DNA of 38,492 nucleotides from a virus. The stretch is taken from the IMG/VR virus record IMGVR_UViG_3300001450_000094, positions 1-38,492 of that record; one strand, given 5' to 3'. The translations under genes were made by a program, and so were the position numbers. Shown one piece after another: positions 1 through 38,492 of the stretch. The notes under the pieces were generated by a model. It worked only from the letters and a program-made list of their open reading frames with translations, was not told where the DNA came from and searched no databases. Positions within the stretch are counted from its first letter, which is position 1. Each line of letters starts with the position of its first letter.

Positions 1-1
1 A

Positions 2-2374
2 AAGAACCTGCACAACCCTGACGGAACTCGCGAAAAAAATGCCCCTGCGCATACTGAAGACACCAAGGAAAAGTCAGAACCTTTACGTGTGCGAACTGTT
101 TACAATCCAAGTGCGCAACGAGAGCACCTTTGGAGCCTTCTTCCCGAAGAGTTTGATTCTGCAAAAGCGTTGAAGCAGGCAGGATACCCCGACGACATTA
201 GCTACTCCTATTTTGACAAAGCGGGGAAAAAGCACGGCGTAGAAACTGAAGAACTCATGAAGATCTTGTCGTTAGAAATGGCAAGAAGTAAAGACCGCGA
301 CTACGTAGCCAAGTTGTTTAAGGTTCGTAAAGCTTTGGACAACGTTCTTGACGGGGAACGTAAAGACGCCGCAAGAGGTGAGTACCTTATTAACTACAGG
401 TCCAAAACACAAAATATAGTAGGCGACACTAAATCCCCTACTCCGGGCAAAGGAATATTTTATTCAGCCGGGGATCACGGGAACGAAGAAGCCTACTTCG
501 CTCCTTTTTCCGCCCTTCGTGACGAGCGTAAGGATACTGCCCAGTATTTTTCTGGAGGATTTCACGATACTCAAGGTTTAACACAAGGTCCAGACGCTCC
601 TAATCCCAGTCGTGACGCCGGTCGCATGGGCTACGATAGCGTACAGCAGGCACAAGAAGCTGTGTTTCCTGAATTAGGTGACGCTGCAATGCGGCGGCAA
701 CTTGCTCTAGAAACGTTTGAAGCCGCTGAGGCAGAGGGACAACGACGATTTAAAGCTGCCACTTCCGACATAGAAAAGGATGCCGCAAATAAATACGTAG
801 AAGAAGCTCGAAGAGTATTGGAAGCAGAGCTTGTGCCGGGAACTTCTTTGGGTAGTCGAGAAGTAACTAAAGTTTTTACCACAAATGAGGCCGCAGAAAG
901 TGTAGCCAATGCTGCAGAGAAGGTTCATTTGGTTCCAATGGATCGCTTTGCAACTGTTTCGGAAGAACTGGTTCCCGATAGCGTAACGGCGTTAAACAGT
1001 TCTTATGATGGAGACGGAACAATTCCTTTTACTGACAAAGAGTTTAAGGATTTGCTCTACGCTTCTGCCGTAGCTGGTCGTAATAACGCGGGTAACGTTG
1101 TGCTTAACAATGCTCCTGCTACGGCTCCCGTTACAACTACTCGTCCCCCCGGAGCGTACAACAAAAACTTAACTCCCGTAATTGAAGGCGATGTTGCTAC
1201 GTTTCCCTCTGTGCAGGTAGGCGAGACTGTAGTTCCCCATCACGTTTCGGACCCTGCAGTGCTGACTCCACAATACACGGCTCCGTTAGTACCCGGTCCT
1301 AGTGGTAGGGAAACCCTTCCGTTAAATGTTGATCCAATTGAGCCTAAGGGCTTTGAAATCGACAATTATATAGCCCCTCCCACTCCAACGTTTACAGATG
1401 GGACGCCGATGGTAGCGCCTGTAAATTTGTATGACCCTGTTGCTCCTACCTTGGGGTACGATCCAAATAAAATTCAGCAACAAATTGTTGAAGAACTATA
1501 CGACCAAAAAGCTGCTCAAACTTCTCAACTACAGTTCCCGTTTCCTAGAACCGAGCCAGAGTTGTTCCCTTCCTTGGCGGAACCTTACGGCCCGTACCGT
1601 GCTGATGTACGGGGGGACGGTTATGCGCCACTCCTTGACCCAGTTGTACCTCCCAAGACTTCCGCAGAACTGCAGGCAGAACTACTAGACAGGCAAGTGC
1701 AAGGCCAACAGTTAGCGCAAAGACTTGCTAACGAACGTTACGACCAAGCCGTGCTAGACACCTTGCCTCCTGTTGGGCAGGTTCCTACTTCACCAGCACA
1801 CGCAGCCAATTTGCCTCGTGAGGACAACCTTGTTCATCAAGGCAGAATGTTGGAGCAGCTTCAGCCGGGAGGTGTGTACGAAGATTTGGCAACTCGTTCT
1901 GCGGAACAAGGGGGAGTTGCTCTGCCTGCAAATACTACTAACATTAATTACTTAAGCAGCGAATTTGATCCGGGGGACGCTATAGCTCCAGATCTGTTGC
2001 GTGCCTACGAGGAACCGCCAGTTGAGTTTGATAGTTTTGGGAACCCTGTACTTAGAGACACGGTAAGTACTGCGCCAACGGTACAGCCTGTCAACATCCC
2101 TCTGCGCTCAACGGAAACCTTTAACAGCAGGCCAACCAACCCCGCTATAGTAGAGTCATTAGCCACTAAGTCAGATATACCACCTAAAATCTTAATGGAT
2201 TACTTTCAGCACGCCCCTATGTTTGAGGCGGTGGGGCCGCTTGGAGACAAGGCTCGTAAAGTCCTTGGGCCTATCCTGAAAAAGTATCCACAGATTACAT
2301 TCCTCTTTGCAGCAGCCGCCAAGGGCGCGTTAGAAGATGATCCTATGATTGGCCTTGGCGTTCCCGCTTCTTAA
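2..2374 (+). CDS. Large late protein, 5'-truncated by the window edge (probable virion/ejection protein)
   Basis: The frame is open from the first bases of the window with no stop, so the true start lies upstream; a GTG at 89 is the first internal start-like codon. At least 790 residues are visible. I recognise no family. The middle part (about residues 350-650 from the GTG) is rich in Pro, Thr, Val and short repeats such as PTxAPV and DPVxP, which suggests an extended linker. The first 250 residues and the last 80 look globular, and the last segment contains an Ala-rich hydrophobic stretch (FLFAAAAKGAL). Proline-rich, low-complexity style matches the late genes at 33.6-38.5 kb, so a virion or ejected protein is the likeliest role; this is inference. 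The last 32 bases overlap the convergent gene on the - strand. Confidence 0.6.
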   Translation, partial: KNLHNPDGTREKNAPAHTEDTKEKSEPLRVRTVYNPSAQREHLWSLLPEEFDSAKALKQAGYPDDISYSYFDKAGKKHGVETEELMKILSLEMARSKDRDYVAKLFKVRKALDNVLDGERKDAARGEYLINYRSKTQNIVGDTKSPTPGKGIFYSAGDHGNEEAYFAPFSALRDERKDTAQYFSGGFHDTQGLTQGPDAPNPSRDAGRMGYDSVQQAQEAVFPELGDAAMRRQLALETFEAAEAEGQRRFKAATSDIEKDAANKYVEEARRVLEAELVPGTSLGSREVTKVFTTNEAAESVANAAEKVHLVPMDRFATVSEELVPDSVTALNSSYDGDGTIPFTDKEFKDLLYASAVAGRNNAGNVVLNNAPATAPVTTTRPPGAYNKNLTPVIEGDVATFPSVQVGETVVPHHVSDPAVLTPQYTAPLVPGPSGRETLPLNVDPIEPKGFEIDNYIAPPTPTFTDGTPMVAPVNLYDPVAPTLGYDPNKIQQQIVEELYDQKAAQTSQLQFPFPRTEPELFPSLAEPYGPYRADVRGDGYAPLLDPVVPPKTSAELQAELLDRQVQGQQLAQRLANERYDQAVLDTLPPVGQVPTSPAHAANLPREDNLVHQGRMLEQLQPGGVYEDLATRSAEQGGVALPANTTNINYLSSEFDPGDAIAPDLLRAYEEPPVEFDSFGNPVLRDTVSTAPTVQPVNIPLRSTETFNSRPTNPAIVESLATKSDIPPKILMDYFQHAPMFEAVGPLGDKARKVLGPILKKYPQITFLFAAAAKGALEDDPMIGLGVPAS

Positions 2375-2807
2375 ACACAGCGTTTACCAAGCGCCTGTCT
2401 AGCTCCTCAAACATTACTTCGGTGGCTGCGGGAGACAGGGTGCTACCTACGTTTACAAACTTGAACGCCAACTCTCTGTATCGTTTGCGCAGTGACAAGT
2501 ACATATCTCTCCACCTGTCATAATCCCGAAGAGCGTGGTTCGTGAGTGTGGACGCTGCGTGCTGTGGGAACAACTCGTCTTGCGCCCACTGTATCTGTTG
2601 GACGAGGAGTGAGAGTGCGTAACAGAGTTCTTCTGCTTGCACCCGGCTAAAGTCAATCCTGTCGCGACCCTCCTTAATGCTTTCTTGTACACGTACATTG
2701 AGTCTTTCCGCCAAGGCTTCAGTAAGTTCTAGTGGGGATACGTCAGTGCGAACTAAACCTTTGAGTCTGCCTGTTACGTTTCGATTAGATACATTGTCTA
2801 CAGCCAA
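2343..2807 (-). CDS. Hypothetical protein at the end of the replication operon
   Basis: 154 aa, family not recognised. The sequence is mostly helical and charged, with no membrane segment, Cys cluster or enzyme motif. It begins at a TTG (2807) that overlaps the last 10 bases of the upstream SNF2-like helicase gene, and a purine-rich AGGTAG lies 13 bases upstream, so translational coupling is likely. It is the last gene of the - strand replication operon and its 3' end runs 32 bases into the convergent + strand late gene. Position suggests a replication or early accessory role; nothing in the protein proves it. Confidence 0.6.
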   Translation of the reverse strand: MAVDNVSNRNVTGRLKGLVRTDVSPLELTEALAERLNVRVQESIKEGRDRIDFSRVQAEELCYALSLLVQQIQWAQDELFPQHAASTLTNHALRDYDRWRDMYLSLRKRYRELAFKFVNVGSTLSPAATEVMFEELDRRLVNAVFKKRERQGQS

Positions 2808-4261
2808 TCGGGAGCTACCTCCCCTAATACTTTAGCGGACAGTTCCATCTTGTTGCGCAGTGCGTTTACAATCTTCTCATCAATCGTATCAGGAGACACG
2901 ATGTCGATGTACACTACGTTGGCTTTCTGCTGCCCAATGCGGTGGATGCGATCTTCTGACTGCATCCTATTGTCTAATCGAAAGTCGCGGCTGTAGTAAA
3001 TGGCCGTGTTGCTTTCCGTAAGAGTGATACCGTAGCCAGCAGTACTAGGGTTGCCGACAAGGAACCGCAAGTCATGGTTAGGGTTTTGGAAATTACGTAC
3101 AATTTCTACACGTTCAGTGCGAGTGGTATCTCCGTAGAACGAAGCAACAGATCCTTCGCCGTACTCACGTACAAGAGCAGCTTCGATCTCTTGGATGCAG
3201 TGTCGGAAGTTAGCCCAGATAACTACCTTGCCTGACACCTCATTGATTGTTTCGAGCAGCGTCTTGATGCGGTGATGCGGTACGGTTTCTACCTTGCCAG
3301 TGTCGGTTGTAATGTGGCCCGTGATTATCTGTTGGAAGCGCAACAGCTTGGTCAACATGATGGTAGTGCTGATCTCCTCATCTTTGTACTCAGTGAGGAA
3401 CGCAGTCTTGAGGCTGTTGTACAGGGTCTTCTGTTCTGCAGTAAGTGGCGAGTCACGTTTAATATATATCTTTTCTGGCAAGTCCAAGCAGTCCACCTTC
3501 TTCAGTCGTGCAGCGTGTTTGTCTATTCGTTGTTGTAGTTCATCAAGTCTTCGGTATCCCACTACTGTCTTGAAAGACTTTTGGGAACCGCTTCGCATTA
3601 GCTTTTCTATACAGTACCTAGCTTGAAAGGCGTAGTAGTTTTCGTAGCCTAAGAGGTGCGGCCCGTTGCCGGACAGAAAAGAGAAAGGTGCGTACACATC
3701 CATTGGGCTGTTGGGGTTAGGCAGGCCAGACAGTACACGCCTGTGCTCGCACAGTTTGCCAAGCTTGATTGCGTTCTTGGTGCGCTTGGCTTTGTGGCTT
3801 TTGATAGAAGTAGACTCGTCTACTACCATGGCTGCTGCGCCCGGTATCTTGCGTAGGAATAACTCTGCCGCCTTATAACCGTTGCCCGTAGACAGTGCTT
3901 CCACGTTGATAAGGAACACCTTAAGGGACTCGTCCTCGTCCAAGACAAACTCTTTAAAGGCTTCCTTCTCACGCTTCGTGCTGAGTCTGCGCCATGTGTA
4001 CACGCTCCGTGGTACGTGGTTCGGGCAGTGCTTGTCGAACTCAAGGTACCAGTTCTGGTACACACCAGCGGGAGCTACGATCAATGCGTGGGTTAGCCGT
4101 TGCTCCATGTAGGCTACAGCTAAAGAGTCAATAACTATCCTGCTCTTACCCAGCCCCATCTCTAGGTGCAGGGCAAACTCAGGCAAGCTCCATGAGTTAT
4201 CAATCAAATGATACTGGTGTGAGTAAGGCCGGGTCTTAAAGGGCCACGTTTGCAAGTCCAC
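2798..4261 (-). CDS. SNF2-like superfamily 2 DNA helicase/ATPase
   Basis: 487 aa with the full SF2/SNF2 motif order. Walker A is EMGLGKS (34-40). Motif II is VVDES (146-150), a DExx-box variant with Ser in the fourth place. Motif III is LSGLPNPNSP, where SNF2 proteins usually read SGTPxxN. In the C-terminal RecA lobe, a YGDTTRTER segment is followed by an NPSTAGYGITLTES stretch and by motif VI QSEDRIHRIGQ (434-444), the arginine-finger block typical of SNF2 enzymes. Phage proteins of this type are thought to remodel DNA or assist replication or recombination as ATP-driven translocases. The gene sits between VRR-NUC and the terminal hypothetical gene; its last bases overlap the next gene by 10 nt. 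Confidence 0.9.
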   Translation of the reverse strand: MDLQTWPFKTRPYSHQYHLIDNSWSLPEFALHLEMGLGKSRIVIDSLAVAYMEQRLTHALIVAPAGVYQNWYLEFDKHCPNHVPRSVYTWRRLSTKREKEAFKEFVLDEDESLKVFLINVEALSTGNGYKAAELFLRKIPGAAAMVVDESTSIKSHKAKRTKNAIKLGKLCEHRRVLSGLPNPNSPMDVYAPFSFLSGNGPHLLGYENYYAFQARYCIEKLMRSGSQKSFKTVVGYRRLDELQQRIDKHAARLKKVDCLDLPEKIYIKRDSPLTAEQKTLYNSLKTAFLTEYKDEEISTTIMLTKLLRFQQIITGHITTDTGKVETVPHHRIKTLLETINEVSGKVVIWANFRHCIQEIEAALVREYGEGSVASFYGDTTRTERVEIVRNFQNPNHDLRFLVGNPSTAGYGITLTESNTAIYYSRDFRLDNRMQSEDRIHRIGQQKANVVYIDIVSPDTIDEKIVNALRNKMELSAKVLGEVAPDWL

Positions 4262-4524
4262 TATCTTCTCCCAATAGTTCTAAATCTAACTGCTTGCCAA
4301 TGCCAACGTCTATCAGTCAATGCTTTGCGTACTGCAACAGGTTCTAGATTAAAAGTTAAACAGATGGAAATGAAACTGAATATGTATTTAGATTCTTTTG
4401 AATTGAACCAGTCTTCAGCTTCTTTTTTTATCCTTGGTTCCTTTGAGTACAACTCGTTCATTGCATTTTGCAGTATCACGAACTGTATTTTTTCTGCGAA
4501 GTTCAGGTGAGTCTTGGTCCCCAT
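4261..4524 (-). CDS. Small conserved-looking phage protein overlapping the VRR-NUC gene
   Basis: 87 aa if begun at the ATG at 4524; the same frame is open back to an ATG at 4701. The core, AEDWFNSKESKYIFSFISICLTFNLEPVAVRKAL, resembles a small phage family in which a WF(x)nFSFxxIC segment precedes LxLxPxxVRxxL and which often sits in replication modules; its function is unknown. This is pattern recall, not a database match. It ends exactly where the helicase begins (stop and start share position 4261). The 110 bases at its 5' end lie inside the VRR-NUC frame. No good Shine-Dalgarno precedes 4524, so a frameshift product from VRR-NUC or a start further upstream cannot be excluded. Confidence 0.55.
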   Translation of the reverse strand: MGTKTHLNFAEKIQFVILQNAMNELYSKEPRIKKEAEDWFNSKESKYIFSFISICLTFNLEPVAVRKALTDRRWHWQAVRFRTIGRR

Positions 4525-4954
4525 CTCTTGGCTGTACAAGTACGAGTCCTTCTCTTGGTTCGTTACATCCCAACTTGATTCGTTGAATAATGTCGTTCCA
4601 ATTCCATGGTTTCTCGAAGGTAGTAACTGGAGCGTCAGATCGGAGTCCTTGTTCGGCAACGATGGAGACATCTTTTCCTTCCCAGAGATAGATCGTGTCA
4701 TTTTTTCTAGCCATTATCTTGGCGTTCACGTTGAGTTGTGAGTGCCGAAGTATCCAGAGTACTTGTTCTGGTCTTAGTTTTACTACGTTGCCCCGTATAA
4801 CTTTAAGTTCAATCCATCCCGATGCTCCTTCGTCGCGTAAGCTAGACCAGTACACATCAGGCACGCCCGGACTAGACACGGATTCTACTCTAGTCATTAA
4901 GAACTCTCGCTTAAGGTTTGTCTTAAGTAACCGCCAAAAATCTGATTCAAGCAC
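4415..4954 (-). CDS. VRR-NUC domain nuclease
   Basis: 179 aa, GTG start at 4954. Residues about 24-60 carry the VRR-NUC/PD-(D/E)XK-like pattern: SSPGVPDVYW, then GWIELKV, then KLRPEQVLWI, where the Asp of GVPD, the E-x-K of IELKV and the Gln of EQ are the expected active-site positions. Phage VRR-NUC proteins are stand-alone endonucleases linked to recombination or Holliday-junction processing. After about residue 130 (NWNDIIQRIKLG) the sequence becomes basic and unstructured, and this tail overlaps the next small gene in another frame, so the functional enzyme may end earlier in evolution or be joined by frameshift. It lies upstream of the SNF2 helicase, a frequent partnership in phage replication modules. 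Confidence 0.85.
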   Translation of the reverse strand: MLESDFWRLLKTNLKREFLMTRVESVSSPGVPDVYWSSLRDEGASGWIELKVIRGNVVKLRPEQVLWILRHSQLNVNAKIMARKNDTIYLWEGKDVSIVAEQGLRSDAPVTTFEKPWNWNDIIQRIKLGCNEPREGLVLVQPRDGDQDSPELRRKNTVRDTAKCNERVVLKGTKDKKRS

Positions 4955-4986
4955 AGCTTACTTGTACCCTAAAAAGTTCTTATTAT

Positions 4987-5508
4987 CTAATGGGTTAGCT
5001 CGTCTCGCAGGGTAGCGTAGCTTAAGGTGTGCCTGTCTTCTAAGAAGTCCATGCTAAATAAATAGCGTGGCTCTTTAAAGTTATAGACCGAGTGCGCAGT
5101 CTGTGTGTTAAATAGGTAGTAGGTGTGGGAAGCGTACTCTAGTTCAACAAAGTTGTTGGTTCCGCTACCATGAGCAATGCAACTGTCTCGCTTCAGTGTT
5201 CTAGTAAACAGGCAGTGACTACTACCTTCTGCGTTAAGCAGCATGTTTACCCCCACCCCTCGGTCAGTGTCTATGTGCCAGTCGTAAAACACGTAAGGAT
5301 CTAGACGTATGATGCCAGCTTGGAAAGGGTGTCGGGCAAGTAGATCTTTTGCCCACGAATCTAACGCCCAGTCTTCGTGGAGGGGCAGGGCTTTAAAGTG
5401 ATAGTAATCTACCCATTCTTTTTCGGATGCTTCCTTGGCCCTGTCATACAACCTTGCTGCTACAGGGGACACTACTTCGGTGTTGTAGTAAAGGTCACTC
5501 GTTTCCAT
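4987..5508 (-). CDS. 2-oxoglutarate/Fe(II)-dependent oxygenase-like protein
   Basis: 173 aa. The motif YDWHIDTDR gives an H-x-D pair (His78, Asp80). Further on, TAHSVYNFKEPRYLFSMDF supplies the distal His (139) and an Arg (148) about nine residues later. Together these make the facial Fe(II) triad and the 2-oxoglutarate-binding Arg of the double-stranded beta-helix oxygenases, in a version close to Asp/Asn hydroxylase-like phage proteins. The substrate is unknown: a protein side chain, a nucleotide or a DNA base are all possible. Its 5' end overlaps the 3' end of the DUF3310 gene by 14 bases, so it is in the replication operon. The call rests on motif spacing; fold prediction would be decisive. 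Confidence 0.65.
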   Translation of the reverse strand: METSDLYYNTEVVSPVAARLYDRAKEASEKEWVDYYHFKALPLHEDWALDSWAKDLLARHPFQAGIIRLDPYVFYDWHIDTDRGVGVNMLLNAEGSSHCLFTRTLKRDSCIAHGSGTNNFVELEYASHTYYLFNTQTAHSVYNFKEPRYLFSMDFLEDRHTLSYATLRDELTH

Positions 5509-5764
5509 GAGGCTTACGCGGGTCGCTACCTAATAGGGTGCTTAAATAGAACTGGGCTTTTTGTAGATCCTCAATGTAGTTAGCTTTGTGCTTGGCGCGT
5601 AGTACATACTTTAACACCTGTCCTGTGCAGTAAGCTTGGAAGCCAGACGTACCTAAGCAATCTTTGATAACGTCTATTACTTCAGTGTTACCTACTGTGT
5701 AGTGGGACGGGCTTACTACGTTCTTGTTTAACCTATCTAGGATAGGACCAGTGGTGCCTCTCAT
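5495..5764 (-). CDS. DUF3310 family protein
   Basis: 89 aa. It has the family pattern: an N-terminal PSHYTxG(N)TEVIDVI segment (about 19-33) followed by GxxxYCxGQVLKYVLRAKxK and a helical EDLQKAQFYLSTLL. The conserved HY and the KY-x-x-RxxxK basic patch are visible. DUF3310 proteins are common in phage replication operons and are sometimes called nucleotide kinase-like because of domain fusions; the biochemical role is not established. The ATG overlaps the polymerase stop as ATGA (5761-5764), which argues for coupled translation directly after DNA polymerase. Confidence 0.85.
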   Translation of the reverse strand: MRGTTGPILDRLNKNVVSPSHYTVGNTEVIDVIKDCLGTSGFQAYCTGQVLKYVLRAKHKANYIEDLQKAQFYLSTLLGSDPRKPHGNE

Positions 5765-6990
5765 TTAGTTTCTCCCCATGTCTTGCCCATTGCTGCGTCT
5801 ACTGGTGTGGGTACGTTTAGTTCTACTGCGTCTTCCATGCACTGCACTAGAGTACGCATAGTAGACTCGTTTCCACTTGCGGTTATCTCGTCGTGGATAC
5901 TTATCTTTACATCCACCCCAGCTTCGCACGCGGATAGCAGCGCCATCTTGTTCTGGTCAGCGGCACTGCCCTGAATTAATCTGTTCAAAGCCTTGTATGT
6001 ATAGGCTCTTCGTATGTTTTGTCGGGGCCACTTCTTTAGAGCTTCGTCGTGCGGTAGTGCTGTTACTCCTCGCACGTTGTAGGGTTCGTACTTCTCAAAC
6101 CTACACCGCCTACCTGACAGGGTGGCTATCACTCCGTGCTTCGAGGCCATCTCTTCGCACATCTTTTTAATCTGTCGCACAAAGGGGAAGGTGTTGTGGT
6201 AGTCGTTAAGCTTAAGCTCTGCTTCGGGAAGAGACAGACCTAGCTGTGCTGCCAGCTTTACTTTGCCCATGCCGTAGGTCATGCCTAAGTTAATTGTCTT
6301 GGCGAGGAACCGGCTGACCCCTAGTTGTTCTGCTACTAGCTGGTGGAAATCGGCACCGGGATCTTGTTGATACGCAGCAACCAAAGGATGCCCTTCGCCA
6401 AGGCCACGCTTGACCACGTAGTGCATGAGAATACGAGACTCTTGTGAGGAATAGTCTGCACCGATCCAACTTTCCCCTGACTCAGGGAGAAACAAGTTAC
6501 GAAGAGGCTTACCAATCTCGGGGTCGCGGGTCGGGATCTGTTGGAGGTTGGGGTGGGAGTATGAAAATCTACCCGAAACTGTACCGTAGTCGTCTGACCT
6601 GAGTTGGTGTATCTGTGCATGTATTCGCCCAGTCTTTTCGTTGTACTTCTCAGCCAACCCTCGAACAAACTGCAGTCCTTTGTCCAGCTTGCGAGCACGC
6701 TTAATAATTTTAAAAAATTTTACGTCAGTGTTCTCAAAGAACTGTGTTGTAAAGCTAGGTTCTCCGGTAGGCGTGCGATCAAAATCTCCCAGCCCTTTTT
6801 TAATTGCAGCAATTTCTATGCTCCTGCCTGACCAGATGTCTACACCTTCCAAGTCTTCTGACAAGGTGTCGATCTCTGTTGACCACAGTTCCTTAAGGGC
6901 TACCGCTCCTTCCATATCAAAGCGTACTCCACGCTTACGCATACGGTAGAGGTGCGGCTGAAGCTTGGACTCCAACTCAAACACTTTCAT
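5761..6990 (-). CDS. polA: Family A DNA polymerase, polymerase domain only (split polA)
   Basis: 409 aa, containing only the palm-fingers-thumb part of a Pol I-type enzyme. Motif A is DYSSQESRI (catalytic Asp179). Motif B is R227-xxx-K231-xx-N-L235-G-xxx-YG. A conserved NRLIQGSAAD (336-345) follows, and motif C is SIHDE (Asp367, Glu368). The residue equivalent to E. coli Phe762 is Leu235; in surveys of phage Pol A, Leu there is associated with temperate or slow-growing phages. No exonuclease domain is fused: the proofreading domain is the separate upstream gene, whose stop overlaps this ATG as ATGA. The enzyme presumably replicates the phage genome as a two-subunit polymerase. All catalytic residues are present. 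Confidence 0.95.
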   Translation of the reverse strand: MKVFELESKLQPHLYRMRKRGVRFDMEGAVALKELWSTEIDTLSEDLEGVDIWSGRSIEIAAIKKGLGDFDRTPTGEPSFTTQFFENTDVKFFKIIKRARKLDKGLQFVRGLAEKYNEKTGRIHAQIHQLRSDDYGTVSGRFSYSHPNLQQIPTRDPEIGKPLRNLFLPESGESWIGADYSSQESRILMHYVVKRGLGEGHPLVAAYQQDPGADFHQLVAEQLGVSRFLAKTINLGMTYGMGKVKLAAQLGLSLPEAELKLNDYHNTFPFVRQIKKMCEEMASKHGVIATLSGRRCRFEKYEPYNVRGVTALPHDEALKKWPRQNIRRAYTYKALNRLIQGSAADQNKMALLSACEAGVDVKISIHDEITASGNESTMRTLVQCMEDAVELNVPTPVDAAMGKTWGETK

Positions 6991-7625
6991 AGCAGGTTGT
7001 CCTTAATAAGCAGGGGCTTTAGTACGTGCCACAATCTACGTGTAAGATCTGCGTCTTGCTCTGCGTAGATACCTACCATGTGTGGAGGGTACACATGGAT
7101 CTTACCCTTGGCTTCTCGGGTGGAGAACCCAAACATAGCTGCGGCTTCGTACAGCAATGTCTCGCTCTTCTTCTCTCCAAGATAGCGTTCGCCTAAAGCA
7201 TTAAGAGAGTATGTCTTTGCTGATTCGTCCAGAAGAGGGGCGGCTATCTGTATGTCTACCCACTCCCCGGCTACGGATACTCCCTCGTTTTCTAACCAGC
7301 CTACGTCATAGGATGCGTTAGCAAATATCTTGGGTTGCTCTGGTCTAGCGAACTCGACCCGGCACCACTCAAGTACTTGGTCCCTGTCCATGTTCATGCC
7401 TGTCTCGTGGGCTATGGGGAAGTAGCCCTTCCAGTCCTCAACGGACACAGCTATACCTACAGTGTGTCCGTGGCCCGTGGCCCAGCCGGGGCCGTTGTCT
7501 TTCAGACCGGGGTCACATGTCTCCAAGTCAATCGCAATCTCTTCCGCACCTGAGAGGTCAGGCAACTCCGTTGGGAGTTGCCATTCCTCTTCAGTCGCAG
7601 CATCAAACCAAAGCCTGTACTGCAT
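6987..7625 (-). CDS. 3'-5' exonuclease (proofreading half of split DNA polymerase I)
   Basis: 212 aa, matching the DEDDy exonuclease domain of Pol A. Exo I is AIDLET (Asp33, Glu35), Exo II is FANASYDVGWL (Asp107), and Exo III is YAEQDADLTRRL (Tyr187, Asp191). A SLNALGERYLG segment before Exo III is also typical. It removes mismatched 3' ends, probably in complex with the polymerase encoded directly downstream. The two genes overlap by four bases, and together (about 620 aa) they equal the size of an intact phage Pol A, so a gene split is more likely than an independent nuclease. Confidence 0.92.
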   Translation of the reverse strand: MQYRLWFDAATEEEWQLPTELPDLSGAEEIAIDLETCDPGLKDNGPGWATGHGHTVGIAVSVEDWKGYFPIAHETGMNMDRDQVLEWCRVEFARPEQPKIFANASYDVGWLENEGVSVAGEWVDIQIAAPLLDESAKTYSLNALGERYLGEKKSETLLYEAAAMFGFSTREAKGKIHVYPPHMVGIYAEQDADLTRRLWHVLKPLLIKDNLL

Positions 7626-7634
7626 AGGAACACC

Positions 7635-8420
7635 CTACATCTGGAAGTCCTCAGTCGAGGACTCCACTTCAACTACGGGAGCATCTACTGCTTTGGCAAA
7701 CTTCACATCGTTTACCTGTTTGGCCAGTGCGATACATCCTTGCAGCATGTCTTGATCAGTAAGCAGGGTGCCTTCGCCGAACTTAAACGAGTGCCAGCTT
7801 TGTGTCATGCCATTCTTCTGGGTGCTCTCTTGGATAGTAGACAGAGTGTAGGAATGAGAGAACAAGGGCGCACGAATTACTCGGCCAGAAGACAGAGTAA
7901 TCTTCTTGCTCTGCAACTGTACGTTCCATCGACGCGCATACTTAAGCTGACTCTTAGAGCAAGACACGATAGACATACCAAGATCCTCCCCGTCTGGAGC
8001 AAACACTTGGCAGATATACTGCAGCGTGTCTTCAATGACAGACGTAGGGTCGTCGGTTACTACGTTCTGGTTCTCTACCTTGTGCGTAGCAGGTAGCTCT
8101 GGGTCACTAGGAGTAAAGACATTGATCAATCCTCCTCCGCTCTCACGCATACGCCACTGAATCTTAAGGTGCTCAAAGCGCAGCGGAATAATAGTAAGGG
8201 TGTCGTAAGCTTTGGCGTTGACAGTATGTACAAGCTGCCCAGCCTTGCTGCTTTCAATGTAGTTGCCGTCTCCTTCTACCAAGTACGGCGACATCTTCTG
8301 TACCATGCGAATGAAAGGTAGGGTTACTTCGTCGCTAGTAAAGTCCGCGCCGTAACCTTCCAGTCCATCGAACAGTTCTTCGGGGAGAGTTTCTTCTTTC
8401 TTCTCAATAGCTTTGCTCAT
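7635..8420 (-). CDS. Conserved replication-module protein, possible ssDNA-binding protein
   Basis: 261 aa from the ATG at 8420, chosen because AAGGTAAGG lies 9-16 bases upstream and the codon follows the stop of the upstream gene (8431). An in-frame ATG at 8462 has no clear ribosome site and would overlap that gene. Features: an acidic N-terminus (FDGLEGYGADF), then LPFIRMVQKMSPYLVEGDGNYIESSKAGQLVHTV, a pattern I associate with a phage family found beside DNA polymerases and often suspected to bind ssDNA, and an acidic C-terminus ending DFQM. No catalytic motif is visible. It lies just upstream of the exonuclease and polymerase genes. Function is inferred only from position. Confidence 0.75.
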   Translation of the reverse strand: MSKAIEKKEETLPEELFDGLEGYGADFTSDEVTLPFIRMVQKMSPYLVEGDGNYIESSKAGQLVHTVNAKAYDTLTIIPLRFEHLKIQWRMRESGGGLINVFTPSDPELPATHKVENQNVVTDDPTSVIEDTLQYICQVFAPDGEDLGMSIVSCSKSQLKYARRWNVQLQSKKITLSSGRVIRAPLFSHSYTLSTIQESTQKNGMTQSWHSFKFGEGTLLTDQDMLQGCIALAKQVNDVKFAKAVDAPVVEVESSTEDFQM

Positions 8421-8430
8421 TTGAATTACC

Positions 8431-8985
8431 TTACCTTTTAATGGTTGCTTTTTGTCCGACATAAACGTTGAACTCTTTGGGCAGTTCTCTGCCTGCTTCT
8501 ATCTCTTCTCTTACAAATGCTTTTAATGTCATTGGTGCAATTTTAATCTCATCCTTGGGTACCAAACCAAGCTCGCCTAACTTCTCGCAGGCTCGTCGGG
8601 CATCCTCTCCTTCTCCCTTCTTGAAGTCAACCGATACATTATGTTTGATGATGTCGCCGTTGCCTGTGTCGTGCAGCCAGTTGAACGCAGCTTCACGATC
8701 CTCTACTTTAACGCTGGCTTGGTAGTAGTTAGAAACTGTGAGCTTCTCACCGGACTCAAGCTTAAGCTGCGACAAGCCCATAGCTGTCATAGCCTGCGGA
8801 AGGAGTTCTTCTTGGATAGAGCGTAGCTCTTCCTTTGCCTTCTTCAGGTCTTGCTCTGCTTGATCTACTGCCCTCAAGTGAGCGACCATGTTGTTGGCTA
8901 GTCTGCCAACGTCACCAAGGCTGACCTCTTGGTGTTGCTCAAGCTCTGCAACTGCGCCTTCAATCTCATCAAAGATATCACTCAT
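8431..8985 (-). CDS. Conserved replication-module protein with N-terminal coiled coil
   Basis: 184 aa, family recognised only as a recurrent neighbour of phage replication genes. Residues about 35-65 (HLRAVDQAEQDLKKAKEELRSIQEELLPQAM) form a strong heptad coiled coil; the rest is alpha/beta with a KLESGEKLTVSNYYQASVKVEDREAAFNWLHDTG segment. No enzyme motif or Cys cluster is seen. The ATG at 8985 overlaps the stop of the upstream gene (8982) as ATGA, and the next gene starts 10 bases after this stop, so it is firmly within the operon. A nucleic-acid-binding or recombination accessory role is plausible but unproved. Confidence 0.75.
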   Translation of the reverse strand: MSDIFDEIEGAVAELEQHQEVSLGDVGRLANNMVAHLRAVDQAEQDLKKAKEELRSIQEELLPQAMTAMGLSQLKLESGEKLTVSNYYQASVKVEDREAAFNWLHDTGNGDIIKHNVSVDFKKGEGEDARRACEKLGELGLVPKDEIKIAPMTLKAFVREEIEAGRELPKEFNVYVGQKATIKR

Positions 8986-9290
8986 TGTTCTTCTCCTTCT
9001 GTTTCCATCGACTGCAATACTAAGCGTTGTGTCTCGTAGTTATTTAATAACATCAGTGCCGCCAAGCGACTGAGAATAAAAGCTGTACCTTTATGCGCTG
9101 CCTCAATCAAGAGCTTACCCTCTTCGGTGTCAGAATATTTTTCAAAAATTTTCTCTAACTCAGGCATAGCATCAAGAAAGTCTTCCCAAATAACTTCAGT
9201 CTGCTCTTCGATAAGAGAGTTAAGGTACTCACTTCGTTCCTCCAGATATGTATCCAAGGGGCTGAGTGTAAAAGATTTTGCCTTTTTCAA
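8982..9290 (-). CDS. Hypothetical acidic helical protein
   Basis: 102 aa, very acidic at the C-terminus (METEGEEQ) and largely helical; no family recognised. No ATG occurs in frame before residue 41, so translation probably begins at the TTG at 9290, giving a basic start (KKAKSF). That start overlaps the integrase 3' end by 62 bases, and the stop overlaps the next gene by ATGA. The two overlaps and the lack of a strong ribosome site imply that it depends on translation of the integrase. The start is uncertain. Confidence 0.6.
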   Translation of the reverse strand: MKKAKSFTLSPLDTYLEERSEYLNSLIEEQTEVIWEDFLDAMPELEKIFEKYSDTEEGKLLIEAAHKGTAFILSRLAALMLLNNYETQRLVLQSMETEGEEQ

Positions 9291-10173
9291 TTGTCTCTAC
9301 CATTTCCTGTATGACTTGCTGCTTAACTGTGTCGGGACGGTGATCGTATATGGCTGTGGTTTCAGGCTTGGAGTGGCCCAAGATACTACTCAACACGTAT
9401 GGATCAACGCCAGCTTCCAGCAGTGTAGTAGCTACTGTCCTGCGTAGATCGTGCGGCGTAAACGATTCGATACCAACACGATCAGCCAACAACTTCAACT
9501 CACGATTGAAGTTGTTGCGTAGTATCTGCCTGCCTCGGGGCCACTGCACTAGGTGCTTGCGATTGGGTACATCTACCCAGTGCAAGCGTAGCACTTGAAC
9601 TACAGGCTTGGTTATCCATACAACATGAGCGCGGGAACCTTTCTGCACTAGCTCTATGCGCCCGCTCTTGTCCATGCAGTCGCGGGGTAGTGACAACAGT
9701 TCCGACACGCGCATGCCTGTAGTAACAAGCACAAAGAAAGCGGCCCGCATGAACCTGTCTTTGGGAAGCTGACCCACATCAGACAGGACCAAGGCTATCT
9801 CTTCACTCGACAACCTCCGACCAGCGTGGCCCGTGGCCTGTTGTGGTGGACACGGAACACGGCGCACGTTGGACAGACTGACAGCATCGAACGCACCAGC
9901 CTCTACCATGCGAGACAGGAAGGCACGTAGTGTCTGCAACTGAAAGCGCACAGTGCGTGGCTTCAAGTCCATCGACTCGAATGACTCACGCAACACGGAC
10001 ACCTGCTCAGGTGTGACGCTCGACCAAGGGTAGGTCCATGCGTCGTGGTCCGTGGATAGCATGGCGGCTACCCTGTTAAGCACGGCAAGTCTTTGCCTGC
10101 CCAAAGATGCAGTCGCCTGTGTCGCTAGAAAATTCTGCAAAATTTTAGAAGAGGGTATCGAGTCCCTGTTCAC
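9229..10173 (-). CDS. int: Tyrosine recombinase (phage integrase)
   Basis: 314 aa from a GTG at 10173, which has GGAG seven bases upstream; a TTG at 10197 in the same frame has no ribosome site. The N-terminal half is a SAM-like core-binding domain (about 10-95). The catalytic domain has TTGMRVSELLSLP (Arg155), beta-hairpin Lys178 in VQKGSRAHVVW, HDLRRTVAT (His241, Arg244), LGH (His267) and nucleophile Tyr276 in AIYDH. All active-site residues are present, so it should be active in strand exchange: prophage integration/excision or resolution of genome multimers. It is embedded in the replication operon, overlapping genes on both sides. No attP-like tRNA fragment was found beside it. Confidence 0.93.
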   Translation of the reverse strand: MNRDSIPSSKILQNFLATQATASLGRQRLAVLNRVAAMLSTDHDAWTYPWSSVTPEQVSVLRESFESMDLKPRTVRFQLQTLRAFLSRMVEAGAFDAVSLSNVRRVPCPPQQATGHAGRRLSSEEIALVLSDVGQLPKDRFMRAAFFVLVTTGMRVSELLSLPRDCMDKSGRIELVQKGSRAHVVWITKPVVQVLRLHWVDVPNRKHLVQWPRGRQILRNNFNRELKLLADRVGIESFTPHDLRRTVATTLLEAGVDPYVLSSILGHSKPETTAIYDHRPDTVKQQVIQEMVETIEKGKIFYTQPLGYISGGTK

Positions 10174-10429
10174 CTTGTATCTCCTGCAATTCTTCAAGTA
10201 ATTTAATAAGAGAATTTAAATCTTGGTTATAAATACGAACGTCTATACCCTTTGATCCGACTACATCTTTCAGGAGGAAGAAGGGTTGGCCCGTGATCCA
10301 TTGAGCAGCGAAGTTCCCTTTACTTATCTTGTTCAATATCTGTTTCGTTCTAATCAATTCGTCATTCATTTGTCGGGCAGCCTTGCAGTTGGCCGTATGA
10401 AATGCAAGAAGAACCGTTTCCGCACACAT
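10145..10429 (-). CDS. Hypothetical small helical protein upstream of integrase
   Basis: 94 aa from the ATG at 10429; a second in-frame ATG at 10369 would give 74 aa, and neither has a clear ribosome site. The N-terminal helix (AETVLLAFHTANCKAARQMNDELIRTKQILNKI) and the rest (GNFAAQWITGQPFFLLKDVVGSKGIDVRIYNQDL) show no enzyme motif. I do not recognise the family. It ends inside the integrase frame (29-base overlap with the GTG start), consistent with coupled translation. It is the first gene of the - strand replication operon, and only 16 bases separate it from the divergent primase gene. Confidence 0.6.
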   Translation of the reverse strand: MCAETVLLAFHTANCKAARQMNDELIRTKQILNKISKGNFAAQWITGQPFFLLKDVVGSKGIDVRIYNQDLNSLIKLLEELQEIQGEQGLDTLF

Positions 10430-10445
10430 GCGAGTGAGGTGATAG

Positions 10446-12695
10446 ATGAAAGATGATAGAGATAAAGAAGTATACCTGCCAACAAAACGAGTACTTGTTT
10501 ACGCTATGGGAATGGTGGACGGCGTAGCTAAATGCGCCTGCCCTGATGGGTGTGACAGTCCCGGCAAACACCCTATCAACGGGCCATCATCTTCCAAGCC
10601 ACGTAGCCAATGGTCAGCACACTTAACTAATGGGGGTGGAGTGGGCATGGCCCTTAACTCCACCTTTATTTGTATTGACATCGACCCCCGCAACGGGGGC
10701 CGTGAATCGTTTACCAAGTTGGAAGAAGAACTCGGCCCGCTACCACAGACCGGACCCTTTGAACTGACGGGTACTGATAATGAGGACAGGCGGGGTGCCC
10801 ACATATACTTCCGCAATCCCGGTGGCATAGACAGCAACATCAACAACCTCGCCCCCGGTGTCGAAGTAAAAGTAAATGGCTACGTAGTATGTGCCCCCTC
10901 GCCCCATGCCTGCGGTACTCCTTATGCGTGGGGCAAGGGCAACGGACCCGACAAGCAACTTCCCGATCTTCCCGAAGCGTGGGTGCGTGTAATCTACGGC
11001 CACCAAAAGGCCACGCCCCAAACCCCAGTGTCTATAGACCTGACGCCCGCTGACTTGGACTCCGCTATTGAGCAAGCTCGTGTATCTGTACGCCAACTGG
11101 AGCCTAGTGTAGCGGGGGAGAACGGACACGGAGCAGCGTGGCTAGCTGCAGTAACCGTGGTCCGTGGCTACTGCCTGCCTGAACCCGATGCCTTTACTGT
11201 ATTCAACGAGGAGTTCAACAACAGGTGCGAGCCTGCTTGGAGTCAGCGTGAGATACTGCACAAGTTAAAGCAAGCGGCCACCAGATCCAACAAGGAGTGG
11301 GGCTATGCTTTTACACAAAGGGTCGAGGAGCCTGTCGCTTACGCCGACGAAAACATCTCGGCCCTGCTCGAAGGCAAAGAGGTTGAGGCTATCCATACTG
11401 CAGCAGTCACGCCTCGTGCTACGGGTACCGTGGCCCGTGGCCGCAAGCAGTCTGGGCAAGCGGACCCTCGGATTGCTTATGATTCAAAGGGCGGGCTAGT
11501 CAAACACGTAGAAAATTTGCGAGTAATTTTTGAGACTGACCCCAACCTCCAAGGCCGCTTCGCTTACAACACACGCAGTGAAACCTACCTGTTCAAACCC
11601 TTTGCCGAGAGTCAGCCCCGCCCCTTCTTGGACACTGACATAGTAGGGGTTCGTACCTACCTTGTCCGTGAGTGGGGTGTGCAGTTCAGCAAGGACGACA
11701 CGCGAGACATGATGGAGCAGGCATCCAGACTCAAGGAGTTCGACCCGGTGGTGGATGAGATCCGTAGCTACCAGTGGGATGGAGTCGAGCGCCTTGGCTC
11801 GTGGCTCGTGGACTATTGCAACGCCAAGGATACTCCACTCAACAGGGAGATAGGTAAGGTCTGGCTCAAGGGTGCAGTCGCTCGGGCCTTGGACCCCGGC
11901 TGTCAGTTCGACTACTGCATGGTACTCGAAGGTAAGCAGGGCGTGGGTAAGACCACAACCCTACGCATACTCGGGGGCAAACACTACATCGACTCGCAGT
12001 TGGAGCTAGGTGGTAGCCAGAAGCACAGCGATGTGACTCGCGAACTCTATCTTAGTGGTGCGTGGATCGTGGAACTCGGTGAGTTGGACGCATTGAAGGG
12101 GCAGTTCAAGAGGGACAGTGCCATCAAGCAGTTCATTACTCAGAGTAAAGATGCGATACGTATGATGTATGCTCGTTATCAGATTATCAAACCCAGATCG
12201 TTCGTCATGGCTGGTACTACCAACAGCCACACATATCTTACGGATACTCAGAACCGTAGGTGGTTGCCTGTCCGGGTAGGCCAACTGGATAGGGAGGCGT
12301 TGGAGCGGGACAGGGACCAGCTAATGGCGGAGGCTGTGGCTGCGTGGGAGGTAGACCCCAACCTGTTTGTGGCTAGCAAGTTCGCCATGGAATTGTCGGA
12401 CATGCAGGACTCACGGCGTGAGGTGAGGCCGGATGAGGAGGCAGTGATCGCGTTCCTTGGGGCGAGGTCCGTGGTCCAGATGAAGGATGTCTACGATGTC
12501 ACGGGTACGAAGTGGGACAGGCGGGGCGGCAGGTTCGGGATGTTGTTGGAGCAACAGGGGTGGGTCAGGGTCCGTGGTAGGGAAGGTAGGTACTGGGTTG
12601 ACCCGGCAGTGGCGGGCATGGGACCGGCCATGCTGGATGAGATGTACAACAAGGAGCAGGAGAAGTTCATGTCCCCTCGTGTCACACCTGCGTAG
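10446..12695 (+). CDS. Bifunctional primase/polymerase-VirE-like primase-helicase
   Basis: 749 aa. The N-terminal PrimPol (AEP) domain has the catalytic ICIDIDPRNGG (Asp78, Asp80), GAHIYF (His119) and the VEVKVNGYVVCAPSPHACGTPYAW block (139-162) typical of phage and plasmid PrimPols. A helical linker follows (about 215-280). The C-terminal VirE/DUF5906-type SF3-like ATPase has WDGVERL, Walker A EGKQGVGKT (495-503), Walker B-like IVELGELD and an NRRWLPVRV arginine segment. It should prime and unwind DNA for replication. GAGGTG about six bases before the ATG is a good ribosome site. The gene is clearly GC-richer than the block to its right and is immediately followed by the GTGACAC repeat cluster, which supports an initiator-origin pair. 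Confidence 0.93.
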   Translation: MKDDRDKEVYLPTKRVLVYAMGMVDGVAKCACPDGCDSPGKHPINGPSSSKPRSQWSAHLTNGGGVGMALNSTFICIDIDPRNGGRESFTKLEEELGPLPQTGPFELTGTDNEDRRGAHIYFRNPGGIDSNINNLAPGVEVKVNGYVVCAPSPHACGTPYAWGKGNGPDKQLPDLPEAWVRVIYGHQKATPQTPVSIDLTPADLDSAIEQARVSVRQLEPSVAGENGHGAAWLAAVTVVRGYCLPEPDAFTVFNEEFNNRCEPAWSQREILHKLKQAATRSNKEWGYAFTQRVEEPVAYADENISALLEGKEVEAIHTAAVTPRATGTVARGRKQSGQADPRIAYDSKGGLVKHVENLRVIFETDPNLQGRFAYNTRSETYLFKPFAESQPRPFLDTDIVGVRTYLVREWGVQFSKDDTRDMMEQASRLKEFDPVVDEIRSYQWDGVERLGSWLVDYCNAKDTPLNREIGKVWLKGAVARALDPGCQFDYCMVLEGKQGVGKTTTLRILGGKHYIDSQLELGGSQKHSDVTRELYLSGAWIVELGELDALKGQFKRDSAIKQFITQSKDAIRMMYARYQIIKPRSFVMAGTTNSHTYLTDTQNRRWLPVRVGQLDREALERDRDQLMAEAVAAWEVDPNLFVASKFAMELSDMQDSRREVRPDEEAVIAFLGARSVVQMKDVYDVTGTKWDRRGGRFGMLLEQQGWVRVRGREGRYWVDPAVAGMGPAMLDEMYNKEQEKFMSPRVTPA

Positions 12696-12998
12696 TTATA
12701 TTGTAGTGGCCTGACTATATGAATCCGTGACACATCGTGACAGTCTGTGACACATATGTGTCACAGGAATAAGCCAATAGATACAAGGGTTTCATGTGGC
12801 TCGTGACACTGTGACACTTAATACTATAATAAAGTAGAAGGGGGGTAGAAGAGAGAGAGCGCCGAAACTTCCGGGGATCTTGTGTAGTTTTGCTCCAACT
12901 CCAAAGTATGTGTCACGGTGTCACGGTGTCACAAATCTGGGGCAAGTTACTAATAACACTAGGGAAAATGGTGTGACACATAGACCTTGGCGTGACAC
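12679..12998. other. Putative replication origin: iteron-like GTGACAC cluster
   Basis: Eleven exact copies of GTGACAC or its complement lie in 320 bases. Forward copies start at 12727, 12747, 12803, 12811, 12973 and 12992; reverse copies start at 12679, 12758, 12910, 12918 and 12926; one degenerate copy is at 12737. Pairs and a triplet are spaced by exactly 8 bases. An AT-rich stretch (12817-12836) and a purine tract (12833-12859) lie in the middle, as in iteron origins with an unwinding element. The site directly follows the primase-helicase gene, and its left edge reaches into the last codons of that gene. The remaining bases to 13061 carry no convincing gene. Alternatively it is a repressor operator array. 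Confidence 0.65.
12745..12766. repeat. Perfect 22-bp palindrome inside the putative origin
   Basis: Two GTGACAC units face each other as CTGTGACACAT and its exact complement with no spacer, giving a perfect 11+11 palindrome. It is the only head-to-head pair in the cluster and could bind a dimeric initiator or repressor, or extrude as a cruciform. Confidence 0.8.
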
Positions 12999-13061
12999 AT
13001 GCAGCGTAAGTATCTAATAAACCTAAAGAATCTGGGCCAGCGGCGTTCAACTCTATTAGAT

Positions 13062-13097
13062 AAAAAGAAATGCGGGTTACCCGTGGGCAACCCGCAT
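13062..13097 (-). terminator. Rho-independent terminator, - strand
   Basis: A 9-bp perfect stem (13070-13078 with 13089-13097, ATGCGGGTT/AACCCGCAT) encloses a 10-base loop. Reading on the - strand it is followed by TTTCTTTTTA (13062-13070). It lies about 20 bases past the stop of the 92-aa gene at 13118 and would stop leftward transcription before the putative origin. Confidence 0.85.
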
Positions 13098-13117
13098 ATC
13101 TTATTACCACCCAAGCA

Positions 13118-13396
13118 TTAGTTATTGTGCTGATACGGTGGCGTATTGTTTTCGATTCCGCCTGTTACATAGTTGCTGTTTAGTTTTAATTTTCCCAAAA
13201 TTTTTTGAGCATAACTTTCGCTTACGTTGTCTACGATAAGGGTCTTGTTAAACGGTTTAGCGTTGGATGTTCCGCCCTTGTGTTCAGGATAACTAATTCC
13301 GTAAACACGATAGGTTCCTTCGTGCTCGAAGTTTGATCGTCGCGTGCCCTCGATAACCCGAGCAGTTCTTTCTTCTGTAGTTTCTGATGTGCTCAT
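13118..13396 (-). CDS. Hypothetical protein
   Basis: 92 aa, not recognised. It is hydrophilic, with an N-terminus rich in Ser, Thr and Glu, a central YRVYGISYPEH segment and an Asn-rich tail. AGGA sits seven bases before the ATG. It is flanked by rho-independent terminators on both sides (13417-13461 upstream, 13062-13097 downstream), so it must either have its own promoter in the short upstream gap or be read by leakage through the first terminator. No Cys, membrane or DNA-binding motif is evident. Confidence 0.65.
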   Translation of the reverse strand: MSTSETTEERTARVIEGTRRSNFEHEGTYRVYGISYPEHKGGTSNAKPFNKTLIVDNVSESYAQKILGKLKLNSNYVTGGIENNTPPYQHNN

Positions 13397-13416
13397 GACG
13401 TTCCTAATATCCCTAA

Positions 13417-13461
13417 GAAAAAAACAGCCCGGTACCCCCAGAGATTAGAGGGGTACCGGGC
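13417..13461 (-). terminator. Strong rho-independent terminator, - strand
   Basis: A 12-bp perfect GC-rich stem (13427-13438 with 13450-13461, GCCCGGTACCCC and its complement) has an 11-base loop. On the - strand it is followed by TGTTTTTTTTC (eight consecutive T at 13417-13424). It should end transcription of the accessory block (18.3-13.5 kb) before the 92-aa gene. The 78 bases from 13462 to 13539 hold no evident gene. Confidence 0.9.
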
Positions 13462-13539
13462 CGCAGCCTAGCCTTGTATGTGAAAGAGGATTAACGCATA
13501 CCTAGCTAGACATATCTTTGGGTTGAGGTACCCAAAGAA

Positions 13540-14052
13540 TTAGTGTGTTGTTTCATTGTCGTTGTTGCTGTGCAAACCCACAAGATCTTTAAGGCTTTCT
13601 TTCATAACCTTCTCTTCCATCTTGGAAGCCATTTCCAATTGAGCATCCTCCATGAAAATCTCAAAACGTTCGGCCCAAGTATCCATGTCTTTGTCAGGAG
13701 AAATCAAAGCTTCAATGTACTGTCGAAAGCTGTAAGAAAATTTCTCAAGAAACTTTTCGCTACCAAAAAACTGAGCGCCCTGTTGAGTAAGCCTACGCAT
13801 GTAACCCTGCATAGATCCGGGTCGGAACGAAGGATGAAACTCTATCAGTTCGCCATGATCCGTAGTCGAACCCAGATCTCGTGCAACTTCGTTGGGAACT
13901 ACCATAGAATGAGAGGTATAATCCCCATCCGTTTTTCTACCGTCCCTTCCTACCTGCACATGCAATACCCAGTAGTTGCTTTTGGTAGGCAACGGCATCA
14001 GTTTGTACTGAACAATCTTTAGTTTCTTTGCTTCACTATTCAATGTGATCAT
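13540..14052 (-). CDS. Hypothetical protein in the phosphatase/kinase-like block
   Basis: 170 aa, family not recognised. The N-terminal half looks like a beta-rich domain (KLKIVQYKLMPLPTKSNYWVLHVQVGRDGRK); the C-terminal half is helical and acidic (DTWAERFEIFMEDAQLEMASKMEEKVMKESL). No catalytic or metal-binding pattern is seen. The ATG overlaps the stop of the phosphatase gene (14049-14052, ATGA) and AAAGG lies about ten bases upstream, so it is translated with the phosphatase. A strong terminator follows 78 bases downstream. It may be a partner of the phosphatase; that is inferred from linkage only. Confidence 0.75.
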   Translation of the reverse strand: MITLNSEAKKLKIVQYKLMPLPTKSNYWVLHVQVGRDGRKTDGDYTSHSMVVPNEVARDLGSTTDHGELIEFHPSFRPGSMQGYMRRLTQQGAQFFGSEKFLEKFSYSFRQYIEALISPDKDMDTWAERFEIFMEDAQLEMASKMEEKVMKESLKDLVGLHSNNDNETTH

Positions 14053-15107
14053 TTGTCTTTACCTTTCAATGCAAGCAAGTGTTCATCTCTTTGCTTGGCT
14101 ATAAGTTCTAGATATTTTTCTTGTGTTTGTGATTCAATTGCTTTGCTACAATGCTTAGCTCTAACTAATTCGATAGCACTCTTAGCTGATATTTTTTTCC
14201 TACTACCTACCAAGATTAAAGCAGCGATTGCCGTTCCTGTTCTGCCATGCCCTCCAACACAACAGCATACAGTCCTGCCTTGAGGTAAAAGATTCCATAG
14301 CTCTAACCAAAAATCAAAACCCACAGGTGGTATACCCATGTCAGGGTTCTTGATTCGCAACACATGTGGAACATCTACTTTCTCACACAGTTGCGTCATT
14401 TGTTTTTGCCAATGGAAATCATTTAATGCCTGAGGAAGTACGTCTCTTATCCTCATGTCACGAGAACCTGCTTTAAAGTTGATTGCTTCATTAGGATCAG
14501 TAGCCTTGAACAAGCCTGCTAGATCCACAACTAATTCAAGTTCCCTATCTACTGCAACGTGATCTCCTTGTGCTCCAGCTAACTCTATTACTTTTCCTTC
14601 ATTGTTTTCTCCTTGCCATACTATAGTTTTACCATTGTGTGTCGGACAAATCTTAGCGTTGCCAGTATAAAATCCAGCACTACTTTGAAACGCTGATTGT
14701 CCCCAACTATTTTTATGTTTATTTTTACTCATTGGTTCTTCCTTAATTACCTCTCCTGAATCTTCGGCATAATCAAAAGCCCCATTCACAAAAGCTTTAG
14801 TGTAAATATACCGTTCATTCTCTGAGTTTTCGGAGGTACCCAGTCCAACTTGGTGGTTACCTTCTCCCAATTCAATGTCCCATACGTCCTGTTGAGCTAT
14901 GACGTATACCCACTGACAATTAGAACAAACAATAATAGGTTGTTTGCCATCAAGCGTTTCCTCAATTGGATGCGGACTAAACCAAGAACCTTCCACCCGT
15001 ATTTCCACGGGCAATTGAGACATGTCGTAACAAGTTTTATCTGGCTCCGATTCATATCCCGCAACACAATGGTGACACACCCATTCATCTAACTCGCTAT
15101 ACGACAT
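14049..15107 (-). CDS. CX5R-type cysteine phosphatase (PTP/dual-specificity-like) with N-terminal zinc-finger-like region
   Basis: 352 aa. The signature CVGGHGRTG gives the P-loop C283-x5-R289 followed by Thr, as in tyrosine/dual-specificity phosphatases; a hydrophobic strand (GRTVCCC) precedes it and a helix (TAIAALILV) follows. An upstream ELVVDLAGL strand fits the DSP fold; the general-acid Asp cannot be assigned with confidence. The first 70 residues have two CxxC pairs (Cys11/14, Cys61/64) that could bind zinc. An internal ATG (codon 126, at 14732) has AAGGA nine bases upstream, so a 227-aa phosphatase-only product is possible. It overlaps the 991-aa gene by 11 bases and the next gene by 4. 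Substrate unknown; see the kinase-like neighbour. Confidence 0.8.
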   Translation of the reverse strand: MSYSELDEWVCHHCVAGYESEPDKTCYDMSQLPVEIRVEGSWFSPHPIEETLDGKQPIIVCSNCQWVYVIAQQDVWDIELGEGNHQVGLGTSENSENERYIYTKAFVNGAFDYAEDSGEVIKEEPMSKNKHKNSWGQSAFQSSAGFYTGNAKICPTHNGKTIVWQGENNEGKVIELAGAQGDHVAVDRELELVVDLAGLFKATDPNEAINFKAGSRDMRIRDVLPQALNDFHWQKQMTQLCEKVDVPHVLRIKNPDMGIPPVGFDFWLELWNLLPQGRTVCCCVGGHGRTGTAIAALILVGSRKKISAKSAIELVRAKHCSKAIESQTQEKYLELIAKQRDEHLLALKGKDK

Positions 15108-18072
15108 CGGGAACAGTTCCTTTAACCTTATCGAAATCAGCAGGATCAGCAGCTATACCCTTGGCTAAGAAACTACCAAAGTAAAAATTCTTAAGACTCA
15201 TGGAAGGTTGCGTATCTTTCACTTGGTTAAAATGATTGTACAACGGCATAAATGCAGGGCTATTGACATCCATCCTGCCTAGATATTTAGTACCATTGGC
15301 GGTCACTTTAGGTTGTGGGCAATTAAAAATACCGGGTAAATCTTTACGATAAACACTAAAGCTACCATGAATATTACTAACCATAGGTGCCGGGTGCGTA
15401 AACTCTCCGATAGTTCTAAACCCAAGAGGATAGAAAGTTACACGGCCAACATCATCTCCCGGCTTAGTTGTATTTACAGGTACCATCATGAGATATGGAG
15501 TAGTAGAACCCGCCATACTATTGACTACATACCCAGCAGGAAACAAGCACTGTAAAGCATCGTGCTTGGGTGCATGAAGCAAACCAATGTTGGCACCAAG
15601 AGCGGGAACAACGTGGTAAGGAGTAGTTACATTGGAAGAATCCTGCCAGTAATTCAACAAGGACTGCACATCCATATTATTTGCAAAACCTGTTTCAAGT
15701 AGTGAAGGTTTGTGGTTACCCCTGTTGTCCTTTTGATTGGACCACATCAAGTTACCATGCTGAAGGTCCCAAGTACTGTAGCTACTATCTTTAAACTGAG
15801 AGGGTCCACTGTGGTACTGCATGTGGATAAGATTTCCTCCCTCTCTTAGACAAACCAGAACAGGAGAGAAGTTCATTGGCTCACCAATATCAGAGCCGAA
15901 CCATTTAATATTTTTTAAAGCATTGCCTGCTTGATGATGAGAACTAATAACATAATCAGGGTTGTGTAAGTTAAGATACTTAAAGGGAGTATTCTTAACA
16001 GTACCAACACTAACTACTTTCTCTTCAGCAAGAGATTCAACAGCGGTGTCAAGCTGTGCCGTATAAAGATAGTTTGTATGAATAGCTTGGCCATCATCAG
16101 AAGCTACCTTAAATGCCCACTCCTTATCCTTAGAAGCAAGAGCTTCCATGCTTATTGTGTGCCCTTCGGAAACCTCAACATCAACAGCAGCACCATGCCC
16201 TGTAACTTTAGTTTTTAATACACCAAAGTTATCTGTTTGGATAAGGCATGGGTCGTCGTCATTGCTAATACAATAAGGAACCATGGACTTCTTATTAATA
16301 CGAGAATTCCCTATGGATGTATAAGATTGCATACCAGTTAGAGATGAAGCAGTAGGCACACAAAGACCTGTGCCGTCGCCTTCCCAGCCATGCTTTAAAA
16401 ACTCCCGATGTTTTTCTACAGCGGAACCAGACATCAAAGCAAAATCAATAGACAAATTGGCAGCGTGATCAAACATGTTAGTGGTAACAAATTTATTAAA
16501 CACCCACCCACAGTTGTGTCCGATATTAATAACTTCATTAAACATATCAAGAAGTCGTTGCTTTATTCGATTACGACTACCCAAAGTATTATAAGCTACT
16601 TCTAGGTTGGAAGTTGAAGACCAATCTTGGTTATAGGATTTACGAATAAGGTGCTGGGCCATCTCATCCATAAGAATTTGATAGCGTGCAATGCGTGCCC
16701 ACTTATCCCCGCCATAAGAACCAGACCAATGGCCATTCTTAAAAGAAAGATAAGAACGACGAACCCTACCCTGTGCAAGAGGACCCCATCCAGACCACCA
16801 CCTATCCCAGATAACATTCCTAGCAATCACTTCTCCATTAGCTTGCTTCGGATGTTTAGATCCATACCTAGCCTCACCAATTGAAAGCAAGCCAAGTAAC
16901 CGAACAGCATAGCCAATGCCCAAGCCAAGCAAGCGCGACCCTACAGTTGGCTCTTGAAACTGATGAGTATGAAAAGCCAAAAGCATAATGCTCATAGCTT
17001 CTCGATAACTAACAGAGTCTTCATGCAAAGAAGAACCTTTGTGCTTGCGATGGTGTATGCCCTCACTAAAAACAGGATAGTCAAAGGCACGTAAAGCATG
17101 AGCATAACCGTTGTTAAAAGGATGAGTCTCGAAAGTAAACTTAGCCTTGGGGTAATCAACAGGATGAATACTATTGCCAGACTCTAACTCAATATCGTCT
17201 GCCCACCGAGTAATGTAAGTAACTCCAGCTTCTTTGGTATTCACACCCCAATGGGAATGTAACCCCCCACCTGCGTGGTAAACTACATCTACTTTTGGGT
17301 CCAAAGAATAGACAAGCTTGCGCCACTCAACAAAAGTTTCCTTACCCGTTGGGATAACAACATTTTGAATGTGCTCTATATAATGAGGTACAAAATTAGA
17401 AGAAACTCCCTCAACTTTTTCACCAGCACGACACTGAACTAAAAAACTTTTAGCTATGGACGATGGCTTTACATATCCACTGGAGTTGCCCTTCCTATAT
17501 TGAACAACTTCTAAGTACGGATCGTGAGACTCAAGAACAATAGAAGAATCTTCTGGCAAATTATGCCAGCTATCTTTTGAACTGGGATAGCCAAGCATAA
17601 TAGAATCCTTACCCTCAGTAGCACCATCATTATCAGGACCAACACTGAAAGCATTGGGAGTAATAATCATACTCGAAGTCGATCGGTTCAAATGATCCAT
17701 GAGAATAAGCTCACCTTCAGGATCTGCTTGGAGTACCTGAAGATAAAGCTCAGCAATTTCTCTAGTGCTAGTAACTCTAACGCTATCAAGAAAACCATGA
17801 GCAGGTAAGAGAGGAGCAGGCCGTGCAAACAAACCTGTCTTTAGGTATTTACCCCACGCCACAGGAATAGAAACATTAGGTCCCTCACTTTGATCAGTAC
17901 CTTGAGTCAAATCTGACCAGTTGCTTTTGTTAATAACAAAGAATGTAGGTACTTCTATCTTATGATCCGTAAGATACTTGTCTTTAAGTCGTGCTTTATT
18001 AATTAATTTCCAGCTTGAAAGCGCATCCAAACCGTTGGCTTTCTGTGTCTGATACAACTTATGTTCACTCAT
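15097..18072 (-). CDS. Large protein with ATP-grasp-like and phosphohistidine (PEP-utilising) swivel-like N-terminus; unknown C-terminal two thirds
   Basis: 991 aa. I read the first 300 residues as dikinase-like. VPTFFVI (41-47) resembles the VPxGFxI lid start of ATP-grasp dikinases. LFARPAPLLPAHGFLDS (81-97) resembles their (V)RSS...GxFxS phosphate-binding segment. ELILMDHL (121-128) and FLVQCR (210-215) resemble the VQxMV strand and the terminal LQxRP strand. GGGLHSHWGVNTKEAGV (268-284) matches the GGxxSHxAIxARExGIP swivel motif with His274 as candidate phosphohistidine. Residues 310-991 match nothing I know. Known relatives (PPDK, PEP synthase, rifampin phosphotransferase) transfer phosphate from ATP through His to a substrate. 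AAGGA precedes the ATG. Base composition is distinctly AT-rich. The downstream phosphatase overlaps by 11 bases. Confidence 0.55.
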   Translation of the reverse strand: MSEHKLYQTQKANGLDALSSWKLINKARLKDKYLTDHKIEVPTFFVINKSNWSDLTQGTDQSEGPNVSIPVAWGKYLKTGLFARPAPLLPAHGFLDSVRVTSTREIAELYLQVLQADPEGELILMDHLNRSTSSMIITPNAFSVGPDNDGATEGKDSIMLGYPSSKDSWHNLPEDSSIVLESHDPYLEVVQYRKGNSSGYVKPSSIAKSFLVQCRAGEKVEGVSSNFVPHYIEHIQNVVIPTGKETFVEWRKLVYSLDPKVDVVYHAGGGLHSHWGVNTKEAGVTYITRWADDIELESGNSIHPVDYPKAKFTFETHPFNNGYAHALRAFDYPVFSEGIHHRKHKGSSLHEDSVSYREAMSIMLLAFHTHQFQEPTVGSRLLGLGIGYAVRLLGLLSIGEARYGSKHPKQANGEVIARNVIWDRWWSGWGPLAQGRVRRSYLSFKNGHWSGSYGGDKWARIARYQILMDEMAQHLIRKSYNQDWSSTSNLEVAYNTLGSRNRIKQRLLDMFNEVINIGHNCGWVFNKFVTTNMFDHAANLSIDFALMSGSAVEKHREFLKHGWEGDGTGLCVPTASSLTGMQSYTSIGNSRINKKSMVPYCISNDDDPCLIQTDNFGVLKTKVTGHGAAVDVEVSEGHTISMEALASKDKEWAFKVASDDGQAIHTNYLYTAQLDTAVESLAEEKVVSVGTVKNTPFKYLNLHNPDYVISSHHQAGNALKNIKWFGSDIGEPMNFSPVLVCLREGGNLIHMQYHSGPSQFKDSSYSTWDLQHGNLMWSNQKDNRGNHKPSLLETGFANNMDVQSLLNYWQDSSNVTTPYHVVPALGANIGLLHAPKHDALQCLFPAGYVVNSMAGSTTPYLMMVPVNTTKPGDDVGRVTFYPLGFRTIGEFTHPAPMVSNIHGSFSVYRKDLPGIFNCPQPKVTANGTKYLGRMDVNSPAFMPLYNHFNQVKDTQPSMSLKNFYFGSFLAKGIAADPADFDKVKGTVPDVV

Positions 18073-18113
18073 TTAATTTCCTTTCGTTTGTTATTACTCA
18101 TGCAGTTCTTATT

Positions 18114-18305
18114 TTATTTAGGGATTCTTTTCTTGTTTAGTTTCTCCTCAAGGATAAGACGCACGGCTGCATTGACTGACCAGCAATGTTCATCTGCGTA
18201 ATTCTTAAGAGCCTTGTGCGTTTGAGGTTCAAGTAAAACAGAAATTCTGTGAGAACTTTTGTTAAAAATACGAGGCCGACCAACTGTTAGTTTTTTCTTA
18301 GGCAT
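18114..18305 (-). CDS. Ribbon-helix-helix transcriptional regulator
   Basis: 63 aa. After a basic N-terminus (PKKKLTVGRPR) the pattern HRISVLLEPQTHKALKNYADEHCWSVNAAVRLILEEKL gives a beta strand with alternating residues, then two helices, as in CopG/Arc/MetJ-type dimers. Such proteins bind operators through the paired strands and are often autoregulators. AAGGA lies seven bases upstream of the ATG. Its leader holds two near-identical 26-base repeats with a palindromic core (18319-18344, 18361-18386), the natural candidate operators. It precedes the accessory block on the same strand, 41 bases before the 991-aa gene, so it could control that block. Confidence 0.8.
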   Translation of the reverse strand: MPKKKLTVGRPRIFNKSSHRISVLLEPQTHKALKNYADEHCWSVNAAVRLILEEKLNKKRIPK

Positions 18306-18318
18306 ATTACTTTCCTTG

Positions 18319-18386
18319 TCTGGGCTAGCGAATCTCTTCGACTCGCTGCGCGTTTAAAGTTCTGGGCTGGCGGATCTCTCCGACTC
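18319..18386. repeat. Duplicated 26-base hairpin element with a covarying base pair
   Basis: Copies at 18319-18344 and 18361-18386 agree at 23 of 26 positions. The core is CGAA-TCTC-TTCG in the first and CGGA-TCTC-TCCG in the second: the two changes A>G and T>C pair with each other, so the stem is kept. The copies lie in the 5' leader of the ribbon-helix-helix gene. They may be operators for that regulator or RNA hairpins in the leader. Confidence 0.7.
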
Positions 18387-18399
18387 GGCCCAAGGCGTT

Positions 18400-18435
18400 C
18401 GCCTCGGACCACGCTGTGATGCGCAGTCCGAGGCG
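18400..18435. repeat. 10-bp perfect inverted repeat, intergenic
   Basis: CGCCTCGGAC (18400-18409) and its exact complement (18426-18435) enclose 16 bases. It lies ten bases past the stop of the 275-aa gene on the - strand. No T-run follows on either strand, so it is not a standard terminator; it could be a 3'-end-stabilising or processing hairpin, or a rho-dependent/weak stop. Confidence 0.6.
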
Positions 18436-18444
18436 TGCCTGTGG

Positions 18445-19272
18445 TTAGAAGGGTAGCTGTTCGCTCACTTCAGGTGTGGATTTCGCTTTGGGTTTTGCTT
18501 TCGCTGCACCCTCCCCGAACTCGCCTTTGAAGCTGTTGATTGCATGCACTAAAGATACTGCACCGTGCGCCTGACCATCGAACTTCACAAGATTTGTAGT
18601 ACCATCGAGTGCAGTTGCAAGGTGAACGTCAGGTATCGTAGCTACGAACTTGAAGTTGAATCCGCTCTGAGTATCAAGGCCGAGCGTCTGATTCAGTTCG
18701 TGCCAGTGCTGCCCCATAAGCGAGGCGGTGAGTTGCTCGTCGCTATGTTGGCAGCAGTTACGATACCAAGCATCGCCGACCGCAGTATTCGTATCGGTCA
18801 GCGCTACCTCGCTTTCGTTGAGCGTGGCAATAAGTTCGTTGCAAAGCTCAATGTGTGTATCGCTACGCTTGTGCTTGCCCTTCGTATCAAGGCGCAGCTT
18901 GTCGTAGTCAAGAGGAGTAAGAGCAGATGGAGTACCGCCCTTCATTGTCGCTGCTTTAGTCATGTACTGCGAGCGCTGCAGCAATGGAGTATCTCCGAAG
19001 TGAAGATGAAACATCCAAGGTCCCTCGCGCCGAACGCTCAGCAGGTACTTGGCTGTAGCGATCTGCTCGGGAGTACCCTCGGTAAGCTGGCGGTCCTCGG
19101 CAAGGAAATGATTATACTCCGTGTCCTCGTCGTAGTAATACGGAGCGTCACCACCATCAGCGCAATCGCGGGCACGAGTAAAATCTCCGTATCCTGCGAA
19201 AGCATTGTCGAAAGCGCCACGCCTAACGCTAGTGCTAGCGGTCGATTGCTTCTTAATAAATTCAAATGCCAT
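18445..19272 (-). CDS. Hypothetical early protein with a -LPF C-terminal tip (possible ssDNA-binding protein)
   Basis: 275 aa from the ATG at 19272, which has GAGGA eight bases upstream; an ATG at 19287 overlaps that ribosome site and is unlikely. Family not recognised. The body (FKFVATIPDVHLATALDGTTNLVKFDGQAHGAVSLVHAINSFKGEFGEG) is followed by a flexible Ala/Lys/Pro linker and the last residues SEQLPF. A linker plus terminal PF recalls the SSB tip that recruits partner proteins, but the tip is not strongly acidic and no OB-fold signature can be shown by eye. A structured element lies in its leader at 19330-19380, within a 117-base gap to the previous gene. Confidence 0.7.
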   Translation of the reverse strand: MAFEFIKKQSTASTSVRRGAFDNAFAGYGDFTRARDCADGGDAPYYYDEDTEYNHFLAEDRQLTEGTPEQIATAKYLLSVRREGPWMFHLHFGDTPLLQRSQYMTKAATMKGGTPSALTPLDYDKLRLDTKGKHKRSDTHIELCNELIATLNESEVALTDTNTAVGDAWYRNCCQHSDEQLTASLMGQHWHELNQTLGLDTQSGFNFKFVATIPDVHLATALDGTTNLVKFDGQAHGAVSLVHAINSFKGEFGEGAAKAKPKAKSTPEVSEQLPF

Positions 19273-19332
19273 GATTAAATTCCTCATTCAGATATCAATA
19301 CTAGATGCCGTCTAGCGCGGTAATAAATCAAA

Positions 19333-19380
19333 GAAAGGGAGGCCCCCCCTGACGAAGGAAGGAAAGAGGGGGCCGGAATA
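19333..19380 (-). ncRNA. Structured leader element, copy 1
   Basis: A 7-bp stem (GGCCCCC 19341-19347 with GGGGGCC 19368-19374) flanks a loop containing GACGAAGG; AGGGAG precedes and GGAAT follows on the + strand. A second copy is at 20422-20470 with the same flanks and loop but a different, still complementary, lower stem. It lies in the 5' leader of the 275-aa gene, about 60 bases before its start. Direction of function is assumed to be that of the gene. Confidence 0.6.
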
Positions 19381-19389
19381 TTTAATCGG

Positions 19390-19527
19390 TCAGTGATCGA
19401 AAGGTAGCAGTCCCATGTAAATGCAGACCAAGATATAGATCGCTAAGTACGCAGGGCTACACGCAATAAGGAGCACCCAGTTCTCTTTCAGGGTGCTCCA
19501 CATCAGCTTCGCAAACCACCTACCCAT
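19390..19527 (-). CDS. Small single-pass membrane protein
   Basis: 45 aa. After a basic, amphipathic N-terminus (GRWFAKLMWSTLKEN) comes one long hydrophobic segment, WVLLIACSPAYLAIYILVCIYMGLL, and a short FDH tail. Its ATG overlaps the upstream stop by one base (TAATG on the - strand at 19527-19529), which argues for coupled translation. Size and topology would fit a small inner-membrane protein such as a holin-like, superinfection-exclusion or host-takeover peptide; the early location makes a lysis role less likely. A 9-bp inverted repeat (19470-19478 with 19491-19499) lies inside the coding region. Confidence 0.65.
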   Translation of the reverse strand: MGRWFAKLMWSTLKENWVLLIACSPAYLAIYILVCIYMGLLPFDH

Positions 19528-19877
19528 TACAGATCCCACTCGCCGGTGGCGTCTTCGAGCATGTGCGTTATGAGATCATGAATCCTTGGGTTAGGGCTTC
19601 GGACTGCAATCCATCCCATCCCGTGAGCTACTCCTTCGAGCGCAGTCCAGTTGTCACCCTTGGCCTTGGGTTGTCGATCGTAAGAAACGCATTTCTTCCA
19701 AGCGTTCCAGATTTCCCGCGACCTGCGCCGGTGGGAAACAGACGCAAAGGTCTGAGTAACAGGATCAATGTCCCGTAGCGCCCTCAATACAGTGTCAACT
19801 CGTGTGTCCATACTGTTGCGTGCGTAGTTTTTATAACGCAGGCCTTCGTGCACATGGAAATTATATTGTATGCTCAT
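19527..19877 (-). CDS. Hypothetical early protein
   Basis: 116 aa from the ATG at 19877, which follows the upstream stop by one base; the frame is open further upstream, but that extension lies inside the zinc-protein gene and is Ser/Thr/Val low complexity. Family not recognised. The sequence is basic in the middle (SHRRRSREIWNAWKKCVSYDRQPKAK) with a WTALEGVAHGMGW segment, which could be a small nucleic-acid-binding protein. It is linked without gaps to the zinc protein before it and the small membrane protein after it. Confidence 0.7.
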   Translation of the reverse strand: MSIQYNFHVHEGLRYKNYARNSMDTRVDTVLRALRDIDPVTQTFASVSHRRRSREIWNAWKKCVSYDRQPKAKGDNWTALEGVAHGMGWIAVRSPNPRIHDLITHMLEDATGEWDL

Positions 19878-19878
19878 G

Positions 19879-20112
19879 TTACCACCGCCTTCCGTAGTTG
19901 TTGTAGTTGTTGTTACGCTTGATGTCGCGAGAATTCTGGACTCCGCTACCCAAACATCCGAAGCACTTGCCCGTCTTACTGCGACAGACCTGACGACCAT
20001 CGGGCATAAGTTCGTAGTGAATGACGCGACCGAGGTGAACGTAACCACGGCCATCGCACTTCGCGCACTGACCGGGCTTCTCGTTAGGGGTTGCAGATCC
20101 ACAGAGTTCCAT
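19879..20112 (-). CDS. Small zinc-binding protein with DnaJ-type CxxCxGxG pairs
   Basis: 77 aa. Two knuckles, CAKCDGRGY (Cys16, Cys19) and CFGCLGSG (Cys50, Cys53), copy the CxxCxGxG units of the DnaJ central domain; together they should hold one zinc ion. The tail is Asn/Arg-rich (RDIKRNNNYNNYGRRW). Such mini zinc ribbons are frequent in phage early regions, with unproved roles in protein or nucleic-acid binding. AAAGGAG seven bases before the ATG is a strong ribosome site, and a hairpin (20138-20160) precedes it. Confidence 0.8.
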   Translation of the reverse strand: MELCGSATPNEKPGQCAKCDGRGYVHLGRVIHYELMPDGRQVCRSKTGKCFGCLGSGVQNSRDIKRNNNYNNYGRRW

Positions 20113-20137
20113 TCGATTCTCCTTTGCTAAGAAGTTC

Positions 20138-20160
20138 GGGACTGACCAGATTGTCAGCCC
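20138..20160 (-). ncRNA. Leader hairpin before the zinc-protein gene
   Basis: GGGACTGAC pairs with GTCAGCCC(C) across a 6-base loop, with one A-C mismatch, in the 60-base gap between two early genes. It sits just upstream of the AAAGGAG ribosome site of the zinc-protein gene and has no T-run, so it is probably a leader or processing hairpin rather than a terminator. Confidence 0.45.
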
Positions 20161-20172
20161 CGTAAGTTGGTA

Positions 20173-20388
20173 CTAAGCGCCCGCGAGAAGCTCCGAGCGA
20201 TGTTGTTCCGACAGATTCTGGTTCCAATCAAGCCAACCGCAAACCTCGTCATGTATGCCCAAACGCCGCGCTTCGTTGCGCAGCTTCTCGATACGTTGCT
20301 TCGCACGCGCAAGGTGCGGCCTATCGAGCCACCACTGAATGAGCTTTCCAATCCGTACAATCACTTTCGACTTAGCTTCATCTGACAT
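20173..20388 (-). CDS. Small basic hypothetical protein, first gene of the early - strand operon
   Basis: 71 aa from the ATG at 20388, chosen because AAAGGAG lies seven bases upstream; the frame is open further back but crosses the structured element at 20422-20470. The protein is basic and helical (WWLDRPHLARAKQRIEKLRNEARRLGIHDEVCGWLDW). Family not recognised; the Arg/Lys-rich helix could bind nucleic acid or a host protein. It is the first gene read leftward from the divergent region, so it should be among the earliest expressed. Confidence 0.7.
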   Translation of the reverse strand: MSDEAKSKVIVRIGKLIQWWLDRPHLARAKQRIEKLRNEARRLGIHDEVCGWLDWNQNLSEQHRSELLAGA

Positions 20389-20719
20389 TCTCTGCTCCTT
20401 TGTATGTGTTGGCTTGTGCAAGGAAGGGAGATTCCCCCCGACGAAGGAGGGAAGGAGGGAATCGGAATCCTCTGGCGATAAGACGAACTGCGCTCTTCGA
20501 GCCGTTTTTCTGCGTATGAGACACAAGATCCTCGGGATTTAGCGACAACGAACCACGGATCGTGATACACAACTACGGTTATGTATCGAACTTCGCAGTA
20601 ACCCCGGATCATGGGTCCCATACGCGTGTGCCTACGAGTGGTTGTGGCTGTGTATAATATGGAGTGCCCCTAAAATATTCGCCAAAATTTCTAGTTTCAT
20701 ATAGAATGGCGTTGACAAT
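20389..20719. promoter_or_regulatory. Divergent early/late intergenic control region
   Basis: No gene longer than 40 codons fits both strands here. The left part holds the structured element (20422-20470). The right part, 20650-20712, is AT-rich with TATAAT at 20653-20658 and TATAGA at 20700-20705 on the + strand as -10-like hexamers; neither has a good -35. Late genes start at 20720 and early genes leave leftward at 20388, so promoters for both directions must be in or near this segment. Individual promoters are not resolvable by eye. Confidence 0.5.
20422..20470 (-). ncRNA. Structured leader element, copy 2
   Basis: A 7-bp stem (GATTCCC 20430-20436 with GGGAATC 20457-20463) flanks a loop with GACGAAGG; AGGGAG precedes and GGAAT follows. 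Compared with copy 1 (19333-19380), the lower stem differs at three pairs (G-C>A-T, C-G>T-A twice), each compensated on the other arm, while loop and flanks are nearly unchanged. It lies in the 5' leader of the 71-aa gene, about 35 bases before its start codon. Confidence 0.6.
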
Positions 20720-21187
20720 ATGGCTGAGATGGTATGGAATCCGCGCCCAACGTGTCCTGTTTGCAGTTCTCGCAGCAGGATAGCGATAGATAAACGGATA
20801 ATGTTCTCGGCGTACCCTAAAAAAAGGGCAATATCGTTAGCTCCAGTACTAGGAGTAAAGGAATCCGTAATGAATAAACACTTGGAACATATAGGCGGCG
20901 ACCTCACTGGCCCAGAAGATTACGGGCAAAGATTGCTGCAATCCTTAGAAGTAGCGCTACAAGACGCCCGAGATATTATTCAAGACGCCCGAGGCGATGG
21001 ATCGTACTCTGCAGCCATCAACGGGATCAAAGCTATCGCTATGTTGATCGAGACACAGGCAAAGTTGGTCGGCTTGGCTAATTCGTCTAAACAAAAAAGT
21101 GTAACCGTTAGTTTATCTTTGCCCGATGGAGAAGTAGCTAAGCTAGCAAGGGACTATGAAACTACGGTAGAGATTGATGGCAAGTGA
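20720..21187 (+). CDS. Probable terminase small subunit
   Basis: 155 aa. An N-terminal TCPVCSSRSR could be part of a zinc site. A KKRAISLAPVLGVKESVMNKHLEHIGGDL segment can form a helix-turn-helix-like unit. Then a helical core (GQRLLQSLEVALQDARDIIQDARGDGSYSAAINGIKAIAMLIETQAKLVGL) could oligomerise, and a short beta segment (SVTVSLSLPDGEV) closes the protein. This layout and the overlap of 11 bases with the large terminase gene support the call; sequence family alone does not. It would recognise phage DNA for packaging. No Shine-Dalgarno precedes the ATG, so the transcript may be nearly leaderless. Confidence 0.6.
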   Translation: MAEMVWNPRPTCPVCSSRSRIAIDKRIMFSAYPKKRAISLAPVLGVKESVMNKHLEHIGGDLTGPEDYGQRLLQSLEVALQDARDIIQDARGDGSYSAAINGIKAIAMLIETQAKLVGLANSSKQKSVTVSLSLPDGEVAKLARDYETTVEIDGK

Positions 21188-22676
21188 AGAAGAGTTCCAA
21201 GCTGCGTTGGAATTTTCTCGCAACAGCGTGGCAGCATACGCTCGCCTTATGTGGCCTGCTTTTGAAAATCCCAAGCACATTCAGTTCCTGTCTAAAGTAT
21301 TACATGAAGTCGAAAACGGGAAAAAAGACCGCATTATCATTACGCTTCCTCCTCGACACGGTAAATCAAATCTTTGTAGTCAGTTTTTCCCTGCTTGGTA
21401 CCTTGGTAGGCATCCCGATCATTTTGTTATCAGTAGCAGCTACGCTCAGCATCTTGCAGATGATTTCGGGCGTAAGGTACGAAATCTACTTACTGACCCG
21501 ATGCACAGGGCGGTGTTTCCGGAATCGGTAATTTCAGAGGACTCCGCCTCTGTACAGAAGCTAGCTATGACCAAAAACGGGGGATACTACGCTATTGGGC
21601 GTGGCGGATCTATCACGGGTCGCGGAGGACACCTCGTTATTATTGATGACCCGCTAAAGGACCGCGCAGAAGCAAACAGCGACACCACGCGGCGTATGTT
21701 GCAGGAATGGTTCCAGTCAGTTGTTTATACGCGCCTTATGGTCGGCGGTAAGATTTTAGTTATCCAAACGCGCTGGCACGAGGACGACCTTGCCGGATGG
21801 CTGCTTCGCGACCACCTAGATGACGGGTGGGAACTTATAAACATGCCCGCGATTGCGGAAGAAGACGAAGGCTGGCGTGCAGAAGGCGAAGCACTGTGGC
21901 CGTCGCGATATCCGCTATCTATTCCCGCAGGGGAAAAGGGCATGAGTTTAGAGCGTATTCGGCGGGCTATTGGTACTGTGGACTTTCAATCCCTGTATCA
22001 GCAGCGTACCGGATTTCGTGACGGTAATGATTTTAAAGCGTCTTGGATGGACGACAGTAAGTTTTCCAAAGTGAACTCAAAACAGATGACCAAGTACATA
22101 TTGGTAGATCCTGCCAATAACAAAGGTAAAAAATCTGACTATACTGCTATGATGGTTATTGGTCTGGGGCCAGACCGGAATGTGTATTTGTTGGACATTA
22201 TACGAGACAAGCTGTCCTTAACGGAACGAGCAGAAAAGCTGTTTCGCCTGCACAAGAAATGGAAACCCGTGCGTAGCGTAGTGTACGAACAATACGGGGC
22301 GCAGGCAGACAGGGCGTATTTTGAAGAGAAGATGGATGAGCTATCCTACAGGTTCAGGATTCAAAGCGTAGGTGGCAAGGTCAAGAAAGAAGACCGGATC
22401 AGGCGTCTTGTTCCGTGGTTTGAGAACGGCAGGATTTATACACCTGAAAATCTTTGGTACACTGAATCCTATGAATTGCGAGAAGTAGACCTTGTAAAGA
22501 CATTGCGTAACGAAGAGTACTTGGCTTTTCCTAGCGCAGTGCATGACGACATGATGGACGCATTGTCTAGGTTCCTAGATCCTGAAGTAATTTTAGACTG
22601 GCCTATGACCGAAGAAGAATTGGAAAACCAAGATTTTGGTACCGACGACGACGGCGGCGGTTGGATGAGCGTATGA
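21177..22676 (+). CDS. terL: Terminase large subunit
   Basis: 499 aa from the ATG at 21177 (an in-frame TTG lies one codon upstream). ATPase: Walker A TLPPRHGKS (57-64), Walker B HLVIIDDPL (152-160), and the coupling-motif region after QTRWHEDD. Nuclease: YILVDPANNKGKKSDYTAMMVIG supplies the first Asp, VVYEQYGAQ the acidic Glu in the middle, and AVHDDMMDAL the final Asp. It packages DNA into the prohead with the ATPase and cuts the concatemer with the RNase H-fold nuclease. Size and motif style match headful-type phage terminases, in keeping with the P22-type portal downstream. Confidence 0.95.
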   Translation: MASEEEFQAALEFSRNSVAAYARLMWPAFENPKHIQFLSKVLHEVENGKKDRIIITLPPRHGKSNLCSQFFPAWYLGRHPDHFVISSSYAQHLADDFGRKVRNLLTDPMHRAVFPESVISEDSASVQKLAMTKNGGYYAIGRGGSITGRGGHLVIIDDPLKDRAEANSDTTRRMLQEWFQSVVYTRLMVGGKILVIQTRWHEDDLAGWLLRDHLDDGWELINMPAIAEEDEGWRAEGEALWPSRYPLSIPAGEKGMSLERIRRAIGTVDFQSLYQQRTGFRDGNDFKASWMDDSKFSKVNSKQMTKYILVDPANNKGKKSDYTAMMVIGLGPDRNVYLLDIIRDKLSLTERAEKLFRLHKKWKPVRSVVYEQYGAQADRAYFEEKMDELSYRFRIQSVGGKVKKEDRIRRLVPWFENGRIYTPENLWYTESYELREVDLVKTLRNEEYLAFPSAVHDDMMDALSRFLDPEVILDWPMTEEELENQDFGTDDDGGGWMSV

Positions 22677-22679
22677 CCC

Positions 22680-23012
22680 ATGAAAAAACGAAAAGGCGAA
22701 CCACGCATAATTACAGATTCTCACAGGGAGAAACTTAGAGTGAACATGGCAAAAGCACGAGAAGCACGTTCAGAGAAATCTGCAGGGCGTAAAAGCCTTA
22801 TTAATGCAGACCAAGACAAGCTTCGAGAAGCTGCGTCTGTAATGCGTGGATTGCTTAATAAAGTTTCTACTACCTACGGCAGCGGAGAACTGGATACACG
22901 TTTCTGTTTGGGTTGTGAAAAAGATTACGTAGATTTGATTCCCAATAGTTGTCCCTGTCAGGCGGCGCACAAATTTGTGCAATCCGTAGAGGAGGCCCTT
23001 GGCAATGGCTAA
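22680..23012 (+). CDS. Hypothetical protein between terminase and portal genes
   Basis: 110 aa, not recognised. The N-terminal half is strongly basic and helical (KKRKGEPRI...REKLRVNMAKAREARSEKSAGRKS); the C-terminal half has a Cys cluster, CLGCEKDYVDLIPNSCPC, which could bind zinc. A basic helix plus zinc knuckle suggests DNA contact, and the position suggests a packaging or portal-assembly accessory. The start lies three bases after the terminase stop. Its end overlaps the portal start by 8 bases. The GGAGG used by the portal gene is inside this gene. Confidence 0.7.
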   Translation: MKKRKGEPRIITDSHREKLRVNMAKAREARSEKSAGRKSLINADQDKLREAASVMRGLLNKVSTTYGSGELDTRFCLGCEKDYVDLIPNSCPCQAAHKFVQSVEEALGNG

Positions 23013-25116
23013 GAAAGAAAAAAAAGACGACATCCGTGAGCTTGATTTAATTAAGACAATTGGCGCAAATATTAAAGCTGCCACTGATCAGCAAAGCGAT
23101 TGGCGAAAAGAATCAGAGCAGTGCGATAATTTTGTAGCGGGCCATCAGTGGGATAAGGCCGATGTGAGCCGTATGCGCGAGGCCCAAAAGCCTGCCATTA
23201 CCTACAACCGTATTCAGCCTATGGTCAATGCGATTGTAGGTACAGAAATTCAGAACCGTCAGAAGATGATTTTTGTTCCTCGTCACCCCACGGACGAGGA
23301 AGCTTCTGGCGCGTCAGACCTAGCCACAGAAGCTTATACGTGGGCCTTGGATCAGTGCAACGGTGAGTACGAACGCACCCAAGCTTTTCGGGACATGGTT
23401 GTCCGTGGCATTGGTTGGATGTCCACGCGCATGGATTACAACGACGACATTGACGGTAAGGTAATGTTGGAGCGCGTAGACGGCATGGAAATGCACTACG
23501 ATCCTGATGCGCGTAAACAAAACCTTGAAGACGCTAACTGGGTGTCTCGCCATCGCATTATGAAGATGAGCGAAGTCTACACAATCTGGCCCGACAAAGC
23601 CGACAAGATCAAAGCCATGGCCGCAGCCGAAGGGGACGACATGTCTGTTTGGGGCGGGGGCCGTGGCATCCAGCCTAATCAGATTCGCAACTCTTCTCCC
23701 CAAGTTCCGTATGGAATGAACTACAGTTCCTATACTCCCGGCGGGCCACAGACCGAGAATGTGACCACAAAGGGGGCAAGCTCCTACGGTACTCAGACTC
23801 GTAAAGTTCCGGAGCGTGATCCGTTTAAGACGGGGTATGTAAACATTACGGAATATCAGTGGCGCGAAAAGCACACGATTTTTCGCGTGCTGGACCCTAA
23901 CGGGGACATTTCTACGCTGACCGACGAAGAGTACAAAGTACTTAAAAAGCGCCTTAAGAATCTGGAAGATTCGGGGAACGTGGTTGAGCAGTACCGGTAC
24001 AAGTATCACCGGGTATTCCTGTGCAACAACATGATCCTGCAGGAAGACGATCTACCCTTTAATTATTTTACGTATCAGCCCATGACTTGCTTCTGGGATG
24101 CGCGGGACAAGATTTGGTACGGACTAGTTCGGGCCATGATTGATCCGCAAAAAGGCGCAAACAAATATTTCTCCCTTGGCGTACACCTGTTTAGCGTATC
24201 TCCTAAAGGCACGATGCTGGCGGAAAGCGGGGCGTTTATGAACCCGCAAAAGGTGGCTACGGATTGGGCAAAGCCCGGAGCGGTAATCCACCTAAAACCC
24301 GGAGCGTTGTCTCAGTCTATGGTTAAGGTTGAGCCAGCGCCCGCTTTTCCCCAAGCGGCTACTACAATGATTCAGTACAGCATTGAGTCGTTGCGTGAAG
24401 TTACTGGCATCAACATGGAAATGCTTGGTCAGTCTGAGGGTTCTCAGCCCGGTAAGGCTATTGAAAACAAGCAAATCCAAGGGCTCACTATTATGAGTCC
24501 TATCTTCAACGCCTACACCCGATACCGGGAAACCGAAGCGCGGGTCATGTTGGAGTATTTGAGAACATTTTTAACGGACGGTCGTTGGATTAGAATCGGG
24601 GGACCTTACAACGCGCAGTACCTCCAGCTTGTGCAGGATGATTTGGCCGATGCGTATGACTTGATGCTAGATGATGCGCCGACTGATCCCAACCAAAAAG
24701 CAAAAGTTTGGGAACAGTTGCAGCCCTTGATGCCAATGCTGGTGCGGCAGGGTGTGTTTCCCATGTCGTTGCTGGATTACGCACCTCTTCCCGCTAGTGT
24801 TGTTTCGGCTGTAAAGAAGGAAATGGAGACACTAAAACAGCAGCAAGCAGAAGGTGCTGAACAACAGACTCCTGAAAAAGATCAGAACCCCGAATATATC
24901 CAAGCCGAAATCGACTACAAGAAAAGCCAAGCCGAACTATCTCGTGCCCGCGCACAAGCCTTGCTGCGTGAATCGAATATGGATGTGGCTACTCAAGCAC
25001 AAACGTTGTCCCTTAGAGACGAAGACGCAGAAATTGAAAGGCGTTTGGGCGACGACAATAGCGCAGACCAAATGACCACAGTGACAAGGCTACAATCACC
25101 GAAAGTGAGCGGATAA
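23005..25116 (+). CDS. Portal protein (P22-like)
   Basis: 703 aa from the ATG at 23005, with GGAGG nine bases upstream. Residues about 30-200 (QSDWRKESEQCDNFVAGHQW, AQKPAITYNRIQPMVNAIVGTEIQNRQKM, and the YERTQAFRDMVVRGIGWMSTRMDY block) are characteristic of the P22 gp1-type portal family, and the length (about 700 aa) fits. A helical, charged C-terminus (IQAEIDYKKSQAELSRARAQALLRES) matches the barrel/crown region of large portals. It forms the dodecameric DNA gate of the capsid and the docking site for adaptor proteins. Near residues 215-260 a Gly/Pro/Ser/Tyr-rich loop looks like an insertion. Confidence 0.93.
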   Translation: MAKKEKKDDIRELDLIKTIGANIKAATDQQSDWRKESEQCDNFVAGHQWDKADVSRMREAQKPAITYNRIQPMVNAIVGTEIQNRQKMIFVPRHPTDEEASGASDLATEAYTWALDQCNGEYERTQAFRDMVVRGIGWMSTRMDYNDDIDGKVMLERVDGMEMHYDPDARKQNLEDANWVSRHRIMKMSEVYTIWPDKADKIKAMAAAEGDDMSVWGGGRGIQPNQIRNSSPQVPYGMNYSSYTPGGPQTENVTTKGASSYGTQTRKVPERDPFKTGYVNITEYQWREKHTIFRVLDPNGDISTLTDEEYKVLKKRLKNLEDSGNVVEQYRYKYHRVFLCNNMILQEDDLPFNYFTYQPMTCFWDARDKIWYGLVRAMIDPQKGANKYFSLGVHLFSVSPKGTMLAESGAFMNPQKVATDWAKPGAVIHLKPGALSQSMVKVEPAPAFPQAATTMIQYSIESLREVTGINMEMLGQSEGSQPGKAIENKQIQGLTIMSPIFNAYTRYRETEARVMLEYLRTFLTDGRWIRIGGPYNAQYLQLVQDDLADAYDLMLDDAPTDPNQKAKVWEQLQPLMPMLVRQGVFPMSLLDYAPLPASVVSAVKKEMETLKQQQAEGAEQQTPEKDQNPEYIQAEIDYKKSQAELSRARAQALLRESNMDVATQAQTLSLRDEDAEIERRLGDDNSADQMTTVTRLQSPKVSG

Positions 25117-25117
25117 A

Positions 25118-25690
25118 ATGCCAATGATTATTATTAATGGAGAACTGGCAGAACAGTTTTCCTACGATGAAGCGGGCCTGATGCAGGCCGTACAGGCTTA
25201 CGCAGCCGCAAAATCGCAGGGCGGACAAGTAGACCTTGTAATTGACATGACAAAGGCTGGCCCTGATCTAAGCGGTATTATGGAACAGGTAGCGCCTTTT
25301 ATGATTCCCTATGAGGGATCGCAGGAAATGTTGAAAATTAACGTAGAAGAGCTTGCGGGTTCTGCCGGTGGCGCAACCCCAGCGATGGGCGATCCCGCAG
25401 GAGGACCCCCCAGCGGACCTCCGGGCATGAGCATGGGCGCTCCTGCGGGCGGACCTCCGGGCATGGGTGGACCTGCGGGCGGACCTCCGGGCATGGGTGG
25501 ACCCCCGGGCGGACCCCCGGGCATGGGTGGACCTCCGGCAGATATGACTATGGCTAATTCCACAGGGGGCGATCCTATGCAAGGAGCGGGCGGAGCAACC
25601 AGTGCAGAAGGGGATTTGGCAGACGGTATGGTACAGAAAGCCCGTAAAATAATTAAACCTCATGGGAAAAAGGGAGGGTACGCAGTATGA
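25118..25690 (+). CDS. Head-module protein with collagen-like Gly-Pro-Met repeats
   Basis: 190 aa. Residues 1-85 are a compact alpha/beta part (MIIINGELAEQFSYDEAGLMQAVQAYAAAKSQGGQVDLVIDM). Residues about 86-145 are low complexity made of GGPPGMGGPAG-type repeats encoded by a 30-base tandem repeat. The end is basic (ARKIIKPHGKKGGYAV). Family not recognised. The gene lies between portal and scaffold and its stop overlaps the next small gene by ATGA, so a capsid-assembly role is likely. The repeat number may vary between relatives. Confidence 0.75.
   Translation: MPMIIINGELAEQFSYDEAGLMQAVQAYAAAKSQGGQVDLVIDMTKAGPDLSGIMEQVAPFMIPYEGSQEMLKINVEELAGSAGGATPAMGDPAGGPPSGPPGMSMGAPAGGPPGMGGPAGGPPGMGGPPGGPPGMGGPPADMTMANSTGGDPMQGAGGATSAEGDLADGMVQKARKIIKPHGKKGGYAV
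25451..25540 (+). repeat. 30-bp tandem repeat, three copies, in the Gly-Pro-Met gene
   Basis: Units at 25451-25480, 25481-25510 and 25511-25540 encode GPPGMGGPAG-like decapeptides and differ by a few bases; a diverged unit with a 6-base insertion precedes them (25415-25450). In-frame length change is expected here. Confidence 0.85.
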
Positions 25691-25782
25691 GTACGGAACG
25701 AAAGTACTACAAACTAGACGTAGAGAAGTACCTTGAGCAAAAAGAACACAACGAGTTGTACAACAAAAAGGGGAATAAGTAA
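25687..25782 (+). CDS. 31-aa micro-protein coupled to the scaffold gene
   Basis: The frame starts as ATGA inside the stop of the Gly-Pro-Met gene and ends as TAATG inside the start of the scaffold gene. The peptide STERKYYKLDVEKYLEQKEHNELYNKKGNK is charged and helical. A perfect fit between two genes with both coupling overlaps makes translation likely, either as a functional peptide or as a bridge passing ribosomes to the scaffold gene. No family recognised. Confidence 0.6.
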   Translation: MSTERKYYKLDVEKYLEQKEHNELYNKKGNK

Positions 25783-26858
25783 TGGGTTTTTTTGATGACG
25801 AGGCCGCAGTAGCTTCTATTCCAAGTGAAACAGATTTGTCGGGGGAAGTTCCTCACGACGAAGAAGCAAAAGAATTTTTTGCGGAAAACCACGAAGAACC
25901 CGTTGTAGAAGAACCCGTTGTAGAAGACGCACCAGCTACTCCTGAACAGGATGTGTTTGCTCAAGCGCCTGAAGAAACCGTTAGCCAAGTTCCAATCTCA
26001 GATTTGCTTCTAGAGAGACGGCGAAGGCAGGCTATGGAAGGGGAGCTTCAGGATCAGAAGCAAACCTTGGCTGTAATGAACGAGCGTATTATGAACGCTC
26101 AACGCGTGCAGCAGATGCAGCAGATGCAAGAACAGCGTCAGCGTCAGGCGGAAGAGAACCCGGCTCCAGATCCTGAAGAAGATCCTATCGGCGCAGCAAA
26201 CCACAAGATTGGTATGCTAGAGCAGCAGTTGCGAAACGTAGCCCGGACCACGGCTCAGCAGCAGCAAATGGCTCAGCAGCAGCAACAGCAGCAAGTAGAA
26301 GAGGCCGCTCTTAACGATATTGTCGTGCAGTCTCAAAATCTTCAGCAGCAGTTTGTTCAAGAGAAATCGGACTATTGGGACGCTTTTCAGCATTTGATGG
26401 ATACTCGTACTTCAGAGCTTCAAACCATGGGATACGACGGCGCAAACCTCCAGCAGATTTTGGAGAACGAAAAAGGTATGATTGTTAACAGTTGTATCGA
26501 ACGTGATACGCAAGGAAACATGTCTGGTTGGAAGCAAAATCCGGCAGCAGTAGCGTACAGTTTGGCCCAGCAACGTGGCTACGTAGACGCTGCTACGCGA
26601 CAGGCGCAAGCTCAGGCGGCTCAAGCGGCTCAGGCGGCTCAGGTCCCACAACCCCGCGCCCCTGTCCAAGTCTCTTCTCAGGACCGTTTGAACATGATGA
26701 ACAAAGGTGTCCAAGCCGCCCGTAATTCGGGCAATATTGGGGCTACAGCCGAGCAGGGAGTGCTGGGTTTGGATCAACTAGCTGAGATGACTGACGCCCA
26801 ATTTGAGCAATTCCAAAGAGATAATCCGGGTATTATTGACGCAATGCTTGGAAGTTGA
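25782..26858 (+). CDS. Capsid scaffolding protein
   Basis: 358 aa. The N-terminus is acidic (DDEAAV...EEPVVEEPVVEDAP). The middle is Gln-rich coiled coil (QRVQQMQQMQEQRQRQAEE, then a run of MAQQQQQQQVEE). The C-terminal part contains an Ala/Gln repeat and a conserved-looking SQDRLNMMNKGVQAARNSGNIGATAEQGVLGLDQLAEMTDAQFEQFQ. Composition, length and the place directly before the major capsid gene are typical of scaffolds, whose helical C-terminus contacts the coat protein during prohead assembly. I see no protease motif, so it is probably released whole or cut by the host. Confidence 0.85.
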   Translation: MGFFDDEAAVASIPSETDLSGEVPHDEEAKEFFAENHEEPVVEEPVVEDAPATPEQDVFAQAPEETVSQVPISDLLLERRRRQAMEGELQDQKQTLAVMNERIMNAQRVQQMQQMQEQRQRQAEENPAPDPEEDPIGAANHKIGMLEQQLRNVARTTAQQQQMAQQQQQQQVEEAALNDIVVQSQNLQQQFVQEKSDYWDAFQHLMDTRTSELQTMGYDGANLQQILENEKGMIVNSCIERDTQGNMSGWKQNPAAVAYSLAQQRGYVDAATRQAQAQAAQAAQAAQVPQPRAPVQVSSQDRLNMMNKGVQAARNSGNIGATAEQGVLGLDQLAEMTDAQFEQFQRDNPGIIDAMLGS

Positions 26859-26883
26859 TACTTTATTAATCGAAATCCGCCGT

Positions 26884-26997
26884 GGTTCGGGGCGTGTGCC
26901 GAACCTGCTTCAGTCCGCGTAGAGGCTGTTTCGCTAATTATCGAGGCGTAATTCGGTAACACTTGGGCGGTGTTGGAGTCCTAGTGTCGGTCCCGAC
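26884..26997 (+). ncRNA. Three hairpins in the leader of the major capsid gene
   Basis: The 178-base gap between scaffold and capsid genes has no gene but holds three stem-loops: GGTTCGG/CCGAACC (26884-26890 with 26899-26905, 8-base loop), AACAC/GTGTT (26958-26962 with 26970-26974) and GTCGG/CCGAC (26986-26990 with 26993-26997). None has a T-run, so they are not typical terminators. They may be RNA processing or stabilising structures that raise capsid expression. It was checked for a tRNA fold and no cloverleaf could be made. Confidence 0.55.
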
Positions 26998-27036
26998 CAC
27001 AAAATAAATTCTAACCTAAATTTAAGGAGCCTTATT

Positions 27037-28350
27037 ATGGCTACGGATAGCGGAAATCCGCAATACACTTATGGTGTGAACGATGCGCTCGCCGTCAAGA
27101 TTTGGGCCAAGAAGCTTTTTGTGGAAGCTCTCAAGCAGACTCTCCTCGACAAGTTCATTGGCACAGGCAATGACGCAGCGATTCAGGTAAAAGACGATCT
27201 CTCGAAAACCTCCGGTGACAAGCTCACCTACGGTCTTCGCATGCAGCTTGGTGGCGATGGTGTCATTGGCGATTCGACCCTCGAAGGGAACGAAGAAGCT
27301 CTGACCACGTACACTGACAGCATCTACATCGACCAGCTTCGCCACGCGGTGAAGGTTGTCGGCAACATGTCGCAGCAGCGTGTCAACTTTGACATTCGCG
27401 CTGAAGCGCAGAGTGGCCTTGTCGATTGGTGGGCTGACCGTCTCGACAGCAACTACATCAACCAGCTTTCGAGTAACCGTTACGCTCAGCTTCGCACCGA
27501 CTTGTCGGTTAGCACCTTTGCCATTACGGGCATGAACACGATTGATAGTGTTTACGTAGGGGCTGCTCCCAATGCTGCAGCAGTTGCAGCCGGCGCGGTT
27601 CCTGCTGTAGAAGATCGCGGAGTAATTCCTGCGAAGTACGGTATTGTGGGCGCTGGCTCTGCCGCAAACAATATTAGCGTTTCTTCGGCTACTGCTGACA
27701 CTGGTTGGTCTACTTGGGAAGCCAACATTGTTAAGTCGCAGGCAAACAGAAACTCCATCGGCACTACTGCAGGCAACGACCAGTACTTCCGTTTGTCCAT
27801 GTTGGACGCGGCTGTTGTCAAAGCCCGCACGATGCAGACTCCTATCCGTCCGATCAAGTTGAACGGAATGGAAGTGTACGTTGCTATCCTGCATCCGTAT
27901 CAGGTCCTCGATCTGCGACGGAACACCAACAATGGTCAGTGGATGGACATCCAGAAGTCGGCCATGATGGGTGGACAGATCACCAGCAACCCGCTCTTTA
28001 CCGGCGCGGTTGGCATGTACAATGGTGTGATCATTCACGAGGATGCTCGTATTCCTCGGGCCGGTTCGGGTTCCAAGACTGATCTTGGTAGCGCGACGAC
28101 TTACAAAGACGTTTGCCGAGGCATCTTCCTCGGTGCGCAGGCCGGTTGTGTGGCCTTCGGTCGCTCCTACGGAATGACCGGAAGCAACGTCAAATACAAG
28201 TGGACGGAAGTTCTTAACGACTATGAGAACCAGTTGGGCGTTTCGGCGGCTCTGGTTTACGGTTGTAAGAAGACTGTCTTCGATAGCAAGGATTTCGGTA
28301 CTCTTGCCCTGTCGAGTGTTTCGACTGGCGAAGCTACCGTTATCGGATAA
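27037..28350 (+). CDS. Major capsid protein (N4-gp56 family-like)
   Basis: 437 aa. The N-terminal block YGVNDALAVKIWAKKLFVEALKQTLLDKFIGTGNDAAIQVKDDLSKTSGDKLTYGLRMQLGGDGVIGDSTLEGNEEAL is the hallmark start of the N4-gp56 coat family, an HK97-fold group. The C-terminal part (GVIIHEDARIPR...CRGIFLGAQAGCVAFGRSYG...YKWTEVLNDYENQLGVSAALVYGCKKTVF) also fits the family. AAGGAG lies eight bases before the ATG. The gene uses many more C-ending codons than its neighbours, as expected for the most abundant late protein. Confidence 0.93.
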   Translation: MATDSGNPQYTYGVNDALAVKIWAKKLFVEALKQTLLDKFIGTGNDAAIQVKDDLSKTSGDKLTYGLRMQLGGDGVIGDSTLEGNEEALTTYTDSIYIDQLRHAVKVVGNMSQQRVNFDIRAEAQSGLVDWWADRLDSNYINQLSSNRYAQLRTDLSVSTFAITGMNTIDSVYVGAAPNAAAVAAGAVPAVEDRGVIPAKYGIVGAGSAANNISVSSATADTGWSTWEANIVKSQANRNSIGTTAGNDQYFRLSMLDAAVVKARTMQTPIRPIKLNGMEVYVAILHPYQVLDLRRNTNNGQWMDIQKSAMMGGQITSNPLFTGAVGMYNGVIIHEDARIPRAGSGSKTDLGSATTYKDVCRGIFLGAQAGCVAFGRSYGMTGSNVKYKWTEVLNDYENQLGVSAALVYGCKKTVFDSKDFGTLALSSVSTGEATVIG

Positions 28351-28364
28351 GGGAGGAGTGAAAA

Positions 28365-28859
28365 ATGGCTGATATTAAATCTAATCAGGTCAAAACGAAC
28401 TCTCCTGCAATTATACAGCCTACGGGTTCCGTTACGTTGGAGTTTTCTTTTTCCAACGCGACAGAGGATTATGTTTCCGCATCGGATAGACTTCTTGCTT
28501 TGAAGTTGCCTGCCGGGGCTTTGATTACAGGTTGTTTTGCGGCATCAAGCTCTGTTACTACCAGCGCCAAGTTTTCTGTGGGAACTGCGTACACAAAGGC
28601 TAATGGCACGGATGGGTCGTCTACGGTTTCAGTGTACCTTCTTGAAGCTGCAGCGGGCACCGCTGCTCGTGTGCTCACTCTGGGTGCTCGCAAGGCGCTT
28701 ACTGTGGCGTCCATTCCCGGCGATGCAAAGGACGATACGATTTACCTGACCATTAGCGCAGACGCTAATCAGGCCAAGGATAAGTTCAAGGACATTTCGG
28801 GTTTCGTCACGTACACTCTGCAGAAGAGTGAGCGTTTTGTTCCGTCTGCGGACCAGTAA
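28365..28859 (+). CDS. Probable capsid-associated (decoration-like) protein
   Basis: 164 aa, family not recognised. The sequence is beta-rich and soluble, with alternating Ser/Thr/Val strands (GSVTLEFSFSNATEDYV, AAGTAARVLTLGARKALTVASIPGDAKDDTIYLTISADA). A strong GGGAGGAG ribosome site precedes the ATG. The place directly after the major capsid gene, before the terminator at 29075, and the codon style shared with the capsid gene suggest a decoration or head-stabilising protein made in high amount. A minor structural protein is the alternative. Confidence 0.65.
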   Translation: MADIKSNQVKTNSPAIIQPTGSVTLEFSFSNATEDYVSASDRLLALKLPAGALITGCFAASSSVTTSAKFSVGTAYTKANGTDGSSTVSVYLLEAAAGTAARVLTLGARKALTVASIPGDAKDDTIYLTISADANQAKDKFKDISGFVTYTLQKSERFVPSADQ

Positions 28860-28870
28860 GGAGATAGATT

Positions 28871-29047
28871 ATGTCTAATAAAGTTTATGGCAGTAAGACA
28901 GATACGAAGGATGCCCCGAGCACTGGTCAGATTACGACCGGTGCCAAGGGTGCCAACTCGGTTTTTGCAACCGGTCCCGAAGGGGCTGTGCGCGTGGGTG
29001 CGTATCTTAATGACAATACCAACCCTAACAAAGTCAAACGCGGCTAA
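28871..29047 (+). CDS. Small structural-module protein
   Basis: 58 aa, too short for usual size cut-offs. GGAG lies about eight bases before the ATG. The peptide is Gly/Thr/Lys-rich and positively charged, with a VYGSKTDTKDAPSTGQITTG start and an NPNKVKRG end; no family recognised. It is the last gene before a strong terminator, in the capsid transcription unit. It may be a head-associated peptide. Confidence 0.65.
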   Translation: MSNKVYGSKTDTKDAPSTGQITTGAKGANSVFATGPEGAVRVGAYLNDNTNPNKVKRG

Positions 29048-29074
29048 TAGCGTTTAGCTCTCGATTGATGGAGG

Positions 29075-29109
29075 AAGGCCGGGGGCATCTATGTCCCCGG
29101 CCTTTTTTT
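29075..29109 (+). terminator. Rho-independent terminator after the capsid unit
   Basis: An 8-bp GC stem (GGCCGGGG 29077-29084 with CCCCGGCC 29095-29102), extendable by two A-T pairs, has a 10-base loop and is followed by TTTTTTTC (29103-29110). It lies 28 bases past the small gene and only four bases before the adaptor start codon, so it separates the abundant capsid message from the tail genes. Confidence 0.93.
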
Positions 29110-29113
29110 CTTT

Positions 29114-29872
29114 ATGGCTGCTACTAATTCGTATCAAGACTTAATCGACAGAATCAAAAACGAACTTCAGCGCAACGATTCTGATATCAATACTATTATT
29201 ACAAACGCCATTAGCGATTCTATTCGTCATTTTAAAGACGAGTGTTTTGCCATTAACCAAGCTAGTTATTACACTTCAGCGCCAGCTTTAGTGGCGGGGG
29301 ATCTTACTACTAATCCCATGGCTGCAGCTTACGTTGATCTTCCCAAAGATTTTAATTCCATGACTTCGCTTAACGTGAACAACAGCGGAACTATCTATGA
29401 AATGGATTTACTTACCTATCCTGAATTAGATAAAATGGACGCTTTATACTCTGATCCGGTAACGGGCATACCACAATACTGGGCTTATTTTGGCGAGTAC
29501 GCTGGAGTTTCTATAGGAGAAAGCACTCCTGCGGGTCCTGCTAAATCCGATTTAGAACTTAAGTACACGCCGGGTAAAATCAGAATTTTTCCTAGACCCG
29601 ACAAAGAGTACACTTTGATTCTTAGGTACGTGTCTAATCTAGAAGATCCTGCTTCCATGGACGGCACAGATAATTCTACAAAGTATGGCTTCTGGATGAA
29701 CGAAGCATCTAGAATGATCAAAGCCTACTCTAAAGGAATTATCTACGCAGATTATTTGCAGCAATACGACCAAGCCCAAGCTCAAGAAGTTTTGGCCCAA
29801 GCGGAGTTTAATCGTTTGGTTGCGCGTTCAGAGTCCCGCGCATTTGAAAACGAAGTGGTAGGGTATCTGTAA
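29114..29872 (+). CDS. Head-tail adaptor protein (podovirus gp4/SU10-adaptor-like)
   Basis: 252 aa. The helical N-terminus (SYQDLIDRIKNELQRNDSDINTIITNAISDSIRHFKDECF), the YVDLPKDFNSMTSLNV turn, the PGKIRIFPRPDKEYTLILRYVSNLEDP strands and the C-terminal helices (EASRMIKAYSKGIIYADYL) follow the pattern of phage adaptors that sit under the portal. The start codon directly follows the U-tract of a terminator and has no Shine-Dalgarno, so readthrough messages would place the terminator hairpin in front of it. It ends overlapping the next gene as TAATG. Confidence 0.8.
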   Translation: MAATNSYQDLIDRIKNELQRNDSDINTIITNAISDSIRHFKDECFAINQASYYTSAPALVAGDLTTNPMAAAYVDLPKDFNSMTSLNVNNSGTIYEMDLLTYPELDKMDALYSDPVTGIPQYWAYFGEYAGVSIGESTPAGPAKSDLELKYTPGKIRIFPRPDKEYTLILRYVSNLEDPASMDGTDNSTKYGFWMNEASRMIKAYSKGIIYADYLQQYDQAQAQEVLAQAEFNRLVARSESRAFENEVVGYL

Positions 29873-31896
29873 TGATAGATCAGGCACAATTGGCTAGTTG
29901 GGCACCTGATGTAGACGAAAATAACCCCAGCCAAATAGCCGACTCAGATCAAGTTTTCCCTACTACAAAAGGGGTTAAGTCTTTTTCTATTCCTGTAAAA
30001 ATGGGCGCTACGCCCAAAATTGTTTTCGTAGCTCCAGACACTAGCAACGGTACTTGGGATGTACTGCAAGAGTACTATCCCCCGCCAATGCAATCGTATA
30101 CTGCCTATTGGCCGGATGGTTCTTCTACTCTGTATGTACTTACAGAAAAAGTTCGGGCTAGTTATTTTTCAAATCTTACAAATCTAACGGGAACGGCTGC
30201 AGTAAACGGAGCTATCTTTGTATACGTAGACGGAGCCTTTACACCCAAAGCATATGTAACTTCTGGAGACAGTGGCAGGACCGCAGAGCCGAATACTGTT
30301 CCCGGCACAGGCCAAAACAACAACGTAGACTCCACTGCTGTTGCGTCGGCGTTTGATCTTACGTTTGATTTTCCCCGTCAATACACAGGGTCTTTTGCTC
30401 AATACGGAAACTACTGCTTTGTTGCTACAGGAAATAAATTAGTTTATTTCACAAGCGCTTCCAAGACAGTACCCGATCAAAGGCTGTCTCCTTCTAGCCA
30501 AGAAGTTAACGCTAGATTTGTTGCGCAAGCTGGGGACTTTTTGTTTCTTGCTAACTCTACTTCAACCGGAAACGATGACGGCGGAGTACCTAGAGACAGT
30601 ACATATTGGATATGTTCTGGATTGGGCGTATTGGATGCAAACGATTTTCCGGATTTTAATCTAGATAACACTGCCGCAAACCGTTGTGAATCCTCCCGCT
30701 TGGCGGATACTCCGGGTCCTATAGTAGGAGCAAAAGCGCTTGATCGCACTTTGATGCTATACAAAGAGCGTGCGGTATACATGATTGCAGATGATGGTTC
30801 TTCCATGGTTCAGCAAACATTGAGTACTGAAGCTGGAGCTTTATGCAACAACGCCGTAGTAGATCTAGGCGGCAAACACGTATTCGTAGGTCACGATGAT
30901 TTTTACTTTGTAGAAGGTCAGGCGGTTCAAACGCTGCCTAATCCATGTAAAGAATTCCTCTTGGGTCCGGGGGGAGATTTAGACAAATCTAAACACTTTG
31001 GGGTTCGCGGCCAACACCACAAGCAGCAAACTTGTGTGTACTGGTATTACCCCAGCATGGACTATGCCTACCTCCAACCCGACCCCGATGAGTTTAAACC
31101 CGTTTGCGATAAATGGATTTGCTGGAACTACACTACAGACTCTTGGACTAGAGGTACGGGTATTCAAGTTAACTCTGAAAGCAAAGACAAGGTAGCAGTT
31201 TTCGCTACATGCAGTCCTGATTTGGATACTTCGCAACTTAATGCAGTTACTTACTTAGGGTTTGGAACAAACGCGGGTAACGATATTTACAGCGTAGAAC
31301 CTAATTGGAATACTGCAGCACCTTATTCATGGTCGAGTGCGTTAATTGCAGGATCTAGTCAACGTAAGGCTGCAGTGTTTGGAGCGTTGACTTCTTACTC
31401 TAGTTTGGAATCCACGCCTCTGTATAATTTAGGCAGTGCCCTAAAATTTAAAGTAGATACCAGCCTTTTTCTAAAAGATTCTATTTTTAAACCTTTTCCT
31501 GACCAACGTGTTTTTACTGCAGACGAAGCCAATACCTATCAAAACAACCTATTGTCTGACCCCGAAGACCCTACTTCGGGAGTAGTAAGTGTAGTGCGTT
31601 CTGGAGATTTTGGGGACGGAATTAACTTTAAATTTGTCAGGGCAATTAGACCACGGTTTGTAGGCAACGTTACTCCTACAAGTATTGAATGTACGGTGTA
31701 CGTTAGACAACAACTTAGCGACGACTGGAAAGAGTCCGGATCTTCGTTTGCAGGGCAAGGATCTTTGAACGCAGATTCTCCCTTTTGGTTTTCTATTAGA
31801 TCTAATTCCCGCTATCACCAATTTAAGTTTACTTTCACTGGCGCAGCAGAGCTATCGGGGTACGACATTGACTATGATGATTCAGGTACAAGATGA
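29872..31896 (+). CDS. Tail hub/nozzle or stabilisation protein, propeller-like
   Basis: 674 aa. After a short N-terminus (SWAPDVDENNPSQIADSDQVFPTTKGVKSF) come repeated strands such as GNYCFVATGNKLVYFTSAS, FLFLANSTSTGNDDGGVPRDSTYWICS, RTLMLYKERAVYMIADD, GGKHVFVGHDDFYFVEG and QQTCVYWYYPSMDYAYL. This is the signature of phage tail proteins with a beta-propeller that form the tail tube end or needle collar (P22 gp10 or SU10 nozzle type). Directly follows the adaptor gene with a one-base overlap. Exact homology is not established. Confidence 0.75.
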   Translation: MIDQAQLASWAPDVDENNPSQIADSDQVFPTTKGVKSFSIPVKMGATPKIVFVAPDTSNGTWDVLQEYYPPPMQSYTAYWPDGSSTLYVLTEKVRASYFSNLTNLTGTAAVNGAIFVYVDGAFTPKAYVTSGDSGRTAEPNTVPGTGQNNNVDSTAVASAFDLTFDFPRQYTGSFAQYGNYCFVATGNKLVYFTSASKTVPDQRLSPSSQEVNARFVAQAGDFLFLANSTSTGNDDGGVPRDSTYWICSGLGVLDANDFPDFNLDNTAANRCESSRLADTPGPIVGAKALDRTLMLYKERAVYMIADDGSSMVQQTLSTEAGALCNNAVVDLGGKHVFVGHDDFYFVEGQAVQTLPNPCKEFLLGPGGDLDKSKHFGVRGQHHKQQTCVYWYYPSMDYAYLQPDPDEFKPVCDKWICWNYTTDSWTRGTGIQVNSESKDKVAVFATCSPDLDTSQLNAVTYLGFGTNAGNDIYSVEPNWNTAAPYSWSSALIAGSSQRKAAVFGALTSYSSLESTPLYNLGSALKFKVDTSLFLKDSIFKPFPDQRVFTADEANTYQNNLLSDPEDPTSGVVSVVRSGDFGDGINFKFVRAIRPRFVGNVTPTSIECTVYVRQQLSDDWKESGSSFAGQGSLNADSPFWFSIRSNSRYHQFKFTFTGAAELSGYDIDYDDSGTR

Positions 31897-32306
31897 AGGG
31901 AACGATAACGAGGCAGAGGATAGAGAATCCTACGACTCCAAACGTTTGGGAAAACCTCTTAAAGAAAGCTCTGGATCTTCTGCAGCTAGAAACTCAGAAC
32001 GAACTGAAGTGGATCAACCATCGTTCAGTAGTAGCGACAATAACCTCAGCAGTAACGTTTCGAGTCTTGTCCCCGATAATGGTTCTGGACTCAGGGAGCA
32101 GCGCTCGGACAGTAAACCTGTCTGTGGGGATGGACGCTCCTCCGAATTTTCAGGGGCCGTTGTTTCTGAAGAACGGGAATACCGGGAACATAACGATACA
32201 GGCGAGCAACGGGAACGTAGCTCTAAATCAGAACGGGACGGCGACAGCGGGGGACGTAGCGATGTTCGTCAAGATCTCCGGACATTGGCACCATGTGAAC
32301 AAATAG
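31893..32306 (+). CDS. Small virion-type beta-rich protein
   Basis: 137 aa. Its ATG overlaps the previous stop as ATGA. The protein has a helical N-terminus (NPTTPNVWENLLKKALDLLQLETQNELKWI) then beta-rich repeats (TFRVLSPIMVLDSGSSARTVNLSVGMDAPPNFQGPLFLKNGNTGNITIQASNGNVAL) ending in GDVAMFVKISGHWHHV. This looks like a small tail-fibre tip or virion surface domain, often seen as a carbohydrate-contact domain. The same region is also open in another frame, but that product is low-complexity and charged and is probably not made. Confidence 0.75.
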   Translation: MKGTITRQRIENPTTPNVWENLLKKALDLLQLETQNELKWINHRSVVATITSAVTFRVLSPIMVLDSGSSARTVNLSVGMDAPPNFQGPLFLKNGNTGNITIQASNGNVALNQNGTATAGDVAMFVKISGHWHHVNK

Positions 32307-32737
32307 ACCCTTTTCAATGCTTCCGCGTAGACCCCGATCAAGTAGAGCGGTGGTGGCCGCTAGTAGAAAAGGGCATAGAATACGTAATTAATAAGACTAA
32401 AGCCCCGTTTACGGCTTCGGACGTTAAAGGGTACTGTGTTAAAAACTTTGCTTGGCTTATTATAACCAGCGATATGACAGGGACTTACGCTGGCTGTACC
32501 GTTGTTGCTGAGTCGGATTTGGATAATTTCTCCAAAAGGCGAGAAATGTTGATTTGGGTAGCATATTCCAAGGTCCCCGGAGCCGCTGAATATACTACGG
32601 AAAGACTGGAAACTGTCGCAAAAGACCACGGTTTCGGGTATCTTGTATTCCACTCTCCCCGTCCGGGCTGGGTCCGAAGGGCCAAAAAGCTAGGTTTTAC
32701 TCTACGGGAAAGAGTATACGAAAAAAAGTTAGGATAG
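32285..32737 (+). CDS. GNAT-like N-acetyltransferase-type protein
   Basis: 150 aa from a TTG at 32285; no ATG or GTG is in frame near the upstream gene's stop. The pattern FRVDPDQVERWWPLVEKGIEYVI, then AWLIITSDMTGTYAGCTVVAES, REMLIWVAYSKVPGAAEYTTERLETVAKDHGFGYLVFHSPRPGWVRRAKKLGFTLRERVYEKKL matches small phage GNAT-fold proteins, with the usual C-terminal GF motif and a WxxxAKKLGF helix. A clear acetyl-CoA Q/RxxGxG/A loop is not visible, so activity is uncertain. It overlaps the previous gene by 22 bases. The frame is open upstream to 31868 without an ATG giving sensible protein. Confidence 0.65.
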   Translation: MAPCEQIDPFQCFRVDPDQVERWWPLVEKGIEYVINKTKAPFTASDVKGYCVKNFAWLIITSDMTGTYAGCTVVAESDLDNFSKRREMLIWVAYSKVPGAAEYTTERLETVAKDHGFGYLVFHSPRPGWVRRAKKLGFTLRERVYEKKLG

Positions 32738-32743
32738 ATTACT

Positions 32744-33655
32744 ATGAGTAGTAAAACTCCAAAGAACACAACTACTACAGCTATGCCTTTTTACGGGGGT
32801 AAGGAAACCGGCGATCAGTTTGCGAAAACCCATGAGATGTGGCGCGAACAAAACATCGACCCCATTACAGGGTTGCCTTATCCGTATCAAGGTCCAAATG
32901 AGCGGGGAACTGCTTTTGATCCTTTGGAAGCGTCAGCTTATAGCGAAACAGCCCGACTGAACGCGGCTCCTAATCCTTACTCGGGCATGGCTAGCGGGCA
33001 GGCAAATCGCTTGTTTAATCAGGAGAACCCCGCAGCTACTAACAGGATCTTGCAAACGCTGGACAGTCAATATCTAAGTCAAGAAAACCCCGGTATGCAG
33101 TCTGTATTAGATACTATCGGGAAAAACGTGACTAAGCAGTACGAGGCCGCTACCGGGGAAACCGGTAGCGGGTTTAGCGGTCGTGGAACCTTGGGCGGAT
33201 CTCGCCATCGAGAAGCGCAAAACGCTAACCGAGACATTCTGGCTAAGTCTTTGGCGGAACAGCAAGGTAATTTGATCTACGACAATTATAACCAACGACT
33301 TGCAGAGCAGAACGCTATGGCAGGTCAAGTAGCTTCCCGTGGAGACGCTTACAATTTGGCTGGAGCGGACGAAATGCGCTTTGCTAACGCCAATAGGAAC
33401 TTGCGTTTGGGAGGCTACAATAGAAGTAGCGTAACTGACCCAAACAACATGACATGGTTTGGTAATCAGCAACGCGGGTATGATTGGAGAATGGGTGCTC
33501 CTATGAGAGAAGCGGACTTGTTGGCAACTATTAATCGAGGGGCTGGCGGCGGTTCGTCTACTGTAAGCCGACCCGGACCTTCGGGCGCTCAACAAGCCGG
33601 TCAGATTATTAATACTGCCACAAACGCTTATTCTACCTTTTTCCCCAGTAAATAA
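32744..33655 (+). CDS. Virion/ejection-type structural protein
   Basis: 303 aa, no enzyme motif. It is helical and Asn/Gln/Ala-rich, with short segments that look internal-virion like (GMASGQANRLFNQENPAATNRILQTLDSQYLSQENPGMQSVLDTIGKNVTKQYEAATGETGSGFSGRGTLGGSRHREAQNANRDILAKSLAEQQGNLIYDNYNQRLAEQNAMAGQVASRG). Proteins of this style follow the hub gene in environmental podoviruses and are suspected to be ejected with DNA. Seven bases separate it from the previous stop; the next gene starts directly after its stop. Confidence 0.65.
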   Translation: MSSKTPKNTTTTAMPFYGGKETGDQFAKTHEMWREQNIDPITGLPYPYQGPNERGTAFDPLEASAYSETARLNAAPNPYSGMASGQANRLFNQENPAATNRILQTLDSQYLSQENPGMQSVLDTIGKNVTKQYEAATGETGSGFSGRGTLGGSRHREAQNANRDILAKSLAEQQGNLIYDNYNQRLAEQNAMAGQVASRGDAYNLAGADEMRFANANRNLRLGGYNRSSVTDPNNMTWFGNQQRGYDWRMGAPMREADLLATINRGAGGGSSTVSRPGPSGAQQAGQIINTATNAYSTFFPSK

Positions 33656-35611
33656 ATGATTGTTTCTAAAACACGCAACGCAACAACTACTCAAGAAGCG
33701 GGCTTATCTTCTGGGGGAGGATTTCTTGGGTTAGATCCCAAAGAGTTGTGGGAAATTCCAGATGGAATGTCGTGGGAAGAAGCGGAAAGAAAAGGTCTTG
33801 CAACCAAAGTCGTAGATCCAGAAGTAGCTTTTAACGCTTACGAGCAAGGAGAAGTATACAACCCAGACGGATCTGTTGATATGGTGTCTATTGAACTCTT
33901 TAAAACAGGAGATTCTAGGTGGCAGTCGTTTCTCACTGGTATTTCGGTTGTAGACCTTGAAACGTTTGTTAACAACTCTGAGCCGATTTTAGATGAAAAC
34001 GGAAACGTTGTTGGTAGAACAACAAAGCAAGAAGACGAGGGTAATGAAAGTGAAGAAGAAGAAGAAGAAAGACCCGCCGACAAACTCGCGCAACAAATAT
34101 TAGACGGAGAAGTTAGCCCCTATTCTTATTTTAATGCTAATGGAGATTTAATTACTCCAGATCAAAGCGGATCTCCGTTAAGTGGAGGGCTGTCAGCAAG
34201 TCCTGCTCCCTTGCCGAGCTACGCTTCAACTCCAACAAGCCTCTATTATCCAGAAAACAACGTAGGATCTACGGGATACAACCCTGTTGTAGGGGGGTCT
34301 TTACTTAAAGGTTCTCAATACAACCTTCCTGTGCCGCAAGGTACTTCCCAAACCAACTTAGTAGACGCTAACGGTGATTCGGTAATATCGGACGAAGAAA
34401 ATCTTGCATATTTGGTAGCTACTAACGACCCTAATGCGCCAATTCTTTCGGAAGAAGAGCAGCTAGCCTTAGTAGCAAAATACCCTCATTTGTTTTTTGA
34501 TGCAGCTTCTCCTGAAGAATGGCTTTCTTCCCCTCGGGAAAGAATGATCGGTACTGTTGGCGACGACTACGTGGCTACTTATGGCGATTTTTTTGGTCAA
34601 GGTTTAGATGCGTTACCGGAAGGGGTACCACCCCCACCTGACATGCTTCTGGAACAAGGAAGATACATTCCTGTAGATCACCCTAGCTACTTCTCTTACC
34701 ACCAAGCTCTTCGTTCTGGAAATGCATCCGGAGCGCAATGGATTCTGGATCTTTTTGGCGTAGACGGCCCCGTTCTTATTGATGTTGGAAATAATCCTGA
34801 AGATTATTTCTTTGACGATCAGAACGATACGCCGTGGGCCGGAAACGATTTTGCTACAGGGGAAATTCCCAATATTCAAAACCCGCCTCCGTGGCACCCG
34901 GACCACAATCCAAACAACGACATAATGGGGAGGCCTATTACAGCAGGTGGGATGAGTTGGGGTAACTGGTTACTGTTAAATGAGTTAGATCCTGTAACAG
35001 GCATGCCCGTTAATCCGGATTGGGACGGAGAATTTAACGTTCCTTTGTCTGCAGAAATTTTATCCCCTACAGGACAGACAGATTTAGATACTTTTTTAGA
35101 AGACATTCCTGACCCCAACGCGCCTCCCCCTCCCCCTGACCCTAATTTCCCCGGCATAGGCCCCTCTCCAGAAGAAGATCCTACACTGCATCCTACTCAA
35201 CCTGATTACCCTGACCCCAACGCGCCTCCCCCTCCACGCCGGGGAGGCGCTCCCCTTCCAGATCCAGAGGAGTATGATGGGTGGCCGACCAGCCCCGGCG
35301 GCACTGGTAGCACCCGAAGTAGCAGCCTTTACTCTAATGAAAACTTTGGGGACCAGAAACAACTAGGCCCCGAACCCACACCCACACCCACACCCACACC
35401 CACCCCCGCACCCACAAGCTCTACAGCACTTCCTGCTATGGACGTAGGATCTATTAAAGGAAATCCTTTAAGCCAGTCAATGCCTTATAGTAATGCGCAA
35501 CAATCTGCACCAGCGCCTACCCCAAGCCCTTTGCAAAGCCCGATGAGTACTCCCGCAGAAGGGGTACAGCCTTACGCACAACAACGAACCTTGTTTCCAA
35601 GGAGAGTCTAA
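33656..35611 (+). CDS. Large acidic, proline-rich virion protein with EF-hand-like loop
   Basis: 651 aa. The N-terminal part (LDPKELWEIPDGMSWEEAERKGLATKVVDPEVAFNAYEQGEVYNPDGSVD) is acidic; a run of Glu (ESEEEEEERPADKLAQQIL) follows at about 123-140. DANGDSVISDEE (about residue 238) has the DxNxDxxIxxxE arrangement of a calcium-binding EF-hand/dockerin loop. The C-terminal third is Pro-rich (DPNAPPPPPDPNFPG, a PT repeat, SPLQSPMS). No family recognised. Extended and acidic, it could be a tail or ejected protein. The start directly abuts the previous stop. The end overlaps the next gene as TAATG. Confidence 0.65.
   Translation: MIVSKTRNATTTQEAGLSSGGGFLGLDPKELWEIPDGMSWEEAERKGLATKVVDPEVAFNAYEQGEVYNPDGSVDMVSIELFKTGDSRWQSFLTGISVVDLETFVNNSEPILDENGNVVGRTTKQEDEGNESEEEEEERPADKLAQQILDGEVSPYSYFNANGDLITPDQSGSPLSGGLSASPAPLPSYASTPTSLYYPENNVGSTGYNPVVGGSLLKGSQYNLPVPQGTSQTNLVDANGDSVISDEENLAYLVATNDPNAPILSEEEQLALVAKYPHLFFDAASPEEWLSSPRERMIGTVGDDYVATYGDFFGQGLDALPEGVPPPPDMLLEQGRYIPVDHPSYFSYHQALRSGNASGAQWILDLFGVDGPVLIDVGNNPEDYFFDDQNDTPWAGNDFATGEIPNIQNPPPWHPDHNPNNDIMGRPITAGGMSWGNWLLLNELDPVTGMPVNPDWDGEFNVPLSAEILSPTGQTDLDTFLEDIPDPNAPPPPPDPNFPGIGPSPEEDPTLHPTQPDYPDPNAPPPPRRGGAPLPDPEEYDGWPTSPGGTGSTRSSSLYSNENFGDQKQLGPEPTPTPTPTPTPAPTSSTALPAMDVGSIKGNPLSQSMPYSNAQQSAPAPTPSPLQSPMSTPAEGVQPYAQQRTLFPRRV
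35374..35415 (+). repeat. Six-base CCCACA-type tandem repeat coding for Pro-Thr
   Basis: About six units of a 6-base repeat encode PTPTPTPTPTPAPT in the acidic proline-rich protein; a slippage-prone linker is expected. Confidence 0.8.
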
Positions 35612-36237
35612 TGACACCACAAGACAAATGGCGAGCATGGCGAGACAGCCTTACTTACGACATGCAGTCGCGTTCTGACCCCACAAACATGGCAGCAATG
35701 CCGTGGTTTGTGCAGAATCCTTGGGACACACAAGTTCCGGAAGACTATCTTAACCTTTTTGGCAGCGATTACGCTGGAATTGTTGCAGCACAAAAAGCAG
35801 CTTGGGAACAGCATACTGGTTTTAAATACGATCCGACTGCTGCGTACAATGCGATTGATGGTTTAGGTAGAAGAACAGCTAAAGGGGTGCTTCTTACTCC
35901 GGAAGCTTGGGAAAACAACCCCGGTCCTCGCCCCACAGAAGTAATAAACCGGTTTCCAGCTAGAACACCGCCTCCGGTACAAACTCAACCTTTCCAATCC
36001 CGAACTGTTCCAGCCCAAAAGCAAGCATTTACTTCTTCGCCGAACTCTATGCCCGCTTTTGATATGGCTCCTGCTCCTGCTCCTGCTACCCCAACCCCTA
36101 CTCCTGCCGCCGCTGCTCCCGCTCCCGCCGCTCCTACCCCCGCCGCTCCTAAAACCATAGTTCCCAATAAACAAGCAATGAGAGCGGAAGTGTCTAGACC
36201 AACTACTTCAAACACGTACAATAGAAGGACTTTATAG
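35611..36237 (+). CDS. Hypothetical late protein with Ala-Pro repeats
   Basis: 208 aa. The first 110 residues look folded (DKWRAWRDSLTYDMQSRSDPTNMAAMPWFVQNPWDTQVPEDYLNLFGSDYAGIVAAQKAAWEQHTGFKYDPTAAYNAI). Residues about 120-185 are low complexity (APAPAPATPTPTPAAAAPAPAAPTPAAP). The end is basic. Not recognised. It overlaps both neighbours by one base (TAATG, TAGTG), so it is coupled. Likely a virion protein by position and composition. Confidence 0.65.
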   Translation: MTPQDKWRAWRDSLTYDMQSRSDPTNMAAMPWFVQNPWDTQVPEDYLNLFGSDYAGIVAAQKAAWEQHTGFKYDPTAAYNAIDGLGRRTAKGVLLTPEAWENNPGPRPTEVINRFPARTPPPVQTQPFQSRTVPAQKQAFTSSPNSMPAFDMAPAPAPATPTPTPAAAAPAPAAPTPAAPKTIVPNKQAMRAEVSRPTTSNTYNRRTL

Positions 36238-37181
36238 TGGCATTTACAGCAGCAGCAATTGCGGCTGCAGCCTTGGCTGCAGTACCTTCCGCCGCCGTTA
36301 CAGGTTTGGGTGCCCTTGCTACAGGACTAGGCGCAACCACTATTGGTACGGGACTTACTAGCCTAGGTGCTACTATTGGCGGTTTAGGTGCTACAGCAGG
36401 TACAGCCATGGGCGTAAGCGCCCCTATGGTGGGCTTTGCTAGTAGCTTAGGTACTGGGTTGGGCAATGTTATTGCTCCACTAGCAGAAGGATTAGGAGGC
36501 TTTCTTACAGGAGGCGGTTTCGGAGAACTTGGAAGCGGAGCGGTTCAATCTGGAGCAAATCTTTTGGGGGAATTTGGAGCGGCGCAACCCGCTGCAAATT
36601 TACTGCAGGGCACTGTAACGTCAACGGCCCTTCCGGGGGGCATGTCAATTCCAGCTACCCTTGGGCCAAACGTAAGTAGCGCCCTAGCACCTGTTTCGCA
36701 AGCGCTAAACGCTGTCCCCGGAGCGGCAGCGGGCGGCACTCCTATCGTAGGAGGCAGCACCGGTTCCGTAGGGGGCGCTCTTCAAGCGGCAAGCACAATC
36801 AGTTCTGCTGCAGGAGCAGGAGCAGAAACTCCAACAGCGTATCCTGCACCGCCCCCGCCCCCGCCTCTTATGACAATGGACCGCCCCGGTATGACGATGG
36901 ACCGCCCCGGTATGACGATGGACCGCCCCGGCATGACGATGGCTAAACCAGACATTAATCGTTTAGCGCAAGAAGCAACTAGACCTTTAGGTAGCCCTTT
37001 GGGTGGTCGTACAGCAATGTCAGCAAGAACCCCTGCTCCCCAATTTGAGCCACCTTCTCCTACACCTAGCCCTCTTGGGCGAACTTCGTTTGTGCAACCT
37101 AGTCCTTTTCAAGGACGTATGGCCGAGTTGCAAGAACAACTTTGGCGAGAACGCCAAAAAAGAAATAGCGGGAGTTGGTAA
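36237..37181 (+). CDS. Ala/Gly-rich glycine-zipper protein, possible ejection/pore protein
   Basis: 314 aa from a GTG that overlaps the upstream stop by one base. Residues 1-95 are almost only small and hydrophobic residues with G-x3-G/A-x3-G spacing (AAIAAAALAAVPSAAVTGLGALATGLGATTIGTGLTSLGATIGGLGATAGTAMG), a glycine-zipper composition typical of membrane-inserting virion proteins. A second hydrophobic stretch goes to about 195. Then come poly-Pro, a threefold MTMDRPG repeat and a charged C-terminal helix (GRMAELQEQLWRERQKR). By position it could be a DNA-ejection protein that enters the cell envelope. No family recognised. Confidence 0.65.
   Translation: MAFTAAAIAAAALAAVPSAAVTGLGALATGLGATTIGTGLTSLGATIGGLGATAGTAMGVSAPMVGFASSLGTGLGNVIAPLAEGLGGFLTGGGFGELGSGAVQSGANLLGEFGAAQPAANLLQGTVTSTALPGGMSIPATLGPNVSSALAPVSQALNAVPGAAAGGTPIVGGSTGSVGGALQAASTISSAAGAGAETPTAYPAPPPPPPLMTMDRPGMTMDRPGMTMDRPGMTMAKPDINRLAQEATRPLGSPLGGRTAMSARTPAPQFEPPSPTPSPLGRTSFVQPSPFQGRMAELQEQLWRERQKRNSGSW
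36870..36942 (+). repeat. 21-bp tandem repeat encoding MTMDRPG
   Basis: Units at 36870-36890, 36891-36911 and 36912-36932 are nearly identical and a partial fourth follows (36933-36942). They encode MTMDRPG three times. Two copies differ by single bases only, which suggests recent expansion. Confidence 0.9.
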
Positions 37182-38492
37182 TGGACCCTTTTTCAGGACC
37201 AATAAGAAGTATTGGAACGGCTATTAATTCGTATAGAGACAATATGCGCCGTTCCAATGCGGAACAACTTTGGAAATCGTATCCTAAAAGAGTGCAGAAA
37301 GAGTTGTTGCAAACAAGAAACCTTGGGCCCGACCAACGAGAGCAATCTATTAGTCCTTATGTTCCTTATACAATTCCTCGCACGATTATAAGCGGTATAA
37401 ATCCTTTTTATCTACAAGAACCAGATCCCGCAGAGGACATTTTAAACATAAGAAAGGGACCCTCGTATCAATTGGGTCTGGGGTTTCCTTTTACAACAGG
37501 CACTACTGACCATTTGTATAGGGACAATCCAAATCAAGGAAGGGTTCGGTATCAAACTGGGGGACCTGCCCCAACAACTTTTTACGGCGACTCTCTTGAA
37601 TACGAGGCGCTACAATATGGCATGTCCCAGCAACCGCAAGAAGTTTTTGATGAGCGCGGTGCGGTAGGTTCAGGGGATTCGTATATGTATCCCATGGGGC
37701 GAGAAGAACTCCCCGAAGACGGCATGACCATGATGGTAGAGCCAGACCCGTATGCGGAGGGCATGTCTATGAACCAAGACGGTATGTCCATGGGCATGTC
37801 CATGGACGATGGGAGTGGCGGTCCTGTAGAGTGGGTAGACCCAGCAGCGCAAGAAGTAGTTAACCCCTCTTGGTGGGATAATTTGATGGGAGCAGCCCAA
37901 GCAAAATTAGAAACTGCGGACCCCGCTGCGGGGTTGAGGGCTTTGGGCGCAGGATTAATGCAAATGGGTCCTGACGAACAAATTTCCCGTCAAGGCGCTG
38001 CGGATCAAGCGCTACAACCCAGACAAAAACTGCAAAAAGAGCAACAAAAGCAAGCAACAAAAGAGTCTGACAGGAGATTTGCATTAGACGTAGAAATTAA
38101 AAAAGCGCAGATGAAAGAAGCATCACGAAAATTCCTATTAGACCTAGCAGAAGCCGAAGGCGTAGACCCTAAAGCCATGGGCGAATTCTACGGCGCGAAA
38201 AACCCTTCAGTTTTTGCGCAAAAACTTCCGGCGTTTGTCACAGACCCGACTCTCCGTGCCGAAACTGTAGCCCAAAAACAAAAAGAAGTGTTGGGTGAGT
38301 TAAGCTCTTCTTTTGAAAACCTAGGAAAGTTTCAGGAAGCTATAGAACAGCTAGGAAGCGACAACGAAGAGGTTCAAAAAACGGCTAAAACAACTCTTGT
38401 TGGATTGGGCGTGCCGTCAGACAAAATTGTAGATATGGAAGCAAATCCCTCATGGCTAATTGCAGCCACACAGGGCGTCGCTGATCGGCTTC
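37181..38492 (+). CDS. Late virion-type protein, 3'-truncated by the window edge
   Basis: At least 437 codons are open to the last base with no stop. The ATG overlaps the previous stop as TAATG. Residues about 150-215 carry Met/Gly/Asp-rich repeats (GMTMMVEPDPYAEGMSMNQDGMSMGMSMDDG), a style shared with the MTMDRPG repeat of the gene before. From about 230 the sequence becomes helical and charged (QPRQKLQKEQQKQATKESDRRFALDVEIKKAQMKEASRKFLLDLAEAEG), typical of long ejected/internal virion proteins. Family not recognised. It is not in frame with the gene at the left edge of the window if the ends were joined. Confidence 0.65.
   Translation, partial: MDPFSGPIRSIGTAINSYRDNMRRSNAEQLWKSYPKRVQKELLQTRNLGPDQREQSISPYVPYTIPRTIISGINPFYLQEPDPAEDILNIRKGPSYQLGLGFPFTTGTTDHLYRDNPNQGRVRYQTGGPAPTTFYGDSLEYEALQYGMSQQPQEVFDERGAVGSGDSYMYPMGREELPEDGMTMMVEPDPYAEGMSMNQDGMSMGMSMDDGSGGPVEWVDPAAQEVVNPSWWDNLMGAAQAKLETADPAAGLRALGAGLMQMGPDEQISRQGAADQALQPRQKLQKEQQKQATKESDRRFALDVEIKKAQMKEASRKFLLDLAEAEGVDPKAMGEFYGAKNPSVFAQKLPAFVTDPTLRAETVAQKQKEVLGELSSSFENLGKFQEAIEQLGSDNEEVQKTAKTTLVGLGVPSDKIVDMEANPSWLIAATQGVADRL

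Follow-up and report, generated by a model that had tools for sequence, protein, structure and literature searches.

Pyruvate phosphate dikinase (PPDK) and PEP synthase bind their acceptor in a domain that lies beyond the His domain. In plants, a glucan water dikinase and a phosphoglucan phosphatase (SEX4 type, a dual-specificity CX5R enzyme) share one acceptor. In rifampin phosphotransferase (RPH), Lys22, Arg117 and Thr136 hold ATP, His825 carries the phosphate, and the second transfer uses an Arg-Glu pair (PMC4844700). The two-component dikinases, which include HpeHI, CreHI and PpsAB, provide a precedent for acceptors other than PEP (PMC12167813). In phages, a dikinase and, separately, a nearby phosphatase have been reported as auxiliary metabolic genes on the basis of annotation and docking (PMC12038007). 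Here, we describe a phage gene cassette that combines a dikinase-like protein with a CX5R phosphatase. This cassette was unremarked in the open-paper literature searched, an absence that is no proof of novelty.

The window, a stretch of 38,492 nucleotides of viral DNA, is a tailed-phage genome, complete or in large part, and encodes a terminase, portal, major head protein, DNA polymerase, helicase, integrase and Prim-Pol/VapE helicase. On the minus strand, a 991-aa ORF (15097..18072; ATG start), whose product we refer to as the fused protein, is followed by a 352-aa ORF (14049..15107; ATG start) encoding a CX5R phosphatase of the DSP/PTP type. The first-pass annotation had reported an 11-base overlap between the two ORFs, the stretch GGGLHSHWGVNTKEAGV with His274 at residues 268-284 of the larger product, and CVGGHGRTG (C283/R289) in the smaller one; all three are present, the overlap at 15097-15107. 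It had also described the block as AT-rich and as bounded by a regulator and a terminator, claims that hold in part. A terminator-like hairpin on the minus strand (13097-13070; 12 bp stem, T-rich tail, rated strong, identified by consensus match only) does close the transcription unit, although two additional ORFs on the same strand, 13540-14052 and 13118-13396, separate it from the phosphatase gene. The former encodes 170 aa and overlaps the end of the phosphatase gene, and locus L077, the nearest relative, has a homologue of it after the phosphatase gene too. The regulator was not supported, as the 280-aa gene upstream of the cassette (18445-19287) had no match in Pfam or PHROGs. The GC content is 0.40-0.42 over 14001-18000 compared with approximately 0.44-0.56 in the replication block (1-14000), a real difference that the earlier values of 37% and 58%, sampled from two lines, exaggerate.

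Scanned directly against Pfam, PHROGs and NCBIfam, the 991-aa protein gave nothing useful, a PDB sequence search with its family profile gave no matches, and single-sequence scans of IMG/VR with either the window protein or the Manatee protein recovered no relatives. The latter, a 569-aa protein of the Manatee Spring phages, is the one distant phage relative found by tblastn, and the next gene, which overlaps its own, encodes a CX5R phosphatase. Profiles were needed to recover the IMG/VR relatives, and successive rounds gave first two loci, then another three and at last 44, of which five are repeats, with E-values that are relative to the candidates only and contigs that may be fragments or prophages. 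Additionally, bacterial genomes were searched with a DNA pattern derived from the conserved stretch RPCPxxPRHGFVDS, which identified three carriers, two Acidobacteria and one Chloroflexi. In all three the phosphatase gene is next after the gene for the large protein, and phage-type genes lie close by in isolate TAA 166. Only 2 of 299 sampled genomes of the same class carry the cassette, a sparseness that fits a mobile gene. In all, approximately 40 divergent relatives were recovered, from phage contigs unrelated to one another and from three bacterial genomes, and the median pairwise identity within the 41-member family is about 27% (mostly 20-35%). In Acidobacteria loci, a ThiF/E1-like protein, recognized by eye, is encoded downstream of the cassette (L160:16955-17863; related proteins in L162 and L165). 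In a few phages, small proteins bearing a GGRHRS motif are encoded near the cassette (L100:7547-8002; L078:12777-13142); we take these to resemble the RapZ C-terminal domain.

The proposed link between the dikinase-like gene and the phosphatase gene proved to be real. The search for co-occurrence in viral databases that had been suggested with it showed a CX5R phosphatase gene adjacent to the large-protein gene and on the same strand, mostly overlapping or a few bases apart, at 43 of the 44 IMG/VR loci, and the single exception is cut by a contig end. Three near-identical contigs have the phosphatase upstream rather than downstream. When all ORFs of 46 loci were sorted into families, the fused protein occurred at 44, the phosphatase at 43 and the next commonest family at 6, such that no gene besides the pair was widely common to the loci. 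Furthermore, the pairwise distances of the fused protein and the phosphatase co-vary (r 0.50, permutation p 0.0005). Near-universal adjacency, the lack of any other common gene and co-varying distances together indicate that this is a two-gene cassette moving among otherwise unrelated phages, rather than shared synteny. The observation is more than chance: His274 does not vary among 41 divergent homologues, and the phosphatase gene is adjacent in every uncut homologous locus. A conserved gene pair need not, however, consist of enzymes that oppose each other on one molecule.

Residues 1-300 of the fused protein probably contain an ATP-grasp and a phosphohistidine part: an ATP-grasp-like minimal domain at residues 1-220 (17413..18072, minus strand) and a swivel-like phosphohistidine domain at residues 221-300 (17173..17412, minus strand; H274 codon at 17251-17253). 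Among 41 aligned homologues, the invariant residues in this region are Q10, K11, R84, P87, P90, H92, G93, F94, S97, E121, G150, T152, E188, Q213, R215, G217 and H274; MAFFT, run separately on 38 members, puts a single His in the E188 column. K11, R84, S97 and H274 occur in the same order as Lys22, Arg117, Thr136 and His825 of RPH. Likewise, K11, R84, E188, Q213-x-R215 and H274 follow the dikinase residue order, the PPDK counterparts being K22, R92, E323, Q335, R337 and H455, and the spacing from R-x8-G to the following Ser is the same as in the R-x8-G-x2-D-T of PPDK. The GGxxSH motif noted earlier is conserved in part: its His never changes (41/41), whereas the Gly pair and the Ser vary, the latter being replaced by D, N, A, T or C in some members. 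The PEP-utilizers domain (PF00391) matched 3 of the 41 members, all below the cut-off (best E 0.014), and in L107, the member inspected, the match falls on the His motif, placing a catalytic-type His on a PEP-utilizers-type loop. At this motif hhalign gave 32.4, compared with 12.5-17.2 for reversed or unrelated controls; it did not connect PPDK with the ATP-grasp part, and the PPDK_N HMM matched neither the 991-aa protein nor fused family members. Hhalign runs with loosened gap penalties were discarded, since reversed controls scored high too. The AlphaFold model of the fused protein was poor (mean pLDDT 39.8, built with 6 sequences), and a Foldseek search with this low-confidence model was led by ATP-grasp enzymes, including D-Ala-D-Ala ligase, cyanophycin synthetase, carbamoyl-phosphate synthetase and synapsin, none below E 0.001. 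The two segment types originally assigned to residues 1-300 therefore survive on invariance across 41 homologues, a sub-threshold PEP-utilizers match and the Foldseek order from a poor model, and the N-terminal fold is assigned from motifs, a weakly scoring HMM match and a model of low confidence. When long family members were searched for informative extra domains, only one fused homologue (L090:7143-10340) yielded any, a hexapeptide-repeat (left-handed beta-helix) region at residues 110-180 of its N-terminal part.

About 690 residues of the large protein had been thought to match nothing. This holds for residues 551-991 (15100..16422, minus strand), which are poorly conserved in the alignments and have no assignment, but not for residues 355-550 (16423..17010, minus strand), where hhalign of the family profile against the PHROG 20946 family gave a probability of 98.6 and an E-value of 1e-15. 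The region contains GExR (399-402), YGGxxW (453-458) and HNxGxVFNKF (519-528), corresponding to the ExR[HY], GGxxW and HNxG....K motifs of an all-helical PHROG 20946 domain. The model of PHROG 20946 itself is confident (pLDDT 95) and all-helical, and the invariant RExRH, GGxxW and HNxGxxFNK lie close to helix ends in it, as they do in the weak model of the window protein. Because this confident model had no match to the PDB by Foldseek, PHROG 20946 may be a new fold. Against viral models, Foldseek returned with high probability five unnamed proteins, which we take to be members of the same family, and nothing informative.

The identification of the 352-aa protein as a CX5R phosphatase holds, with a C-X5-R-[ST] loop and an upstream acid Asp. 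D256 (14340-14342), C283 (14259-14261) and R289 (14241-14243) are invariant in 8 aligned phage PTPs, and the CX5R motif is present at 41 of 41 loci. The protein matched PF22784 PTP-SAK at 3.6e-5, just under the cut-off, and phrog_17568 at 2.9e-13. The label of the latter, thymidylate synthase, was rejected because its matches here are CX5R phosphatases; such phosphatases carry this name in PHROGs (PHROG 17568) and in several GenBank phage records (L003:7647-8435), likely a misannotation. The N-terminal part of the window phosphatase (14049-15107) possesses two CxxC pairs, CHHC and CSNC, that are absent from some relatives and whose sequence suggests a zinc ribbon.

The composition of the fused protein is explained by a split module of dikinase, PHROG 20946 and CX5R phosphatase. 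Siphophages of 80-100 kb that infect Vibrio, Stenotrophomonas, Rhizobium and Rhodobacter carry PHROG 20946 as a stand-alone gene, and so do 69 IMG/VR loci. At 69 of 74 loci, PHROG 20946 has a dikinase and a CX5R phosphatase as same-strand companions, and the remaining 5, without a dikinase, are cut upstream. The usual order is dikinase, phosphatase, PHROG 20946, phosphatase, with just one phosphatase at a few loci. Among annotated phages, PHROG 20946 occurs in 40 records and the count of the phage-type dikinase is identical by host genus; the dikinase search additionally returned unannotated bacterial-looking contigs and phage G gp139. All 20 split phage dikinases contain PPDK_N and PEP-utilizers domains, and in none of the 20 did Pfam detect a PEP-binding domain (for example L002:1314-3425 and L004:3650-5707, from loci L002-L075). 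Fused and split forms contain corresponding parts: ATP-grasp (ATP-grasp-like in the fused protein), phospho-His, PHROG 20946 and CX5R. In an early record of Vibrio phage 1 (AF465603.4, L125), genes in the neighbourhood of the module, 962-1342 and 1174-1809, are labelled pyruvate decarboxylase and transporter; these labels apparently rest on weak similarity, and similar ones recur in later records.

The order of ATP-grasp-like domain, His domain and putative acceptor domain, with catalytic-type residues in the same succession, likens the fused protein to PPDK and PEP synthase, as does the PPDK_N and PEP-utilizers content of the split version. It differs from them in its constant phosphatase partner, in the apparent replacement of the acceptor domain by PHROG 20946, and in the PEP/pyruvate-binding barrel, for which Pfam gave no match in fused proteins, so that an assignment to EC 2.7.9.1 is not supported. 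Moreover, its ATP-grasp-like part is far shorter, with 190 residues from R84 to H274 versus approximately 360 in the phage PPDK. With RPH, HpeHI, CreHI and PpsAB it shares a probable ATP-grasp, a swivel-like His domain, a putative non-PEP acceptor domain and the existence of both fused and split versions (PMC4844700, PMC12167813). Its acceptor domain is not recognizably related to theirs, the PHROG 20946 model having no fold match in the PDB; its His precedes the acceptor-like domain, unlike the RPH order of ATP-grasp, RIF domain and C-terminal His; and no phosphatase partner was found described in these two papers. The plant glucan system likewise joins a dikinase to a CX5R phosphatase and resembles the cassette in logic alone; a glucan-binding domain was not found here, and the plant genes do not form one cassette. 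The siphophage "PPDK" module (Vibrio SIO-2 group, Delepquintavirus, Rhizobium TM16, RcZahn) has the same three components, with a homologous middle domain and phosphatase, but as separate genes and usually with two phosphatases, rather than a fused protein and one.

From the ORFs, motif invariance, middle-domain homology, linkage, co-variation and a split version built around an undoubted dikinase, we infer that the pair is catalytically active and probably shares an acceptor, which may be a host or a phage molecule: the dikinase would phosphorylate the acceptor while the PHROG 20946 domain binds it, and the phosphatase would strip that phosphate. Residues 1-300 would constitute a minimal PPDK-type engine in which the ATP-grasp-like domain moves the beta-phosphate of ATP to His274, yielding AMP and Pi or PPi. 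The phospho-His domain would then swing to the PHROG 20946-like domain, which is proposed to bind the acceptor in place of the PEP/pyruvate barrel of PPDK because it occupies, in the fusion, the position of the PPDK and PEP synthase acceptor domain. By analogy, its GExR motif is a candidate for a role like that of the Arg-Glu pair of RPH. The neighbouring CX5R enzyme would in turn dephosphorylate the acceptor, creating a reversible switch or a turnover cycle.

Other readings share parts of this evidence. The ATP-grasp ligases that led the Foldseek search with the low-confidence model, and the R2K ATP-grasp ligases found in phages (PMC4431377, PMC7824862), are consistent with an N-terminal part that is a carboxylate-amine ligase (D-Ala-ligase-like or R2K-like) with a structural His274, the pair then being a peptide- or amino-acid-adding enzyme and a phosphatase. 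We regard this as unlikely, given that His274 is invariant (41/41) within a GG..SH-like loop and that the split counterpart is an undoubted PPDK_N and PEP-utilizers protein in 20 of 20 cases. Furthermore, ATP-grasp ligases bear E-x-N where PPDK bears Q-x-R, and the invariant Q213-x-R215 is of the PPDK type. Rather improbable too is a system for RNA or DNA end processing or nucleotide signalling, in which the CX5R enzyme would trim phosphates from ends or defence signals and the dikinase would rebuild or re-mark them. RNA 5'-triphosphatases do belong among CX5R enzymes, in Pfam the phosphatases best match PTP-SAK and Tc-R-P (the latter a DSP family of polymorphic toxins), and the sporadic distribution of the cassette resembles that of conflict genes; however, no nuclease, ligase or defence gene was consistently linked to it at the 46 loci, and PADLOC gave no defence-system matches. 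This reading is a particular form of the favoured one, a shared acceptor, with the acceptor named.

The carbon-metabolism role, in which the dikinase would supply the host with PEP or pyruvate and the phosphatase would be a separate signalling gene, is advanced by the annotation and docking published for Vibrio phage vB_VneS_J26 (PMC12038007), and we consider it very improbable for the cassette. Because a PEP/pyruvate domain is not detectable in the phage "pyruvate phosphate dikinase" (0/20), the published reading of that enzyme, judged from sequence, is probably wrong. The similarity of phage dikinases to apparently bacterial PPDKs ends near residue 500-530 of 685, and the published alignment to PPDK comprises 489/691 positions and spans residues 1-527 (PMC12038007). 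A metabolic role also leaves the fixed linkage to phosphatases and PHROG 20946 unexplained.

The reading that we favour, a dikinase and a phosphatase acting on one acceptor, could be extended, tentatively, to a mobile, phage-borne system of reversible phosphorylation: a histidine-relay dikinase, equipped with a new acceptor domain, would mark some molecule of host or phage, and the phosphatase would erase the mark, perhaps as an infection-control or counter-defence switch used by very diverse phages. The cassette represents a widespread phage gene pair whose strong linkage and clear catalytic residues allow its target to be sought directly. The carbon-metabolism gene described in phages as "pyruvate phosphate dikinase" probably encodes another enzyme, and PHROG 20946, a family without an assigned function, gains a hypothesis for its role.
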